From the NCBI RefSeq assembly GCF_017313265.1, contig NZ_JAFLQZ010000024.1:1-64000 (forward strand): DNA of 64,000 bases, given 5' to 3'. This document shows positions 1 through 64,000 of this stretch, one piece after another. The stretch is from Hymenobacter telluris. Its GTDB lineage: Bacteria > Bacteroidota > Bacteroidia > Cytophagales > Hymenobacteraceae. Both the position numbers and the translations under genes were made by a program. How positions within the stretch are numbered: position 1 is the first letter of the stretch; each line of letters starts with the position of its first letter. Below the pieces are notes generated by a model that did not search any database, had not been told where the DNA came from, and saw only the letters and a list, made by a program, of their open reading frames with translations.

Positions 1-77
1 ATGCGAGCTGATGGGGGCCCTGTACAAGTGTCCTCCGTAGGATATTACACTCTTGATAATATCACCTTCCGTAGTAA
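1..77 (+). repeat. 77-bp exact direct repeat, copy 1
   Basis: Bases 1-77 are identical to 640-716 at the nucleotide level and encode the same 26 residues beginning MRADGGPVQVSS. They mark the end of a repeated module of about 213 aa in the surface protein. Identity at synonymous positions suggests recent duplication or gene conversion. Confidence 0.9.
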
Positions 78-2751
78 CGCGCCCGATTTCCTAGAGCCGT
101 TTGATGTGCCATTTTCATCCTGTCAGCCACAAGTGGACGCATCAGGTAATCCCATCTTAACAGGTGATTGCTATTCTCGATATACCAACAGCTATCCTGG
201 GGAATTTGCCTCCAACGGGTGGGTTCCTGCAACGCAACCTTTGCCTGCCTACAATCCCAATAATGGTAACCCGGCCTTCTCCGTTAGGCCGGTATCAGGC
301 CTAGCTACTAATTGGCTGATAGTAAAACCACAGTCCATTGCTGGAACCCATAGCAGCTTAGGCGGTAGTGTGGGGGTCACGATATGGCAAAAGACACTGC
401 AAGTACCACCTAATACTGGTGGACGTTTTACAGTAGACGTTCCCTCCGGCAGGCACTCAGATTTGAGGGCTGCTTATATAAGTGGATCTTACCCTTTAAC
501 GCCAACTAGGCAAGCAGATCCTGCGAATGGAGTGGATCACTTGATATTTACCGTTCCTGATGCCAATTCGAACGGAAGTGGGGCACAGTGGCCAAGCGGT
601 CAGCTTCATCTGTTCCTAACAACGAGCCAGTATATCGGGATGCGAGCTGATGGGGGCCCTGTACAAGTGTCCTCCGTAGGATATTACACTCTTGATAATA
701 TCACCTTCCGTAGTAATGTGTTCCCGAGCGCTTTAGGATTACCAGCTGTGGCCAACGTTTCCATTTGTGAACCAGGGTCTGTACAGCTCAATGTGGATCC
801 GATAGAACCAGATGTAGATTACACTTGGTATGATAGTCCTGCGGCCACTATCCCCATTGGATATGGACCAAATATTACACGAACTGTTACCGCTACTACT
901 ACCTATTATGTATCAGCAGAGGGAGATGGCAAGTTAGGTTGTTCATCAGGGTTGAAAGCCGTCACAGTAACGGTGAGTAATACAACGCCCATACCAGTCG
1001 TCGCAAACGCGAGCGTATGTGCGCCAGGAGAATCAGCCGAGTTAATTGTAAGTTCTGCACAACCAGGTATGGTATATGACTGGTATGAGAGCGCCACAGC
1101 TACTATACCCTTTACTACTGGAGCGCGCGCTACCGTCACCGTCAATAATCCGACTACGTACTACTATGTGCGGGCCCGGCCGTCTGGTACATCTGGTTGC
1201 GCCTCTAGTCCTAGGCAAGTCATGGTAACGATTCGAACTCCCTCTGCAGTATTTACTGTAGATGGGGGATTCAGTGGACCAGCCCCATATTTAAAGGGAT
1301 ACCAAGTACGCTTCGTAGCAGCGCCGGGCAATAGTAACTACCGTTGGCAATGGGGCGATGGCACACCAGACTTGATTGTGTCCTCAGGCTCCGGCTTCGA
1401 GGCCACTCATACGTTTGCACAACAGGGACTCTTTCAAATTACACTCGTCGTCACCAGAGATTATTTCGATGTGGCAGGCGGTAGTTGCTCCGCTACTTAC
1501 ACCTTACCTGGGCTAGAAATTATTACTCCCTTATGTGAGACCCAAGTGCTGAGCGGCGGGCAGTTCCAACTTAACACCCGTTCCGGGGCAATCAGCTACG
1601 TTACTCCAAATACTAACTGTGTGCCTCCGGTATCATTTGAATGCTTGAGCGAAATAGTAACAATCCCGCATGTCATTGCCGCTTCGGCTACAGCTTTTAC
1701 GAATCAACTCGTGGCGGCTCCCAGCCCTGCGCCATCTGTTGGTACGCCCGCTGCGAATCCTTACTTACAGGGCCAGTGGCAGACCAGCCCCCAAGCCAGT
1801 TACAGTTTTCGTACTAGCCTTACTCCCGACCCCCATAACTATTCCGCTGGTACCTTCAACTTACGAGCCTTTGACTGGGAGGGTAGTCTGCGCAACCGCC
1901 CGTCCGCTTGGCTAACGGCCGCAGTTACAGAGCGTACCTCTCCCAACGGCGAGGTATTGCAGGAGCGTGATCCGCTGGGCGTGCCCAGCACGGCCAAGTT
2001 CGGCTACGGTAAAACCGGGTACGGCACGAGCGCCCAGGCGCTTCCTTACCTACAAGCGCATAATGCCGAGTACGAGGCGGTGCTCTTCGAGAGCTTTGAA
2101 AACCAATACAGCGGCACCGGAGAAGACGGCCTTCTGTTGCGCAATAGTGAGTTGCAGATTGTCGCCGACCAAGCCCATACCGGTAGCCAGTCAGCTTTGC
2201 TGCAAGCCAGCCGTCAACTCACGCTACAACCCGTGCCGCTAACCCCGCAGCTTAACGCCAGCGGGCTACTGGTTAAAGCCTGGGTACGCCTAGCCGGTTA
2301 TACGGATGCCCAACTGGTAGATACATATGCCAATTCAACTGTGGAATTGGTTCCGGCCGGGGCAAACACGGGTTTTCGCTTTCCGCTTACCTCGAGCGTG
2401 CGAACGGGGGAATGGCTGTTGTTTGAAGCCCGTGTGCCGATGAACAGCCCAAACGGTGCTCGACTCGGTGACCTGCTTACTCCCGTGTTGCATTTTAGTA
2501 ACAACGGTGCTCCAAACGTGTGGGTGGATGACGTGCGCGTACAGCCGCGCGAGGCGCAGATGACGGCTTACGTATATGATCCCATCAGCTTGCGCCTGCT
2601 GGCCAGCTTCGATGACCAGCACTTTGCCTTGCGCTACCAATATAACGCGGAGGGCAAACTAATTCGCAAACAGGTGGAAACGGAAAAGGGACTTAAAACC
2701 CTGCAGGAAACCCAGTACCATACTCCCTCTACCGACCTGGTCAATGATTAA
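1..2751 (+). CDS. PKD/Ig-like surface protein, 3' part (5' end outside window)
   Basis: The frame is open from base 1 and ends in TAA at 2749-2751. The apparent ATG at base 1 is probably internal, because the first 26 residues recur exactly at residues 214-239, so the gene likely starts upstream. Two Ig-like modules with Cys and a W-Y-D/E-S pattern lie at about residues 245-410. A PKD domain (WGDG near 443, HTFAQQG near 463) follows. The C-terminal 350 residues resemble the linker/carbohydrate-binding region found next to Bacteroidota RHS proteins. It overlaps the next gene by 8 bp, so the three genes to 10987 look like one transcript. A cell-surface or exported protein is inferred. The exact ligand is unknown. 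Confidence 0.75.
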   Translation: MRADGGPVQVSSVGYYTLDNITFRSNAPDFLEPFDVPFSSCQPQVDASGNPILTGDCYSRYTNSYPGEFASNGWVPATQPLPAYNPNNGNPAFSVRPVSGLATNWLIVKPQSIAGTHSSLGGSVGVTIWQKTLQVPPNTGGRFTVDVPSGRHSDLRAAYISGSYPLTPTRQADPANGVDHLIFTVPDANSNGSGAQWPSGQLHLFLTTSQYIGMRADGGPVQVSSVGYYTLDNITFRSNVFPSALGLPAVANVSICEPGSVQLNVDPIEPDVDYTWYDSPAATIPIGYGPNITRTVTATTTYYVSAEGDGKLGCSSGLKAVTVTVSNTTPIPVVANASVCAPGESAELIVSSAQPGMVYDWYESATATIPFTTGARATVTVNNPTTYYYVRARPSGTSGCASSPRQVMVTIRTPSAVFTVDGGFSGPAPYLKGYQVRFVAAPGNSNYRWQWGDGTPDLIVSSGSGFEATHTFAQQGLFQITLVVTRDYFDVAGGSCSATYTLPGLEIITPLCETQVLSGGQFQLNTRSGAISYVTPNTNCVPPVSFECLSEIVTIPHVIAASATAFTNQLVAAPSPAPSVGTPAANPYLQGQWQTSPQASYSFRTSLTPDPHNYSAGTFNLRAFDWEGSLRNRPSAWLTAAVTERTSPNGEVLQERDPLGVPSTAKFGYGKTGYGTSAQALPYLQAHNAEYEAVLFESFENQYSGTGEDGLLLRNSELQIVADQAHTGSQSALLQASRQLTLQPVPLTPQLNASGLLVKAWVRLAGYTDAQLVDTYANSTVELVPAGANTGFRFPLTSSVRTGEWLLFEARVPMNSPNGARLGDLLTPVLHFSNNGAPNVWVDDVRVQPREAQMTAYVYDPISLRLLASFDDQHFALRYQYNAEGKLIRKQVETEKGLKTLQETQYHTPSTDLVND
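640..716 (+). repeat. 77-bp exact direct repeat, copy 2
   Basis: Second copy of the repeat at 1-77, in the same reading frame, 639 bp (213 codons) downstream. The sequences diverge immediately after base 716. Confidence 0.9.
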
Positions 2752-3508
2752 CTCCTTTTTCCTCAGCAGATGCAGGGTACATCTACACCTGCTGCTGGTG
2801 GCGAGCATGGGCCTGTGTGGCTTCACGCCAGTAGCTCCCTCAGATTGCAAGCAGCAGTTATTAACGGCTTATCATAAGCTGACGGACACGCAGAATAGCG
2901 CCAAAACGATAGCGCACTTGCAGTTCACCAGTACCACTTACTCTGTGCCACCCGGCCAGCGCACCGAAAAGGCAGCTGTAGTGCACGGTGAGATCTATAC
3001 CCAGGGTAATAGAGGCTACTTTACATCCAAGGAGATGAGCGTCTGGCAAGATGGCCGGTATGTGGCAGCCGTGCTGCACACCCAGCGCACCATCCTGCTC
3101 ACCCGGGCGACGCCCGCCCAGTCGGGCATGAATCCCACGCGCCTCTTCATGCTGCGCGACTCGGTGATTCAACTGGGTACGCTCCAGCAGTGCCAGCGCG
3201 AGTTGGTTGGCCAGCAGCAGCAACAGCATGTTCAACTGGGTTACAGCGGGGTCCTGGCTTCCCGGTTGCAGCTGAAGGCGTTGGACTTCTGGCTGGGTCC
3301 TCAGAATACCCTGCGAAAGATGAGCATCCAGTATGCGCCCACTGCGACGATCCGCCGGGTGACGCTCGACTTCCAGTTGCAGGAACGCTTAACTGCTTCC
3401 TCCAAACTACCGGTTGATGCCCGCACCCAGGTGCTGAATTCCCAGGGCGCGCTTTTGCCTGCCTATCAAGGGTACCGCTTAGTCAACCAGATAGGACCTG
3501 CCCACTAG
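2744..3508 (+). CDS. Exported protein of unknown function between PKD and RHS genes
   Basis: A 254-aa protein whose ATG at 2744 overlaps the preceding stop by 8 bp, implying translational coupling. The N-terminus has basic residues and then a hydrophobic stretch (LHLLLVASMGLCGF), a plausible signal peptide. The mature part is Gln-rich and has no motif I recognise. It contains a beta-strand-like C-terminal half (VTLDFQLQERL, YRLVNQIG). Similar small exported genes accompany RHS genes in Bacteroidota, so a role in folding or surface assembly of its neighbours is possible but is inference. Confidence 0.7.
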   Translation: MINSFFLSRCRVHLHLLLVASMGLCGFTPVAPSDCKQQLLTAYHKLTDTQNSAKTIAHLQFTSTTYSVPPGQRTEKAAVVHGEIYTQGNRGYFTSKEMSVWQDGRYVAAVLHTQRTILLTRATPAQSGMNPTRLFMLRDSVIQLGTLQQCQRELVGQQQQQHVQLGYSGVLASRLQLKALDFWLGPQNTLRKMSIQYAPTATIRRVTLDFQLQERLTASSKLPVDARTQVLNSQGALLPAYQGYRLVNQIGPAH

Positions 3509-3553
3509 GTCTAGAACTTTCTATCCAGATTTTTCGCCGCTAACCGCGCTCTT

Positions 3554-6500
3554 ATGCTGCCTTCCTTTACGTGCCTTATCAAGCTATCTATTCGTTGGAC
3601 TAAGCCGGCAATGCCTACCCTATCTAGCTGGGTACTGCTTTGGCTCCTGTTTCTGCTGGGCCCAACAACGAGCCAGGCCCAGGTTAACTATTCCATCGAG
3701 CCCAGTGGCGCTTCGAGCGTCGTTATTCCGCGGGCCCAGTGGGGACGAGCGGACCAGTACGCCGTGCTATTCCCCCGCCAGGATTGCGGAAATCTCAAGA
3801 AGCTGCGCGTCGAGGTGCACCTGGATACGGGGCCGGATCATGCCGCTGCCCCGAATGCCTCCTTCACCTGCTCGCAGCAGGTCGTGGTTACGATCAGTTC
3901 CTCGGGCGGAACGCTCACTCCTTCCTCCGTTCAAACGACACTTGCTATCACCCAAGCGAAGGCTGAGCACTGGCGCCTGCTGGATGTAAGTCAGTTTTTA
4001 GGGAGCAACAGTGCGGCCAACGATATCATTATCCGTGTGGCCGTTCCTTCTTCGCCATCGACGACGGGTACCCCGCCGACCACCTCGCGCATCAGCCTGC
4101 GGTGCGTGCCCGAGTACGAGACGTACGCGGCCGCCTCTTTTACCGTTGTACCCACGGCGCCGACACCGGTAGCCGGGTATGAGCAAACGTTGCGCTGGAC
4201 TAGCAGTTGCCCGCTGGTTACCTCCTACCAACTCCAGCTGTTGCACCGCCCTGTTAAAGTAGCACGGGCTGCGGGCCAGCTATCGTCCACCATAGCCAGC
4301 TACGATCCGAACGCGCAGCCGAGTGAAGCAGAGTGGAACCGGAGCGGGTTGCTGCTAGAAACGGGTAGTGCCAATTTGTTTTACAAGCTGACGCTGGCGG
4401 AAGGCGAAGGCGTCTATCATTGGCGGGTACGCGCCCTCGGTAACCAATCAGGCGGGGCGACCAATCCCGTCAACTGGGGACCTTGGTCTCTCCAAGACGT
4501 GAAGTTTGCCGTAACGGCACCGGATGCGGCCAGCAACTGGATTTATTCCCGCTCGTTTAGTGAAAACGGCCATGTAGCCGAAAAGTTGACTTTCGCTACG
4601 GGTTTGCAACAGGTTCGGCAGACGCAGACTCGATTGGCCACGCCAACGCAAAGTGATACCCAATTGGGAGAGCAGGTAGTGGCGGTGCAAACCGTCCAGG
4701 ATTTTGCCGGACGGGACGCCGTAACTAGTCTGCCCATACCATTGCAGGGCACTGGTGCCGGGGCCTTGGGCTTTAAGCCGGCATTGCTGGCCCGTACGCC
4801 GGGCATTCCCTACGAAGCTGCCCATTTCGATGCGAATGCTACGGTGCGCAGTCCGCAAACTGCCCAGGAGCAAGGCTATTACAGTCGCAGCAATGACCGC
4901 GTGGCGGATGCGGAAGGGTACCCCTTTTCCCGTACTCTCTTTAGCAACGACGGGACCAACCGGGTGGTGGAACAGGGAGGGGTCGGCGACAAGTTGCGCG
5001 TACGGGCCAGCGACGCGCATACTGTTCGCACCAGCTACAACAGCGTTGCCCCAGTGGAAGTATTCAACCTGTTCGGGCGGGAGAGCCCGCAGGTGGAGGG
5101 GTTGTACAAGGTAATTACCACCGATCCTAATAACGTAAGTTCGGTTACGTATCAGACCAAGGAAGGCAAGACCATTGCTACGGCCCTGGCTGGCGTTGGC
5201 GCCGCGAATGCCGCGTTGCAGGATTTGCCGAGTGGCGCCGGCAGTACGACCCGCATCGTCGAATCCATTACGGGACAAGGCCAGCTCATCAGCAAAACCT
5301 TGACGCTGACCGAGCCCCAGACGCTTAGCATTAATTATTCCATTACGCCCGCCCAGTTGGCGGCCGGGTGCATCAATTACTGCTCTAGCTGTGACTATCA
5401 GGTCCGCGTCCGCGTAGTGGACGTAAATGGTGAGCCGGGAGCAGATGAAGTATCGACCTTCGCGCCGGTGCTGGTACGGGCGGCTGACCGGTGCAGTGTG
5501 GGGTCTATTGGCCTGCCGAGCATAACAGACATCAATTTACCCGCCGGCACTTACCGCATCGAGCGGGAGGTGGTGCCGGCCGAGCAATATCCGGTGACGG
5601 CTACCATGCCTATTGTTGGTCCGTCTACTGAAACCCGTTCGCTAGCCCAGCACCTAGACAAGCTACGGGTAGAGTTGGACAAAAAATTCACCAACGATGC
5701 GCGATGGTCGAAGATCAGCTCCTATCTGGATCCGGAAGCGCGGGGGAGTTTTCTCAATGATGTGGACGAGCTGTACCGCTATCTGGCAGACCAGAACTTG
5801 GCGCAGGAAGTCCGCGAAGGACAACCCTGTTATAAGATTCCGATTGCCGGATGCGCCGACGAATTCATCTATTTTCCCATCTTGGCCAACTACTGTCCGC
5901 CACCCTTCAATCCGACTGCTCCAGGCTTTGAAGCCGAATTGCAAGCGGCGTTGGCGGAATTGAATCTGCGCCCGGACTATGCAGCCACCCCTCACACGAT
6001 TACCGAACTTCTGACTGTTTCCGGTTACACTGCCGGGCAAGTTGATCAGCTGGTCACGAATATGGCGGGCTCAACGGAGCGGGACCCCATAACGGGGCAG
6101 CTACGCTTATCCTTCCCAGGCGAGGAGTTGCAGAAATGCTGGGGTGGTCTATTGGCTAGTCTGGAAGCTATGGTGTATCAGGGGACGGGACTGCCTGCCG
6201 GCTACCAGTTCAACATCGTGCGGGAGTTCTTGCAGTGCACGGGTATAAATATGACCCGGCCCATCGCAGCGCCAGGAACGGTGTCCCCTACCCGGGCATT
6301 CGAAGAGTTTGTGTACGATCCGAATAATCCGGCGCATCAGAGTTGTTTCAGTGCTATCGCGGTAACGAGCGAGGATCCAAGTGCGAATCAATCCCCTCCT
6401 TCCTATACTACCGTAGTAGCTAATTTTTCTTCTTCTTACGATAAGGAAAAACGGAATCAGGTATATACCTGCCTGCAAAATTTCACGGGTACTACATCGA

Positions 6501-9500
6501 CGGCCCCTGCCCTTACCCAAGCGGAGGTGGAAGAACAGACTGCCACGCTGATTCAGCAGGCCCGGCAGGCGTGTGAGGACCGTCGCAGTGAATTTCGCCG
6601 CGTCATCACCTTGCAGCTACGTCAACAAGGCCAGTACATCGAAGGAGACGTCTACGCGTGGACGCCGGCTTCTGGAGAGGGGGGCGTGCCGACCATTACC
6701 CAAACGCCGCTGGCTGCCGGGACGGTTCTGCTGCCCACCTGCGAGGTGGAAAGTCTGGTGCAGGATATGGTGGAGCAGTGTAAAGCAGAGTGTGTGCTTA
6801 CTCCAGTTAGAGATAGCAACGGACGAGTTATTGCAATCGGCAACTTAGATGAACAAAAGAAGTTGCAGCAGGCGATGTTCGGGCAACTGAGCGTGTATGT
6901 GAAAAACACCTCCACTGATAACTGCCCAAATGCTGTAGGCTGGCAACCGGTTCCAAAGGTAAGCTCAAGTGGAACTCGCTATGGGATTACTACAACGACA
7001 AATGAAATTCTGGCCGCTATCCGCACCCTCACGGAAGGTGCCAATCGCATTACCACCCAGGCCACTCGTCCTCCATTGATAGGTTGCACGGGCCGGTTGA
7101 ATGAACTCAACGAGAAGTCACTAAACATCTTCTCGTTAGCGACCAGCTTCGCTGATTGGGGTTTTCCATCAAGTCAGGGATGTTCTGTCGTTGGGGAACC
7201 CGTTTATGGATCGTTGCTTGACGCCCGGGCTACTCGTCCGGCAGAAGGACAATTCCCTGACGGAAGGACTTCTGCCTTTGCCTTCAGGACGGATTATATA
7301 TTGATTACTAAGCGGAGTCCCAACGTAAATGGAGCCTGCCTCCCTACACCCACGGCGGCGGCGTTGCCAACTGGCTGCGCCAATTTCTTGGCGGATGCTA
7401 TCGAGACATTTAAGCATCATTACTTTATTCGATTTGTAAACCCATCGACGAGACAAGCTTACGAAAAGGCCCAGATCCGAACGATTTCGGAGCCCTACTT
7501 TGCGCCTGGGGCCCAGTTTGCTTCTTCTCGCACGGATGATACCAGCAACGGTATTTATGTGCGTCTGATGATTCAAGACCTTACCAGCGGGCGCCAGCAC
7601 CTGGTAGAGGCAGCAATTGAAGTAGTGAACGAGAACGATCCGTATCCGGTTTCAAATGGAGATGGAGTGGTTGCTTGGAAGTTCAACGAGTCCACTTGCC
7701 CGTCGGCCACAAGCACGCGGCAACTGTGCTACAAATGGGGGGAGCCAACCACTATCACGCCGCCCTCCGACGACTTCCCTGTCTTCGAACCGGTAGCCGA
7801 GGCCTGCAACGTGGTTGCTGCTCGGCGCCTACTAGAAGCCTATCAGCAGCAGCAAAACAGCTGGATTCAAACCCAACTGACCGCCTTCACCAACCATTTC
7901 CAGCAGCAATGCGTGGCACTGGCTTCCTTACAGGAAACCTTTACAATTGGGTATAACCTGGGCTACCATCACTTCACACTCTATTACTACGATCGGGCAG
8001 GTAATCTAACCAAAACAGTGCCCCCAGCGGGCGTATCGCGCCTTAGCCTGACCAGCCCGCAGGTAGCGACGCTACTCACAGTGGCCCGTAGCAACTGGCC
8101 GTTGCCCCAGCACCGGCTCGCGACAACGTATACCTACAACAGCCTGCACCAGCTTGAGAAGCAAAGCAGCCCCGACGGGGGCGAAACGCATTTCTTTTAC
8201 AACCGCAAAGGACAGCTCCGCTTCTCACAGAACGCCCGGCAGCGCAACGCGCAGCTGCCTTCGTACTCGTATACCCGCTATGATTTACTGGGCCGGGTGA
8301 CGGAAGTAGGAGAAAGCTCTACTAATGCCACTGCGCCCAATGCTGTTGGCGTCGAGTTACCGCAAGTAGTGTCGGAGTTGGAGAACATGAACTTTCCGCC
8401 GGTGGATGAGGTGCGGCAGGTAACGCGCACGGGATATGGGGACCAGGGCTTTACTATGGCCTATCGGGGACAAACGCAGCGCTATCTCACCAACAGGGTG
8501 GCGTACTCGTACTACGACGTGGACGGCAACCCCGGCAGCGTGGCCGACAACAGCTATACGTATTATAGCTACGACCCCCACGGCAACGTGGAGTGGCTGG
8601 GCCAGGAGCAGGCGGGATTGGGGCGCAAATTTGTGCGTTACGAGTACGATCTGATCAGCAACAAGGTCACGCAGGTGCACTACCAAGAAGGTGAGCCCGA
8701 CCAATTTTACCATCGCTACAGCTACGACGGTGACAACCGCCTCACGCAGGTGCAGACTTCTACGGACGGAGTAGTCTGGGACCAGGATGCGCGCTATACG
8801 TACTTTGCCCATGGCCCCCTCAAGCGGTTAGAGTTGGGCGAGGACCATGTGCAGGGCATCGATTACACCTACACGCTGCAAGGCTGGCCCAAGGGCGTCA
8901 ACCATCCGGGCCAGGACCCGGGCCAAGATGGGACAGGCACGCGCTTGACGGCCTCCGCCAAAGATGCCTTCGGGATGAGTTTGGGCTACTTCGATGGAGA
9001 TTATATATCCGACAATACCGCGTGGGTGGCTGGCGCCGGGAGTGTCCTGCAACCACAGCACAGCCTCTTTAATGGTAACATTGCCTCCTGGACTACCAAG
9101 ACGCGCAATGACCTGACGGGTGCAGTAGGTAGCATCCAACCTTCCCAGTTTGAGGGAGCCGTGGGTGAGCAGTACCGGTACGACCAGCTCAACCGGCTCA
9201 AGAGCAGCGAGACAGCCTACCACGTTGCCACGACGGGTACTTTCAGTCCCACGGCCGACTATGCTACCAGCTACAGCTACGACCCGAACGGTAACCTGAC
9301 TTCACTGACCCGCAACGGGGCCAGCCGCTTCGGCCAGTTGGCTATGGACCAACTCAGTTACCAGTACGACACGCAGAATGGGCGCGATAACCGCCTGCTG
9401 CGCGTCAACGATCCGACGCCCAACCAGAGCTACTACGCCGATGCCATCGCCCAGACTAACGGCACAAGTGCCCAGTACGGTTACGATGAGATCGGGAACC

Positions 9501-10987
9501 TAACCAGCGACGCCACGAGCGGGGTGAGCAACATCACGTGGAACGTGTACGGCAAGATCGAGCATGTGACGCAGGCCAACGGGCGGGCTATCCTCTACGG
9601 CTACGACGCTCAGGGCAACCGCGTGCGCAAGACTATTTCCACCAACAACGGTGCCCAACTCGAGCATACCTTCTATGTACGCGATGCGCAGGGTAACGTA
9701 TTAGCTGTCTATCAACAACAGCGGCAGCAATCCAGTGGTGGGCTATCGGCCATTACTACCGTAAGTCTCATAGAGCAGCCAATTTACGGTAGCAGCCGCT
9801 TAGGCCTGCGTAAACTGACTACAGGTCAAAGCTTGCCTCCAGTATCAAACGAGTACTTTGATCGGCTCGTGGGGCAGAAGCAATACGAGTTGGTCGATCA
9901 TCTAGGTAACGTACGGGCGCTGGTAGGCGATACCAAGCGGCCTGATGATGCGGTGGCCAGCACCTACAAGCCCGATTTGTTGGCTTACTACAACTACTAC
10001 CCCTTCGGCCAAATGCAGCCGGGGCGCACGGCCCCAAATACAGCCACGGGTAGCGGTGGCTACCGTTATGGTTTCAACGGTAAAGAACAGGATAATAATA
10101 GAGAGCTAGGACTTACTATCTATGATTTTGGCGCACGAATCTATAATCCAGCATTAGGACAGTTTTTGAGTACTGACCCTTTAGAAAAGAAGTTTCCTAA
10201 TCAATCACCTTTCGTTGTTTCAGCTAACAATCCAATAAGCCTCATTGATGACAATGGTAATGGGCCTAGATTACCTGGATTTATAGCTACGGTGAAAGCT
10301 CTACTTTATAATCCTATTATCTTTGACGCTCTATTCCATGCTAATAACACATCTGTTCACGGAGCATATGAATGGGCAAATGGAAGAGCTCCACGTGAGG
10401 AGGGTAAAATTTTAGGGGCAGTAGGTGAGGCTATAGCTTATGAGAGAATAGTAAAAAGGGATGATGGTTTAGCTCCTTTTTATATGTTAAAATCCGAAAG
10501 ATTTTTTGGTGGGTATCATAATAATCTCCAAATTGACATTATGCAAACTCAAGAGACAGGTCGTGTAGAAGTCGGTGGAGTTGCCCTTAATCATACACTT
10601 GGTATAAGAAAGTATTCTGCGACTGGAGTATTCTTAGGAATAGAGGTATTTGGTATTAGCAGAAGAAAACAAACATGGAATGTACTTGCTGAGGTAAAAA
10701 CTATCAACCCTAACAACAGTGCAAAAACAAATTATGGTTACCTTTCAACTGGTATAAATCAAGTTATAGACAGGGGTGAAGGAGATCATAATATTGGAGT
10801 ATTAATAACTGATGCTCAGTCATGGAATAATGTAATGAATGATCCTGTATATGGGCCCCAATTGGCCGAAGATTATAAAAGATTAACCGGTAGCGGGAAT
10901 TTCTTACAATTGGAAGAGGGGTTTTACCGAGAAAGTAGTAGAGCACTTCATGGATTAGGGGATAAGCTAAAGGAAAAAGTAAAATGA
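3554..10987 (+). CDS. RHS/YD-repeat polymorphic toxin with C-terminal PD-(D/E)XK-like nuclease domain
   Basis: A 2477-aa protein. A signal peptide lies around residues 20-43 (MPTLSSWVLLWLL...SQAQ); ATG 3611 is an alternative start giving a more standard signal length. FN3-like region about 190-325, long Cys-containing middle region, YD/RHS repeats about 1515-2060. The canonical core end (DFGARIYNPALGQFLSTDP) is near 2190-2208 and is followed by an Asn-Pro-rich junction. The last ~240 residues are a different, AT-rich cargo with E2292 (GAVGEAIAY), D2328 (QIDIM) and E2380-x-K2382 (AEVKTI), matching the PD-(D/E)XK nuclease arrangement. RHS shells encapsulate and deliver C-terminal toxins, so DNase or RNase activity against competitors is inferred. 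The stop overlaps the downstream gene by 4 bp (ATGA). Confidence 0.9.
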   Translation: MLPSFTCLIKLSIRWTKPAMPTLSSWVLLWLLFLLGPTTSQAQVNYSIEPSGASSVVIPRAQWGRADQYAVLFPRQDCGNLKKLRVEVHLDTGPDHAAAPNASFTCSQQVVVTISSSGGTLTPSSVQTTLAITQAKAEHWRLLDVSQFLGSNSAANDIIIRVAVPSSPSTTGTPPTTSRISLRCVPEYETYAAASFTVVPTAPTPVAGYEQTLRWTSSCPLVTSYQLQLLHRPVKVARAAGQLSSTIASYDPNAQPSEAEWNRSGLLLETGSANLFYKLTLAEGEGVYHWRVRALGNQSGGATNPVNWGPWSLQDVKFAVTAPDAASNWIYSRSFSENGHVAEKLTFATGLQQVRQTQTRLATPTQSDTQLGEQVVAVQTVQDFAGRDAVTSLPIPLQGTGAGALGFKPALLARTPGIPYEAAHFDANATVRSPQTAQEQGYYSRSNDRVADAEGYPFSRTLFSNDGTNRVVEQGGVGDKLRVRASDAHTVRTSYNSVAPVEVFNLFGRESPQVEGLYKVITTDPNNVSSVTYQTKEGKTIATALAGVGAANAALQDLPSGAGSTTRIVESITGQGQLISKTLTLTEPQTLSINYSITPAQLAAGCINYCSSCDYQVRVRVVDVNGEPGADEVSTFAPVLVRAADRCSVGSIGLPSITDINLPAGTYRIEREVVPAEQYPVTATMPIVGPSTETRSLAQHLDKLRVELDKKFTNDARWSKISSYLDPEARGSFLNDVDELYRYLADQNLAQEVREGQPCYKIPIAGCADEFIYFPILANYCPPPFNPTAPGFEAELQAALAELNLRPDYAATPHTITELLTVSGYTAGQVDQLVTNMAGSTERDPITGQLRLSFPGEELQKCWGGLLASLEAMVYQGTGLPAGYQFNIVREFLQCTGINMTRPIAAPGTVSPTRAFEEFVYDPNNPAHQSCFSAIAVTSEDPSANQSPPSYTTVVANFSSSYDKEKRNQVYTCLQNFTGTTSTAPALTQAEVEEQTATLIQQARQACEDRRSEFRRVITLQLRQQGQYIEGDVYAWTPASGEGGVPTITQTPLAAGTVLLPTCEVESLVQDMVEQCKAECVLTPVRDSNGRVIAIGNLDEQKKLQQAMFGQLSVYVKNTSTDNCPNAVGWQPVPKVSSSGTRYGITTTTNEILAAIRTLTEGANRITTQATRPPLIGCTGRLNELNEKSLNIFSLATSFADWGFPSSQGCSVVGEPVYGSLLDARATRPAEGQFPDGRTSAFAFRTDYILITKRSPNVNGACLPTPTAAALPTGCANFLADAIETFKHHYFIRFVNPSTRQAYEKAQIRTISEPYFAPGAQFASSRTDDTSNGIYVRLMIQDLTSGRQHLVEAAIEVVNENDPYPVSNGDGVVAWKFNESTCPSATSTRQLCYKWGEPTTITPPSDDFPVFEPVAEACNVVAARRLLEAYQQQQNSWIQTQLTAFTNHFQQQCVALASLQETFTIGYNLGYHHFTLYYYDRAGNLTKTVPPAGVSRLSLTSPQVATLLTVARSNWPLPQHRLATTYTYNSLHQLEKQSSPDGGETHFFYNRKGQLRFSQNARQRNAQLPSYSYTRYDLLGRVTEVGESSTNATAPNAVGVELPQVVSELENMNFPPVDEVRQVTRTGYGDQGFTMAYRGQTQRYLTNRVAYSYYDVDGNPGSVADNSYTYYSYDPHGNVEWLGQEQAGLGRKFVRYEYDLISNKVTQVHYQEGEPDQFYHRYSYDGDNRLTQVQTSTDGVVWDQDARYTYFAHGPLKRLELGEDHVQGIDYTYTLQGWPKGVNHPGQDPGQDGTGTRLTASAKDAFGMSLGYFDGDYISDNTAWVAGAGSVLQPQHSLFNGNIASWTTKTRNDLTGAVGSIQPSQFEGAVGEQYRYDQLNRLKSSETAYHVATTGTFSPTADYATSYSYDPNGNLTSLTRNGASRFGQLAMDQLSYQYDTQNGRDNRLLRVNDPTPNQSYYADAIAQTNGTSAQYGYDEIGNLTSDATSGVSNITWNVYGKIEHVTQANGRAILYGYDAQGNRVRKTISTNNGAQLEHTFYVRDAQGNVLAVYQQQRQQSSGGLSAITTVSLIEQPIYGSSRLGLRKLTTGQSLPPVSNEYFDRLVGQKQYELVDHLGNVRALVGDTKRPDDAVASTYKPDLLAYYNYYPFGQMQPGRTAPNTATGSGGYRYGFNGKEQDNNRELGLTIYDFGARIYNPALGQFLSTDPLEKKFPNQSPFVVSANNPISLIDDNGNGPRLPGFIATVKALLYNPIIFDALFHANNTSVHGAYEWANGRAPREEGKILGAVGEAIAYERIVKRDDGLAPFYMLKSERFFGGYHNNLQIDIMQTQETGRVEVGGVALNHTLGIRKYSATGVFLGIEVFGISRRKQTWNVLAEVKTINPNNSAKTNYGYLSTGINQVIDRGEGDHNIGVLITDAQSWNNVMNDPVYGPQLAEDYKRLTGSGNFLQLEEGFYRESSRALHGLGDKLKEKVK

Positions 10988-11568
10988 TAAAGTATTATAC
11001 TGACATTTCATTTCTTTCTTTGAATATCACATCCTGCTTTGATGCGTTATACGAGTATGAATCTGAATCCCTTTCAGATAATATTGATGTAATGCTAAAT
11101 GCATTAAAAAGTGATGTCAAACCTAATTATTCAAATAAGCAAATTGAAAGTGCTTTACTCGAAAAAAAATTAGAAACCTCAGTTTCGCTGTTGGATGATG
11201 GGCATTATAGGAATATGTTTTTGATGCTAAAATCTTTGGCGTATAATAGAGAATTATGGATGTCAAATCCTGAAGTCTTTATTAGTCATGATTTGTTTTC
11301 AATATTATTAGATCGTTCTAATGTATTTAGGAATGTGTTTTTTAATAGAAATTATCTTAGTGACTTAGATTTTATATATCAAGAACAATATATATATGAA
11401 TACAAGGTATTAGATCCTAACACATCTAGTATGCTACTCGTTGAGCTAAGCATGCTAAACTTTGTTCAGAAGAGTGAGTTGAAAGAAGAAATAACTTTGT
11501 TTAGCATGTTTCTAAAGACGAGTATAGAACATAGAGATGTTCAAATAATTATAAAATACATGAATTGA
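10984..11568 (+). CDS. Probable immunity protein for the RHS nuclease
   Basis: A 194-aa, AT-rich, mostly helical-looking acidic protein with no signal peptide and no family I recognise. The call rests on position: ATG overlaps the RHS stop (ATGA), and the base composition matches the toxin tip rather than the RHS core. Immunity genes normally sit directly behind the toxin tip and act in the cytoplasm by binding the toxin. It could instead be an orphan accessory gene. Confidence 0.65.
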   Translation: MIKYYTDISFLSLNITSCFDALYEYESESLSDNIDVMLNALKSDVKPNYSNKQIESALLEKKLETSVSLLDDGHYRNMFLMLKSLAYNRELWMSNPEVFISHDLFSILLDRSNVFRNVFFNRNYLSDLDFIYQEQYIYEYKVLDPNTSSMLLVELSMLNFVQKSELKEEITLFSMFLKTSIEHRDVQIIIKYMN

Positions 11569-11690
11569 TGATACGCACTGTAACAGTAGAGGTCAATTGG
11601 TATGAGGTGCTTTCTCTGGTCACTTTCGCAGTAATAATTGTAGGAGGTCTAATGTATTTGTTTGAATATAAAAAAAAGGAGAAGCAGTAG
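11568..11690 (+). CDS. 40-aa single-pass membrane peptide
   Basis: A short ORF whose ATG overlaps the immunity stop by one base (TGATG). It encodes MIRTVTVEVNWYEVLSL, then a hydrophobic span (VTFAVIIVGGLMYLF), then a lysine-rich tail (EYKKKEKQ). One transmembrane helix with a positive cytoplasmic C-terminus is predicted. Tight coupling to the toxin/immunity pair suggests co-expression, but function is unknown. Confidence 0.5.
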   Translation: MIRTVTVEVNWYEVLSLVTFAVIIVGGLMYLFEYKKKEKQ

Positions 11691-11764
11691 AATGAGAGGA
11701 ATATCAGTTGAGGGCAACCGCCGATTATGCTTATTCATTATGGGTTGAATTCGGACGTGGTGCA

Positions 11765-12065
11765 TAGCTAAAGAAATACTGAACAATCAGATTCTGCGCA
11801 CGAAGACGGTAAATTTTTAGTGCAAGGAGCATTTAATGGATTCCACGGTGCTGGTGTGCCTGTAGCCTTAGGGGATGAACCGATACGTAGGCTCAGGCGT
11901 GGCCGCAAGCCTCCCATTCGTCGGTAAAGTGCCATGTGCCATGTGCCAGTGCCATACTGTTTAGGTAAGGCCTGCCTCAACCGGCGCAATATGGCCGCGC
12001 CCCAACTGCACAGCGCCTAGGCCACAATGCACTGGCGTACGGCTCCAAGGCCAGTCAGACCTAGG
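11765..12065 (-). pseudogene. Degraded IS1-family transposase (InsB-like C-terminal half)
   Basis: Read on the minus strand, this stretch shows, with several stops and frame changes, the IS1 transposase order: CIVA-x-ALCSWGAAILRRLR, RQALPKQY, then (Y)TDEWEA, then TSTVESIKCSLH, then FVRRI..LFS. These match the IS1 pattern IVA-LG-R-A-TLRRL, YTDEW-AY, STVE-INCSLR, R-FVRKS-SFSK. No intact frame remains. Confidence 0.6.
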
Positions 12066-12223
12066 ATATGCGCTCTTTGAGGCCTATGAAGGTTCACATC
12101 TCATCCTATTCAAACACCCGTGGCTGGCTGGGCTTAGGCCGCAATTGTGGAGTGGCCTGAGCTTTACCGATGAAGGTCGGCACGAAGAGAAGAGGGCGTG
12201 ATGGCGGCAGGCAGTGCATTGAT

Positions 12224-13440
12224 TGTAGTACTCCCCCAAATTTTGGACAGTTGAGGCGGTCTATCTTGGTCAACGTCATGACACCAAAACGCATCCGTCG
12301 CCGCTTTACAGCTTAGTTAAAAGTCGAGTTAGCCTTAGCCACTTTGACCGAGCGGCAGCCGCTGGCTTAGTTGGCTACGCGCTACCAGTTAATTGTTGCG
12401 CAAATTAGCCGTTAGAAGCTGCTGCTGCGCGAGCAGGGTGCAGGCCTTCCGAATAGGCAGGAATCGCTGTGCCTGCGGCTTCCAATCTGGAGCCCCTTTA
12501 CGCGGACATCGTCAAGCTGTAGGTGGAGAACCAGCTGCTAAAAAAAATGCATCCGCCATGATCATCTCTTAACAACGGGCGCTGGTGCAAGCCGGTACTA
12601 ACGGCAGTGTGCCAAGCCCTAGAGCTCTCGCGCAGCAACTAGTATTACCGGCCGTAAGGTGAAACGGCGCTGAATCTGCAGCTCATGTGCCTGCTAGATG
12701 AGGAGTACATCCGCCACAGCTTCAAGGGCGTGTTGGTCCTGAACGGTTACCTACGCTTGCAGGGTTATCAGATCAACGAGAAGCGCGTGCGCCAGCTGCT
12801 ACGCTTCTCGTTGATCTGAAGGCCGTCTACCCCAGACCGCGTTTGTCTGTGCTGGGCCAAGGCATCACGCCTTACCCTTACCTGCTACGCGAACGAAGCA
12901 TCACGGCCCCGAACGAAGTCTAGAGCACGGACATCATCTACATCCCTATGGCCCGCGACTTTTTGTATCTGATGGCCATGCTGGACTGGCACTCGTGCTA
13001 CGTGCTTAGCTGGGAGCTCTCCAACACGCTAGATGTGGGCTTTGGCCTCTCGGCCCTGGGCTGCGCGTTGCGCCAGCAACCAGCACCGTTCGTCTTTAAC
13101 TACGATCAAGGCAGCTAGTTCACCAGCGCGGCCTTCGAGCAGGAATTGCTGCAGGCCAACTGCCGCATCAGTAGCGACGGGTGGGGGCGCACCACGGACA
13201 ACACCTTTGTCGAGCGTCTCTGGCGCTCCGTCAAATGGGGGTGGAGTGCGTGTATTGGAACCTCGCCACCAACGGTTGCCACTATGAACAGCTGCATACT
13301 TACTTCACCCACCACCGCCCCACCAAGCCCTGAAAGGGCAAACACTGGCTTCAATCTACTGCCAAACGCCTCCCTTCAACACTCTGCCAATTTGCTTAAC
13401 TACCTCCGTTTAAGCTGTCCAGTTTTCGGGAGTAGTACAC
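12224..13440 (+). mobile_element. IS3-family element, decayed
   Basis: The ends carry related inverted repeats: TGTAGTACTCCC...TTTTGGACAG on the left and CTGTCCAGTTTTCGGGAGTA on the right. Inside are decayed orfA (from the ATG at about 12279, interrupted by stops) and orfB. Recognisable orfB blocks include LLDEEY, GYQINEKRVRQLLR, TDIIYIPMARDFLYLMAMLDWHS in a broken frame, NTFVERLWRSVKW and TPASIYLP-like C-terminal sequence. The element is inactive. Confidence 0.75.
12672..13440 (+). pseudogene. IS3-family orfB transposase (integrase core) remnant
   Basis: Blocks of the rve integrase core are readable with frame changes. The first is LMCLLDEEYIRH at 12672. Next come the strand carrying the first catalytic Asp (frame broken near 12820-12960), FNYDQGS followed by a stop where a second Asp-containing DxGSQFTS is expected, and DNTFVERLWRSVKW near 13197 with the catalytic Glu. 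At least three disabling lesions are visible. Confidence 0.7.
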
Positions 13441-13512
13441 GGGCCACGCTTCTGGGCAATGCCCGATGAATTGGTAGCGGCTCATGACTAAGAGGGCTGA
13501 GAGAAGATAGTC

Positions 13513-13790
13513 ACGACTTTTTTAAAATGTTGCGCTTCATTTCCACGAGTTTAATCTCGACATGCAGGCGCTTGATTTCGCCACGCCAAGCACCGCGGCT
13601 TACAGGGCCTGGCGCTACCAGCGGCCCACCAGTACTGGCGAAATGCCTCGGGCGCGGGCTACGTCGGTTTGCTAGGCACCGGGCGCTACTTGCCGGACGC
13701 ACTCGACTTTGAAGGCGGACGTATATTTCTGGCGGGTGGGGGGCAATCCGCCTAGATTCAGTTTCTCGGTCATGGGCAACAGAAGTCAAG
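13513..13790 (-). pseudogene. Remnant of a second IS3-family orfA
   Basis: On the minus strand the reading begins ATGACCGAGAAACTG near 13775. It contains a shifted but recognisable ISPVLVGRW-like core and ends EIKRLHVEIKLVEMKRNILKKS*, the standard C-terminal leucine-zipper end of IS3 OrfA proteins. Frame changes disrupt it. Its left terminal repeat is interrupted by the IS5 element that starts at 13815. Confidence 0.6.
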
Positions 13791-13814
13791 ACTTCGCGCT
13801 GTCTGTTTCAACTA

Positions 13815-14609
13815 GGGTGTGTGGACAGCAAGGATAGTAGTTTTACGCCCTGCGCCGTCATGAATTAACTGAACGCGAATGGAACGTGGTCGAAGCGCAC
13901 GTCCTTGGCCGGCTGGGTACCGGGCGTGACAACCGCTTGTTTGTCAATGCCGTGCTCTACCGCGTGCGCACGGGCGTAGCCTGGCGTGACTTACCTGAAC
14001 GGTTCGGGCCGTGGAACACGGTGGCGCGACGTTTTCGCCGCTGGGCGCAGGCGGGCGTGTGGGAAGCGCTCTTCCACGCGGTACAAGAGCCTGACTATGC
14101 CTGGGTACTAATCGACTCGACAACGGCCAAAGCGCACAAAGCGGCAGCTGGTCAAAAAAAAGTACACCTGCAGCCGAAGCCCTAGGCCGTTCTCGTGGCG
14201 GCTTTTGCACCAAGGTGCATGCCGTGGTGGACGCACTGGGCAACTGCCTACATCTGGTCCTCACCCCGGGCGAAGCGGCTGACAGCCCCCAACTACCCGC
14301 TTTACTGGCGGCCTTGCCCGAACCACCCGGGGCGGTGGTGGCTGACAAAGCCTACGACACCGAAAAGGCACTCTACATCGTCGCCCAGCACGCGGCCGAA
14401 GTTGTCATTCCGCCCAAAGCTAACCGGCTGAACCAGCGCGACTACGATGAAAACCTCTACGCCGACCGCAACAAGATCGAACGTTTTTTCGGTCGACTCA
14501 AAGAAGTGCGAGGCGTTGCCACTCGCTATGAGAAAACGGCCACGTCTTTTTTAGCCGTCATTCATCTGCTGGTCGCACTCGATTGGATGCGCTAGCTGTC
14601 CACACAGCC
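13815..14609 (+). mobile_element. IS5-family (IS427-like) element in the terminal repeat of an IS3 remnant
   Basis: A 795-bp element with imperfect terminal repeats GGGTGTGTGGACAGC and GCTGTCCACACAGCC, flanked by TA on both sides (within CTAG). The right flank AGATCACCTC and the left flank rejoin to the end sequence GAGGTGATCTAG of the neighbouring IS3 remnant, so the insertion site can be reconstructed. It carries one transposase in two frames. Confidence 0.8.
13850..14595 (+). CDS. IS5-family transposase with A8 -1 frameshift
   Basis: Two overlapping frames join at a run of eight A (14154-14161). The first encodes RRHELTEREWNVVEAHV through VLIDSTTAKAHK, with the first catalytic Asp in LIDST. 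The -1 frame continues EALGRSRGGFCTKVHAVVDALG, VVADKAYD (second Asp) and KIERFFGRLKEVRGVATRYEK (catalytic Glu). IS427-group elements often use programmed slippage at A-runs, so the gene may be functional. No ATG is visible in the first frame (CTG 13850 is where the usual start falls), which argues for partial decay. Confidence 0.65.
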
Positions 14610-14758
14610 TAGATCACCTCATCGAAAACAGGTGTATATTTTTGCGAGTAACGAATTGAACATCAGAGTGTATTTGCCAATTTATAGGAAGTTAAGACTT
14701 CTTATCAGTTGCCCTGACTAAACCAATTTATACCTCAAGAATCAGTATACTCTTGCAA

Positions 14759-15286
14759 TTACTTGTTCAACGCTTGTATTACTTCCTGTGTAATGTTAAC
14801 TCCTTCTTTACCATAAACTACAGTACCAGCTTCAGTGGCAGCAAATACAATGTCGTACCCATGTGCCTCTCCATACTGGCGCATAAACGCATCTGCTTTG
14901 CTGATCACTTCCTGCGTCAGTCGTGCTTCCTCTGCTGCTGCCTTATCGGTCACAGCTTTCTTATAAGTGAAATACTGCTGCTGCCGTTGCGCAAGTTGCT
15001 CTTCCCGCGCGCGCCGCTCCGTTGCGGGCAAGGAAGCTCGAGTCCGATTGTAAACATCTAGCTCCTGCTGTACAGTATGTTGTAATGTATCCAAGTTCGC
15101 TTGCCAGCTTTCAGCCTCCTGCTTGTATTTGACTCGGGCATCCTGCATCACTTTGTAGCTTTCCAGCACTTTGGAGTTCTCTACATACGCCAACTTAGGG
15201 GGGGAGGCCATAAATTGTATAATTCCAATAAAAAATAGCCCAATGGCAAATACGGTGTTGAATAAGGATTGACGAGTGACAACCAT
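14759..15286 (-). CDS. OmpH/Skp-family periplasmic chaperone-like protein
   Basis: A 175-aa protein with an N-terminal hydrophobic anchor or signal (about residues 9-28, TVFAIGLFFIGIIQFMAS) followed by the conserved KLAYVENSKVLESYKVMQD start of the Skp fold. A long charged coiled coil (residues 50-130) comes next, and then the conserved end (GYDIVFAATEAGTVVYG...ITQEVIQALNK). Skp proteins hold unfolded outer-membrane proteins in the periplasm. It is divergent from the secretion operon at 15648, so support for secretin or surface-protein assembly is a reasonable inference. Confidence 0.85.
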   Translation of the reverse strand: MVVTRQSLFNTVFAIGLFFIGIIQFMASPPKLAYVENSKVLESYKVMQDARVKYKQEAESWQANLDTLQHTVQQELDVYNRTRASLPATERRAREEQLAQRQQQYFTYKKAVTDKAAAEEARLTQEVISKADAFMRQYGEAHGYDIVFAATEAGTVVYGKEGVNITQEVIQALNK

Positions 15287-15647
15287 AATACGAGATGAAT
15301 AAATTATTCTGCGAAACTACACATAATCTACTTCATCAAAAAGTTGTGAAGTAAAAGCAATGTATTTGAATAAGCCAAAAAACAAATAATAACAAAATAG
15401 GAACAATTGTAGTTGATATCTACATATTCCTTCCCATTAAAGTCAGTGAATAGTGTCTTTAACGGCTTTTGAAGGATAAAAAAATCAACAAGGTATAGTC
15501 GTTTTATGGACTATGTAACTGTATTCTGTATGAATGTGAAACCAAAAATGTAGATAATATTACATATTGGTAATGAAAAATTTAGCTATCTTGCCCCATG
15601 TTTTCTTATTGTGTCATTCTTTACCACCGAATATTCTATATACTATC
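15287..15647. promoter_or_regulatory. AT-rich divergent intergenic region (ompH-like / secretion operon)
   Basis: About 360 bp without a convincing gene. It is AT-rich and lies between two divergent genes, so it must hold both promoters. I see no unambiguous -33/-7 pair. The open frame entering from 15567 lacks prepilin features before 15648 and is treated as leader. Confidence 0.4.
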
Positions 15648-16064
15648 ATGATGCGTTCATTAAGCTATAAAGGTCGGCTGGCAGCTTATACCTTGACAGA
15701 GCTGTTAATTGTACTTGTTATCATTGGAATCCTTATTTTAATGGCATTGCCCGTACTCATGCCTCTTATCAGCCGGACTCGTAGCGTGGAAGCCAAACAA
15801 ATGCTGACCCACTTACAGACGCTGGAAAAAACCTATTTCTACGAGCACTCCCGCTATGCAGCTAGCCTCGACGAAGCAGGGTTTGAGCAGGAGAAGCTAA
15901 CTACGGAAGATGGAAAGGCCAATTACCGGATCGAGATAATCAACGCTGGCCCTACTACGTTTCAGGCTCGCGCCACCTCGGTAGTAGATTTTGATGGGGA
16001 CGGCACCTACAACGTGTGGGAAGTGGACCAGGATCAAAAACTGACTGAAGTAACGAAAGATTAG
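15648..16064 (+). CDS. gspG: GspG-like major pseudopilin / type IV prepilin
   Basis: ATG 15648 (or 15651) gives a short basic leader MMRSLSYKGRLAA followed by YTLTELLIVLVIIGILILMA, the N-terminal helix of class III prepilins with Glu at +5. An upstream in-frame TTG or ATG (15567, 15573) would add an unlikely 27 residues. The cleavage position has Ala rather than the usual Gly before the mature aromatic residue. The C-terminal part (residues ~45-138) has the GspG-like DGDGTYNVW end, which resembles the calcium-binding loop region. The pseudopilin would form the periplasmic piston of the secretion system. First gene of the operon. Confidence 0.85.
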   Translation: MMRSLSYKGRLAAYTLTELLIVLVIIGILILMALPVLMPLISRTRSVEAKQMLTHLQTLEKTYFYEHSRYAASLDEAGFEQEKLTTEDGKANYRIEIINAGPTTFQARATSVVDFDGDGTYNVWEVDQDQKLTEVTKD

Positions 16065-16083
16065 TTGCGATCCTCACGGCACT

Positions 16084-16617
16084 ATGACCACTTTCACAAT
16101 CATCCACTACAGCGCTGAAGTACTGGCCTTCAGCATGCTTATCAGCATGCTAGTGCAGGATTGGCGCTGGCGGGGAGTATACTGGTATTTCTTTCCTTTA
16201 CTGGCTGTCTTATTTTTCGGACTCCGCCTCGACCAGCAGCCTTTAGAAACGGTACTGGCCGACTCCGCCGTTAACGTTGCTTTTGTCGTTTTACAGATGC
16301 TTGTTTTGAGCCTGTACGTGCGGTTACGTTTTGCCGCATCCCTGCAAGCATACCTCGGGTTAGGAGACATCTTGTACTGGTTAGCTGTAGCGGTCTTTTT
16401 CTCTCCCGTTGTCTTCATCCTATACTACCTCAGCAGCCTAGTAGTAGCATTACTTACATTCTTGATAGTGCGCCGGGTAGTAAGTAAGCCAATCGATGCG
16501 CGGATTCCCCTTGCCGGCTTACAAGCCGGGTATTTGGCACTGCTGCTACTGGTTTCGTGGCTATCACCTACCAAGCTGCCGGTCGGTGACCAGTGGCTGC
16601 TCGACTATATAAGCTGA
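16084..16617 (+). CDS. Single-domain A24 prepilin peptidase-like membrane protein
   Basis: A 177-aa polytopic membrane protein. It has the two aspartates of the A24 aspartic peptidases: D26 in VQDWRWRGV after the first helix, and D95 in the GLGD motif (GxGD) before ILYWLAVAVFF. The N-terminal methyltransferase/Cys domain of PilD/GspO is absent, as in short archaeal and some bacterial relatives. It would cleave the leader of the adjacent pseudopilin in the inner membrane. It is 19 bp downstream of gspG, and its TGA overlaps the ATG of gspE (TGATG). Confidence 0.75.
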   Translation: MTTFTIIHYSAEVLAFSMLISMLVQDWRWRGVYWYFFPLLAVLFFGLRLDQQPLETVLADSAVNVAFVVLQMLVLSLYVRLRFAASLQAYLGLGDILYWLAVAVFFSPVVFILYYLSSLVVALLTFLIVRRVVSKPIDARIPLAGLQAGYLALLLLVSWLSPTKLPVGDQWLLDYIS

Positions 16618-18068
16618 TGGAAGCTCTACTCGCATACATCCCCATTGAGGCGAGCCTGATGCAACTCATCAGCGCCGAGCAGGCCTGGCATTACCGCATT
16701 GTTCCCCAGGCTAGTACGCCCACAGCCCTGCACTTTTACGTGGACGCAGCAATCGAGACGACCAGTTTGGTTGACGAATTAGAAGTGGCATTAGGCCAGG
16801 GGGTGCAACTGGAGCCGGCCGATTCGCAGCGCATCGAGCGTACGCTCAACAAGTATTTCCTACGCCAAGCAGCGCGGCCCACCACGCCCGAGCAGGCCAA
16901 ACTGGTTACGGGTCCGGGTTCTTCGTCCGAGGATTTCCTGTTTCGGCTGATCCAGGAAGCCCGGGAACTGCGCAGCAGTGACATTCACATTGAGAGCTAC
17001 GCCGAAAAGGCCCGGGTACGCATCCGCGTTGATGGTCTGCTGCTGGAACGCTACCATCTGCCGCGGACCGAGTACCCGGCCTTAATTAACCGGGTGAAAA
17101 TCATGGCCGGGCTCGATATTGCCGAGAAACGGCTGCCACAAGACGGCCGGATCTTCTTTGCGAATGGGCAGCAAAAAATTGACATCCGGGTATCGGTTGT
17201 GCCCACCCTGCACGGGGAAAAGGTGGTGCTCCGTCTGTTAAGCAACGACGCTACCAATATCGACCTGAACACGATGGGGCTGCGGCCCGCTGATTTGCGC
17301 AGCTACCTGGAAGGAGTACGCCGGCCCACTGGTCTGATCCTGATCAGCGGCCCCACCGGTTCGGGAAAAACCACTACCCTTTACGCCACGCTCAAGCTGC
17401 TGAACAAGGAAAGCCGCAACATCCTGACCATCGAAGACCCGATCGAGTATACACTTGAGGGCATCAACCAGGTGCAGCTGCGCGAGAACATCGGTTTAAA
17501 TTTCGCGGCCGCGCTCCGCACCTTTCTGCGCCAGGACCCGGACATCATCATGGTCGGCGAAATCCGAGATCCGGAAACGGCCAGCATGGCGATCCGGGCG
17601 GCCCTGACCGGCCACCTGGTCTTATCTACGATCCACACGAACTCGGCCTGGGGCACGGTTTCTCGGCTCATCGACATGGGCATCCCCGCCTATATGGTGG
17701 CCAATACGCTCAACACCAGCGTGGCCCAGCGCCTGCTGCGGCTACTCTGCCCGGAATGCAGACGGGCCGAAGCGTTTAATCCCGACCTTTACCCCCGCCG
17801 GTTCAGACCCTTCCGTCTCGTAACAAAACACTATTTATCCGTTGGCTGCCCAGCGTGTTATTATACCGGATACCGCGGCCGTAAAGCCGTTTATGAAGTT
17901 ATTTCTCTGGATTCCGAGTTAGCTGATTATTTAAAAAATCAAAATCTGAATGTATCCGATTTATTGCGGGAACGCGGCATTACCTCTTTGGCTGAAAATG
18001 CCTTCTCGCTATTTGAACAGGGTGACACCACTCTGGATGAGGTGTATCCGCTCTTATTTGATCTCTAA
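16617..18068 (+). CDS. gspE: Type II secretion / type IV pilus assembly ATPase GspE/PilB
   Basis: A 483-aa protein from ATG 16617; the start is fixed by TGATG overlap with the previous gene. Walker A (GPTGSGKTT) is near residue 245, the Asp box (TIEDPIEYTLEG) near 270, Walker B (IIMVGEIRDPETA) near 312, and the His box (LTGHLVLSTIHTN) near 330. A C-terminal tetracysteine zinc site (CPEC ... CPAC) lies near 378 and 410. This hexameric cytoplasmic ATPase powers pseudopilus extension. It normally acts on a GspF platform protein, which is not found in this window. Confidence 0.95.
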   Translation: MEALLAYIPIEASLMQLISAEQAWHYRIVPQASTPTALHFYVDAAIETTSLVDELEVALGQGVQLEPADSQRIERTLNKYFLRQAARPTTPEQAKLVTGPGSSSEDFLFRLIQEARELRSSDIHIESYAEKARVRIRVDGLLLERYHLPRTEYPALINRVKIMAGLDIAEKRLPQDGRIFFANGQQKIDIRVSVVPTLHGEKVVLRLLSNDATNIDLNTMGLRPADLRSYLEGVRRPTGLILISGPTGSGKTTTLYATLKLLNKESRNILTIEDPIEYTLEGINQVQLRENIGLNFAAALRTFLRQDPDIIMVGEIRDPETASMAIRAALTGHLVLSTIHTNSAWGTVSRLIDMGIPAYMVANTLNTSVAQRLLRLLCPECRRAEAFNPDLYPRRFRPFRLVTKHYLSVGCPACYYTGYRGRKAVYEVISLDSELADYLKNQNLNVSDLLRERGITSLAENAFSLFEQGDTTLDEVYPLLFDL

Positions 18069-20028
18069 AAGCCTTTTTTGGGGCTTGCTATTTGGCATTC
18101 TGCTTCCTGTTAATGCCCTGCAAGCCCAGCAGTTGCCCGTGGTTGCTGGTGCCCCGGCGGACCGTTTCCTGGCCCTGCAGCAGCAACTGCGCGTGCTGGG
18201 TGACTCCACCGCTAAAGGCCTGCAGGAAACCGCCAACTTATCGGTTTCCAACGCGCCGATCCAGGAATTCGTCCGTGGGCTGGCGCTCACCCACAACCTG
18301 AACGTGAGCATCGATCCAACCCTGGATCTGCGCATCACCAACAGCTTCACGGAGGTCAAGGTAATCGACTTGATCGTGTTCCTGGCCCGGGAATATAACC
18401 TTGACATCCAGGTCATTGGCAACATCATCCGGGTCTACAAGTTTGTGCCCCCGCCGGAAATCAAGCGGTTGCCTCCCGGCAAAAAGCTGCGGCTCAGCTA
18501 TGATCCGGCCCACGATATTTTTACCTCGGATTTGCAGAATGACAGTTTGACGACCTTCGCCAAACAGGTTACGCAACTTACCAAACGTAACGTCGTGCTG
18601 GCCCCAGGCCTGGGTACGCGCTTGGTGAGTGGCTACGTGGAAGGGATGCCTTTAAGCCAGGCGCTCGACAAGCTGGCGTATACCAATTCGTTGCGGTTAC
18701 TACACCCCGATAATGCTTCCTACGTGCTGGAAGCCACGGACGCAACAGCGTCTGCGCCTGCCAGTCGTTCCCGGCGAGCAGTTCTAGGCGCTACGGGCAG
18801 CATTTCCAATCCGGGGCAGGAAAGCAGCAGTGGGGCCGACATCGGGGTGGCAACCGGTGCTGATGGGCGGCGCTACCTGCGCATCGAAGCGGAAAACGTG
18901 GCGATGGGCAAGCTGCTGACCGACGTCTCGCAGGAACTCAACATCAACTACGTGCTGTTTTCGGAACTGACCGGCAACACGACCATGCACGTCAAGCAGG
19001 TTACCTACGACGACTTCCTGCGGATCCTGCTGCAAGGCACGACCCACACCTACCAGCAAAGCGAAGGCCTCTACACCATCGGCAACCGGGCCCTGGAGGG
19101 CTTCCGCCATACCGCCGTGGTGAAAATGCAGTTTCGACCCGTTGACAAGCTCGACGAATTTATCCCGGCCGAGCTGAAGAAGGGGGTGGAGATTCGCTTG
19201 TTCAAAGAACTTAACAGCATGATCCTGAGCGGGGGCGCCCCACAGATTGCGGAAATCACGGAGTTTCTCAAAGCCGTGGACAAACCCGTCGTCAATGTCC
19301 TGATCGAAGTGATCGTGGTGGAATTGCGGCGGGGGCATTCCACTAAAACCGGTATCCGGGCGTTTCTAGGGGATTCTACGGTGCGGACGGGGGGCGAGCT
19401 GTTTCCCGGCCTGGACATGACCATCGGCTCGAAAAGTATCAATTCCTTGCTTAGCCGGCTCGGCTCGAAAGGCCTGGTTAACCTGGGGCGGGTGACCCCC
19501 AATTTCTATTTGACGCTGCAGGCCCTTGAGCAAAACAGCTACCTAAATTTGCGCTCCACCCCGAAGCTCTCCACCCTCAACGGCCACGAGGCTAACCTGA
19601 AAATCGGGCAGTCGGTGTATTACGTCGAGGAGAATCAAAACGTCACTGGCGGCGTGAATCCGGTCATCACCAAGACCCAGCAATTCAAGCAGGTGTCCGC
19701 CGACTTATCCATCAAGATCAACCCGATGGTTTCCGGTAACGAAGACATTACGCTGGACGTGTCGGCCGAATTCTCGGACTTTATCGAGCCGACCATTCAG
19801 CGGGCCCCTCCTGGCACGGCCACTCGGCAGTTTACGTCCATGATCCGGGTGAAAAACGAAGAGATGATCGTGTTGGGCGGCCTGGAAGAAATCCGCAAAA
19901 ACAGCGGTGGTACGGGAGTGCCCCTTCTCTCCCGCATCCCGGTGCTGAAGTGGCTGTTCAGTACGCGCCAGGAAGGCAAGCAAACCAACCGGCTGGTCGT
20001 TTTCATCCGGCCGACCATCATGTACTAA
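18037..20028 (+). CDS. gspD: Secretin GspD/PilQ-like outer-membrane pore
   Basis: A 663-aa protein from ATG 18037, overlapping the gspE 3' end by 32 bp. The longer open frame from 17950 lacks a signal sequence. The signal peptide is LFWGLLFGILLPVNALQAQQ. N0/N1-type periplasmic repeats lie at about residues 60-130, 170-220 and 280-350. The C-terminal secretin domain carries LRSTPKLSTLNGHEA and the signature VPLLSRIPVLKWLFS, and ends RLVVFIRPTIMY. It forms the outer-membrane gate for secreted substrates or a pilus. Confidence 0.93.
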   Translation: MRCIRSYLISKSLFWGLLFGILLPVNALQAQQLPVVAGAPADRFLALQQQLRVLGDSTAKGLQETANLSVSNAPIQEFVRGLALTHNLNVSIDPTLDLRITNSFTEVKVIDLIVFLAREYNLDIQVIGNIIRVYKFVPPPEIKRLPPGKKLRLSYDPAHDIFTSDLQNDSLTTFAKQVTQLTKRNVVLAPGLGTRLVSGYVEGMPLSQALDKLAYTNSLRLLHPDNASYVLEATDATASAPASRSRRAVLGATGSISNPGQESSSGADIGVATGADGRRYLRIEAENVAMGKLLTDVSQELNINYVLFSELTGNTTMHVKQVTYDDFLRILLQGTTHTYQQSEGLYTIGNRALEGFRHTAVVKMQFRPVDKLDEFIPAELKKGVEIRLFKELNSMILSGGAPQIAEITEFLKAVDKPVVNVLIEVIVVELRRGHSTKTGIRAFLGDSTVRTGGELFPGLDMTIGSKSINSLLSRLGSKGLVNLGRVTPNFYLTLQALEQNSYLNLRSTPKLSTLNGHEANLKIGQSVYYVEENQNVTGGVNPVITKTQQFKQVSADLSIKINPMVSGNEDITLDVSAEFSDFIEPTIQRAPPGTATRQFTSMIRVKNEEMIVLGGLEEIRKNSGGTGVPLLSRIPVLKWLFSTRQEGKQTNRLVVFIRPTIMY

Positions 20029-20033
20029 GGGCT

Positions 20034-21290
20034 ATGATGCACCGGATTCATTCTTCGCTAACCCGTCCCCGGCGTGTCGTCGGGGTAGCCGTGACGCTGC
20101 TGCCGGAAGCCCGGCAGCAAGTAGACGTGTGCGTGCTGCGGCGTCAGGGCGACCGGGTGGTACCTGAACAACAGCATGCGGGCCTTTCCTCCCTGGATGA
20201 TCTAGCGGCGCTGGATATCGCGGAAAATATTCCCGTAGCTCTGGTGATTCTGGGGCGGGGAATCGTGCATAAAACCTTCGCTCCTCATGCGCACGTGGCA
20301 ACGGAAGATTCTGCGGTGTTGGCGGCCCTGCTACCTGGGGCGCTGGCAACAGACTTCCACATACAGCAAAGCACCGGATCAGACTACCAGCACCTAGCCC
20401 TGGTGCGGCGTAGCACGCTGGAGGCGCTGGTGGGAGCGCTACAGCAGCAGGGCCGATATGTTATCGCAGCCAGCCTGGGACCCTTCGCGTTCGAGGTCCT
20501 GTTGCCTTACTTGGCCGATGAGCACGAGGCTTCATACCAGGTGACGGGCTATACTCTTGCGACACTTAACCAGCAGGTTACGGCTGTGCAAGCCCAGCCA
20601 CTAGACGAAGCGTATGCTCCCGGGATACAACTAGGTGATGAAACCATCGCAACGGCGCTGTTGCTGCCTTACGCGGCGGCTTTGGCAACCCTAACCGGTT
20701 CAGCCCCTGCCACTTTTTCGGCATCTTCTATCACCCAGGCCCGGGAGGAGTGGGAACAGAAGCAACTATTTCGGCTGGGAGGAATAGCGGCCCTGGCGGG
20801 GTTCCTGTTAGTGCTGCTGCTAAATTTCGTGGCCTTTAGCTATTTGACTTCTCAAAACCAGGCGTTACTTAGTCAGGGGCAAGTGAACCGCCGCACCCTC
20901 TCTACGCTCAACGACCTACAGCGTTCGGTGACACGCAAACAAGAGTTTCTGGCGGGCGCCGGCTGGCTGCAGTCGACGCGCCACAGCACCCGGGCCGATC
21001 AATTGGGCGCCACTGTTCCGGCGGGCTTACGCCTGCTCACCATCGACTCCGAACCGTTAAATCCAGTACAAACCAGCCAGCAGCAGCGGCCGGTTTTCGA
21101 TACCGGTACCGTGCGTGTGAAAGGGCAATGCCGGGAGGCTCAGGTCCTCAACGGCTGGCTACAGCAAGTAAGCGCGCTGCCTTGGGTCCAGGCCGTGCGC
21201 GACCAGAATTTCACCTACGACTATAGTTCCGGTACGGGGCTCTTCACGTTCACTATTCACACGGCGGACGAGCCACCCCGGCAACCATGA
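20034..21290 (+). CDS. GspL-like / PilM-PilN-like inner membrane protein
   Basis: A 418-aa protein from ATG 20034 (or 20037), 5 bp after the secretin stop. The N-terminal ~240 residues resemble a degenerate actin-like PilM/GspL cytoplasmic domain. A single transmembrane helix follows at about 247-270 (LGGIAALAGFLLVLLLNFVAF). A PilN-like coiled coil and ferredoxin-like periplasmic domain complete the protein (VRVKGQCREAQVLNGWL). A fused PilM-N arrangement is equivalent to GspL, which recruits GspE to the membrane. Assignment is from architecture and context. Confidence 0.7.
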   Translation: MMHRIHSSLTRPRRVVGVAVTLLPEARQQVDVCVLRRQGDRVVPEQQHAGLSSLDDLAALDIAENIPVALVILGRGIVHKTFAPHAHVATEDSAVLAALLPGALATDFHIQQSTGSDYQHLALVRRSTLEALVGALQQQGRYVIAASLGPFAFEVLLPYLADEHEASYQVTGYTLATLNQQVTAVQAQPLDEAYAPGIQLGDETIATALLLPYAAALATLTGSAPATFSASSITQAREEWEQKQLFRLGGIAALAGFLLVLLLNFVAFSYLTSQNQALLSQGQVNRRTLSTLNDLQRSVTRKQEFLAGAGWLQSTRHSTRADQLGATVPAGLRLLTIDSEPLNPVQTSQQQRPVFDTGTVRVKGQCREAQVLNGWLQQVSALPWVQAVRDQNFTYDYSSGTGLFTFTIHTADEPPRQP

Positions 21291-21838
21291 AATACGGACG
21301 AATGCTTACTTATCGGCAGCGCAACCGGCTGCTAATGTTGGGGGTATGTGTAGGAGCAGCCGTGGCCTATGGCGTTGCCCTACGTCCCACACTCGACCTG
21401 CTCCAGCTTAACCGGCAGCAACTGTCCGACTCCCGGCAATTGCAGCAAGCGCCCCAACTTACTAGGCAACTGCAAGGGCAAGCGGCTCACTTTACCTGGC
21501 TGATGCGTAGTATAAGCAATGATTCGGCCCGTCAGGAAGGGTACGCGTTGGATCAGCTGACTAGGGCCTGCCGCCAGCACCGGGTCACCCTGGCTTCCTT
21601 ATCCTCGGGCGAGCAAACCAGTTCTAATGGCTACCTGCTCGAAACCCGAATTGCCAAGCTGCGGGGTGATTTTCGCGGACTTGAACAGGTGGTGCACGAG
21701 CTGGAGTACCGGCGTCCGGTGGGACGCTTGTCATCAGTGCGGTTCGCCCTGGAAGAAGATCGCAAGCAGCGGCGCAGTTTTCTCTATGCCTATTTGTATG
21801 TACAGAACATCTCTTCCTTACAAGATGCGAAGCACTAG
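21287..21838 (+). CDS. GspM/PilO-like protein
   Basis: A 183-aa protein overlapping the previous gene by 4 bp (ATGA). Short cytoplasmic N-terminus, one transmembrane helix (LLMLGVCVGAAVAYGVAL, residues 15-32), coiled coil, then a ferredoxin-like domain (LLETRIAKLRGDFRGLEQVVHELE). This is the standard layout of PilO/GspM, partner of the preceding GspL/PilN-like protein in the inner-membrane platform. Confidence 0.65.
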   Translation: MKYGRMLTYRQRNRLLMLGVCVGAAVAYGVALRPTLDLLQLNRQQLSDSRQLQQAPQLTRQLQGQAAHFTWLMRSISNDSARQEGYALDQLTRACRQHRVTLASLSSGEQTSSNGYLLETRIAKLRGDFRGLEQVVHELEYRRPVGRLSSVRFALEEDRKQRRSFLYAYLYVQNISSLQDAKH

Positions 21839-22790
21839 TCTATTGATAGTTTTTTTGGGGAGTGGGGTCTTCCTGACCGGCTGTGATGATATCATCGAAC
21901 CTGAGCTTTCCACTCGGCCAGTGGTCCTGCTTACGCCGACCGATAGCAGTACCTCTCCCAGTGCGCTACAGACCTTTCGCTGGGAACCGGTAGCCGGGGC
22001 CCGTCAGTACCGGATTCAAATTGCCGCTCCTTCTTTCGAAAGGCCGACCACCTTCTTCCTGGATTCACTGACCAGCCGTCCTTCTTTCGCTACTTCGCTG
22101 GTACCAGGGAGCTATCACTGGAGGGTGCAGGCGCTGAATTCAGCGTATGAGACGCTGTTTACCACCCGCAGCTTTCGGGTTGACACCACCGGCAGCCTCT
22201 CCAATCAGGGCATCTCCCTGCTCCAGCCGGCCAACAGCAGCGTAACAAACCGCACGCTCGTTACGCTGGCCTGGGTGCCCCTGGCAGTCGCCGAACGCTA
22301 CCTTCTTACGCTGCAACCGAATCCCCGCACGGCTACAGGCTCGCTGGATACGCTGCTGACGGGTGCCGCGCGTGCCTCGGTGCAACTGCGCCTCCCTGGC
22401 CGCAGTCAGATATACCGCTGGAAGCTAACAGCGTTGAATGCCACCAGTTTGCGGGAATCGGCTACGCAAAGCTTTGAAGTGGATGTGACGGCCCCGGGGA
22501 TGCCCTCGTTAGCGACCCCACTGAATGGCGAACTCTTTTCCAACCTACCCCTCACCTTGTCCTGGAGCCGGGGCGGAACGGATGTAGCAGCCGACAGCTT
22601 GTTTGTTTACGGGGCAGATCAGACCACTTTCGTATCTTCTTTCCCCCGAGCGGCAGCAACGGCCGGCTTTACGTTTCCGGCTGCCAGTACCCTGCTGGTA
22701 CCGGGTACCTACTTCTGGGCCGTACGCTCCGTGGACCGGGCTGGTAACGCTGGTCCTCGGACCGGGAAACGTTCGTTCATCGTCCAGTGA
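21825..22790 (+). CDS. Lipoprotein with fibronectin III-like repeats in the secretion operon
   Basis: A 321-aa protein from ATG 21825, overlapping the previous gene by 14 bp. The lipobox is LTGC (Cys20). Three FN3-like repeats each have a W near the start (TFRWEPV, TLAWVPL, TLSWSRG) and a closing YHWRV / YRWKL / YFWAVR strand. It could be anchored to the inner or outer membrane. Position inside the operon suggests an accessory or pilotin-like role for the secretin, but this is inference, and I know no standard Gsp protein with this architecture. Confidence 0.7.
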   Translation: MRSTSLLIVFLGSGVFLTGCDDIIEPELSTRPVVLLTPTDSSTSPSALQTFRWEPVAGARQYRIQIAAPSFERPTTFFLDSLTSRPSFATSLVPGSYHWRVQALNSAYETLFTTRSFRVDTTGSLSNQGISLLQPANSSVTNRTLVTLAWVPLAVAERYLLTLQPNPRTATGSLDTLLTGAARASVQLRLPGRSQIYRWKLTALNATSLRESATQSFEVDVTAPGMPSLATPLNGELFSNLPLTLSWSRGGTDVAADSLFVYGADQTTFVSSFPRAAATAGFTFPAASTLLVPGTYFWAVRSVDRAGNAGPRTGKRSFIVQ

Positions 22791-23338
22791 AAAACAAACG
22801 GCTTGCTTACGTGCTGCTGCCGGTAACAGTGGTTATCTGGGGTAGTATTTTTTTCCGAGTGTGGTCTTCCCTCGATCAGGAAGCCGCTAGCCCGCAGCCC
22901 AGCCAGAGTAGCGCTACGCTTCCGGTACGTCCCAGGGAGGGAGCTTCCACTCCAAAACTGCAATTGAATTATCCGGACCCCTTCCTGGCAGGTGGCTATC
23001 AAACCACTGTCAATCCGTCAGCGGAGCAGGTGTCTATTTCTTCTGGCCGGGCAGTAGTGCATACTCCCATCGCCTTCAAAGTCCTTCATCCTGTAACCTC
23101 TCCTCCACCGCAATCTATTGCGTCGGAAATAATTTGGCCGCGGGTGGAATACCTCGGCGCTATTGAGAATCAGCGAAAGAACACCCGGGTGGCTATGGTA
23201 GTCATCAATGGGGGGCAGTACTTACTGAAAGAGAAAAGCGAGCAGAACGGGTTACGGGTGGAAACAATCGGTCAGGATTCCATTAAGGTGCGGTTCCAGC
23301 AGCAGGGGCGGGTGATTCACCGGTTAGCTAGCAAGTGA
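22787..23338 (+). CDS. GspC/PilP-like periplasmic linker protein
   Basis: A 183-aa protein from GTG 22787, overlapping the preceding TGA. One N-terminal transmembrane helix (YVLLPVTVVIWGSIFF), a Pro/Ser-rich linker, then a small beta domain at about residues 125-180 (VEYLGAIENQRKNTRVAMVVINGGQYLL). This resembles the HR/PilP domain that connects the inner-membrane platform to the secretin. Last gene of the operon; a strong hairpin follows at 23432. Confidence 0.65.
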   Translation: MKNKRLAYVLLPVTVVIWGSIFFRVWSSLDQEAASPQPSQSSATLPVRPREGASTPKLQLNYPDPFLAGGYQTTVNPSAEQVSISSGRAVVHTPIAFKVLHPVTSPPPQSIASEIIWPRVEYLGAIENQRKNTRVAMVVINGGQYLLKEKSEQNGLRVETIGQDSIKVRFQQQGRVIHRLASK

Positions 23339-23431
23339 GCACAGCGAGGTGTTTTAAGGCATACGGCTTCACTGTGTTCAGCTAGTTTAGACGGACGCAG
23401 TAAAGCCTTTTTTGCTATGTAGGATCAAGAA

Positions 23432-23468
23432 AATACCAGTGCTGTCGCGTTTCACTAGCACTGGTATT
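23432..23468 (+). terminator. Perfect 12-bp hairpin after the secretion operon
   Basis: AATACCAGTGCT, a 13-base loop, then AGCACTGGTATT. It lies about 95 bp past the last operon stop. T-tract quality is weak on both strands, so a bidirectional terminator or RNA-stability element are both possible. Confidence 0.5.
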
Positions 23469-23770
23469 TACCAACTTTCTTTAAACCTGTAGGTTAGGCT
23501 TGCGCAGTTCATGTGCTTGGTCTTGTGCCGTCTGCTGGTGCGCTACGGCATCAGCTATTGTTTTGGCTCTGACTATATATGAAAGTAACATCACAAATTC
23601 CTGGTGATCTCCACTCCTAATCAGACTCACCTCACCCGGATACTGTATACCTGCTATGGGTTACGGAATGATTCAATTCTCCGTAGACTCCATCTGTGCA
23701 AAAAAGACTTTGTCTTTAGTCCGTGTTAGGTTTAATGTATCACTGTCATAAGAAATCTAATGGATACAGG
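23469..23770. other. Intergenic, no gene recognised
   Basis: About 300 bp between the operon hairpin and the convergent lectin-like gene. No ORF with coding character and no RNA structure that I recognise. Confidence 0.5.
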
Positions 23771-24673
23771 TCAATGCAGTATTTTGACCGCATGCGGAGC
23801 GCGGGAGCCCCGAATGATAAGCTGGTTCCTGACTAACTCGAAGGTTGTGCCGTCGCCATGCCTGTAGGTGCCAGTACGGGCTACCCCATCCTCGTCGACT
23901 TCAAAGCCGGAAGGCCGGGTTTTGCTAACTAAAGAATAAATGCGGCCACTCGCGTCCGCGCTGGGTTCGAGACGCAGCTGATCGTCGAGGCTGAGGCTTG
24001 GATTGCTATCAGCTGGTAATACGTTAATACTCGTAGTAGCGGCAGTGCTGATGTTACCGCACGCATCGGTTGCGATTAAAGTAACAGTATGCGGGCCAGT
24101 TGTGGTGAATACGACCTCACTCATGGCGGACGAAGCAGTAACAATCAACTGCTTCCTTTGCCCCCCGCAGGGGTCACCAAATACTTCATACACATCAATA
24201 TCAGCAAAGGAAGCCGTATTGCGTCCTAACAGCCGTGATTCCACATACGATTGGCTATTAGCGGCATGGCAGCCAGGATTAATAGTGTACCCATTGCTAC
24301 TGGCAAGGGGAATACCATAACTAGCAAAATTGACTTGGATAAAAACTGAGTTGGCGGGCGCCGTTAGGGTAGGCCCATCTAACGTGTTGATGTCACCATT
24401 ATAATATTCGTTGCCGATAATCGATACGGTATCAGCCGGTGCTCCATCTTTCAGTAAGCTTAGGGTAACAGACCCACAGCTAGTAGCAGTGCTGCTGCCA
24501 CTGTTTATAGCGGCAGCTGTGACTATTGCTTGGCCAGAGCTATTCATGGTTACATTCAGGCTCGGAACAGCCATTGCACTAAGGCTAGAGTTGTTCTGGG
24601 CGGCAACTTTACTACTTATCGTGAGCAGCGCAGCAGATAAAATTAATGCGTGTTTAAAACGAAGAATTGTCAT
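23771..24673 (-). CDS. Secreted protein with SUEL-type lectin-like and HYR/Ig-like region
   Basis: A 300-aa protein with a clear signal peptide (LRFKHALILSAALLTISSKVAAQ). Residues ~110-180 (VNFASYG, then a Cys, LLGRNTASF, then VFGDPCGGQRKQLIVTAS) match the SUEL/rhamnose-binding lectin pattern, with the closing FGDPC-G--K-L-V signature. Residues ~185-220 (GPHTVTLIATDACGNIST) resemble a HYR/Ig-like repeat. The tail is not a standard type IX sorting domain. Sugar binding at the cell surface is inferred. It is a possible substrate of the neighbouring secretion system by proximity only. Confidence 0.6.
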   Translation of the reverse strand: MTILRFKHALILSAALLTISSKVAAQNNSSLSAMAVPSLNVTMNSSGQAIVTAAAINSGSSTATSCGSVTLSLLKDGAPADTVSIIGNEYYNGDINTLDGPTLTAPANSVFIQVNFASYGIPLASSNGYTINPGCHAANSQSYVESRLLGRNTASFADIDVYEVFGDPCGGQRKQLIVTASSAMSEVVFTTTGPHTVTLIATDACGNISTAATTSINVLPADSNPSLSLDDQLRLEPSADASGRIYSLVSKTRPSGFEVDEDGVARTGTYRHGDGTTFELVRNQLIIRGSRAPHAVKILH

Positions 24674-25428
24674 AAAAGATAAATTAATAGGATAATAAGA
24701 GTACGAAGCTGCTGGTTTAATGACGTTGCTTAGAATGTTCTATTTTTAATTAGCTTATTGATTTAATCAAAAGGCTAACTCCTAAAAAGTCATATAAATA
24801 GACTTTCATATTCTGTGTTATCACAATCATATGTACCAATCAGATTGGGCCTTATTTTTGATCTTTTCCAATGTAATATTAAATAACTAATATGGATCTT
24901 CGCAACTAAGTCAGCTAAAATAATTTTAATCCAGAGTATATCAGGCTATGGTATAAGCAGCATTTTGACAGTCCTCTGTAAAGTATGGTGCTGATTGTCT
25001 GCTGCTTACTTTATTCACGTTAAAATTGTATGAAATGATTGTAAGCGAGATACCTAAGCCTTAAGGGCCCTTAAATAATCCAAAGCCGCATAAGTGTTGG
25101 TTTTTACCGCAAGGTTTAGTAATAAGTGTGTCTAAGTCATCGTCACCGCCTTCGAGGTAATTTTTCAAGGAAGGTCAACGGACTATTATTATTGGAACAG
25201 CTCTAGGTTGATGCAACGAGCAGTTGTTAGCTCTACAACAATCATAGTTAAATAGCCGCGAGGATGATAGTTAGCTATGACAAAGGTTTGACTGGTAGCC
25301 CCACCGTCACACAACAACACTCACAAGCAGTACTAATCAGTCCTTTTGCCTAGCTAAGTTCAGACTTAGTATTAACAACTGGGTTCCCTTTATGCGCCAC
25401 TTTATGAACTCTCAGCATAGCCATCTTC
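24674..25428. other. Long AT-rich intergenic region
   Basis: About 755 bp with no intact gene. On the minus strand near 25060-25110 a short phrase (AVKTNTYAALDYLR) faintly resembles the C-terminal part of an IS4-type transposase, too weak to annotate. The 24680-24900 part likely contains the promoter of the secreted lectin-like gene. Confidence 0.4.
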
Positions 25429-26739
25429 TCATACAGACTTTAATGCTGCCTCACTCACGGATGTAGGCTTTGTAGCGGCAAATCTGTTCATAATCCAAGG
25501 CTGCCACTTCTTTTCTAGTAGAAACGCTGCTGTAAGTGTAAAAGCCATAAATAGGATAAACCGTCCCGCAAAAGAAACCGCACTACCGCTAAAATGTGGA
25601 AAAAGGCTAAAGCTGTAAAGGATAGGGAAATGAATGACATAGATTCCATAGGAAATGCTACCAAGTTGCGCACCCCAACGCATAAAGGATTCCAGCTTCT
25701 GGTTGAGGACTGAATTGTCTTGGAATAGTAGCAAGCCTATGCTGAATAGAAACAGCAAGCCGGGAATAGCAAAAGAAGTAATTTGGGCTTCGTGCCAATG
25801 TTGGAAGAGATAGTAGAATGTTGACAGGTTCAGGGCCAGCAAGGCATAATAGGAATAGCGTACGAGTTTACCACTAGCTCCCACAAACAGTAGAATAACA
25901 ATAGCGCAAAGTGGCAAGGACGCGAAATCTTTGATCAGGCTAATGTTGGCATTCCAATTGGATTCGTCTAGGGAAGAATACGGCCTGAAGATGGCTAACA
26001 CCCGGTTGAGTAGAGTAAGCACAGCGTTGAAGTAGTTTAAAGAGGCAAAGGCCAATACACTGCTCAACAGTAATGAGTAGTTAAGTTTTTTGGGTTCAAC
26101 AAGCATGTACTTCTCAGAAAAGACGATACCCAGTAACCAGAAACAGAAAGCGGTAGTATGTGCAATCAGCAAACCAACCGTTACATTGGTGAACAGGAAT
26201 ATCAACGTCAATGGCAGTACGAAGGCTATTATTGTCAATAGTCGGCTATTGATTCTGAAAGCGGAAACAGGAATGAAGGCCATGTAAAATAGTATCTCCA
26301 TATCGAGACTCCACAAGGGATTATTTTCTGCTAAGGTGTCGCCTATATCCGCAATTTGCAGGAATAATAGAGTTTGGACTAACTCAAGTCCACTGTGATT
26401 GGGATAAGAAATGAGCCCTGTGAATAGGACGCTTACCGCGTAAATCGGATATATTCTCCAGAAACGCTTCTTCAGGTACGTAAGAATAGTTTTTCCCCGT
26501 AAAGGTATTGGGTTAGTCAGGCCGATGACGTAGCCAGAGAGGATGAAGAAGATAAGTACGCTCAAGTGGCCGGGTGGATTAAAAGACCATACGCCCTTCG
26601 GTGCATAGCCTGGATCCAACAAGTGGCTATGCTCAATAACGTGATGATAAACAACTATCAGCGCGGCCAAGCCCCGAAGAAACTCCAAATTATAATTGAT
26701 GGGTCTTTTCTGAATAGTAGTGGCAACATTTAAATGCAT
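25429..26739 (-). CDS. Acyltransferase 3 family membrane protein (OafA/YrhL-like)
   Basis: A 436-aa protein with about ten hydrophobic helices. It has the family's conserved N-terminal signature (NLEFLRGLAALIVVYHHVIEH) with the catalytic His in helix 1. A WSL-x-E block follows (PLWSLDMEILFY, residues ~142-153), and there is a late GxYxxHFP block (YGIYVIHFPILYSF). The family transfers acetyl or other acyl groups from the cytoplasm to surface sugars. The substrate is unknown. It stands alone, next to IS debris. Confidence 0.88.
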   Translation of the reverse strand: MHLNVATTIQKRPINYNLEFLRGLAALIVVYHHVIEHSHLLDPGYAPKGVWSFNPPGHLSVLIFFILSGYVIGLTNPIPLRGKTILTYLKKRFWRIYPIYAVSVLFTGLISYPNHSGLELVQTLLFLQIADIGDTLAENNPLWSLDMEILFYMAFIPVSAFRINSRLLTIIAFVLPLTLIFLFTNVTVGLLIAHTTAFCFWLLGIVFSEKYMLVEPKKLNYSLLLSSVLAFASLNYFNAVLTLLNRVLAIFRPYSSLDESNWNANISLIKDFASLPLCAIVILLFVGASGKLVRYSYYALLALNLSTFYYLFQHWHEAQITSFAIPGLLFLFSIGLLLFQDNSVLNQKLESFMRWGAQLGSISYGIYVIHFPILYSFSLFPHFSGSAVSFAGRFILFMAFTLTAAFLLEKKWQPWIMNRFAATKPTSVSEAALKSV

Positions 26740-26789
26740 AAGTAGTTATAGTGACGGTTGTGTTGATCCAGTGAAAACAGCTAGTTAGC

Positions 26790-27340
26790 TAAGGTAGGTT
26801 GATTTAGAAATTGTGTTCAACTGGTTGCGACGAGTAATCTTTCAGGACCAACTGGTGGCCGATATTGAAGTAGGTGTCGAGGTAATAGGCGACTTCCCAG
26901 CGGGCCTCTTCAGCGAGGAAAAGAACCCGCTACTGGGTAATAATTCGGTTTCAAGTATACTGCCAGTCAGTTTCAGCTTGCCCATTGTCGTATGGAGTAC
27001 CTAGCTGGCTAGAGCCGAGTACAGTCCCGACTGCCTTGATGCGGCCGTGGTAGTCAGCGCTGGTATATCTTATTCGGCTCTCGTAAGCTGGGTTCTCAAA
27101 TTGCATACCTCCACACATTATTCACGCTGCTTACCTTGGCAACGAGTTGGTTCTACAGCCAGCGGTAAAGCAGCTTAGAGCTAACGTCCAGTTGCTGCAC
27201 GACGACCAATGTACAGCAGCTTTTCAAAGTTAGGTACTAGGTTTCGACTTCGAAGACGTCATTGTATTCGCGCCGTCCATCTGGCGTGGACTTGCTGTTA
27301 TGATGCTTGAAATATATGTCCTGTTTCTGTACACCTAGAC
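26790..27340 (-). pseudogene. Decayed IS3-family element (orfA and orfB remnants)
   Basis: On the minus strand the left part reads STP-DGRREYNDVFEVE...QQLDVSSKLLYRWL. This is closely similar to the intact OrfA at the right end of the window (STPDRRRKYDDAFKAE...QQLGISPKLLYRW), and the preceding leader CAGAAACAGGAC is shared. Further on come YHGRIKAVGTVLG, GTPYDNGQAE and EEARWEVAYYLDTYFN, from the end of OrfB. Large internal deletion and stops. Its terminal repeat is split by the IS5 element at 27343. Confidence 0.7.
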
Positions 27341-28124
27341 TAGGGTGTGTGAACAGTTTTCAGCCAGATTAAGGTAGCGGCCACTTGAAACCAAGCAAAG
27401 AAACAGTCGGCTCGTTTGTCGTAGCGAGTGGCAAAACGGCGGAACTGCTTGAGCTTGGCAAAGGTGCGTTCGATGACGTTTCGTTGACGGTAGCGGGTGC
27501 AGTCGTGGCCGTATCGGGCCGGGGTGTAGGCTGTGTCGCCGGGCTTTCGCTGGGCGGGAATCATGGCTAACGTGCCGCGAGCGGCCAAATGAGCGCGCCA
27601 AGCTCGGGAGTCATAGCCGCGGTCGGCGACCAGGCAGGCGGGGCGCAAGTCAGCCAGCAACGCCTCAGCAGGGGCCCGGTCGTGGACCTGTCCGGCCGTG
27701 AGTAGGGCACGCACGGGGCGGCCGAGCGCATCGGTGAGCAGGTGCAACTTCGTACTCAAGCCCCCGCGGCTGCGCCCGAGCGCGTTGGCCGAGCCGTTTT
27801 TTTTCGAGCGCCGGCTGCGTGCTGGTGGGCCCGAATCGTGGTCGAATCCAGTAACAGCGTGCCCAGACTGGCGCCGTGGGCCTGCACGGCGGCCAGCAAC
27901 CGACCCCAGGCCCCGCTTTTGGACCAGCGAGCAAAGCGTGTGTACGTTGTGTGCCAGTTGCCCCAGACCGGCGGCAATGCCCGCCAGTGCGCCCCGCTGC
28001 GCGCTAGCCACAGCACGGCTTCGACAAAGCGTCGGTTGTCTTGCCCGGCGGGACCCCGACGACCTGGCAAAAGCGGCGCCAGCACAGCCCATTGGGCTTC
28101 GCTCAACACATATTGAGTTTTCAT
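27340..28124 (-). CDS. IS5-family transposase with A8 -1 frameshift
   Basis: The first frame begins at ATG 28124 (MKTQYVLSEAQWAVLAPLLPG) and carries LLLDSTTIRAHQHA with the first catalytic Asp. After eight A (T8 at 27797-27804 on the plus strand) the -1 frame continues NALGRSRGGLSTKLHLLTDALG, CLVADRGYDS (second Asp) and NVIERTFAKLKQFRRFATRYDK (Glu). The total length fits a single -1 slip producing about 261 aa. The stop codon TAG is completed by the flanking target duplication. It appears intact. Confidence 0.8.
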
Positions 28125-28151
28125 CCCCCTAATTTAACTGTTCACACGCCC
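27343..28151 (-). mobile_element. IS5-family (IS427-like) element nested in an IS3 end
   Basis: An 809-bp element with terminal repeats GGGTGTGTGAACAGTT and AACTGTTCACACGCCC, flanked by TA inside CTAG. Removing it reconstitutes GAGGTGGTCTAG followed by the IS3 leader, i.e. the left end of the decayed IS3 at 26790-27340. This is the same target as used by the element at 13815-14609. Confidence 0.85.
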
Positions 28152-28385
28152 TAGACCACCTCAGACAATGCCCACGCCAAATCGTTTTGGAGTGAGCTCA
28201 AAACGGAATTATTGGATGGCGGTAGCTTTGCCAACCTTACCGAAGCCCGGCTGCAAATCAGTCATTATCTCGCCTACTACAACACCGAACGCCGGCATTC
28301 CGCTCTCGGCTATTTAGCCCCTAATCACTTTGAAATTCAATTTCAAACTACGTCTCAACTCTGTGCGGTCTAGTTATACCACCTC
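28152..28385 (+). pseudogene. 3' fragment of IS3-family orfB with right terminal repeat
   Basis: The frame from about 28164 reads DNAHAKSFWSELKTELLDGG, then LTEARLQISHYLAYYNTERR and HSALGYLAPNHFE, and stops at 28371-28373. It is the C-terminal third of an IS3 integrase including the catalytic Glu region. The end CTGTGCGGTCTAGTTATACC plus ACCTC is the inverted counterpart of the left end seen at 63797. The 5' part is missing. Confidence 0.75.
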
Positions 28386-28485
28386 GGTAAGCGGTAGTCG
28401 TCATGTGCGGTATATCAGGCTACTGAGTCCTGAAATGGGTATAGTGCGTCAAGTCATTAAGTGAGCCTTGGTATTTATACTTCCT

Positions 28486-28568
28486 GGAGTATTATTAAAC
28501 AAACAGGGTAAATCCTCCGACCTGACCCTGCACAGGATCGAGGCGGGGATTTTACCCTGTCTACTTAG
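28486..28568. repeat. Degenerate MITE-like hairpin downstream of xanthine dehydrogenase
   Basis: ATTATTAAACAAACAGGGTA...CCTCCGAC resembles the end of the element at 63404-63552. An inverted arm (CGGGGATTTTACCCTGT) lies about 30 bases away. It sits 26 bp past the stop of the minus-strand gene, so it may double as its terminator. Confidence 0.45.
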
Positions 28569-28593
28569 TGCGAATTTTTTACGTAGCTGATTT

Positions 28594-31500
28594 TTACTGA
28601 GCAAACTCAACGGCGCAGGCCCGCTGAATTTCCTGCACGGTGGCTGGGGCTTCGAGGGCAAACAACTCATTGAGGCCTCGCTGCTTGCGGGAGGCGCGTA
28701 CGGCGGCCTTAACGGCAAAGAACACGGTGGCGGCTAGCACGAGGGGCGGCTCGCCTACCTCCTTGGACGACAACACTTCCGAGGAGTTCTCCGGCACATT
28801 GCCGGCCAGATCGCGCGGAAACAGCCGCACGTTGAACTCGAGCGGGATGCTGGTGGTAGCTGGTGGCTTGTAGGTCCAGGTGTTCAAGGTATTGAGACGG
28901 CCGGCATCCGGTGCGGGTTCGGCATCGGAGCCGCCGGGTTCAAACACCAGCTTTTCAGACAGTACGTACCCGATACCTTGTACGAAGGCACCTTCTATCT
29001 GGCCCACGTCCAGAGCCGGGTTCAGGCTCCAGCCCAGATCATACACCAAGTCGGCACTAAGAATCTTGGTTTCACCGGTCAGCACGTCAATCTCCACCAC
29101 CGAGCAGGCCGCCGAGTAAGTGAAGCCGGGAAACGAGTCAAACTGCGGCTGGAAATTCGGTATCGGCGTGCTTTGGTAACCGGGAATGACCGGCTGGTCT
29201 TTTGGCTCCTTGTAGGTTACGTTGGGGACGGGGGTTTCCCCACCACTCATCGGCACGGTGAAGCTACACACCAAGTTCACGCGGTTCTGATAGGCCAGCG
29301 TCACCAGCGACTGCCAGATCAGCTGCTCTTTTCCGTTCACCTCGAGTTTAGTGCGCCAGCCCTTCTCGCCGTAGTTCCAGAAATCGATACCCTGTTGCTG
29401 GCACCACTCGTTGCCCTTGTCCTTGAGCAGTTGGTAACCGAAATCCAGCAGCCGCGAGCGTAGTTGCTCGCAGGTGCGCCGCACCACCTCCGCATTGTAG
29501 GAGGTGCCCGTGGAGGCTCCCGAACTGGTGGGGTTAGGAATGACGCTGGTGGCGGGACCTTCCACCCGAATCAGCGACATGGGGATGTTGAGAATGTAGG
29601 TGGCCACCTGCCGCACCTGCGTCAGCAGCCCCTGGCCCATCTCTACGCCGCCCTGGTGAATGATAACGCTGCCGTCGGCTTGGTACACGGCTACCACGGC
29701 GGCGGCCTGCTCAAGCATTACCAGGTTGTAACCCGAGCCGTACTTTACGGGCATCATGCTCAAGCCCCGCTTGCGCCAGCGGTTAGCCTTGTTAAAAGCG
29801 GCCACCTCGGCTAGTTTGGCTTCATAGCGGCACTGCTCTTTGAGGTACTGCCACACGTCGCGCATGTAGCAGTACGACAGGGCTTGGCCGAAGGGCGTCA
29901 CGTCGCCACGCCGGTACAGGTTTTTCTCGCGTACCTGCTCGGCCGTCAGGCCGATGGCGCAGGCCGCGTCGTCGAGGGCATTTTCCAGCATCAGCTTGCC
30001 TTGGATGTCGCCAAAGGCCCGAAAGGCGGTGCTCGGGGCCGTATTGGTGCGGCAAACGTCGAGTTGAACCTGGAAGTGTGGAATCAGGTAGGCGTTATCG
30101 GCCCGGGCCATGATGCAGTTGGCCACAATAAACGAGCAGTCGTAGAATGCCCCACCGTCGCCCCAGAGCTGGGCCGACAGCCCGCGCAGCAGGCCCCGCT
30201 TGGCTTCATCGACTTGGTCAGTACTGCCGACCTGGCCGGTATCGATAGCTACCCGGCAACGGCCGTAGTAGGCGTGGCGCTTGCCGATGAGGGCCGTATC
30301 CTGTTCGCGCGAGAGGGCCAGGCGTATGGGCTGCTTCATAGCCTGTGCCGCGATGACAGCTGCCCCTACTACGAAGCGCGTCTGCTCTGTTTTGCCTCCG
30401 AAGGCTCCGCCCACCGATGGCACCCGTACGTCGACGCTGTGAAAGGTAGAGCCGAGCGCCTTGGCGGCCGTCCAATGCATTTCCTGGGGACTCTGGGTCG
30501 AGGCGTGTACTATCATGCGGCCGTCGTCGGCGGGCACGGCCAGCACGGCTTGCGTTTCTAGATAGAAATGGGCCTGCCCGCCCACCTGTTGACCTGACTC
30601 CACCACGCAGCACAGGTGGTCGTCGAGCATGTGGCTGGACTGCTGCGGGTCGGTCAGGTGTCGGGGCTGCGGCCGGTCGGCGGCTTGCCACTCGGCCCAG
30701 TCGTTTATCCACTTCTCGTCGCTGCCGGGGCGGGTAATACGCCAGATGTGGTTAAAGTAGGGAGCGGTTTGGGGGTAGTCGGGGAAGATGCTGTTCTGCT
30801 CGATGGCCTGCGCTAAGGTTAGCACGGGCTGGTTCCACCAGGCGGGTGCGCCAGCCGGCACCAGGGCGGGTCCGTACTGTACGCAGTTGGTGGCGACATA
30901 GTCGGCAATAGCCTGAGCCTGCCGCTCGGTGCGGGCCGCTACCAGGGCCAGCGTCTGGCCTACATAGCTTACCGCGTCGATGGCCAGGATAGGCTGATCG
31001 AGACACATACCTTGCATGTTGAGCCGTCCGTGCTTGAAGGCTTCGCAGGTAATCAGGTCCACAAACCCGGTGGGAAAGCGCTCGGCTAAGTGGCGGCGCA
31101 ACGACGTCAGGCTTTGGGGCTTTTCGTCCGCACCCGGCTCCCGTAGATAGAAACTGGCCCAGGCCCGCCGGCTTTGCACCAGCGCACCTTGCACAGTGCC
31201 GGGCGGCAGCAGTAGTTCCTGCGTGTAACGTACCTGCCCGGACGCCTGCTGTAGGGCCGTAGCTTTAATGAACGGCTGCGACACCGGACGCTTAAAATCC
31301 TGCACTTTGTAAGACTGGGATCCTGTGCTCACTGGCCACTGCCCCCAGGTACTGATGCCAGCCGAGCGCAGGTCGGCCTGCAGTGGCACTCCCCGCACTA
31401 CACAGGCATTGATGATCGCCTTATACAGGAAGGCCACCGCCAGCGCTTGCCGGTACTCTGGCGTGAAGCCCTCGTCGGGTACCTCTAGGTAGCGGACCTG

Positions 31501-33252
31501 CCATCCCTGCCAGTGCTCACGCAATTCGGCCTGTAGAGTGGCCAGCAGTTCTTGCACCAGCCCGGGCAGAGCTTCAGCAGTAAGGGAGCGGCCGCGTAGC
31601 ACCGCCTCTGTTTTTGTGGCCCGCCACGGATAGGGGGCCAAGCCGCCGAATACCAAGCGGGCGTCATCTACGGTTTCGTCGGCTTGCAGCGTCAGCAGAG
31701 TAGTGGCATTCACAATGCTGTGGGCATTTACATCACGCAGAGCCACTTTCTGGGCCAGCGCCACGTCGGTGGGCGCACCAGCCGGCAGGTGCAGAGCTAC
31801 CAGCACCAGCCGCTGGGCTACGTCAGGGTCGTGGGCAGCGCGGGCAATTAGTTCTTCCAACGGTAAGAAAGCGGACGGCTCATCGCCGGCCAGCGGGTCA
31901 GCGTAACTCACTTTAGCATCGATACCCACTAATGCTGTCGCTAGGTCCGATGGGAAAGGAGCTTCGGTACTAGTCACCATGTGTTTTAAGAGCAAACCTA
32001 GGTTGCCGCCCAGCGTAGCCGCATTGCGTACTAGGCGACCGGCTGTGCGCCGTGCCATGTAGTGAATAGCTCCCAGTCGAGTGCTGTCCGCGTCGGCTGC
32101 TGCCGGAGGCAGTTGGTCATCTTGGCGTTGCCGCAACCGCTTGAGCAGGGTCGTGTAGGTAGTGCCTGCGCCCAGCGTTAGCCCATCCTGAGTACAGGAG
32201 TATACCTGTAGTTCCCTCACGAAGCGCAAGTCGAGCAGCACTTTGGCGTGCCGATATTCGGCGGGATAAATACCGAAGCCTGTGTTAGCGTGCAATAGAT
32301 AAGGACGCGCCTGATAGTGCTCGCGCAGGAGCTTCAGCAGCTCGGCTAGGTTGTCAGGAGCCAGCCAGCTGCTGGCCCCCTGGCCATCGCCGCCCAGAGC
32401 CAGAGAAACGCGCTCAGGAGGCTTACGGGCCGCTAACGGAACGGGAATGTGAACGTGGGTAGCAGGACGCTGCGCCATAAAGTCCGAGTCGCCCAGGCAC
32501 GGCATCAGGTTCGCCTCGTCGGCTGGGCTCCAGTCGCTGGCAAACGTTTCCATGCCTGCCAGAATGGGCCGGTAACCGGTGCAGCGGCAGATATTACCGT
32601 CAAAGATTTCCTCGATTTCGCGCTTGGTCGGCTTCGGGTTATTGAGCAGAAATTCTGACATATTCATGACAAAACCCACGGTGCAGTAACCACACTGCGA
32701 ACCGTTGTTAATGGCTAAGCGATGTGCCACCGGATTCACTCCAGCATGCGTCACCTCCGACGGAAATCCAGCGGCCTCGTCATCGAGTTGCAGGCCGGGT
32801 GCATCCTGCTGCAATTGCTGGCGTGCGTCGTCGGCATCGGCGAGCACCTGCGTCCGTTTGGCTTGGGTCTGGGCCAGTGCCTGCACCAGTATGGGCGAGG
32901 CCGGTGCATCAGCCGGGGCACCAGCCCGGCTACCCGAGGTGGCCTGCTGGGTGAGATACTTCGGGTTGGGCACGCGGTAAGCACCCGTGCCCTCCACGGT
33001 GGTCACCAGCAAGCCATTGAGGGCAGCTACCGGGCGCAGGCAGGAATTGATTGCCGTATGTTGAATCTGCCCGTCCTCCCAGTGCGATACGATAACTGTG
33101 CAGCCGCCGCAACCGCCCTGGCCGCAGGGCTTCTTGGGGCCGGCTAAGTGCACCTCCGGTGAGCGCAGGTAGTCAATGAGCAGCAGGTCGGCCGCGGGGC
33201 GCTCAACGGTTACAGCGTTGCCGTTGAGAAAAAACGCAACATTCTCATTCAT
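28594..33252 (-). CDS. Single-chain xanthine dehydrogenase / molybdenum hydroxylase
   Basis: A 1552-aa protein with the full eukaryote-like order on one chain. [2Fe-2S] domains come first: CGQGGCGGC near residue 43 and ...NSCLRP near 70, then CGYC near 178 and CRC in GNICRCTGYRP near 213. The FAD domain (about 290-600, with TLGGNLG near 420) follows. Molybdopterin domains follow from about 680: PSVGGAFGGKTEQTRF, GGVEMGQGLLTQV, and the catalytic Glu in SSKEVGEPPLVLAA near the C-terminus. It would oxidise hypoxanthine/xanthine or another N-heterocycle or aldehyde in the cytoplasm, with NAD+ or another acceptor. Bacterial enzymes are more often split in 2-3 subunits. A 60-aa insertion (about 100-160) separates the two Fe-S parts. 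Confidence 0.92.
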   Translation of the reverse strand: MNENVAFFLNGNAVTVERPAADLLLIDYLRSPEVHLAGPKKPCGQGGCGGCTVIVSHWEDGQIQHTAINSCLRPVAALNGLLVTTVEGTGAYRVPNPKYLTQQATSGSRAGAPADAPASPILVQALAQTQAKRTQVLADADDARQQLQQDAPGLQLDDEAAGFPSEVTHAGVNPVAHRLAINNGSQCGYCTVGFVMNMSEFLLNNPKPTKREIEEIFDGNICRCTGYRPILAGMETFASDWSPADEANLMPCLGDSDFMAQRPATHVHIPVPLAARKPPERVSLALGGDGQGASSWLAPDNLAELLKLLREHYQARPYLLHANTGFGIYPAEYRHAKVLLDLRFVRELQVYSCTQDGLTLGAGTTYTTLLKRLRQRQDDQLPPAAADADSTRLGAIHYMARRTAGRLVRNAATLGGNLGLLLKHMVTSTEAPFPSDLATALVGIDAKVSYADPLAGDEPSAFLPLEELIARAAHDPDVAQRLVLVALHLPAGAPTDVALAQKVALRDVNAHSIVNATTLLTLQADETVDDARLVFGGLAPYPWRATKTEAVLRGRSLTAEALPGLVQELLATLQAELREHWQGWQVRYLEVPDEGFTPEYRQALAVAFLYKAIINACVVRGVPLQADLRSAGISTWGQWPVSTGSQSYKVQDFKRPVSQPFIKATALQQASGQVRYTQELLLPPGTVQGALVQSRRAWASFYLREPGADEKPQSLTSLRRHLAERFPTGFVDLITCEAFKHGRLNMQGMCLDQPILAIDAVSYVGQTLALVAARTERQAQAIADYVATNCVQYGPALVPAGAPAWWNQPVLTLAQAIEQNSIFPDYPQTAPYFNHIWRITRPGSDEKWINDWAEWQAADRPQPRHLTDPQQSSHMLDDHLCCVVESGQQVGGQAHFYLETQAVLAVPADDGRMIVHASTQSPQEMHWTAAKALGSTFHSVDVRVPSVGGAFGGKTEQTRFVVGAAVIAAQAMKQPIRLALSREQDTALIGKRHAYYGRCRVAIDTGQVGSTDQVDEAKRGLLRGLSAQLWGDGGAFYDCSFIVANCIMARADNAYLIPHFQVQLDVCRTNTAPSTAFRAFGDIQGKLMLENALDDAACAIGLTAEQVREKNLYRRGDVTPFGQALSYCYMRDVWQYLKEQCRYEAKLAEVAAFNKANRWRKRGLSMMPVKYGSGYNLVMLEQAAAVVAVYQADGSVIIHQGGVEMGQGLLTQVRQVATYILNIPMSLIRVEGPATSVIPNPTSSGASTGTSYNAEVVRRTCEQLRSRLLDFGYQLLKDKGNEWCQQQGIDFWNYGEKGWRTKLEVNGKEQLIWQSLVTLAYQNRVNLVCSFTVPMSGGETPVPNVTYKEPKDQPVIPGYQSTPIPNFQPQFDSFPGFTYSAACSVVEIDVLTGETKILSADLVYDLGWSLNPALDVGQIEGAFVQGIGYVLSEKLVFEPGGSDAEPAPDAGRLNTLNTWTYKPPATTSIPLEFNVRLFPRDLAGNVPENSSEVLSSKEVGEPPLVLAATVFFAVKAAVRASRKQRGLNELFALEAPATVQEIQRACAVEFAQ

Positions 33253-33362
33253 AAAAAAATGGTAATGTGATGGGAGTATTCCGGAAGGAAAAACCTGCTA
33301 GCTGGTAATGAAGCGGCCACAAGTAAAATGGCTGGTAACGCTGGCGCCGATACTACCTGGGC

Positions 33363-34397
33363 TTATAGCTTATGCGGTGTACCACGTTGCCCTTTTCGGA
33401 TGGCATAGCTCAGAAAGCGTTGTAGATGCTGTAGCACCCAGGCATTATTATGAGGTTTCGGCTGGCCTTCCTCTTGTGGTGGCGCAAAATCAGGGTATTG
33501 CACTTCCTTTAACTGCGTAAATTCCTGCAGAGCACGATTAAACACGTCGTGAGCTAGGTCGGTACACAGAAACGAAGTCACACTGGGGCTGCGTTCCCTC
33601 TTTTTACTTGGATCATCGGGCAGGAAAACGCAGGACTCCGGATTGTTTTTTAACTCGGCAGCAAACTGCTCGTAGCCAGCGTTCAGCTCCCCAAAATAGG
33701 ACAAGCCGAAAGTATCGGCCGGAATAGGTAATGGGGGCAGGTAGCGCTCACCTTGGGGTCGCAGGTTGTAGAGAATATTGCCGATACTGTTCTGACCGGG
33801 GTCGCGGTGCAGAAATACCACTGCTTTCACCGACCCCAGAGCCATAATGCCCGAGCACTGAGAACACGACTCCAACGACGTATAGATCGTAACCCGGTTT
33901 AAAAGCGTGCTGTAAGGCGTTCTGGCAGGAGTGAATGGCTCCCCAACCGTGCCGGTCTGGCTGCCTGAGTCGGCCGTATCCCAATCGTCGAATAGTTGAG
34001 TCAGGCTAAAAACGCGGCGAATCAGGCGCGACTCTGCATGCTCTACCGAGCTAGCCAGAATCTCATTGTGATTGAAATCGAAATCGATAACCTCTCCTTG
34101 CCCATCTACGGCAATAGACGCAATATTATGACCTAGATAATCGCCACCAACATATCCTGACTGGTTGGGCTGACGTTGCTTAGCGCGCCACGGGTAGTTG
34201 CCCTGCTGCCCATATTTATTGCCATTCCAGTAGCAGGCGACCAGGGCCATCGTTAGCAGGCTGTAAAGCTGGTGGCGCTCACGCTGACCGGCTTCAAATT
34301 CGGTGACTGGTAGCAAAACTAATTCCTGAACCTGCCGGCTCCAGTAGGAAGCTAATGGTCCGGTGTGGGGTATGGGGGGATGCTGGATAGCCGCCAT
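33363..34397 (-). CDS. Divergent CDA-fold (cytidine/guanine deaminase-like) zinc deaminase
   Basis: A 344-aa protein with zinc/catalytic residues in the deaminase order: H120-A-E122 (VEHAESRLI), and C178/C181 in SLESCSQCSGIMALGSVKAVVF. The usual Pro of PCxxC is replaced by Ser. It is about twice the length of GuaD or TadA, with extra N-terminal (~1-85) and C-terminal (~230-344) regions. It lies 110 bp upstream of the xanthine dehydrogenase on the same strand. If it deaminates guanine, its product xanthine would feed that enzyme; this is inference. A nucleic-acid or drug-like purine substrate is equally possible. Confidence 0.7.
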   Translation of the reverse strand: MAAIQHPPIPHTGPLASYWSRQVQELVLLPVTEFEAGQRERHQLYSLLTMALVACYWNGNKYGQQGNYPWRAKQRQPNQSGYVGGDYLGHNIASIAVDGQGEVIDFDFNHNEILASSVEHAESRLIRRVFSLTQLFDDWDTADSGSQTGTVGEPFTPARTPYSTLLNRVTIYTSLESCSQCSGIMALGSVKAVVFLHRDPGQNSIGNILYNLRPQGERYLPPLPIPADTFGLSYFGELNAGYEQFAAELKNNPESCVFLPDDPSKKRERSPSVTSFLCTDLAHDVFNRALQEFTQLKEVQYPDFAPPQEEGQPKPHNNAWVLQHLQRFLSYAIRKGQRGTPHKL

Positions 34398-34574
34398 AAT
34401 GAGAATAGAAGAAATAATATTAATTATGCAATATATAAACAGTATTCAATTCTTTCCCTCCTTTTGAAGTTGCGACAATAAAATATATATAAAATTCTGA
34501 TTATACCTGTAGCCCATTGATTACCAAGTAGTCTGTACTAGACTGTAGGAGGCCCCGGCAAACTCACGATATAC

Positions 34575-34960
34575 CATAGGTCACATAAGTCCAGCAAATG
34601 ACGCTTGACCTATACGAAAGCAACATCACTAGTTCGAAATAGCACCCATTCATCTAGCAGTATTCCGCATAAGCCATTAGCAGCTAGGCTGTCCAGTGTA
34701 TGCTGCACGAACAACATCAGTATAGGGCTGATCTTGTAGGCATATCGGTTCTGTGCTTCCGCGCCTTCTGTCTTTACCCCAAACGGCGGTTTGCTGAGTA
34801 TAATCTCGCACTGCGCCGGGGGACTGCGCGATCAGACTGCCGTTCTGTTCTTGCCCGATCATTGTGTTGCCGTGCCAGATGTGTGGGACGTCCACCCAGT
34901 ACAGAATCGGGTTGACCAGCATAATCTGATAAATACCATCGTCCTTCTCTCAACCATAGG
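34575..34960 (-). pseudogene. Type I restriction-modification methylase (HsdM) fragment
   Basis: On the minus strand one frame reads NPILYWVDVPHIWHGNTMIG, and after a shift the next frame reads CEIILSKPPFGVKTEGAEAQ, NRYAYKISPILMLFVQHTLD, and then CGILLDEWVLFRTSDVAFV before a stop. This is the HsdM segment around motif IV (NPPF, here KPPF) and downstream. No other parts of hsdM, hsdS or hsdR remain nearby. Confidence 0.65.
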
Positions 34961-35309
34961 CCCTAAAGCTTAGTGTTGGATACGCTGTTGCCGTGTTTGA
35001 CCCTACTAATAACTGAGTAGGGAAGCAGTAAGCTTTGAATCCAATCATGTCAGCTTGTTGAGAGTTGGCTATTACTTAGCGCCCACATTCCGCTTTAAAA
35101 CATAACCTGTATCTAGGCAGTAAGCATATCACGATTTAGTTTTCAGTAAAAGTTAATAGAAACCAGACTACATGTTCTTGCGTCCGTTATATCTCTTCAG
35201 TATAGACTAATCAGTAACGAGGTCAAAATATCATCGTGACTGTTGCAGAATGTGCTATCCGGTTTGCTATTGCGCTTGTAGCCGGAGCATGCAAGGTCAG
35301 AAGCAGTTT
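34961..35309. other. Intergenic between hsdM and IS1182 remnants
   Basis: About 350 bp in which I see no gene. Probably the flank and decayed end of the adjacent transposon remnant. Confidence 0.4.
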
Positions 35310-36814
35310 ACCGACCAAAAGGTCACGCGCTTTCGCCTCTGAGCACGTACCGCTGCACATTGTTCATCGCCGATTAGCTGAGCTGGTTGACTGGCGATTT
35401 CTTTACAAAGAGACGCAAACGATCTACAGCCACACCGGCTAGCCCTCGCTTGTCCCCGTCGTGTTCTTTAAGCTCTTGCTCGTAAGGCGGTTGGAGAATC
35501 GGGTCAGCGACCGGCCCCTCGTAGAACCCTGTGCCCTACGGCTTGATATTCTCTATTTCCTGGGCTACGAAGTTAATGAATACTTGCCCTGGCATTTCAC
35601 CATCAGCCGCACCCGGCAGCTGTATCCACTGGAAGTCCTTAAGCGTCTATTCGACCACGTCTTCGCCCAATGCGTCGTTCAGGATCTGGTCGCCGACAGC
35701 ACCCAAGCGGTGGACTCGGCCCCGGTCAAAGCCAACGGATCGCTCTATAGCTCTGCGAGAAGCAACCTCTGGAAGCAATCGTCCCGCGGATGCAGCTGGC
35801 GGGGAAGCCGGATCAGAAAGCTGCGTCCCAGTCTGTGGCGGCCATCTTAGACACCTCAACGCACGTATTAAGCCGCGTGGCTAATCGACAAGCCCGACAC
35901 CGGACCGGGCACTTTGGGTCTGAGCGCCCCCGTACCCGTTTGGTGAGCAATAAAACCCATTACAGCCCCACGGATCCCGAAGCGCGCATCTTCATTAAGC
36001 TCGGCAAAGCCCGGGCATTGAATTACCACTGTAGCCTAGCCGTGGACAAGTCCCACGGCGTGATCAGCCACGTCCAGGCCGACTTGGCGGACTCTCGCGA
36101 CATGTGCACTTGCCCCAACTCGTCAACCACTTGCAGCAGCGCTTGCTCGCTCAAGGCGTGCCCCTGCAAGATCTGGTGGCGGATACGAGTTACTCGACCA
36201 GTGTGAATTACGCCTTACTCGAGCAACAGGGCATCACGCTCTGGATCCCCGTGTTTGGCAAATACAAGCCCGCCGTGAAAGAGTTTGCCTACGATCTGGA
36301 TAGGATTCCTTCACCTGTCCGGTGGGCAAGTTGTTGTCCTTTCGCAGTTACGAGACGAGTCTGGACAGCGGCCTGTTTAAGACCTACTGAGCCTCCACCT
36401 GCGATTGCCGACTTTGCCCACGCAAAGCGATATGCGCCCCGAAAACCAACAAACGTAAGGTGACACGCACGGCCTGACCCGCACTACCGATGGGCGCTTG
36501 CCTGGCAGTAGAGCCGGCAAGGGCACCGGATGCGGCTCGTGCGCCAAAGCACGGTGAAGCCCGTATTGGGAGGCCTGCTACAGCACTACGGCCTGCGTCA
36601 GGTCAACATGTGCGGCCGGGTCAGCGCCCATGAGACAATGCTACTGGCTACCATGGCTTACAATCTGAAGAAGCTGCTCCAGTATCGTCCTCAACAGCAA
36701 CTAGGGCTCGCCTTCGCCCTACCCAAACCTCCTGCGCCGCCTACAGCCCGCCCTCTCCACGAGGAAATAAGGGCTACTGACAACCAAACGGCTCGATGTC
36801 ATGAAGGCACCTAG
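35310..36814 (+). pseudogene. IS1182-family transposase, multiply frameshifted
   Basis: Pieces in changing frames follow the family order: HIVHRRLAELVDWRFLYKET, YSHTG, a stop, then VVFFKLLLVRRLENRVSDRP. The next pieces are LDILYFLGYEVNEYLPWHFT, TQAVDSAPVKAN (first Asp), LSNKTHYSPTDPEARI, LNYHCSLAVDKSHGVISHVQ, LVADTSYSTSVNYALLEQQG (second Asp) and STVKPVLGGLLQHYGL (Glu replaced by Lys in the usual TVEPVFG). At least five lesions make it inactive. Confidence 0.8.
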
Positions 36815-37456
36815 CCGTTGGCAGTTCTGCAATAGCCACCATAGGTTTCTCGCCCTATCCCTTTCCTTATCGATTCCGCAACATACACTCTAAAAAGTAG
36901 GGCTAAGAAGTGGGGCCAGAAAGAAAATGGCGGTTGTCTTTATGATCCTAACTTTTTGAACCGATATTACTTGCTTCTGTCTTAGCCAAATAATAGTTTG
37001 TTAGCAAGTAGTAAAAACAGCCTTGTAAGGTAACTAGAAGAACTTCTCATCTAGGTTGTACGATGGAATAAATGTTTTACTAAACAGTGGCCTTTAGTAA
37101 GACAGCCTAATTCTTTTCCCTGAGGATAAATAGCTAGGGTATAATGCGTCCTGCACTAATGGCAGCAGTAATGCTGTGCTAGCCGGTACTTACGAATATG
37201 CTACTAAGGCAATGAGGTAACCTTGTATTATAGCTAAACCACGAGTATCCTCACCTCTCTTGCCAAGATGGCACGTAGTGCCTAACATCACCGCTAAGGC
37301 CAGTATTGCGGGGCGTGTGGATAGATTTGATAGGCAAGCGATGGGCTTTTGTACTAAGCCAAACAGCCATGCAAGCAAATAATGGGACATTTGACAGATG
37401 AGCCGCTTTTTTGGTACTCGCATTTTAAAATTTCGTTGCTGATACCAAACACTCTT
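36815..37456. other. Intergenic, nothing convincing
   Basis: About 640 bp between the IS remnant and the 3' end of the AAA-TPR gene. A minus-strand frame at 37190-37423 has some hydrophobic stretches but no coding character I trust. No RNA gene recognised. Confidence 0.4.
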
Positions 37457-40072
37457 CTACATCACAGTGCATTTACCTGAGTTTAAGTCGGCCGCTAACT
37501 TTTTAGCTTTTCCTGTTACTATTTGCCCATTCTTATAGCGAACAGTTAAAATTGTATTGCGTGGAATTTTATCTCCGTCATATTTAGTGATATTCGCCAA
37601 TACAGCTGCTCCTTGTAATTTTCTAGTAATAACTGCCCGATTCATATCAGTAATAACTGCATCAACCGTTTCACTATCCATGAGTACTGGAGGTTTTTGT
37701 TTGCTGACACGCCACTTTGGCACCAAGCTCAATGCCCGTTCATAGAAAGTAGTCTGCTTGGCTATGTTTCCTGTTTGCGCATGAATACCACCTGCTAAGT
37801 AATAAATTGCAATGCAATCACCGGGTAATGATGACTCATCTTCGGCATCAAGTCGCTCAGTCAGGTAGCTGATGAAACGTAATGCTGTAGAGAAAATATT
37901 CATTGCCTGATAGGTAACAGCTCCTCTTATTACAAACTCTAAATCACGATAATTTAGAAGCCCGTAATCAGGTGAACCTAACATAGATTCAAGTGCGACA
38001 ATAGCTCGTTTAGCGAATGTTTCGTCATTTTTATCAATGCATAGAGCAATTCCTTGGAGACATTTTGCCGTATAATTTTCTGTAATATTAGAACACTTTA
38101 ATGCTAAAGTAAAAATTCCTTCTACCCCTGATGAAAGACTTTCGATCTTCTCTATCCCAACTTCATATAATATTGCATAAATAGGCTTTGCGCCATTATA
38201 ATAGTGTATAGCACATTCCTCTATTAAGGCATAATAGTCATGTTGATAGAAGTTGTATAGAACGCCTAGTGATTGGCGTAATGATTTTTCAGTAAAATCA
38301 ATATCGCTCTCTATTTTAGGGAGTAGCGACAAGGATTTGTCAGTAATTAATTTACGTAAGCGGTTGGCATATAAAATTTTTTCTTCAACAGAGCTAGATA
38401 AAATCAGGCCAACCAAAATTGACGGTTGCATTTCGGATACCGCACCAGGTAAAGCTCGTTCAAAATAAACACGAGATTCCGCTTCACTTCCCAACCGCAT
38501 GTTAATGAGTGCGAGCCTGAAATTGGCCGAACTGACTATAGAATTTTTATAATTATCAGGCCATTCTGACTGCGTAACTTGTGCAATAGCGCTTTGAAGA
38601 GCTTCTATTGCGGTAGAATAGTTCTTATCAAAACTATTGGTTAATTTAAAATTGGCTTGGTTGATTATAGCACTATAATATATTTGATTTTTCACACCAT
38701 GGTCAATAATATTTTGCATAAGCTCAATACCTTCGGTTACATAGTTTAAAAAATTTAGATTTAATGCTCGAAGAAACTGTGCAAAATAATAATCATCAGG
38801 ATTTTCCTCACGGGCAACATTATACTTGTCTAGGTATTCATTAGATTGAATATAGTTTTCTAGCTTATGGTATGCATTAGCTATTGAAAATAAGGCTTTG
38901 TTACGATTGAAATTGTCTAAATTTGTATTTTCTAAATATAGATTGATTGAAGCAATGCCCTCAGTGATTTCTCCAACTGACAGTTGTTCGAGGCCAAAAG
39001 TGTAAAGATCTTTCTGTTGCATTTCAGCTTCTCGTAGCCAATTATCCGACAATGCCGCTTCTAGAATCTTATTCTTAATTTTTGGAACTTGCGATTTGAA
39101 TTTAGAGGCAGTTATTCCATATAAATAGAGTTGGCCGGCACTTTCATCCGAAATATTATCGCCTTTTTTAACAGACTTTACTGCATTACGAATGAGTGAA
39201 TTTTTCAACACCACATCCCGAATATGATCAACTGGTGCCTTGTTGTATTGCAATAAGTACATTTCCTGAACTATATCATTTACTGTATCAGTATCAATGC
39301 GATTCCCAGTCAATAATTTATCTTCTAATGCCGAGCATAATTCATAAGTTATACGCGGATTACCAGAGGTCCATTCATATACCCTGGCCTTTACTTCGTG
39401 GCTGATTGCTAATTTTGCTTTCTCTACAAAGACGCAATGTTCTTCAAAAGTAAAGTCGTCTAAGAATATCTGTGTTGCAATATTGAATGGAGAATTATCT
39501 TTGTTTTTAATCAACTTTGCCGGCTCAATTACACCTGATAGGATATATGTTATATTGTGTAAAACATTGTGAGTGTTGCGCATAAAGTATACGCTACGAA
39601 TCTGGGCAAATACTTCGTCGGAGAAAGTTGCTTTAGCAAGTGCGTCCACTTCGTCTAAGATGAGGACGAGCGTACCTGGTAATTCCCGTAAAATCAAGCG
39701 TAACTCTTTATCATATTCGCTAGAGGCCGAAACAGTAGTAAAGGACTCACGTCTACGTTGCATAATTGCATGTTTAGCCTGAGATAATTTATCTTCTTCC
39801 ACCTCCAATATTGTATCAATAATGTGTTGGAAGTATTGGCTTGAACTTTCGTAAACAGCTGCAGACAAATCAAAATAGATGATGGTCCGGTTTTCTCCTT
39901 GCAACTGCTGTTTAGCATGTTGTAACAAGCTAGTTTTCCCCATTTGCCGGGCAACCGAAATATAGCCTGGACGCGACATTTCAGTAATGACAGTAGCCAG
40001 TTGGGCGTCAGCATCACGGGTGACGTAGAGTTCTATAGGAACACTAACTGATGATTTTATTACCTTTTCCAT
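37457..40072 (-). CDS. AAA_35-like ATPase with C-terminal TPR-like repeats
   Basis: An 871-aa protein. An N-terminal STAND/AAA_35-type P-loop carries VARQMGKTS (residues 40-48; the family often has PRQMGKTS), Walker B LVLILDEVDAL near 137, and a sensor region ITYILSGV. The remaining ~500 residues are helical, with TPR-like periodicity (about 360-800: ALFSIANAYHKLENYIQSNE, AIYYLAGGIHAQTGNIAKQT), then a basic Cys-ending tail. It starts 5 bp after the stop of the trypsin-AAA gene, so both are one operon. The architecture fits a nucleotide-switch sensor of conflict systems, with the TPR as ligand-recognition part (inference). The gene is visibly more AT-rich than its neighbours. Confidence 0.75.
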   Translation of the reverse strand: MEKVIKSSVSVPIELYVTRDADAQLATVITEMSRPGYISVARQMGKTSLLQHAKQQLQGENRTIIYFDLSAAVYESSSQYFQHIIDTILEVEEDKLSQAKHAIMQRRRESFTTVSASSEYDKELRLILRELPGTLVLILDEVDALAKATFSDEVFAQIRSVYFMRNTHNVLHNITYILSGVIEPAKLIKNKDNSPFNIATQIFLDDFTFEEHCVFVEKAKLAISHEVKARVYEWTSGNPRITYELCSALEDKLLTGNRIDTDTVNDIVQEMYLLQYNKAPVDHIRDVVLKNSLIRNAVKSVKKGDNISDESAGQLYLYGITASKFKSQVPKIKNKILEAALSDNWLREAEMQQKDLYTFGLEQLSVGEITEGIASINLYLENTNLDNFNRNKALFSIANAYHKLENYIQSNEYLDKYNVAREENPDDYYFAQFLRALNLNFLNYVTEGIELMQNIIDHGVKNQIYYSAIINQANFKLTNSFDKNYSTAIEALQSAIAQVTQSEWPDNYKNSIVSSANFRLALINMRLGSEAESRVYFERALPGAVSEMQPSILVGLILSSSVEEKILYANRLRKLITDKSLSLLPKIESDIDFTEKSLRQSLGVLYNFYQHDYYALIEECAIHYYNGAKPIYAILYEVGIEKIESLSSGVEGIFTLALKCSNITENYTAKCLQGIALCIDKNDETFAKRAIVALESMLGSPDYGLLNYRDLEFVIRGAVTYQAMNIFSTALRFISYLTERLDAEDESSLPGDCIAIYYLAGGIHAQTGNIAKQTTFYERALSLVPKWRVSKQKPPVLMDSETVDAVITDMNRAVITRKLQGAAVLANITKYDGDKIPRNTILTVRYKNGQIVTGKAKKLAADLNSGKCTVM

Positions 40073-40077
40073 GTCTG

Positions 40078-41469
40078 TTAGCTTCTGGCGACAACGTATT
40101 CAATGACTTGCTCTAGAGTCTGTTGCTTATAATTTAAAGCGTATTGATGTACAATATCTTTTGCTATTCTAGGAGACTGGGAGGCCTGAACCACTATACT
40201 CTGCTCTTCTCTAGCCAGTAAATGTCCAATTGTATTCATTCTGCCCAGTAGTTGTTCTATTTCTTGGTCATTCCAATGGGTTAATTCAATAAAAGAGAAC
40301 TGCTCATTGAACTTGGCGATGTTGTAATGGTAAATTGCTGGTTGTTGAATAGTTGAGATGATAAATTTCAGAACTTTAGAGCTCGCTCGGCAGTTTCGGT
40401 ACTCGGCGCAGACGGCGGTCATACTGTTTACAAACTCTTCAAACACAGCTGAATCCTTTATATGTACTTCGTCAATGCAAATGATAAAGTTGTCGGTAGG
40501 AAATAAGTGTGCTAGCAGGTGTGCTAATTGTTTAATGTCACTAGTGCTTTTATAAGTGAAAGTGCGCAACTGAGTAGGATATTTCTCCGTAATATCTTCC
40601 GCTATCATTTGTAGGATAGCCGTTGCATTACGTGGGTTTGGTAAAGCAGTCAAATAGCAGTAAATATGCTGGATTGTCTGTTGTTGCAAGTTACGGTTAG
40701 CTAGGCACGTTTTACCCGTACCAGAGGCTCCATGCAACCAGATGTTCTTTGGTGAAAGTAGGCAACGTAGAAAAACTTCGTCCACCTCACGGGCTACATA
40801 AAAGGGCTCGTAGTCTGTAGTGTATTCAGGCGTGAATAATTGTCGAAACCTCTCCTTATTAAACGTGGGGGTAATAGTGGTAATAGAAGGCCCATCCACA
40901 ACTATACCGAGGGCAACCAATTCTTCCACTACTTGGCCTAAAAGCATGACACCTACATCCTCTCCTTGCTGATAGCGCAGAACCCCACACACCTTTGCAT
41001 CTACAACCAGCGGACTACCCGATAACCCCTCAAGATTATACTCAGGACTGACGCCATTCACTTCAAGTGTCAGTGGCCAAGGGGCTAGCGCATTGTACTG
41101 GAGTACCTGGCCTCTGTAAACGCGTCCTGATAGTAGGTGAAGGGAAGGGAATCCAAATGTTTCCCAAACTGCCTGCTGTGGAGGCTTTGCAGAGCTTAAA
41201 GGTAAAGGGGTTGAGTCAGCAAATGGCTGGGGCAAACGCAGTATAGCTAGGTCAAGCGCTGCTGAACCTAAAAGCTCTACGGTAGCCGATGTTGTATATT
41301 CACCAGTAGGTAGCAGAAATGTAACAGTCAAATCCGTCACATCATGAACAACGTGGTTAGCCGTTAGCAGCATGTCTGGGGCAATAAGAAAGCCCGTACC
41401 ATGATTTCCGCCAGCAACAATCCGAGCTACGGTGGTTTGAAGTTGCGTAAAAGGAGGGATAGACGACAT
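40078..41469 (-). CDS. Trypsin-like serine protease fused to AAA ATPase
   Basis: A 463-aa protein. The N-terminal trypsin-fold domain carries the triad H39 (LLTANHVVH), D73 (ALDLAIL) and S150 (GLSGSPL). A P-loop ATPase from about 205 has Walker A LHGASGTGKT (residues 247-256), Walker B NFIICIDEVH near 328, and a C-terminal helical lid. There is no signal peptide, so a cytoplasmic protease is expected. Protease-ATPase fusions next to MBL hydrolases occur in antiphage loci (composition similar to AVAST type 1 as I remember it). The ATPase would gate proteolysis. It is divergent from the MBL gene at 41781, and 311 bp separate the starts. Confidence 0.8.
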   Translation of the reverse strand: MSSIPPFTQLQTTVARIVAGGNHGTGFLIAPDMLLTANHVVHDVTDLTVTFLLPTGEYTTSATVELLGSAALDLAILRLPQPFADSTPLPLSSAKPPQQAVWETFGFPSLHLLSGRVYRGQVLQYNALAPWPLTLEVNGVSPEYNLEGLSGSPLVVDAKVCGVLRYQQGEDVGVMLLGQVVEELVALGIVVDGPSITTITPTFNKERFRQLFTPEYTTDYEPFYVAREVDEVFLRCLLSPKNIWLHGASGTGKTCLANRNLQQQTIQHIYCYLTALPNPRNATAILQMIAEDITEKYPTQLRTFTYKSTSDIKQLAHLLAHLFPTDNFIICIDEVHIKDSAVFEEFVNSMTAVCAEYRNCRASSKVLKFIISTIQQPAIYHYNIAKFNEQFSFIELTHWNDQEIEQLLGRMNTIGHLLAREEQSIVVQASQSPRIAKDIVHQYALNYKQQTLEQVIEYVVARS

Positions 41470-41780
41470 TTACTACGAAAGTAATAAGCACCGTCTAGTC
41501 GGCCTATTCTCCTCTTGTATGTCTTAATTAAAAGCCGAACCTTACTATTCTAGGCACAGATGAATGGCGTAAGGAAGTGATGTACATAATCGTCATTATT
41601 TTAAAAACAAATAAGTTGCTCCAATTACTGGCCAAGCTATCACTGAAACAGTGCCTATCAAATGATTGAGGTTTAAGATAAAGTTTGAATAATTCGGGTT
41701 CAGCGTATTGCAATCAGTAACTAGTGAGAATGCTTGTATCTCTCAAACATAAATATCGTTAGGACTACCTGTCCAATATT
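41470..41780. promoter_or_regulatory. Divergent intergenic region of the protease/MBL locus
   Basis: 311 bp between the trypsin-AAA gene (minus) and the MBL gene (plus). AT-rich; it should contain both promoters. No clear operator or hairpin seen. Confidence 0.4.
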
Positions 41781-43001
41781 ATGACGCAACCTTTAATTAT
41801 TACTCTATTGCCAGCGGAGGATGGCGACTGCCTACTATTAAGTTTAGGTACTGAAGCTCACATATTGATAGATGCCGGCCGCAGCTCTACTTACACCGGG
41901 TACCTGCGACCACTGTTGCTGACCCAGGCTACGAATAGGCAGCCGCTAAACTGCTGCATCATCACCCACATTGATGCCGACCATATCACAGGAGCGGTGA
42001 ATGGGTTGTTTGCGGAAAACGGTGATGCCAATAGCCCACGCCTAATTCCTATCCAGCAGGTATGGCACAACAGTTATCGTCACCTGTTCTCCACGCTGGA
42101 ATCAATGGTTGACACTCTGTCGGTCGCCGACCAAACTGTATTACAGCAAATCATCGCCCGCGGAAAAATAACACTGGCCAGCGGCCCGGCTCTTGAAGCG
42201 CACCCCATCAGCGCCCGACAAGGGACAATGCTCGGGACATTATTATTGCGGCATGGCTACGCTTGGAATACCGACGCCGGGCAGGAAGCTATAAAGGTGC
42301 CATTGGTAGCTGAAGTAGCCCCAGGAATAGTGCTTAAGGTGCTTTCGCCTAGTTTGACTGGCCTGCAAAACCTGGAGAGGCGTTGGCGAAGGACTCTCAG
42401 GGCAATGGGCTTCTCCAGCCAGTTGCACAGCGGCGCACCCTTCGACGACGCCTATGAATGGTGGCTACTTACAGAGAAATCGGATCTATCTGCTTTACCC
42501 CGGCTTATTGGTGCCCCTTCCTCGCTGACGGCTCATTTGAATACTCAATTTCGAGAAGATACTTCGTCTGCCAATGGCAGTTCCATTGCTTTGGTACTGG
42601 AAGCCGATGGACGGCGGGTACTGCTGCTTGGCGACTCGCATCCCTCGGTGGTCATGCACGAATTGGAATGTCATTATGCCAACGAGCCGCGCCCATGGTG
42701 GTTTGATTGCATAAAGCTCTCTCACCATGGTAGCTTTGCTAACAACAGTCCAGACCTGTTACAAGCCACCGATTCAGACTGTTACTTATTCTCTACCAAC
42801 GGTCGGCATGGGCACCCCGACGCAGCTACCATCGCCTGGGTTGTAACCCGGCCTATATCCCGTACTGGTCAAATACGCCGCCTCGGCTGCAACTACGAAA
42901 CGCCCACCATGCGCCAATTTGCCCGTGCTGACTGGCAGACCCAATATCATTACCAGATAGAGGTCGCGCCAACCGGCCAACCTCTGATAGTTTCATTATA
43001 A
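41781..43001 (+). CDS. MBL-fold metallohydrolase (ComEC/Rec2-type), island copy 1
   Basis: A 406-aa cytoplasmic protein with strand D31 (ILIDAGR), the metal motif H63-I-D-A-D-H68, a third-strand Asp (LLLGDSHPS, near 279) and KLSHHGSFAN near 313. That is the ComEC/Rec2-like MBL arrangement. Usual activities are hydrolysis of phosphodiester or ester bonds. HxDxDH instead of HxHxDH lacks one usual His ligand. Its position opposite the trypsin-AAA gene suggests it is the third component of that locus. Confidence 0.8.
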   Translation: MTQPLIITLLPAEDGDCLLLSLGTEAHILIDAGRSSTYTGYLRPLLLTQATNRQPLNCCIITHIDADHITGAVNGLFAENGDANSPRLIPIQQVWHNSYRHLFSTLESMVDTLSVADQTVLQQIIARGKITLASGPALEAHPISARQGTMLGTLLLRHGYAWNTDAGQEAIKVPLVAEVAPGIVLKVLSPSLTGLQNLERRWRRTLRAMGFSSQLHSGAPFDDAYEWWLLTEKSDLSALPRLIGAPSSLTAHLNTQFREDTSSANGSSIALVLEADGRRVLLLGDSHPSVVMHELECHYANEPRPWWFDCIKLSHHGSFANNSPDLLQATDSDCYLFSTNGRHGHPDAATIAWVVTRPISRTGQIRRLGCNYETPTMRQFARADWQTQYHYQIEVAPTGQPLIVSL

Positions 43002-43599
43002 GTACTGCCTATTCTGCAATTTTCTACACTGCAACACACAATCGCTCTAGTCATGCCTATTGATAGCTGGGGTGCAAACGTCGGCTACCACGGCGTACAA
43101 AACGTTTATACTAAACTGTTACGTTTCTGCTGACAAACGCTAAAGCTTATCTGAATCACTTTGGTAGATCATAAGCGGCTGCCCTTGAAAAGCATGATGT
43201 AGCTAGTGACGCGCAAGTTGTGCAAGGCACACGCCACGTCTATGGAAGTGTCGCGCACTCACTCGCATTGTCACTGAGATCATGCGCAGGCATTTTATAC
43301 CGCTGTTTGTGTTTTCAATGACTATGTAATTTATTAGAGAGCTTCTGCTAGAAAATAAATTTGCGCTTTGGCTGCTTCTTGTGGGGTATCTCCACCACTA
43401 CTCAGGCCGGGCGGAAAGTAAATCGTCAAATTCGATCATATGCAGACTGTCTAAAGCTGTAAATAGCAGGTAAGACACTAAGTTTTTTCACAGGTAGAAG
43501 AACATGCTGCCCATGAATAGAATAAGCTAGTTACAAAGTTGTCAAACTTCACAGGCTGTCAGGGGAGCAATTGCTGAGGGAAAAATAGTCGTGAACAAA
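43002..43599. other. Intergenic with possible transposase scraps
   Basis: About 600 bp without an intact gene. On the minus strand near 43170-43260 a phrase VRDTSIDVACALHNLRV resembles the C-terminal end of a DDE_Tnp_4-type transposase, but it is too short to assign. Confidence 0.35.
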
Positions 43600-44616
43600 T
43601 CAAGACGGTAGATTCATAGGAACATACGCGGCTGGAGTATGCTTTCTGCGCTTATCAACGCTCTCATCTACAACCTCATAGCTGTTATTGGCGACCCCAA
43701 TAGATCTTAACTGTCGACCCAGTACGCGATAAAACCACGTCATTGAAGCACGCATTTCATCGCCAAACCAAGGTTTGTAGAAACGCAGGAACTCCTCGTC
43801 AACACCCAACCCTAAGGCAACTGCTTTTTCCTTCATCCAGTGCAGCGAGCAGTTAGCTAAACCGTCGTGCTCGTAGCCACCCCCGACGTTGGTATGCACA
43901 CCTGCAAACCAGCGCTGCTCTAACACCTGATCGGAACTAAGATTTTCCCAGAGAGTAGGCTGAAACGTGCGGCGCTGTTCATCGATAGCTAAGGCATGAT
44001 ACGCGTGACGGATAATTGGGCTGAGACGGGTATCATGAAATTCATAGCGGCGGCGATTTAACAGCGTAAACACATTTAAGGGAAGCCCCAACGCTCCTAC
44101 CGTGTCCCACACGCCCACAAATTCGATGGCAATGGTATGAGAATAGTGGGCTTCTCGGAAGGTCTTCACTTGTTGCTGCCAAGCAGTTTGGTTGTTTTTA
44201 GCAGGGGGCCGCTGGCGGTACAACGCGTATGCTTCCGGCACAAAGAAATCATGTGTTTTCGGCAGCAGACCTAAGTGCTGGATAAATCCGGCTAGGCTTC
44301 GGACGCTGTAAGCTCCGCGGCTAAAGCCAAAAAAGAATACTGAATCACCTGGTGCATAATTGTAAAGCAAAAAGCGGTAGGCCTCTCTGATGTTGCGGTC
44401 TAGGCCTGCTCCAATTCCTCCGCCTAGCCAACGATCTAGGCCTGGGTTGTTACCCACCCCTTCATCGTAATACGTAACTTGCACGGTGCCATCTGAAGCC
44501 ACGGGTTGGATGGCTCTTACCATCTTCATCACGTTAGTTGGCTTGCGTTTGCGCCGGTCTACATTCTCGGCCTTATTCCACGTGCCGTCGCATAGCACAA
44601 TTAGTCGTTTGCTCAT
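43600..44616 (-). CDS. DUF2235 alpha/beta hydrolase
   Basis: A 338-aa protein from ATG 44616 (MSKRLIVLCDGTWNKAENVD, the DUF2235 N-terminal signature); an upstream in-frame ATG at 44643 is possible. The nucleophile elbow is GFSRGAYSVRSLAGFIQHLG near residue 100, and VGVWDTVGALG and HTNVGGGY supply the other family blocks. DUF2235 proteins include type VI secretion phospholipases of the Tle1 class. Here it has no secretion partner and lies inside the defence-like island, so a membrane-lipid effector role is possible but unproven. Confidence 0.85.
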   Translation of the reverse strand: MSKRLIVLCDGTWNKAENVDRRKRKPTNVMKMVRAIQPVASDGTVQVTYYDEGVGNNPGLDRWLGGGIGAGLDRNIREAYRFLLYNYAPGDSVFFFGFSRGAYSVRSLAGFIQHLGLLPKTHDFFVPEAYALYRQRPPAKNNQTAWQQQVKTFREAHYSHTIAIEFVGVWDTVGALGLPLNVFTLLNRRRYEFHDTRLSPIIRHAYHALAIDEQRRTFQPTLWENLSSDQVLEQRWFAGVHTNVGGGYEHDGLANCSLHWMKEKAVALGLGVDEEFLRFYKPWFGDEMRASMTWFYRVLGRQLRSIGVANNSYEVVDESVDKRRKHTPAAYVPMNLPS

Positions 44617-44644
44617 AGAAAAGCAACTGCCGTTTAACGGCATG

Positions 44645-45140
44645 TTTAAAATATAATTTATGCGGCACTTCGAAAATTTGAATGATATAGAGTCCCTTTA
44701 CATGCTCTTCAAGGTAGAGCAGTCTATTTTCATCTTACCCTTCAGGAGGCGTCAGGTAGAAGTATACTGAGTTAAGGATGTGGTTTCTATCAAACCTTCC
44801 TTAAAGTTTATATAAGTGCAGCAATATGACTCAAAACAAGCTCGGCTACTTATCAGACACTACCCTGTATGTTATCATCGAGTACCTAGTATATATCCTG
44901 AATTCAATTCAGGATTAAGTCTTCGCTTGACAAAATAGTTATTTCCTTAAAGTGCCAATTCAAGTGCTTTGAACTTTACATGCGCTAGCGACAACTAACA
45001 CTTGGACTAAGTATAGCGAGTCGTGAGGGATTAGTTAATAATTGGTCTAAGTGGACCAGCTTTGCTCTACTAACTTAATAACGCCTGAATTAGCTGCACA
45101 GATAGAAATAAATTCTCTGCATTTATTTGAACGACTGGAC
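44645..45140. other. Intergenic region, no gene seen
   Basis: About 500 AT-rich bases upstream of the DUF2235 gene and downstream of the MBL operon. No coding frame or clear RNA structure recognised; it presumably holds the DUF2235 promoter. Confidence 0.4.
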
Positions 45141-46661
45141 TCAAGTCATATATACCGTGTACTGTTTAGCCAGAATACGATTAGCATGCTTTACAGTTTG
45201 GTAGCGTGCCTCACCCAAAGAGTCTAAGTCAAACGTGGTAGTTGATGTACAAGCTAAGTCGGACTCATTCATGAGAATGCATCGGCCCTGTGAGCGCTCA
45301 GTTAGTTCCTGCAATAATCGCTTATTCGGCATTGTTGTTCGCCAACGCGACGAGATACGCGTTCTATCCAGCGTTACCATCACTGCGAGGTCAGGACTGT
45401 TCATTAGACGTAGTCCTTTATCGAGTGGTGTGCCATTGAAGCTCAGGTGGTGCGAGACCTTATAAAATACTGTACGGTTGAGTAAGTCCTCTACAAAATG
45501 GGTTCCATTAGGACCCAGCCCTTTCCACTTCTCAACGGCGTGCCAGCCAGCCCAGTTGGCATATTCAGCGTCACCAGGCAGAAGCAGTACCGGGCCACCT
45601 TTGCCCAACTCAACGGCCAAGGCCAAACTCGTGTTGTTGATATGTGAATCCAGACGAATGGCTAACGTTCCCGCCGTGTACAACCATTCATTCTCAATAT
45701 TGCGCCATGCTTGGTCAGGTCCTAAGTACTGGTCAAACAGCTCTTGGGCCTGCTCTTGGTGAGGAGGCACGGGCATTGTAAAACCGGTAGCTCCTACTAC
45801 ATAAGAAGAAGCGAACGGCAAGTCGGCCTCCGTCGGCTCCTGCCCGAGCGTAGCTAAACTGTTCATGGCCAGTACACCCTCACCCATCACCTCGTGCCGT
45901 CGGTAGGTGTCTTGGCCTTCCTTGCCTTCCGCATAAATGAAACGCCGGTCCAGCGAAGGGCCAAGTGCGTGAAAGCACACGCCAGGCAGTGTTGATAATG
46001 CCAGCGATGAGCCGGGTTTCAGGTAACGGATAGGTACTTGTTTGCGAACGAGCAGTTCTTTCACGGCTCGCATGCCTGCCAGCGATTTCTTAACTTTAGG
46101 TGACTCATCTAAATTAATACCACCCAGCGTATCCATACCATCTAAAAAGGCATCAAGGGCCACTAGGGCTTGCTTGTTAGCTTTCAAGTTTACCTGTTCG
46201 GCTCGGATCTGCGCCCGGTTAGTATGGAGCTTATCCAGCGCATTACGCAAGCCTAAGCGAGCCTTCTGACGTTTACTCAATAAGTCTAGCGCACGCTGAT
46301 CCGGGTCGTTGGGATCTTCCGTCCATGCAAACCAAGCCTCTCCGATTTCTAACTGCTCAAATTCAGCCTCACATTTAGCAAACCCATTTATGTGGTCTTG
46401 GTGCTCATGCGTAATTACGAGCAGGTCAAGTTTGCCCTCCACATAGCTTATTAAGTTCTGCACATAAGGCAAAAACTCAGTACGGTCGCCTACGCAACTA
46501 CCACAGTCGATGAGCATTGTAAATTGACATCTGTTAGATGCAAAAAACTTAAGCACTAAGCAATCGCCGGTGCCTAGGCAATACATGCGAATCTCCACCC
46601 GCGTAGTATCTACGGCATCTGGTTTAGTAGTCGGTGTTGCGATTGAAGAAGCTGTAGTCAT
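45141..46661 (-). CDS. MBL-fold metallohydrolase, island copy 2
   Basis: A 506-aa protein with D52 (MLIDCGS), the full metal motif T-H85-E-H87-Q-D89-H90, PGDAEYANW (near 357) and KVSHHLSFNG (near 392). A long charged helical insertion (residues ~115-215) separates the metal motif from the later strands. Last gene of a four-gene minus-strand run starting at 52272; it follows the gluzincin gene by 10 bp. Substrate unknown. Confidence 0.82.
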   Translation of the reverse strand: MTTASSIATPTTKPDAVDTTRVEIRMYCLGTGDCLVLKFFASNRCQFTMLIDCGSCVGDRTEFLPYVQNLISYVEGKLDLLVITHEHQDHINGFAKCEAEFEQLEIGEAWFAWTEDPNDPDQRALDLLSKRQKARLGLRNALDKLHTNRAQIRAEQVNLKANKQALVALDAFLDGMDTLGGINLDESPKVKKSLAGMRAVKELLVRKQVPIRYLKPGSSLALSTLPGVCFHALGPSLDRRFIYAEGKEGQDTYRRHEVMGEGVLAMNSLATLGQEPTEADLPFASSYVVGATGFTMPVPPHQEQAQELFDQYLGPDQAWRNIENEWLYTAGTLAIRLDSHINNTSLALAVELGKGGPVLLLPGDAEYANWAGWHAVEKWKGLGPNGTHFVEDLLNRTVFYKVSHHLSFNGTPLDKGLRLMNSPDLAVMVTLDRTRISSRWRTTMPNKRLLQELTERSQGRCILMNESDLACTSTTTFDLDSLGEARYQTVKHANRILAKQYTVYMT

Positions 46662-46671
46662 AATTAGTGAC

Positions 46672-48687
46672 TTAGTGTTGATGTAAAAAGGCGAAAGGCT
46701 CGCTCATCTGCTGTACATGTTCTCCAAAGTACTGGGTATAGGCGTTGTGATGCTGGTGCTGGCCCTTTTGCATATAGAGGTACTGCCGTTCAGCACGCGC
46801 TGCGTCTACCTGTGCTTGTTCTCCTCGCGACTTAGTCCAGATTTCCAAATCGAGCAATGGCTTGCGCACGACATACTTGAGAGTCATGGTATCCAAGTCT
46901 AGAATAAGGGTACAGCCGCCGCGAAATTGCATGCGTTGCGTCTCCTCGTCGCCTCCTTCCTCTTTCTTGTCTTGCAGGTTGAAACAGCCGGCCACCTTAT
47001 CATTTCGTAAACAAACGCCGCTACGCTGCACCAAATAGAATACGACATGGTTGATTTGAAGTCCATCAGGGCCCACCCGGCTAACGAGCCGCAGATTCAG
47101 CAATTGGAAAGAGGGACCCGGGCCATAAGAAACCGTGTGCACACCCACCCGTTTGGGGTTGTCAATGAATGCTAGCCCAGTCAGGCTGGCAAATTCGGTA
47201 GAGGCAGCAAAGTGGTAGCCTATGTACTGGTGCAAGCCAGGTGTATCTCCATCAACTCCCGTATCTAACTTTTGAATAAAGTGCCGGGTTATTGCATTTA
47301 TAATAGCCCGGTCGCTCTGGTATTTTATACTTACAGCATACTCCCGCAGCATGCTGTTGAGTTCGGCGAATACTTCCTGAGAAGCTACGGAGCGGGTATA
47401 TTCTTCGCTGGTACCAATAACGGATAATCGCAGGCTCTCGACGCTCAGCGTTTTAATGCCTCGGGGATAAATCCCTCGCCGCCGAAATGCGTCAATGAAA
47501 GCCAGCCGGTAATGATATCGATCATCGCGCACCGAATCTACGTCAGCCGTGATCAACGCTCGCAGGAAATCGCCAAATGTAATATCAAGCGGCGGGCAGT
47601 AGTCTAATGCTCTAATGCACATCGTGAGTACGTGATTTGCTGCCTTAGCCGCTTCGGCAGCCAAGCGATTTACCAAGTCCGGGTGTAATTCCCCCTGGGC
47701 CAAAATGCCACTGCCTCCGGAGGCGATACGCAAGAGATCCGCAATCCGCACCTTGTATATAGATAGGAACGCCTCAAACACAGCGGCTACTAAAATACTG
47801 CCACGTGCATGCGGTTCGGTCTGTTGCCGATATTCATCGCCATTTGGTTCTTTAGGCTGCCACTGTCCTGTGTTAGGATCACGACGGCCAATAGCGTCGC
47901 GTAAGCCACCATAGCCACCTATAGCCGTTCCAAACTGCTGTGCTAGTTCACCCAGTAGGTTTTGGGAGGTCAGATCGCCCCGGGTGCGCGCAATTTGATG
48001 ACGTAGCACTTCCGGAAATGTGAATCGTTGAAATAAGGCTACTATATCAGCAAATGCCTCGTGGAAGGCGAGTACATCAGGATTGGTTGGCTCGCTGTAA
48101 TGCTCATAGATACCATCAAGAATAGCATGCGTCACCTCATGAGCGATAATATCGTGGCTCAGGCAAGTAAACACCAACGAGTCAGGCATGAGTTGGGTAT
48201 CGTCAGCAGGGGTAGAGGAGAAATAACCAAACAGTACGGCCTTCTTCAACGGGCTGTAGTACGCATTAGCGTCGCGCATGGCATGCGGATAAAGACGCAA
48301 TCGAGGGACATACTCTTCGTAATTCGGGCCATCGAGCGTGCGCCGCTGGGCCCACTGAATTTTGCGGCCTAATGCTTGTTCGAAATTTTTGATCGTGGTC
48401 ATCGTCACCGCGTACACCATCTGCTGATGAAACTGCGGGTTGCTCTCGCTCGGCTCCAAACCGTTTTGCGCCAGCAGGTAGCGGTCGTTTAAGTCAACTG
48501 GCAAGTAGAATCGGCGCACGGTCGGATCGTAGTCAATTACTTCTACATACTCTCCAACGGGCCCCGAAGCCACAGGCTCCCATTCGATCTTATAAGTGAG
48601 GTGGTTAATGGCTGCGGTGTCGAGACGCAGTGATAAAGAAGGATCAAAGCTATAAGCTCGCAGTTGGCGGAAATAGGGTGGATTCAC
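46672..48687 (-). CDS. Gluzincin metalloprotease (M4-like), 671 aa
   Basis: Starts at GTG 48687. Zinc motif H183-E-V-T-H187, and the third ligand E210 in FHEAFADIVALF, which matches the M4/thermolysin HExxH...EAxxD spacing. There is no signal peptide, unlike thermolysin-type secreted proteases, so it acts in the cytoplasm or is released by lysis. The C-terminal ~270 residues have no domain I recognise. It lies between the E2-E1-JAB gene (104 bp upstream) and MBL copy 2. A role in processing or effector proteolysis within the island is inference. Confidence 0.75.
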   Translation of the reverse strand: MNPPYFRQLRAYSFDPSLSLRLDTAAINHLTYKIEWEPVASGPVGEYVEVIDYDPTVRRFYLPVDLNDRYLLAQNGLEPSESNPQFHQQMVYAVTMTTIKNFEQALGRKIQWAQRRTLDGPNYEEYVPRLRLYPHAMRDANAYYSPLKKAVLFGYFSSTPADDTQLMPDSLVFTCLSHDIIAHEVTHAILDGIYEHYSEPTNPDVLAFHEAFADIVALFQRFTFPEVLRHQIARTRGDLTSQNLLGELAQQFGTAIGGYGGLRDAIGRRDPNTGQWQPKEPNGDEYRQQTEPHARGSILVAAVFEAFLSIYKVRIADLLRIASGGSGILAQGELHPDLVNRLAAEAAKAANHVLTMCIRALDYCPPLDITFGDFLRALITADVDSVRDDRYHYRLAFIDAFRRRGIYPRGIKTLSVESLRLSVIGTSEEYTRSVASQEVFAELNSMLREYAVSIKYQSDRAIINAITRHFIQKLDTGVDGDTPGLHQYIGYHFAASTEFASLTGLAFIDNPKRVGVHTVSYGPGPSFQLLNLRLVSRVGPDGLQINHVVFYLVQRSGVCLRNDKVAGCFNLQDKKEEGGDEETQRMQFRGGCTLILDLDTMTLKYVVRKPLLDLEIWTKSRGEQAQVDAARAERQYLYMQKGQHQHHNAYTQYFGEHVQQMSEPFAFLHQH

Positions 48688-48791
48688 AGAGCAGTAGCGT
48701 TAAGACCGAGAAACGTATTCAAACATCATTGGAGGGCGCGAAACCAACTAGTTGACAAAGTGCAACAAGCCTAAGCAAGGCTGAGAGCTGG

Positions 48792-51110
48792 CTAGTAGAT
48801 GAATGGTAATAACTCCTGGTGTGTAGCAATAAGCAGGAATACTGGAAGCGGATTGGGTAGCTCTTCAAACTCCTGCTTAAAGCGGCGCACAGTTGCATGG
48901 TCTGTTGCACTCATGGCGCTAGGGCCCAGCGGATGGGTATGCCATTCCCCCACGTACCCTAACTGCCCGCCTGACTGCTCAACTGCCCGACCGATTGCCT
49001 CCGGTAAACCTTCTACGCCCCGGAAAAAACATACAGGTGTAGCCCGGCTATCTGGTGGGGCTAACACCGCGTCCACTACATGAATGACCTTGGTTTTATA
49101 GTTAACCTGCCCGATGAAGACGCCGCCCGTTTCATTGGGGTACGCTTTACGTAGGGCCAGCCGTACTGCCTTAGTTGCCTTAGGACACAGGCGTATCTGC
49201 CAACTCGAATCATTCAGTGCCGTGAGTACCTCACGTTTAGGCACTAGTATCCGCTCGGTATTCAGCACCGGATACCCGTCGAAACAGGTTACCTTACTAA
49301 GAAAAACCTGTCCCTGCGCCGTCCGTTCAGCTCGTTTAGTCTCAGCTTTCAGAACTTGGGCCACGTAGGCGGCATGGGTGCTGATAACTTCATCGGCAAG
49401 AATGGTTGTTTCAGAATTACACCCGACTCCCACTGTGACGAGTGTACTTTCGCCGGTAGATGTGGCCTGCTCGCGTTGTAGCCACGCCGATACGGCCGGT
49501 CTGCGTTTGCCTTGTGCATATAAGGCCACCTGCAAATCGTCTAACCGTGGATTACGCTCGGTGCCTTCCAAGCTTAAAATACCCAGATTGCCTTGGTCGG
49601 AAATAACTGCACGGTTGATGGCGGCATGTGACAAATGGGGCTGGACTACCAGCGACGTAAAGAAAGCCTCAGAAGCCGTAAAATCTAAAATGTACTTTAT
49701 TCCATTTAACTGTTCAGCGCTCTTGCCAATCCAGATAGATTCGCCTGTTTGCGGCAGGCCAAAGGCAACAAGTTCGGGTTCGTGTCGGTACAGGTTCTTG
49801 ATAGTGCTAGCTAGAGCCAAGGCTTTATTGTTTCCCTCCGCCTCGGCGTGCAGTGCGTAGCGAACCAGATTATGCGGTGACACCTTATCCGAGTCCACTA
49901 AGACAAGATTGCCTGCTCCGTTGCGGGCTAGGTGCATGATTATTTTGGAACCCAACGCACCGCAACCCACAGCAAATGTGATGACCGGCAAGAGCGGATA
50001 GCTGCCTGATATGCTGCGAGCTTTGCGCAAAGTTAGCGGCTCGTTATGCGCCTGAAATCGAACCGCAGGGTTAGTAGTGATCTGCCCTTCCTGGATAGCA
50101 GATGAAGGTAAGTCCACAAAAAAATTAACAAACTCAAGGTCCGCCGAGAAACCAATAACAGGCTTAGGTCGACGCAACCCGCAGACAATAGGCAACTCGG
50201 GAAAAAAGTTGTAATGCTCATCGCCCTGCGTAATGAATTGCGTTAGTGCGCCCACATTCAGGCCATACGAAGTGCAGAAGGTCTGAAATTCCTCCCAGCT
50301 TTGCGGCAGATTAACGGAGTAGTGTGCGTAGCTATCGGATGTGCTACTCCACAGTAGATACCCTATGTGGTATTTTTTGACCTTAAAGGTTTTATCAGCC
50401 AGTAACTCCTTGGTTGCCTTAATATAATCTAAAAGCGTAGCATGGTATGTTTCTGGAGTTATTAGCTTCACAAACCGAAAGGCCGGCTTTTCCTCTTCCT
50501 TGGCCATATTCTCAAACAGAACCATGGCAAAGTTCTGGTTAGGCTTCCAGGAGTCTTTAGCTTCAATGATGGCAGCAAATTGATCATACGGGTAAATGAT
50601 AGTACCCGTATATCCCTCTAATCGTAGAGGGTCATACTGACCACTGTCCAGCGTTAAATTTCCTACGGCCGCATCGCGGAGCCAGTTACCAGTACGTGTA
50701 ACAACATCGCGCAGTCGCTTATTGGCATACCATTCTTTAATGCTGCCACGCACTAGACAAAAAGCGGGTGGCAGCCCAAGTTGGGCAATGTAGAGGTGAG
50801 CCAGCCGATCTTTGGGAAAATCCAACCGGTCCGTGTATACTGTTGGTGGTAGAGTCGGATATTGGGCTAGCGAGAAAGCTATAAAAACTGGTTCTATAGC
50901 TCGAATATCGAGGTCTTCATAGTTGCCCAGCGGCGGCAACTCAACCTCTACATCTAGTGGTAGCACTACCTGAGTGTCGGACCACACCAGCAGAGGCAAT
51001 GGCGCCCCGCCCAAAAATTGTTGAAGGTCAGTTAGCGAATCCTGCAGTGCAGGATTCGCTAACTGACCTTCGTAAGAACTTAATGAGGAGCTAAACTTAG
51101 CGAGCGCCAT
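48792..51110 (-). CDS. E2-E1-JAB triple fusion (ubiquitin-like conjugation/deconjugation enzyme)
   Basis: A 772-aa protein from ATG 51110 (MALAKFSSSLSSYEGQL), overlapping the stop of the upstream MBL gene by 14 bp. Residues ~60-170 are E2/UBC-like: YPTLPPTVY, then LAHLYIA, then the candidate catalytic Cys118 in FCLVRGSIKEWY. Residues ~370-600 are a ThiF/E1 domain with the nucleotide loop VGCGALGSK and LVDSDKVSPHNLVRY, and a candidate Cys in GVGCNSETTILADEV. Residues ~645-772 are a JAB/MPN protease with an intact JAMM motif, EWHTHPLGPSAMSATD, and an upstream Glu. Bacterial E1, E2 and JAB activities normally attach and remove a Ub-like modifier. No separate Ub-like gene is seen here. Confidence 0.85.
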   Translation of the reverse strand: MALAKFSSSLSSYEGQLANPALQDSLTDLQQFLGGAPLPLLVWSDTQVVLPLDVEVELPPLGNYEDLDIRAIEPVFIAFSLAQYPTLPPTVYTDRLDFPKDRLAHLYIAQLGLPPAFCLVRGSIKEWYANKRLRDVVTRTGNWLRDAAVGNLTLDSGQYDPLRLEGYTGTIIYPYDQFAAIIEAKDSWKPNQNFAMVLFENMAKEEEKPAFRFVKLITPETYHATLLDYIKATKELLADKTFKVKKYHIGYLLWSSTSDSYAHYSVNLPQSWEEFQTFCTSYGLNVGALTQFITQGDEHYNFFPELPIVCGLRRPKPVIGFSADLEFVNFFVDLPSSAIQEGQITTNPAVRFQAHNEPLTLRKARSISGSYPLLPVITFAVGCGALGSKIIMHLARNGAGNLVLVDSDKVSPHNLVRYALHAEAEGNNKALALASTIKNLYRHEPELVAFGLPQTGESIWIGKSAEQLNGIKYILDFTASEAFFTSLVVQPHLSHAAINRAVISDQGNLGILSLEGTERNPRLDDLQVALYAQGKRRPAVSAWLQREQATSTGESTLVTVGVGCNSETTILADEVISTHAAYVAQVLKAETKRAERTAQGQVFLSKVTCFDGYPVLNTERILVPKREVLTALNDSSWQIRLCPKATKAVRLALRKAYPNETGGVFIGQVNYKTKVIHVVDAVLAPPDSRATPVCFFRGVEGLPEAIGRAVEQSGGQLGYVGEWHTHPLGPSAMSATDHATVRRFKQEFEELPNPLPVFLLIATHQELLPFIY

Positions 51111-52272
51111 AACCTGAAACCTTGTTGATGGCTCCCAAACCGGCCGCTCCAGCTCCGATGGCACTGCCTTCCGTTATTTTGGGCGGCACTGGCCCCTGTG
51201 CTGTCACCTCAAAGACAATGGGCTGGGGGGTCTTCTTTTTTACAATGTGCGTTTCAGTGTTCAGAAATTTGACGCTGCCTACCTTATTTACATACTGCTT
51301 CTTGGCTTGGTGGTGAGGTGGATTGTCGTCATTATCAAGGATAGCTTTACTAGAAGCAATAACCTTTGCATTCAGACGCTTGTAATCTAGAATGGCCAGA
51401 GAGCTATCTTTTGGAGTTGGATTGTCCTTTTGTGGGCAGTCGTTGAAGTACGTCCAAGAACAGTGATGAGGAGCTAAAAATAGGTCCCAATTCAGTGCTT
51501 GCTGGTTGATATGATTGTTGCTCTGCTCCGTTTTGGTTTGGATGATACACCAAGAGTAATGGTCCGCATCTCCGCCAAACATTGCTAGGCACGAGAAGTT
51601 CGTGTCAGCGGGTGACTGCTTGAAGCGAGCCTGAAAGACGATGCTGGCGGAGTTCTTAGTCTTTTCCTCATCATACAGTTGCTCCTTAAAGGGAGCATGC
51701 AGGAAAACCGAAAAAAGGGTTTGCTCTTTTTGGTTGAAGCTTGTGATGATGTTTCCTGGGATCTTACGCAGATGATTCAGCTTCTGGAAGCTATCATTGC
51801 CGTCATACCCGATAATCAAGATGCGGTTGCCTGGCTTATTGCTATTAGGGTCGCCTTTGAGGTGAAGAGCCACGCGTCGCATTACTTCCTGCTGCACATT
51901 GTCCTCTTCGTCGTTACTATGAATTTCCTGGATCATGGGCGAAAACCATATTTCATCCATGATAATCTCCTGGGCTTCTAGATTGGTCTTATCGTACTTT
52001 AGCGGATCGCCTTGGTAGAAGTTTTTCGTATAGCCGAGGCAATGATCTTTATCGCCGTGAGTCAGCACGAACACGTCCACGAACGGCTTACTCTCACGAC
52101 GCTGAATAGATTGCAGCAGATCGGCTTTTACGTCAAACTGGGTTTCGTCGCTGTCACCCTTTGAGGACTCGCGGATGTTACAATCCACCATGATGGTGGT
52201 GTTGTCGGTTAAGGTGAGCAACGAGCAGTCTCCGTTGCAAACCGGATAATACTTAATGGTGGCAGTAGCCAT
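51097..52272 (-). CDS. MBL-fold metallohydrolase with Gly-rich C-terminal tail, island copy 3
   Basis: A 391-aa protein from ATG 52272. Metal motif T-H72-G-D-K-D-H77 (one usual His replaced by Gly), D30 (IMVDCN), MFGGDADHYSW near 240, and LAPHHCSWTYF near 273. After the MBL domain comes a linker (VPPKITEGSA) and a small-residue tail, IGAGAAGLGAINKVSGYGAR, ending the protein. The tail resembles neither a membrane helix nor a known domain, and a flexible exposed terminus is expected. The overlap with the E2-E1-JAB start implies the two are made together, so the tail is a candidate conjugation or JAB-cleavage site (inference). Confidence 0.8.
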   Translation of the reverse strand: MATATIKYYPVCNGDCSLLTLTDNTTIMVDCNIRESSKGDSDETQFDVKADLLQSIQRRESKPFVDVFVLTHGDKDHCLGYTKNFYQGDPLKYDKTNLEAQEIIMDEIWFSPMIQEIHSNDEEDNVQQEVMRRVALHLKGDPNSNKPGNRILIIGYDGNDSFQKLNHLRKIPGNIITSFNQKEQTLFSVFLHAPFKEQLYDEEKTKNSASIVFQARFKQSPADTNFSCLAMFGGDADHYSWCIIQTKTEQSNNHINQQALNWDLFLAPHHCSWTYFNDCPQKDNPTPKDSSLAILDYKRLNAKVIASSKAILDNDDNPPHHQAKKQYVNKVGSVKFLNTETHIVKKKTPQPIVFEVTAQGPVPPKITEGSAIGAGAAGLGAINKVSGYGAR

Positions 52273-52493
52273 GTACAAAATACCGGAAGTGACTATCCCA
52301 AGTGAAGTGCCAGCACTCGGCTACCAAGAGGTATACCGAAATGCGCCAAACGACTCAAGGCTATGGCCCGAGGAAATAATAACCTACAAGGGTAGTCGGT
52401 GGAAAGTGTCCAATCAGTGGACACGCTGAGCCAATCCACGGTACAACAAGAAGCAATGATAATGCGTAAATTGATAAACGCAATCTATCTTTG

Positions 52494-52641
52494 CGGTCAT
52501 AATTACCGTGCGCCGCGCCTTCAGCTGGCTAGGCCGTTAACACGTGTAGAAGAAAGCAACAAACGATTGGACCCCGTAATTGCTTTCTCTGTTGTTAGTA
52601 ATGGAGCCAGTCGCCGCGTCTGATGGCGGCTGGTTTTTTTA
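52494..52641 (+). ncRNA. Candidate structured small RNA
   Basis: A Bacteroidota -7-like box TATCTTTG at 52486-52493 precedes a ~148-base stretch with no ORF. The stretch has an internal 9-bp stem (AGAAAGCAA 52551-52559 with TTGCTTTCT 52580-52588) and ends in a G+C-rich hairpin plus T-run at 52605-52640. Promoter box, internal structure and terminator together suggest an independent transcript. The -33 TTG (52471) is closer to the -7 box than usual. A leader of a lost gene is the alternative. Confidence 0.4.
52605..52640 (+). terminator. Rho-independent terminator
   Basis: GAGCCAGTCGCC, then a loop, then GGCGGCTGG, followed by seven T (TTTTTTT). A strong intrinsic terminator on the plus strand with no plus-strand gene directly upstream. 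Confidence 0.7.
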
Positions 52642-52855
52642 TGGTGGAAGCATCAATGACAAGTGAAATGAGATAAATGCTGAAGAATTAGTTGGCCCTT
52701 GTAAGCAACTTACATGAGCTTAACTAGTCTATCATTTAGCAAATATACTAAGTTCAATCTTGCTTAGTTGCCTCTATAGGGTAGACAAAACAAATATTAC
52801 TTACATGTTTGTAAACAAAACCCTCGTTAAAACAGCGTTCAATTCAGCTTACACA

Positions 52856-52884
52856 TTGACTAAAAGCATCTTAGCTATATCTTG
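52856..52884 (+). promoter_or_regulatory. Putative promoter of the XRE-ImmA gene
   Basis: TTG (52856-52858), 19 bases, then TATCTTG (52878-52884), close to the Bacteroidota TTG-N19-TAnnTTTG consensus. It would place the transcript start about 10-15 bases before ATG 52903. Confidence 0.4.
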
Positions 52885-52902
52885 TTTAATGAGGTATTCA
52901 GC

Positions 52903-54015
52903 ATGACAGCCTTTGCAGAAAATTTACGGGCAGCCCGCACGATGAAAGGGTGGAGCCTACAAGAACTGGCTGACCAAATTGGGAGTGTTAGCAGACAGGC
53001 ACTCCATAAGTACGAACAAGGTTTAATGGAACCGGAAGGTGAGATACTGTCACTGCTCACCAAAGTCCTTGGGGTAGAACCAGGCTATTTTTTCCGGTCT
53101 AAGCGTGTGAGTCTTGGTCAAGTCGACTTTCGAAAGAAGGTTAAGCTCAGTGCGAAGGAAGCCGCCAGTATTAAAGAACACATCCGTGACTACGTCGAGC
53201 GTTACCTAGAAGTCGAAGAATTGCTTCGTATCTCACACCATTTTCAGGCTCCTTTTGGCTGGTGTTCGCAAACTAACTCACCTAAGCGCTGGCCTGTCAC
53301 TACTGCGGATGATGTGGAGCAGGCAGTAGTACACATCCAAGAGGCATGGGAGCTAGGAATGAACCCCATAACAAGCATTATAGATACGCTAGAAGATAAA
53401 GGTGTATGCGTATTTAGCGTACCCACGTCGTCTGCTTTCAATGGCCTAGCCACTTTTCCGAATGGTTTGCCAGTAGTAGTATTGAATGAACATGATACCC
53501 CAGAACGTCGCCGGTTTACGGCCTTGCACGAACTCGGACATCTTGTCTTATCCTTTGAGGGGCTGGAACCTAAGCTAATAGAGACATTTTGCCACCGTTT
53601 CGCTAGTGCTTTATTATTACCTAGAAAGGTAACTACGTGGAAATTCGGCGCAACTCGCACCCGAATATCGCATTATGAGTTGAAAGCAGTTAAAGAGCAG
53701 TATGGGATCTCTGTGCAGGCTATAATGCGCCGCTTATCGGACTTGGAGATCATTACAGCTGGTCACTATAAATATTTCTGCATTAGAATGGCGAAGAATA
53801 AGTTAGAGACGGGTTATGGAAGTTATGCTGGTGAGGCTGCTCGACCACAACGTTTCCGGCAACTGGTACATCGCCTCATCGCAGAAGACGTTGTGTCAGT
53901 TAGTAAAGCAGCAGCGCTGGTTGGCACGAGTTTGAGTGCTTTTCGCAATGAATATTTATCAATTGAAGAATGCGATACGACCAATTTGCCATCCAAGACG
54001 CCGAGTTATTCATAG
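52903..54015 (+). CDS. XRE HTH - ImmA/IrrE metallopeptidase fusion
   Basis: A 370-aa protein from ATG 52903 (MTAFAENLRAARTMKGWSLQ); a TTG 21 bp upstream is less likely. Residues 5-60 form an XRE helix-turn-helix (LQELADQIGSVSRQALHKYE). ImmA-type zinc peptidase H209-E-L-G-H213, followed by the helix ETFCHRFASALLLP. The C-terminus has a second HTH-like region (about 320-350). Such fusions regulate toxin partners or mobile elements by cleaving a repressor or themselves acting as antitoxin. It overlaps the next gene by 46 bp, typical of a two-gene TA-like module. Confidence 0.85.
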   Translation: MTAFAENLRAARTMKGWSLQELADQIGSVSRQALHKYEQGLMEPEGEILSLLTKVLGVEPGYFFRSKRVSLGQVDFRKKVKLSAKEAASIKEHIRDYVERYLEVEELLRISHHFQAPFGWCSQTNSPKRWPVTTADDVEQAVVHIQEAWELGMNPITSIIDTLEDKGVCVFSVPTSSAFNGLATFPNGLPVVVLNEHDTPERRRFTALHELGHLVLSFEGLEPKLIETFCHRFASALLLPRKVTTWKFGATRTRISHYELKAVKEQYGISVQAIMRRLSDLEIITAGHYKYFCIRMAKNKLETGYGSYAGEAARPQRFRQLVHRLIAEDVVSVSKAAALVGTSLSAFRNEYLSIEECDTTNLPSKTPSYS

Positions 54016-54494
54016 AATTGGAGGCGGCTGATTTACTCGACCCAGTGTTCCAATTGCCATTTACTTATTCTACTACCTGCCTGCTATGGGAAGGGTTAGA
54101 TGGGCCGTCTCAGTGTGCAATAGAGCCATATCGTGTTGCCGGTCGCTTAGAAATAGTTCAACTCAGTCATCAAGACCAACTTCGAGCAGCAGTATTAGAG
54201 GCGCAGGCTGATGGTTTAACCCTGGCGGAATGCTCAGTGTACCAGTTAGCTCATGCTAATAACTGGCCCATGTTAGCACTCTGCAATAGTTTATGTCGCC
54301 GCTGTTACGTACCACCAGTGCAACTTTATAATATGTCTTGGTTAGTCAAGCAACTTGTTGCAAGACGCCATATGACACGCCCCGAAGCTATTTCAGCGTC
54401 TAGGCGGCTTAGCCAACTCAATCCGCGCTTGCGAGTACAATATAATCAACTGGAGGTGGAGCTAAAAAGTCCCTTGATAGCTCCAGTAGCATAA
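53970..54494 (+). CDS. PIN-like protein partnered with XRE-ImmA
   Basis: A 174-aa protein from ATG 53970, overlapping the XRE-ImmA gene by 46 bp in another frame. Acidic positions resemble the PIN nuclease order: an early Asp/Glu strand (IQDAELFIELE), Glu and Asp in the central part (ADGLTLAECSVYQLAHANNW), then a variable ALCNSLCRRC strand where PIN proteins have D-x-x-L. NMSWLVKQLV resembles the final helix of DUF3368-like proteins. Likely the toxin or effector half of the pair. The catalytic set is incomplete by eye, so PIN membership is tentative. Confidence 0.55.
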   Translation: MRYDQFAIQDAELFIELEAADLLDPVFQLPFTYSTTCLLWEGLDGPSQCAIEPYRVAGRLEIVQLSHQDQLRAAVLEAQADGLTLAECSVYQLAHANNWPMLALCNSLCRRCYVPPVQLYNMSWLVKQLVARRHMTRPEAISASRRLSQLNPRLRVQYNQLEVELKSPLIAPVA

Positions 54495-54634
54495 CTTTAT
54501 TAAATAAAGTAATTCAAACTACGTCAGTTCTACCATTAGGAGCTATGCCATCCTCCATTTGAATTAGTAGTGAGTTTAGTGACATTTCTAAGATAATCGC
54601 ACAAACAAGGTCATGGCAATAGGTAGCCACAATA

Positions 54635-55399
54635 CTATTTTTGAAGAGCTTTCTGTCTAAAATACTTATCCACCCAAGCTGGGAGAATATCCGTCTTGAA
54701 TGTAACCTTACGACCTTCTTCTATTTCAGCTATTAGCTGTGGGGCCACAGACGAGTTGTCAAAGATAAAAGCTCTGTTGACCAAACGCACTGCGTCGAAT
54801 AGTAAGTCTAATGAGCGGCTGTAACGGGAAATTATTTTGTCGCGAGCCACATCATGCCCCTTTTTCTGAACCCGGGCTCGAACACGACCTACATTTATCT
54901 CAGGGTCTTCAGTAGCAACAAAATACAGATAGGTACGGAAACCAGCAGCTTGCGCATCTCGCAAAAAGTCCACTTTCGAAGAGTGGGACATTACCGTTTC
55001 AAAGGTGAAGGTCTGCTGCGTATTCAACAAGGCGTGACGCAGGAAATCAGCAACTCGAGCCGCTAAGTATGAATCAACTTTAGCACGGCTGAAGAGCAGC
55101 ACGTTTTGTTCAATGCGCAAGTGACGTGTTTCGCGTTGACCAGGCTTTATAGCTGCTTGCTTATCTTCTGTATACCAAAAAGCTTCCAGATCTGCTTGCG
55201 TAAGCTGTAGGCTCCAGTCATGAAGATTTAGCAATCGTAGATTGCGGTGCCGAAACTGAGCTTTAAGACGAGCCTCAATCTCATCCGCATTAACGAGAAC
55301 ACCAAGGTTGACTTCCTCTTGTAGAGAAGGTACTAAAAAAGACTTGCCGGACCCATTGGGTCCGGCAAGCATGCGAAGCCGTGGAATATGTTCAATCAA
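54635..55399 (-). CDS. Zeta-toxin-like P-loop kinase
   Basis: A 254-aa protein with Walker A LAGPNGSGKS (residues 11-20), VNADEIEARL (Asp near 39, as in zeta toxins), FTFETVMSHSSKVDFLRDAQ (the ETV/S block after the central insertion), and YLYFVATEDPEINVGRVRAR with the basic lid KGHDVARDKIISRYSRSL. These match the zeta/UDP-GlcNAc kinase family, which blocks peptidoglycan precursors. A DNWL-type insertion at about 55-115 makes it longer than the core. It overlaps its upstream partner by 8 bp. Confidence 0.85.
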   Translation of the reverse strand: MIEHIPRLRMLAGPNGSGKSFLVPSLQEEVNLGVLVNADEIEARLKAQFRHRNLRLLNLHDWSLQLTQADLEAFWYTEDKQAAIKPGQRETRHLRIEQNVLLFSRAKVDSYLAARVADFLRHALLNTQQTFTFETVMSHSSKVDFLRDAQAAGFRTYLYFVATEDPEINVGRVRARVQKKGHDVARDKIISRYSRSLDLLFDAVRLVNRAFIFDNSSVAPQLIAEIEEGRKVTFKTDILPAWVDKYFRQKALQK

Positions 55400-55619
55400 G
55401 GAGCAACTCAGTTTCGGTAATGCGCACAGGTTGGTTTGCCAACTGTTTGCGGACTACCCTTCGGGTGTTATCCGGACGTATTTGAATAATTTGACCTTTG
55501 TCAAGTACCGTTATAGCAACACCTCGTTGCAAATTCTCTATCGCAACCCGACCTGATGCATTTTTTAGAACACGTTTCAAGCCTGTAGAGGTAAGCTCTG
55601 CTAGTTTCTTCCGTGCCAT
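55392..55619 (-). CDS. Probable antitoxin of the zeta-like toxin
   Basis: A 75-aa basic protein directly upstream of and overlapping the toxin (8 bp). It has RVAIENLQRGVAITVLDKGQIIQI, a small beta-rich fold, and no similarity to classical epsilon that I can see. Identified by operon position. Confidence 0.6.
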   Translation of the reverse strand: MARKKLAELTSTGLKRVLKNASGRVAIENLQRGVAITVLDKGQIIQIRPDNTRRVVRKQLANQPVRITETELLLD

Positions 55620-55726
55620 ATAATTCTAGATGAGGTGATACGTAGGCAACGAAGATAGTGATTGTGTGGTTCAGTCCAAGAAGATAACAATGACGGAATT
55701 TATTCTTATCCGATGATGAGAGTTGC

Positions 55727-55915
55727 TTAAAGTTCTGTCACATTCTTAGCACGATTCACAGCCTCAATCAATTGGTCGATTGTCGACTCTGTTGCAATTA
55801 ATATCAGTTGATGCAATACGGCATGATAAAATTCAGCTTGGTTAGAGCTTAAGTTTTGAGAAGCTTTTTCCAATTCGTTCAAGAAATCAGTTCGGTCTTG
55901 CTGGGTAAATGCCAT
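55727..55915 (-). CDS. Hypothetical 62-aa helical protein
   Basis: ATG 55915 (MAFTQQDRTDFLNELEKASQ) gives a 62-aa mostly helical protein; an upstream non-ATG extension to 55969 is possible but unlikely. It ends QLIEAVNRAKNVTEL. No recognised family. It lies 108 bp upstream of the zeta/antitoxin pair. Confidence 0.45.
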   Translation of the reverse strand: MAFTQQDRTDFLNELEKASQNLSSNQAEFYHAVLHQLILIATESTIDQLIEAVNRAKNVTEL

Positions 55916-56072
55916 TGTCTTGTTTTTAGGGTAGTTGAGTGGAGCGGACTGTCTTGGAGGATATAACATGCTTTTTTATTTCTTCTTATTGCAATATCTA
56001 CTTAAAGATGAAGTGATCAACTTATGGAAGATAGACTTAGACTTTTGTTAAAAGGCGCTGCGGCCCCAGGTT

Positions 56073-57122
56073 TTAGAGGCCTAGGCTTTGGGCAGCATTG
56101 TAGGACACCACGTTGTTAAGCTGGGTATAGCGCTCAATCATGGCATCGGTCTTTTGCTTGGTCTGGTTCTTAATGGCCTTGTGCGATTGGCCGTTGAGCA
56201 CGGCCGTGGTCACGAACGAAACCCGTAACGAGTGGGCCGAGTACGCGGGTCCCAGCCGCTTTTGCACCAGCTTGTTAATCGAGATATCGGAGAGTCGCTT
56301 CGTAGAGGGAACGGCCAGTTGCCCCGGCGTGGTACGCGGAATTTTGACGAACAGCGGCCCCGTCGTGCGGCCCAGTAAGTTCAGCCAGGCCCGCAGGCAG
56401 CGGACAGGGCAGAAATCCAGCGTCGGCGCGTAGAAAATGGCTTTGTCCTCGACGGCGCCATACTGGTTGGTTTTGCTTTTGGCCAGGTGCACCAGCAAGG
56501 CGCGCTCGGTGAACTCCAGCTGCTCGATGTTCAACTCCACCAGTTCCGAACGCCGAAAGGCCCCCGCGAAGCCCAGCAGCAGCAGGGCCCGGTCCCGGAT
56601 GCCGGCGGACGTGTCCAGGTCGATGCGGCGAATGGCCTGCTTGAGTTCCTCGACCGTGAAAGCTTGCGCCTGGACTTGCCGCTTGCCCAGGGTGCGGGTA
56701 ATGCCTTCCATCACGAGGTTGAGCGCGTCCAGGGTAGCCGGCAACCGGTAGCCGGCGAGTTGGTGCGCTTTGCGGATAGCGGCGAGGTGGCGCTTGATGG
56801 TGGCCAGGGCGTGCGGCCCGGTGAGCGGTTGCTGGCCCTTCTTCCGCCTACCCTCTCTGGGTGCGGACTCGGGTTTCTCAGAGGCCAGGTACGCCACGTA
56901 CTCTGTGAGCGTGTCCACGTCGGCGGGCATGGCTTGCAAGCCGTGCTGCTCGCAGAAGGCCACGTAGCCTTTCAAGTCAGAGGTATAGGCCCGCTCCGTA
57001 TTCGCGGCGCCCTGCAGGCCGACTTCCAAGAAACCTGCGACCTTGGCCGACGCCCGCGCCAGTTGTGCACTGACCGATTGGTTAGCGTTGGCCGCCAGGA
57101 CAAGAGAGAGGTCTTCGTTCAT
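56073..57122 (-). CDS. Tyrosine recombinase (XerC/D- or phage-integrase-like)
   Basis: A 349-aa protein. The N-terminal SAM-like DNA-binding domain spans about residues 30-150. The catalytic core has Arg in FAGAFRRSELVEL (near 190), Lys in HLAKSKTNQ, HSLR-V in YSAHSLRVSFVTT (near 296), and the nucleophile Tyr in DAMIERYTQLNN (near 335). The usual second His position reads K/T (QTKQKTD). The adjacent perfect inverted repeat at 57237-57275 is a plausible core site, so plasmid multimer resolution or integration of a mobile segment is inferred. Confidence 0.9.
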   Translation of the reverse strand: MNEDLSLVLAANANQSVSAQLARASAKVAGFLEVGLQGAANTERAYTSDLKGYVAFCEQHGLQAMPADVDTLTEYVAYLASEKPESAPREGRRKKGQQPLTGPHALATIKRHLAAIRKAHQLAGYRLPATLDALNLVMEGITRTLGKRQVQAQAFTVEELKQAIRRIDLDTSAGIRDRALLLLGFAGAFRRSELVELNIEQLEFTERALLVHLAKSKTNQYGAVEDKAIFYAPTLDFCPVRCLRAWLNLLGRTTGPLFVKIPRTTPGQLAVPSTKRLSDISINKLVQKRLGPAYSAHSLRVSFVTTAVLNGQSHKAIKNQTKQKTDAMIERYTQLNNVVSYNAAQSLGL

Positions 57123-57236
57123 AGAAAGGTTTGGGTACTACTTGAACGAGAGACTCAGGAAGCTACCCTGATTATAGCCCCCACCTTATATACAAGTGTC
57201 GGGTTTAGCCGAAAACCGCTCGTTCTGGTTGGGCAA

Positions 57237-57275
57237 ATATAAGTTATGATAAGTAAAGGTTATCATAACTTATAT
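57237..57275. other. Perfect 16-bp inverted repeat, candidate recombinase core site
   Basis: ATATAAGTTATGATAA, a 7-base spacer GTAAAGG, then the exact complement TTATCATAACTTATAT. It lies 115 bp upstream of the recombinase start. Arm and spacer lengths fit a tyrosine-recombinase core (dif-like, 11-bp arms next to a 6-8-bp spacer). Confidence 0.55.
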
Positions 57276-57474
57276 CTCAAGCTGACTGGATGGTTCCTTT
57301 CGGGACCATAAGGAACACGTATTCTTTCCGCTGCTCCTCTGTACTCTAATAAGAGACGACTGATGCGCTCGCGCTAACTGTCGAATTGAAGCCTATAGCT
57401 TTTGCATGGATTCGAGCTTAGCTGGCGATGAAAATAGTCCGCAACCCGCACTTGCTGGAACAATGCATTTTGTA

Positions 57475-57711
57475 CTACGACTGCGCATCCGCCTCGGGGA
57501 AATCTAGCAGTTCTCGTAGCGGCACCTGTAGCGCACGCGCAATGCTCGTCAACACATCCAAGCTAGCACATAAGTGGGCGGTCTCCACCCGTTGAATCGT
57601 GGGTCGGCTCAAATCAGCTTCGTCGGCCAGCGCTTGTTGGCTCAGCCCCTTCTGCAACCGCAAAGCGCGTAAGTGCACGCCAAAGGCGCGGATAGTGGCC
57701 GGATTTTTCAC
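57475..57711 (-). CDS. Small XRE-family DNA-binding regulator
   Basis: A 78-aa protein from GTG 57711 (an in-frame stop lies just upstream). Most of the protein is one XRE helix-turn-helix (LRALRLQKGLSQQALADEAD, LSRPTIQRVE, residues 14-50). It resembles the C.PvuII/HipB-size regulators. The perfect palindrome 36 bp upstream is its probable operator. Confidence 0.8.
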   Translation of the reverse strand: MKNPATIRAFGVHLRALRLQKGLSQQALADEADLSRPTIQRVETAHLCASLDVLTSIARALQVPLRELLDFPEADAQS

Positions 57712-57746
57712 TAACCCGAAGGACAGCGGACCGGCCCCGAGTATTC

Positions 57747-57762
57747 GTATCGTATACGATAC
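57747..57762. promoter_or_regulatory. Palindromic operator GTATCGTATACGATAC
   Basis: A perfect 16-bp palindrome 36 bp upstream of the XRE gene start and about 250 bp upstream of the Rep gene on the other strand. Position and symmetry fit autoregulation by the dimeric XRE protein. Confidence 0.55.
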
Positions 57763-57955
57763 ATTTTACTAACGTAACCCCTTATGTTTGCTGTACAGGG
57801 CCAGTGGGTTCCCTTTTAGTAAAGTCGAGGCCTACATTTCAAAATCAAGCTGGTGAATGTGCACCTCGTTTGGTTTTGGCTCGCTTCTAATTAAACGAAC
57901 TTACTGACTCTACTTTCCTAACCTAGCTCTATTTGCTACCAAGGACAGTACGAGA

Positions 57956-58015
57956 ATGGCAAGTAAGCGCTACATAAAGGCTGAATTGGCGCCTGGCCAA
58001 GTGCTACAAAAATGA
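57956..58015 (+). CDS. 19-aa leader peptide coupled to rep
   Basis: ATG 57956 opens a 20-codon frame (MASKRYIKAELAPGQVLQK) whose TGA overlaps the ATG of the Rep gene (ATGA at 58012-58015). It may couple translation to rep, as leader peptides do in some plasmids. It is short, so chance is possible. Confidence 0.35.
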   Translation: MASKRYIKAELAPGQVLQK

Positions 58016-58794
58016 CGAATCCACCTAACGCAACTGCCATGATCCCGGACCCTACCGCCGACGAGACGAGCCTTCTCGCACTCCAAAACAAGGCTTTGCT
58101 CAACGACGGCTATTCATTTTTGCCGCTGCACATACGGCTGTTTGTCTTCTTGCTGGCCCAAATCGACTATGACAACTTAGAGCGGAATCAGTTTTTTGTT
58201 CCTACTGCCCTGTTGCTTCCGGGCCAAAGCGAGGACATTGTCCACGGCGATAGCTCTGCCCGAGCCCTTGACCAGATGTGCCGGGACGTCATCGGCATTA
58301 AGTTGCACGTTGAAACGTTTAGGGATGTACGCGGCCAGCGGCGGCGCAAGGTCAAGCCTGTAGTCACCTACATGAATCTGATAAGTGTTGCCGCCTTCGA
58401 CGGCGGGCTAGGCGGCGTGCTAGTCAAGTTCACGAAGGATATAATGCCGTATCTGTTGCAGCTGCACCAAGGGGGTAACTACCCCTTAGCTGATCTGGAT
58501 GAGCTGCTCCGATTAGGTCCTACCGACGCCCAGCCTCTCTTTGAATTGCTGCAGGAGTTTGGCCACTTCAGCCACCCCAAGATTGACCTAGACCAACTTG
58601 CAAGGCTACTCAAGCGTGCGCAGCCCAAGCAGCATACGAAGCTTCAGCAAACGCTGGAGGAAGTGCAACCGACTGCTCTCCCCTTTGTCTACGAGCAGTA
58701 CCAAGAAAAGCAATTGAGTGAGCGCTTTAGAGTGATGTTCCCTGATAAGACCAGCAGAAAGAAGGTACTCTTCTTGGAAGACTACATGTCTTAA
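58012..58794 (+). CDS. Rep_3-like initiator/replication protein, copy 1
   Basis: A 260-aa protein with a winged-helix-type initiator layout: ALLNDGYSFLPLHIRLFVFL (helix-rich N-terminal domain, related to the LSTTESRLFLAML segment of the second Rep), YMNLISVAAFDGGLGGVLVK, then TKDIMPYLLQL and DAQPLFELLQEFGHFSHPKI. It matches the Rep_3 (RepB/RepE) pattern but the C-terminal domain is short and divergent. No iterons directly upstream, so it may be auxiliary to the second Rep. Confidence 0.65.
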   Translation: MTNPPNATAMIPDPTADETSLLALQNKALLNDGYSFLPLHIRLFVFLLAQIDYDNLERNQFFVPTALLLPGQSEDIVHGDSSARALDQMCRDVIGIKLHVETFRDVRGQRRRKVKPVVTYMNLISVAAFDGGLGGVLVKFTKDIMPYLLQLHQGGNYPLADLDELLRLGPTDAQPLFELLQEFGHFSHPKIDLDQLARLLKRAQPKQHTKLQQTLEEVQPTALPFVYEQYQEKQLSERFRVMFPDKTSRKKVLFLEDYMS

Positions 58795-59566
58795 GGATAC
58801 ACCAGCGCCAGCACATCATTGGTAAAGCTTATCAACCGGCTGATCTGATGAGAAGGTAGCTACTGGTTGGGAACGAGTGGATACTCATCTCTCAACCAGT
58901 AGTACAAAACAAGGATGTTACAGTAAAAATCCGCGATTCTTACTGGTTTATAATAGCACAAAGGGTCCCTGATACAGGCGGAATACTATTATGTACTGGC
59001 TGATAACCAAGCATTTAACCCTCTACCCAGATCGCTGGAAAGGTACTGTTTAGTATTACCATTGTTGCCGCCGTTATATTCTCACTCAGCTCAGCACCTA
59101 CATATCTAGCCACTGGCAGGCAACACAAGTGAACTTCATGCGCTTCTACACTCAATTCCCACCCCAATTTTGTAGGCATATCAGCACTTTTGAATTAAGC
59201 AATTCATTATCAGCATTTTAAGTTAAAAAGGGGAATTAATCAAGTATGGGAAAAAGGGCTTTATCAGCTTGTGAACAGAATAAAGGCGGGGCACATGCCC
59301 CAATTTTGTAGGCATATCAACTGTATTCTTTTCTCTGAAAATTGCTGTAACTAACTTGAAAAAGCACTTTTCAGCACTTTTCTCTCCATATGCCTACAAA
59401 ATTGGGGGCATTCCGGCGTTAGTGGATTACTTATCGTTTGCAAACCTGTTGAGAATTGTTAATTTTTTAGAAAAAACTGCTTCAAACTAGTAGTTTACTT
59501 TCTTTAAAGAAGTTTATAGTAGTTTACACCCTCTATAATATATTGTATTACAGTTAGTTACGGTGT
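58795..59566. other. Replication-origin region upstream of the iterons
   Basis: About 770 AT-rich bases without a gene. It contains variant iteron cores (TATGCCTACAAAATTGGGG type) at about 59161-59183 and 59298-59321 (inverted) and 59388-59408 (direct), and an AT-rich stretch at 59450-59560 suitable for DNA unwinding. No clear DnaA box identified by eye. Confidence 0.55.
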
Positions 59567-59701
59567 CATATGCCTACTGAATTGGGGCCATATGCCTACT
59601 GAATTGGGGCCATATGCCTACTGAATTGGGGCCATATGCCTACTGAATTGGGAGAAAAATGGCAAAATGTGCCTACTGAATTGGGGTCATATGCCTACTG
59701 C
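59567..59701. repeat. Plasmid iteron array
   Basis: Three exact tandem 22-bp units (59567-59588, 59589-59610, 59611-59632), core CATATGCCTACTGAATTGGG. These are followed by a fourth near-complete copy (59633-59652), a degenerate copy at about 59667-59688, and a half-site at 59688. They are the likely binding sites of the Rep protein whose gene begins at 59772. Confidence 0.9.
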
Positions 59702-59744
59702 TGCAATATCATGTAGGCATATAAGGCGGCTACTGCTATATTTG
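59688..59744 (+). promoter_or_regulatory. rep promoter with inverted half-iterons
   Basis: Half-iterons in inverted orientation (CATATGCCTACTG, then ATGTAGGCATAT at 59711-59722) lie just before a -7 box TATATTTG (59737-59744), 28 bases upstream of the rep ATG. Inverted iterons at the promoter are the usual site where Rep dimers repress their own gene. Confidence 0.5.
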
Positions 59745-59771
59745 GTAAATTCAGTCGCCAATCACTTTGTT

Positions 59772-60941
59772 ATGTCTGTTCTCACTACATCGCCTGTGCA
59801 TCCATTAGTAGTGCAGCACAATGCTTTGGTCAATGCACAATTCAGCTTGAGCACGACCGAATCGCGGCTGTTTCTGGCAATGCTAGCGCGTATTTCTCCC
59901 CAAGACACAGAGTTTGCAAAGTGCCAAGTAGATATACATGACATCGTGGAGCCCACTAGCAACAATTATGCGCATGTGCGGAAGATGCTAGATAATTTTG
60001 GTGGGTGTAAGCTGCGAATCGAGAAGCTAAGCCCTGATGGCCGCCGCCGCCAAAAGCGTACGTTCACCGTTATTCCGCTGGTAGAGTATGCAGAGTACCG
60101 CGAAGGGGGAGGCTTGGTTGAGGCGCGGTTCAACAGGCAACTCCTCCCCTACCTGCTTGAACTGCGGGATAACTTTACCAAAGCGCAGCTAGCTGATTTA
60201 ATCAAGCTAAAAAGCCCTAGCTCTTTTCGCATTTACTGGCTGTTACGCGAGTACGCTTCCTTTGGCAAACGCACTGTACCCCTGGAAGAACTAAAGGCTA
60301 TTCTTGGTCTAGTGGAGGAATATGACCGTTTCAACAACTTCCGGGTTCGAGTCCTAGACCGAGCGCAGAAAGAACTAGCAGATACGGACACCGCCTTTAC
60401 CTACAAAACTATTAAAAGCGGCCGCGAAGTTATCGCTATTGAATTTCGATTTCAGCATCGCTTGGAGGTTGATACCGACGCGCCACCGCTGGTGGAGTGG
60501 GAAGAGGCCGTGCTGGCCACGGGGATAACCCTAAGTAGCCTACCCCAGATTAAGAGTCGGCTAGCCGCCGGCGATTATGATTTGGGTTACGTGCGCTACG
60601 TACTGGATACGGTGAAAAGCCAGGTCCAAGCCGGAAAGGTTAAGCGCGAAGGTGGGGCCGTATTCAAGGCCTTAATTGATGGCTACTTACTATCGGCCTA
60701 CCATAAAGAGCAGCAGCGTCATAATTCACTCCAGGCAAAGTCTAAGCCAAAGCCCAAGAATACCCCTGCCGTGGCTACCCAGCTCAGAAGGCTCAACAGC
60801 GAACTGGAAGATGCTCACAATAGTCTAAACTTTGTGCAAACAGCCGTTATCTACACGGATGAAACCCGAATCACTGCACTAAGGGAAGTGCAGAAGCATA
60901 TTGCACAGCTAGAGCAGCAGCGCCAGCAACTTACAGCATAA
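59772..60941 (+). CDS. rep: Rep_3-family plasmid replication initiator
   Basis: A 389-aa protein from ATG 59772; the open frame extends upstream into the iterons, so earlier starts are rejected. It has two winged-helix domains. The first has ALVNAQFSLSTTESRLFLAM, TSNNYAHVRKMLDN and VIPLVEYAEY. The second has LLPYLLELRDNFTKAQLADL, SPSSFRIYWLLREYASFG and RVRVLDRAQKELAD. These are the classical RepB/Rep_3 blocks. The C-terminal third is charged and coiled coil. It binds the upstream iterons to start replication and, as a dimer, likely represses itself. Confidence 0.9.
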   Translation: MSVLTTSPVHPLVVQHNALVNAQFSLSTTESRLFLAMLARISPQDTEFAKCQVDIHDIVEPTSNNYAHVRKMLDNFGGCKLRIEKLSPDGRRRQKRTFTVIPLVEYAEYREGGGLVEARFNRQLLPYLLELRDNFTKAQLADLIKLKSPSSFRIYWLLREYASFGKRTVPLEELKAILGLVEEYDRFNNFRVRVLDRAQKELADTDTAFTYKTIKSGREVIAIEFRFQHRLEVDTDAPPLVEWEEAVLATGITLSSLPQIKSRLAAGDYDLGYVRYVLDTVKSQVQAGKVKREGGAVFKALIDGYLLSAYHKEQQRHNSLQAKSKPKPKNTPAVATQLRRLNSELEDAHNSLNFVQTAVIYTDETRITALREVQKHIAQLEQQRQQLTA

Positions 60942-60964
60942 CACTGCCTGGTGGAATCCTGTCA

Positions 60965-61215
60965 AGGCAGTTATCTCCTGATTCTTTGGCAAGCTTCTCG
61001 ACTAGCGCCAGTAGTGTCAACTCAATGATATTACGCAGTAGTACCAAGTTAATGTGGAGTTGACTTTTGACGCGTAGGCTGGTAACTACACTATCCATAA
61101 GGTAAGCCTGCGCCCGTACCGTAGGAGAGCAGAGATATACACCTCGCCCATTTACTGCCCGTCATGCAGTAAATGGGCGAGGTGTGATTATAGGAACTAT
61201 TGGCTCTCATCGACT
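60965..61215. repeat. Diverged direct repeat, copy 1 (about 250 bp)
   Basis: Shares long blocks with 63562-63796, e.g. TCAACTCAATGATATTACGC, GTTAATGTGGAGTTGACTTT and the end ACTATTGGCTCT. Order is preserved, with frequent mismatches. The two copies bracket the AraC-AzoR cassette. Confidence 0.75.
61139..61185. repeat. Perfect 20-bp stem hairpin
   Basis: ACACCTCGCCCATTTACTGC, a 7-base loop CCGTCAT, then the exact complement GCAGTAAATGGGCGAGGTGT. The equivalent place in repeat copy 2 has lost the pairing. Confidence 0.75.
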
Positions 61216-61450
61216 AAAGCACACACCTCTGGATCTTGAGGCAACAACTCACTGCTCGCATCAAGTAAAAATTAACCTTTGGGTAGCGGGCGAACAGTAG
61301 GGATACCGACTATCAATTCCAGCACTAGCCGTACCTGCGCCAACACATCGGTGCTTATCAGCAACTGGCTGTGCAACTCCTACGGATGATGACGTAGAGC
61401 CAGGATGAAGAGTTGGTACTTGCTACCGAGAATACCGTAAAGCCTAGTGG

Positions 61451-61518
61451 GGTGTTGTTAAACAAATAGGGGAAAACCTCCGACTCGGCAGCGAATTAGC
61501 TTAGATGCTATTGATAAG
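61451..61518. repeat. Solo end of MITE-like element
   Basis: GGGTGTTGTTAAACAAAT followed by AGGGGAAAACCTCCGACTCG and on to GATAAG. It matches the right half (reverse complement) of the complete element at 63404-63552 at nearly every base. Confidence 0.7.
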
Positions 61519-61688
61519 GTTCAAAAGCATCGTAAGAGTAACAAAGGATAATATTTTTACACGCCCCTTAAAGCCATCGAAAAAGAACGTTTAGGCCATC
61601 GCTCACGCTGTTATATCTAGCATTTGATTGCTTAATACTTTTGCCAACCAGGCATAACGCCCAATGCACCAGCCGTTAGCACAGAGGC

Positions 61689-62558
61689 ATGTCCACGACA
61701 ATTCCCACGTTTCCGCTAAGCGTACTGGCGGCCTACGCCGCCACGCCCGCCGGGGTCCTACTACTGGCGCGAGAGCCGGCTACGCTGCCAGTGCCTTGTT
61801 TTCAGCCTTTCCGCAGCAGTTATTACACGCTCGGACTATGCCTACAGGGCTGTGCAGAACTTCAGGTAAATCTTGAAACGTACCGAGTAGAACCAGGCTC
61901 TCTGCTGGTAGTGCCCGCGCACTGCATCAAGCAGTGGCGCTGTAGGTCGGCGGACTTTGCGTCGCTGGACGTCCTATTCACTGCCGATTTTCTACCCCCC
62001 GCAGGTGGGTGGCAACCCGTTCCGTTCGCCTACTTCAACAGTACGGGTCCGCACCTGCTTCCGTTACAGTCCGGGCTGTACGACCGCTTACAGGTGGCGT
62101 TCGAGCAATTGTACCGCAGCTATCAAGAGCCGCACCGACACCGCACAGGATTGTTGCAGAGCAAACTGCAGGTCCTGCTCTACGAAACGGATGCAGCCTA
62201 CACTACTTCCGTAGACGCCGCGACAACTGGCCTACCTCGGGCCCAAGTGATTGCTAGGCAATTTAAACAACTAGTGCACACCCACTGTCGCGTTGAGCGT
62301 CACTTGGCCTTCTACGCTAGCCAGTTGTGCATCACGCCCAAACACCTGACTGAAACCGTTCGGGTGGTCACTGGGCGAGGTGCCGCGTCGTTGATTGCCG
62401 AGGCGGTGACGTTGGAAGCACGGCTGCTGCTGCATAACCCCGCCCTGACTGTGGCGCAGGTGGCCGATCAACTGAGTTTTGCTGACCAATCCGCTTTCGG
62501 GCGCTACTTCCGCCATACGGTTGGCCTCTCGCCCAGTGCCTACCGGCAGCAGCTCTAA
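61689..62558 (+). CDS. AraC-family transcriptional regulator
   Basis: A 289-aa protein. The N-terminal cupin-like sensing domain (about 25-110: SYYTLGLCLQGCAELQVNLE, YRVEPGSLLVVPAHCIKQW) is joined to a C-terminal double HTH (about 185-289). Blocks are HLAFYASQLCITPKHLTETV and LTVAQVADQLSFADQSAFGR followed by YFRHTVGLSPSAYRQQL. It lies 141 bp upstream of azoR in the same direction, so it may activate azoR in response to a small aromatic or oxidant (inference). Confidence 0.93.
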   Translation: MSTTIPTFPLSVLAAYAATPAGVLLLAREPATLPVPCFQPFRSSYYTLGLCLQGCAELQVNLETYRVEPGSLLVVPAHCIKQWRCRSADFASLDVLFTADFLPPAGGWQPVPFAYFNSTGPHLLPLQSGLYDRLQVAFEQLYRSYQEPHRHRTGLLQSKLQVLLYETDAAYTTSVDAATTGLPRAQVIARQFKQLVHTHCRVERHLAFYASQLCITPKHLTETVRVVTGRGAASLIAEAVTLEARLLLHNPALTVAQVADQLSFADQSAFGRYFRHTVGLSPSAYRQQL

Positions 62559-62699
62559 GCCGGTGCTCCGTTGTTTTCCGACTTTTTGCCGAATACTGCC
62601 GAGCATAAGCCCTCGCCACGCGTTCGGCCGCGCGGCAATTTTGTGAGGTGAAACGACAACAGGCGTTGCGTTTCCAAGCCGTCTCACAAAATAACGCTT

Positions 62700-63338
62700 A
62701 TGGCTAACATTCTCCATCTCACCGCCAGCCCGCGCGGCGCGGCTTCACACTCCCGGCAGATTTCCAGCGAATTTGTCCAAGCCTGGCTTCAGGCGCATCC
62801 CGGCGACACGGTAACGGTTCGCGACATTGGCCGTCAGGATATTCCCCATCTCACCGAAGAGCTCATCGGCGCGTTCTATATGCCCGCCGAGCACCGGACG
62901 TCTGCCCAACGCGAACTGCTGAAACTCTCGGACGAGTTGGTCGACGAACTGCAGGCTGCCAACCTGTACGTCTTTGGCATCCCGATGTACAATTTCAGCG
63001 TACCTGCCGTCTTTAAAGCCTATATCGACCTGATTGTGCGCATTGGCCTCACGGTGACCTCCAACTGGGAAGGCCAGTTGAAGGATAAAAAGGCCATCAT
63101 TGTTACCGCACGAGGTGGCGGCGGCTATGGAGTGGGTGAATCCCGCGCAGCCTACAACTTTGAGGACCCGTACCTACGGACGGTTATGAGCTTGATTGGC
63201 GTCACCGACCAAACCTTTATCCACGTTACTCACACGTCAGATGACTTGGAGGCGCCCAAGTCTCTGGCAGCGGCCCGCGCCCAGATTAACCAACTTGTCG
63301 AGGCACAGCAAGAACAGTTTCATAGACTGGCTCGCTAG
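62700..63338 (+). CDS. azoR: FMN-dependent NADH-azoreductase / quinone oxidoreductase
   Basis: A 212-aa flavodoxin-fold enzyme of usual AzoR length. FMN phosphate loop HLTASPRGAASHSRQIS (residues 5-21), GIPMYNFSVPAVFKAYID (residues ~96-113) and the TARGGGGYG loop (near 140). It reduces azo bonds and quinones with NADH in the cytoplasm, often for protection against electrophilic quinones. Paired with the preceding AraC gene. Confidence 0.92.
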   Translation: MANILHLTASPRGAASHSRQISSEFVQAWLQAHPGDTVTVRDIGRQDIPHLTEELIGAFYMPAEHRTSAQRELLKLSDELVDELQAANLYVFGIPMYNFSVPAVFKAYIDLIVRIGLTVTSNWEGQLKDKKAIIVTARGGGGYGVGESRAAYNFEDPYLRTVMSLIGVTDQTFIHVTHTSDDLEAPKSLAAARAQINQLVEAQQEQFHRLAR

Positions 63339-63403
63339 TCGAACGATTTGCCGAGCGGATGCAAGTTTCTATTCCCTTCAGGGATAAGCTGCAGGAGTCA
63401 AAT

Positions 63404-63552
63404 AGGGTGTTGTTAAACAAATAGGACAAACCCTCTGAGTCGAAAAGAATCGGTTTTCGCTGCTTTTACGGCGCATTTGTGTCTTATCAATAGCCTCTAA
63501 GCTGATTCGCTGCCGAGTCGAAGGTTTTCCCCTATTTGTTTAACAACACCCT
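63404..63552. mobile_element. 149-bp MITE-like element
   Basis: Terminal inverted repeats of about 22 bp (AGGGTGTTGTTAAACAAAT... and its complement ...ATTTGTTTAACAACACCCT), extending imperfectly to about 38 bp. It has no coding capacity. A solo half at 61451 and a degenerate relative at 28486 show it is a dispersed repeat. Target duplication not clear. Confidence 0.7.
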
Positions 63553-63561
63553 CTCAGGGTA

Positions 63562-63796
63562 GTTACCTCTTGATTGTTTTGTAGACTTCTTGACTAGTGC
63601 CAGTAGTATCAACTCAATGATATTACGCAGCAGAACCGAGTTAATGTGGAGTTGACTTTTGACGTGCAGTCCAGTAACTACAATACCCAGGAGATGAGCC
63701 TGCGTCCGTATGAGAGCAGTGGTACGTAGCTCGCCTGTCTACTGCCCGTCATACAGTGGTAACGAGTAGTGATTCTAGAAACTATTGGCTCTTATT
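63562..63796. repeat. Diverged direct repeat, copy 2
   Basis: Counterpart of 60965-61215. It ends at ACTATTGGCTCTTATT, exactly where the IS3 terminal repeat GAGGTGGTCTAG begins, so the IS inserted at or in the end of this repeat. Confidence 0.7.
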
Positions 63797-64000
63797 GAGG
63801 TGGTCTAGTTAAGCCGCACAGAAACAGGACGTATATTTCCTGAGTCATGAGCACAAAAAGCAGCAAGTCCACGCCGGATAGACGGCGCAAATACGACGAC
63901 GCTTTCAAAGCCGAGGCCCTGCGCCTGGCGTCAGAAAGTCGGAGCACGCAGGCCGCCGCCCAGCAGTTGGGCATCAGCCCCAAGCTACTTTATCGCTGGC
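63797..64000 (+). mobile_element. IS3-family element, left end (continues beyond window)
   Basis: Left terminal repeat GAGGTGGTCTAGTTAAGCCG, matching in inverted form the right end at 28374-28385. The transposase leader and OrfA follow. Confidence 0.8.
63847..64000 (+). CDS. IS3-family OrfA (partial)
   Basis: ATG 63847 opens MSTKSSKSTPDRRRKYDDAF, then EALRLASESRSTQAAAQQLG and ISPKLLYRW, cut by the window end. This is the HTH_Tnp_1 domain of OrfA, which binds the IS ends. The same protein in decayed form is found at 26790-27340. Confidence 0.9.
   Translation, partial: MSTKSSKSTPDRRRKYDDAFKAEALRLASESRSTQAAAQQLGISPKLLYRW

What the first reader, a model, noticed from the sequence alone, without database searches (positions are those of the whole stretch)
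48792..52272. E2-E1-JAB fusion translationally coupled to an MBL protein with an exposed Gly-rich C-terminal tail
Seen: one 772-aa chain contains an E2-like Cys118 region, a ThiF/E1 nucleotide site and an intact JAMM motif. Its ATG lies inside the last codons of an MBL-fold gene whose C-terminus is a small-residue tail ending NKVSGYGAR. Known: bacterial E1/E2/JAB sets conjugate and trim Ub-like proteins in antiphage systems (Bil/Bub and CBASS type II), and E2-E1-JAB fusions have been catalogued by comparative genomics. Inference: with no Ub-like gene nearby, the MBL protein's tail may itself be the activated or JAB-processed terminus, i.e. an enzyme serving as its own modifier or substrate.
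Basis: partly seen in the sequence, partly recalled or inferred. Interest (0 to 1): 0.82.

Follow-up and report, generated by a model that had tools for sequence, protein, structure and literature searches.

The report
Bacterial enzyme with a ubiquitin-like tail
A bacterial defence locus pairs a nuclease-like enzyme with a ubiquitin-style attaching and detaching machine, and comparison with relatives indicates that the enzyme's own floppy tail is what gets attached; the locus type is already known, but this use of the enzyme still has to be shown at the bench.

Summary
A 391-aa ComEC-like MBL protein (52272-51097, minus) overlaps by 14 nt a 772-aa E2-E1-JAB protein (51110-48792) with intact catalytic residues. 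The locus type is not new: both proteins pass NCBIfam's curated cut-offs for the '6A-MBL' anti-phage system, and Iyer 2006 described the operon as type 6a. In 64 of 64 non-redundant MBLs with an E1-E2 partner (window included) the tail has a Gly within its last seven residues: last in 28, followed by 1-6 drifting residues in 36 (window ...SGYG|AR). The Gly stays in the 23 of 51 loci where no start codon overlaps it. The tail also follows the ligase, not the enzyme: an MBL paired with a CBASS-type Cap2+Cap3 has a 19-residue tail 11-13/19 identical to those of three of four CD-NTases with related Cap2s, and three MBLs paired with an E2 alone have Cys-containing tails. No ubiquitin-like gene was found among the neighbouring ORFs scanned. 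Most likely the MBL plays the part CD-NTase plays in type II CBASS. No bench evidence was seen.

The parts
51097..52272 (-). MBL-fold gene (391 aa), ComEC-like, NCBIfam 6A-MBL_enzyme
   Evidence: NF058524 373.5 bits, cut-off 220; Foldseek best hit ComEC MBL domain 9ic4, E 2.2e-11; H72, D76, H77, D235, H269, H270 in all and D74 in 89% of 64 MBLs
51100..51171 (-). C-terminal tail, residues 368-391 of the MBL protein, predicted disordered
   Evidence: pLDDT below 50 over 368-391; variable except for Gly389
51100..51111 (-). Tyr388-Gly389 codons plus the Ala-Arg extension: proposed acceptor Gly and trimmed residues; the Tyr-Gly codons hold the ATG of the next gene
   Evidence: Gly within the last 7 residues in 64 of 64 non-redundant MBLs; start-codon overlap
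48792..51110 (-). E2-E1-JAB fusion (772 aa), NCBIfam 6A-MBL_cap2_3
   Evidence: NF058523 563.5 bits, cut-off 320; Foldseek's first seven hits are all Cap2, 7to3 E 2.1e-24
50598..50918 (-). E2-like domain (Pfam Prok-E2_A match) with Cys118
   Evidence: Pfam; Cys in 51 of 51
49788..49973 (-). E1 nucleotide-binding part (Pfam ThiF match); K429, D476 and Cys564 belong to the same region
   Evidence: Pfam; conservation
48882..49172 (-). JAB/JAMM peptidase domain (E660, H724, H726, S734, D737)
   Evidence: Pfam Prok-JAB; conservation
52882..54015 (+). Divergent HTH + ImmA/IrrE-like gene, candidate regulator of the operon
   Evidence: HTH_3 and Peptidase_M78; PADLOC RmrA 156.5, capP 52.2, capH 36.1 bits; that it belongs to the system is inferred

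Best explanation
The locus is a 6A-MBL defence operon in which the ComEC-like MBL protein carries a ubiquitin-style tail. Proposed steps: (1) the fused JAB trims the precursor ...SGYG|AR to expose Gly389; (2) the E1 domain adenylates Gly389 and takes it as a thioester on Cys564; (3) the E2 domain takes it on Cys118 and passes it to a lysine of a target; (4) the JAB can undo this. Attachment would place or prime the MBL protein, as Cap2 does for CD-NTase in type II CBASS. The primed MBL then cuts DNA or, in the many loci with a membrane protein or patatin beside it, acts through that effector. Shown here by sequence and model: intact active sites, a predicted disordered tail, conservation of the Gly, tail type following ligase type. 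Inferred: that covalent conjugation occurs, JAB trimming, the target, nuclease activity, phage defence.
For: Both proteins pass the 6A-MBL cut-offs. Tail Gly within the last seven in 64 of 64, last in 28; 1000 shuffles of the last 30 residues reach at most 55 (mean 43.2), and 282 of 923 other ORFs pass the same test. In an evenly drawn sample of 395 genomes of the phylum 8 pass the MBL cut-off, the window's own included; the 7 others all have the Gly tail and an E1-type gene downstream. 23 of 51 loci have no start codon over the Gly codon and keep the Gly. Catalytic residues of E2, E1 and JAB in 49-51 of 51. Partner changes: the L085 MBL, with a CBASS-type Cap2 (PADLOC 606.6 bits) and a separate JAB (193.4), has a tail 13, 12 and 11 of 19 identical to CD-NTases L183, L181 and L184 and 7 to L185, against at most 3 for 92 other MBL tails, 6 for 974 other C-termini and 9 in 20,000 shuffles; its four nearest MBLs (61-62% identical) end PMPHG, PMPHGSS or PMPHGAS, or APMPHGAS. 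E2-only: L021 ends KQPHCTND while 76.6%-identical L019/L020, which have Cap2_3, end VVKQG. [quoted passage not shown] Closest solved structures are Cap2.
Against: No biochemical evidence was seen. 36 of 64 tails do not end in the Gly and would need a trimming step not shown for this family. The target is unknown. The window locus has no membrane or patatin gene beside it, so its final effect is unclear. The genome encodes two ThiS/MoaD-type proteins elsewhere that an E1 could use. Of seven MBL relatives below the family cut-off whose C-termini I read, two have a Gly in the last seven residues without an E1 seen in the short stretch fetched (L104 ...EYGR near a contig edge, L116 ...MGH); the two PDC-M48 controls also have one. 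Two small ORFs ending in GG or YG lie near the pair in L038 and L053 and were not examined further.
Confidence: 0.78

Rival explanations
1. Cap2_3 conjugates a separate ubiquitin-like protein (host ThiS/MoaD, as Iyer 2006 speculated for such operons, or one encoded elsewhere) and the MBL is only an effector or a target.
For: The genome holds two ThiS/MoaD proteins; Iyer 2006 speculated on an endogenous ThiS/MoaD (PMC1779556 section 16); Bil uses a separate ubiquitin-like protein (PMC11354881, passages); Bub likewise (recalled).
Against: Both ThiS copies lie on other contigs, the same two that carry the genome's other two ThiF matches. No recurrent neighbour gene looked like a ubiquitin-like protein among clusters around 51 loci (first 15 clusters of three or more loci shown, no ubiquitin-like profile search made). 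It does not explain the tail Gly or the tail changes.
Confidence: 0.1
2. The tail is a non-covalent or proteolytic switch: the JAB or E2 domain binds it, or the JAB only cuts it to activate a pro-nuclease, without E1-E2 conjugation.
For: MBL nucleases of Hachiman and AVAST are proenzymes activated by a partner protease (PMC12799240, passages); 36 of 64 tails have residues after the Gly.
Against: E1 ATP-site residues, E1 Cys and E2 Cys are invariant or nearly so; 28 of 64 tails end in the Gly and need no cut; in the three E2-only loci no E1 or JAB was found; the tail of L085 matches tails of the CBASS kind, for which conjugation has been shown in other members.
Confidence: 0.08
3. The Tyr-Gly motif is a by-product of the overlapping start codon of the next gene (T-ATG-G) and means nothing at protein level.
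For: In 28 of 51 loci, as in the window, an in-frame ATG sits inside the Tyr/His/Asn-Gly codons.
Against: In 23 of 51 loci no start codon of the next frame touches the Gly codon and the Gly is there (13 AG, 4 QG, 4 HG, 2 YG; one of the AG loci is L085, whose tail ends PAGFA). The overlap fixes only the first base of the Gly codon, leaving Ala, Val, Asp and Glu open. Where the ligase differs, the motif changes.
Confidence: 0.03

Closest known systems
6A-MBL anti-phage system (NCBIfam NF058523/NF058524; operon type 6a of Iyer 2006)
   Same: Both proteins over the curated cut-offs, same two-gene pairing
   Different: Nothing that excludes membership; the tail as modifier is not in the Iyer sections read (14 and 16), and no paper naming the system was found in the library
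Type II CBASS (CD-NTase, Cap2, Cap3)
   Same: E2-E1 architecture, JAB, enzyme with a Gly/Ala tail; closest solved structures are Cap2; the L085 MBL has a tail like those of CD-NTases with related Cap2s
   Different: MBL protein in place of CD-NTase; Cap2 and Cap3 fused; 36 of 64 tails carry residues after the Gly
Type II-short CBASS (E2 alone; the description is recalled)
   Same: Three 6A-MBL proteins are followed by an E2-only protein; L030's matches PADLOC CBASS E2 (183 bits), and those of L021 and L032 are 33% and 38% identical to it
   Different: The window has the full E2-E1-JAB
MBL nucleases of AVAST, Lamassu and Hachiman, and ComEC
   Same: ComEC-like MBL fold; weak PADLOC matches
   Different: Conjugation enzymes as partner instead of a trypsin-like protease; Gly tail
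Bil and Bub systems
   Same: Bacterial E1/E2 and JAB-type or other deconjugating enzymes (Bub recalled)
   Different: They have dedicated ubiquitin-like proteins (Bil: passages; Bub: recalled); none was found here

Membership tests
6A-MBL system (NCBIfam) | MBL protein over the curated cut-off | tested here: met
   373.5 bits, cut-off 220
6A-MBL system (NCBIfam) | Cap2_3 protein over the curated cut-off | tested here: met
   563.5 bits, cut-off 320
6A-MBL system (NCBIfam) | The two genes adjacent on one strand | tested here: met
   14-nt overlap, same strand
6A-MBL system (NCBIfam) | Protection from phage | not testable with these tools
   The model's name implies it; no paper found
Type II CBASS | CD-NTase gene in the operon | tested here: not met
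   No cyclase match among 13 ORFs scanned around the locus (10, 3 more)
Type II CBASS | E1-E2 with catalytic cysteines and JAB with JAMM motif | tested here: met
   Foldseek to Cap2
Type II CBASS | Enzyme C-terminus is Gly or Ala and is conjugated | tested here: inconclusive
   Conserved Gly followed by two residues in the window; conjugation itself not testable
System with a dedicated ubiquitin-like protein (Bil, Bub) | Ubiquitin-like gene in the operon | tested here: not met
   None among the neighbouring ORFs scanned with Pfam; a very divergent one could be missed
ComEC-like MBL proteins | MBL fold and metal-ligand residues | tested here: met
ComEC-like MBL proteins | DNase activity | not testable with these tools
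   Inferred from the family only

The most novel reading that the evidence does not exclude
C-terminal tails are a portable, ligase-specific code: E1-E2-JAB, E1-E2 or E2-only modules can be plugged onto unrelated immune enzymes (CD-NTase, Pycsar cyclase, ComEC-like MBL protein) because each module reads its own tail type. The 6A-MBL protein is then a second non-beta-grasp protein used as a ubiquitin-like modifier, made in many species as a precursor (SGYG|AR) trimmed by its own fused JAB, with E2-only variants that use a Cys-containing tail and no E1.
Probability: 0.65. Interest if true: 0.8.

Novelty: new member of a known kind. Interest (0 to 1): 0.62.

Why it matters
[quoted passage not shown] The 6A-MBL family is a concrete second candidate. 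It is common on enterobacterial plasmids (252 plasmid records match the window MBL, 126 of them Klebsiella; an operon like that of L006 is in 31 of 5426 E. coli genomes), so it can be tested in a laboratory E. coli strain. The tail changes point to the residues that the ligases read and suggest how such modules recruit new enzymes.

Tried and rejected
Considered and dropped: overlap of the start codon as the cause of the motif; a ubiquitin-like gene beside the pair (two small ORFs ending in GG or YG, in L038 and L053, were seen and not pursued); the last 20 residues as the most conserved part (not so); tail Gly as an effect of composition (shuffles). PDC-M48 MBLs, which share a membrane partner but have no conjugation gene in the 3.5 kb fetched, gave only two control loci; both proteins are about 90-100 residues shorter and each has a Gly in its last seven, so the control is weak. 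A search for Avs1a-type controls gave one match with a stop inside besides the window's own. The E2-only scan of viral contigs found nothing. The Multi_ubiq search of the genome is uninformative because no control rang. Joint modelling of MBL with Cap2_3 was not possible with the tools.

Rows dropped before the counts. One search kept the best 80 of 269 relatives; the others were not seen. One search left out L007 (the window), L050, L052, L055, L074 and L078 (incomplete MBL); one search found no MBL in L008. L021, L030, L032, L062 and L079 had no Cap2_3 match by blastp: the first three are the E2-only loci, where a profile search found none either; L062 has one by profile (cut by the contig end); L079's contig ends after the MBL. 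L062 and L079 end APRAGR and KPHFYG and are not counted. The 93 MBLs are 70, 15 from plasmid records (L001-L006, L160, L162-L169), 7 and the window. L161 is a broken copy and was not counted. L085 is in the 64; L180, L182 and the other loci are not: of these L175-L179 have a Cap match and Gly tails (L179's MBL frame starts late), L186 ends APRAG. One partial Cap protein (L033) was left out. One search's rule missed one patatin-like start (L053), listed there as 'other'. In one search I used the nine matches with E below 1e-30 and left out the weaker ones, most of which match only the short C-terminal end of the model. The four CD-NTase loci were chosen from 139 plasmid records that match the L085 Cap2. 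The tree puts L163, which ends EHG and has a fused partner, inside the branch of the split-Cap2 MBLs, so the number of changes there is unsure; L180 and L182 have long branches that meet.
Full report
What is there. The minus strand carries an MBL-fold gene (52272-51097, 391 aa) followed by an E2-E1-JAB gene (ATG 51110, end 48792, 772 aa); the second start codon lies inside the Tyr388-Gly389 codons of the first gene. Pfam recognises Prok-E2_A, ThiF and Prok-JAB in the large protein. NCBIfam scores both proteins as members of the 'anti-phage 6A-MBL system': 563.5 bits (cut-off 320) and 373.5 bits (cut-off 220). Iyer and others 2006 described the same pairing, 'usually with two genes', as the first of five operon types, Table 1 row 6a (PMC1779556; sections 14 and 16 read). 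So the locus type is known. No paper in the library holds the string '6A-MBL', and none of the papers listed by six further searches (some lists were capped, and I saw titles and starts of abstracts) is about conjugation of the MBL protein. Subscription papers and preprints are mostly not in the library, so a report elsewhere is possible, and the NCBIfam name suggests one. [quoted passage not shown]

The enzymes look active. Over 51 aligned Cap proteins, the window's included, the E2 Cys118 is in 51, K429 in 51, D476 in 49, E1 Cys564 in 50, the JAMM residues E660, H724, H726 and S734 in 50 each and D737 in 51. The exception for Cys564, E660 and H724 is L085, which has a separate Cap2 and JAB. 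The MBL residues H72, D76, H77, D235, H269 and H270 are in all of 64 MBLs and D74 in 89%. The AlphaFold2 models have mean pLDDT 89.7 (MBL) and 90.1 (Cap2_3); the MBL tail 368-391 is below 50. Foldseek's best PDB match for the MBL is the ComEC MBL domain 9ic4 (E 2.2e-11); for Cap2_3 the first seven are all Cap2, among them Cap2 bound to the CdnD02 C-terminus. By sequence no solved 6A-MBL structure was found.

The tail. A scan of genome contigs gave 80 loci (best 80 of 269). With plasmid loci and the over-cut-off matches of an evenly drawn sample of 395 genomes of the phylum I had 93 complete MBLs with an E1-E2 partner, 64 at 85% identity, the window included. All 64 have a Gly within the last seven residues. 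It is the last residue in 28; in 36 the last Gly is followed by 1-6 residues. Shuffling the last 30 residues gives 43.2 on average and 55 at most in 1000 trials; 282 of 923 other ORFs pass the same test. The residue before the anchor Gly (chosen by a rule that prefers Tyr, His, Gln or Phe before it) is Tyr 27, Ala 19, His 10, Gln 5, Phe 2, Asn 1. In an alignment not anchored on the motif, the Gly389 column is 84% Gly while 361-391 averages 0.30 against 0.50 for the body. In close enterobacterial relatives the letters after the Gly differ (VSNQ, VINQ, VSDQ) while AAAPRAG is unchanged. This is the look of a ubiquitin-type precursor: a fixed Gly and a disposable end.

Not a start-codon artefact. 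In 28 of 51 loci an in-frame ATG of the next gene sits in the Tyr/His/Asn-Gly codons; in the other 23 no start codon of that frame touches the Gly codon, and the Gly is still there. Where there is overlap it fixes only the first base of the Gly codon.

The tail follows the ligase. Two kinds of partner change were found, and a weak third comparison. (a) L085, L180 and L182 are over the MBL cut-off (412, 375 and 318 bits). L085 and L180 have a CBASS-type Cap2 (PADLOC 607 and 348 bits; 86 and 72 bits against the 6A Cap2_3 model, cut-off 320) and a separate JAB (193 and 125 bits); L182 is annotated with a separate ThiF and Mov34 gene. Their tails end PAGFA, GGGYA and QPAYA, with Ala last. The last 19 residues of L085 are 13, 12 and 11 of 19 identical to those of the CD-NTases L183, L181 and L184, whose Cap2s are 36-46% identical to its own, and 7 of 19 to L185 (Cap2 32%). 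The best of 92 other MBL tails is 3, of 974 other C-termini 6, and 20,000 shuffles reach 9 (12 if the last three residues are held). The 20 residues before that match in 0-4 positions. The B. cereus cyclase tail KPGGFA is conjugated through its Ala (PMC11153139, passages). The MBLs nearest to L085 (61-62% identical) end in PMPHG with 0 or 2 residues after it. (b) L021, L030 and L032 are followed by an E2-only gene; a profile made from the Cap2_3 proteins found no E1 or JAB in the 17 kb held of each. L030's E2 is a PADLOC CBASS E2 (183 bits), and the other two are 33% and 38% identical to it. The MBL tails end KQPHCTND, KKPWCNTDD and SGNWCKS. L021 is 76.6% identical to L019 and L020, which have Cap2_3 and end VVKQG; well-supported branches force at least two label changes for the E2-only MBLs. 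In nine E2-only loci among 395 genomes (matches below 1e-30) the gene before the E2 is a CD-NTase (six) or a Pycsar cyclase (three; 449, 484 and 514 bits), and eight of nine of their tails hold P-[WY], as two of the three MBL tails hold P-[WH]. (c) MBLs beside the PDC-M48A membrane protein without conjugation genes are shorter and lack such a tail, but only two were found.

Mechanism. In CBASS, Cap2 forms a thioester with the C-terminal Gly of cGAS and joins it to lysines; [quoted passage not shown] the conserved terminal residue is found only where Cap2 and Cap3 are present (PMC10097602, passages). The same reading fits here with the MBL protein in the enzyme's place. JAB trimming of SGYG|AR, conjugation and the target are inferred. 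In 28 of 51 loci a same-strand neighbour has two or more predicted membrane spans (22 of 270 among non-adjacent ORFs), and in 5, or 6 with L053, it looks like a patatin (one patatin checked with Pfam). Effectors of these kinds occur in CBASS (recalled), which suggests that in those loci the MBL acts through a membrane effector. The window has none beside the operon, so there the MBL itself, or the genes downstream, may be the effector.

Setting. The window's contig has a Rep3-type initiator (58012-58794), a tyrosine recombinase and a zeta-toxin-like gene, and the three same-genus genomes in the sample have no match to the family, as expected of a mobile element; that the contig is a plasmid is inferred. 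A divergent HTH-ImmA/IrrE gene lies upstream. In 9 of the 16 annotated plasmid loci a WYL gene or an HTH plus ImmA/IrrE pair lies just upstream in the same manner; such regulators, CapW and CapH+CapP, answer to single-stranded DNA (PMC13373217, passages).

Verdict.

Noticed in passing
L021 7983-9810, L030 8001-9834, L032 8001-9849: 6A-MBL proteins with Cys where the tail Gly would be, followed by an E2-only gene and no E1 or JAB found in the stretch held.
   Followed up: partly
L090, L092, L094: Pycsar cyclases (PADLOC PycC 449, 484, 514 bits) followed by an E2-only gene of the same family, with KPYF-type tails: Pycsar with a conjugation module.
   Followed up: partly
window 37457-43001: An Avs1a-type MBL (41781-43001, +, PADLOC 293 bits) divergent from a trypsin-like protease gene (40078-41469, -, matches the start of Avs1b, 82 bits) and an 871-aa gene that reads like an ATPase; resembles the nuclease-protease pairs of PMC12799240.
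   Followed up: partly
window 45141-48687: A 671-aa HExxH protein without a Pfam match and, 10 nt on, a 506-aa MBL; the pair recurs in L001 (13426-17033) and the first protein matches 104 plasmid records. Possibly a metalloprotease-MBL pair.
   Followed up: partly
51 relatives of the locus: A same-strand gene with predicted membrane spans (28) or a patatin-like gene (5 or 6) sits directly beside the MBL-Cap2_3 pair; L035's is PADLOC PDC-M48A (187 bits).
   Followed up: partly
window 43600-44643, L001 12163-13206, L002 3167-4249: A DUF2235/Tle1-like lipase gene lies within about 8 kb of the operon in all three.
   Followed up: no
window 53970-54494: A 174-aa ORF overlapping the end of the HTH-ImmA/IrrE gene, no Pfam, PADLOC or NCBIfam match.
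   Followed up: no
L104 259-1374: A divergent MBL below the cut-off that ends ...SEYGR beside a gene that reads like a membrane protein, near a contig edge; partner not visible.
   Followed up: no
L001 4330-7904: An IetAS defence pair (PADLOC 452 and 1037 bits) directly upstream of the closest plasmid relative of the locus.
   Followed up: no
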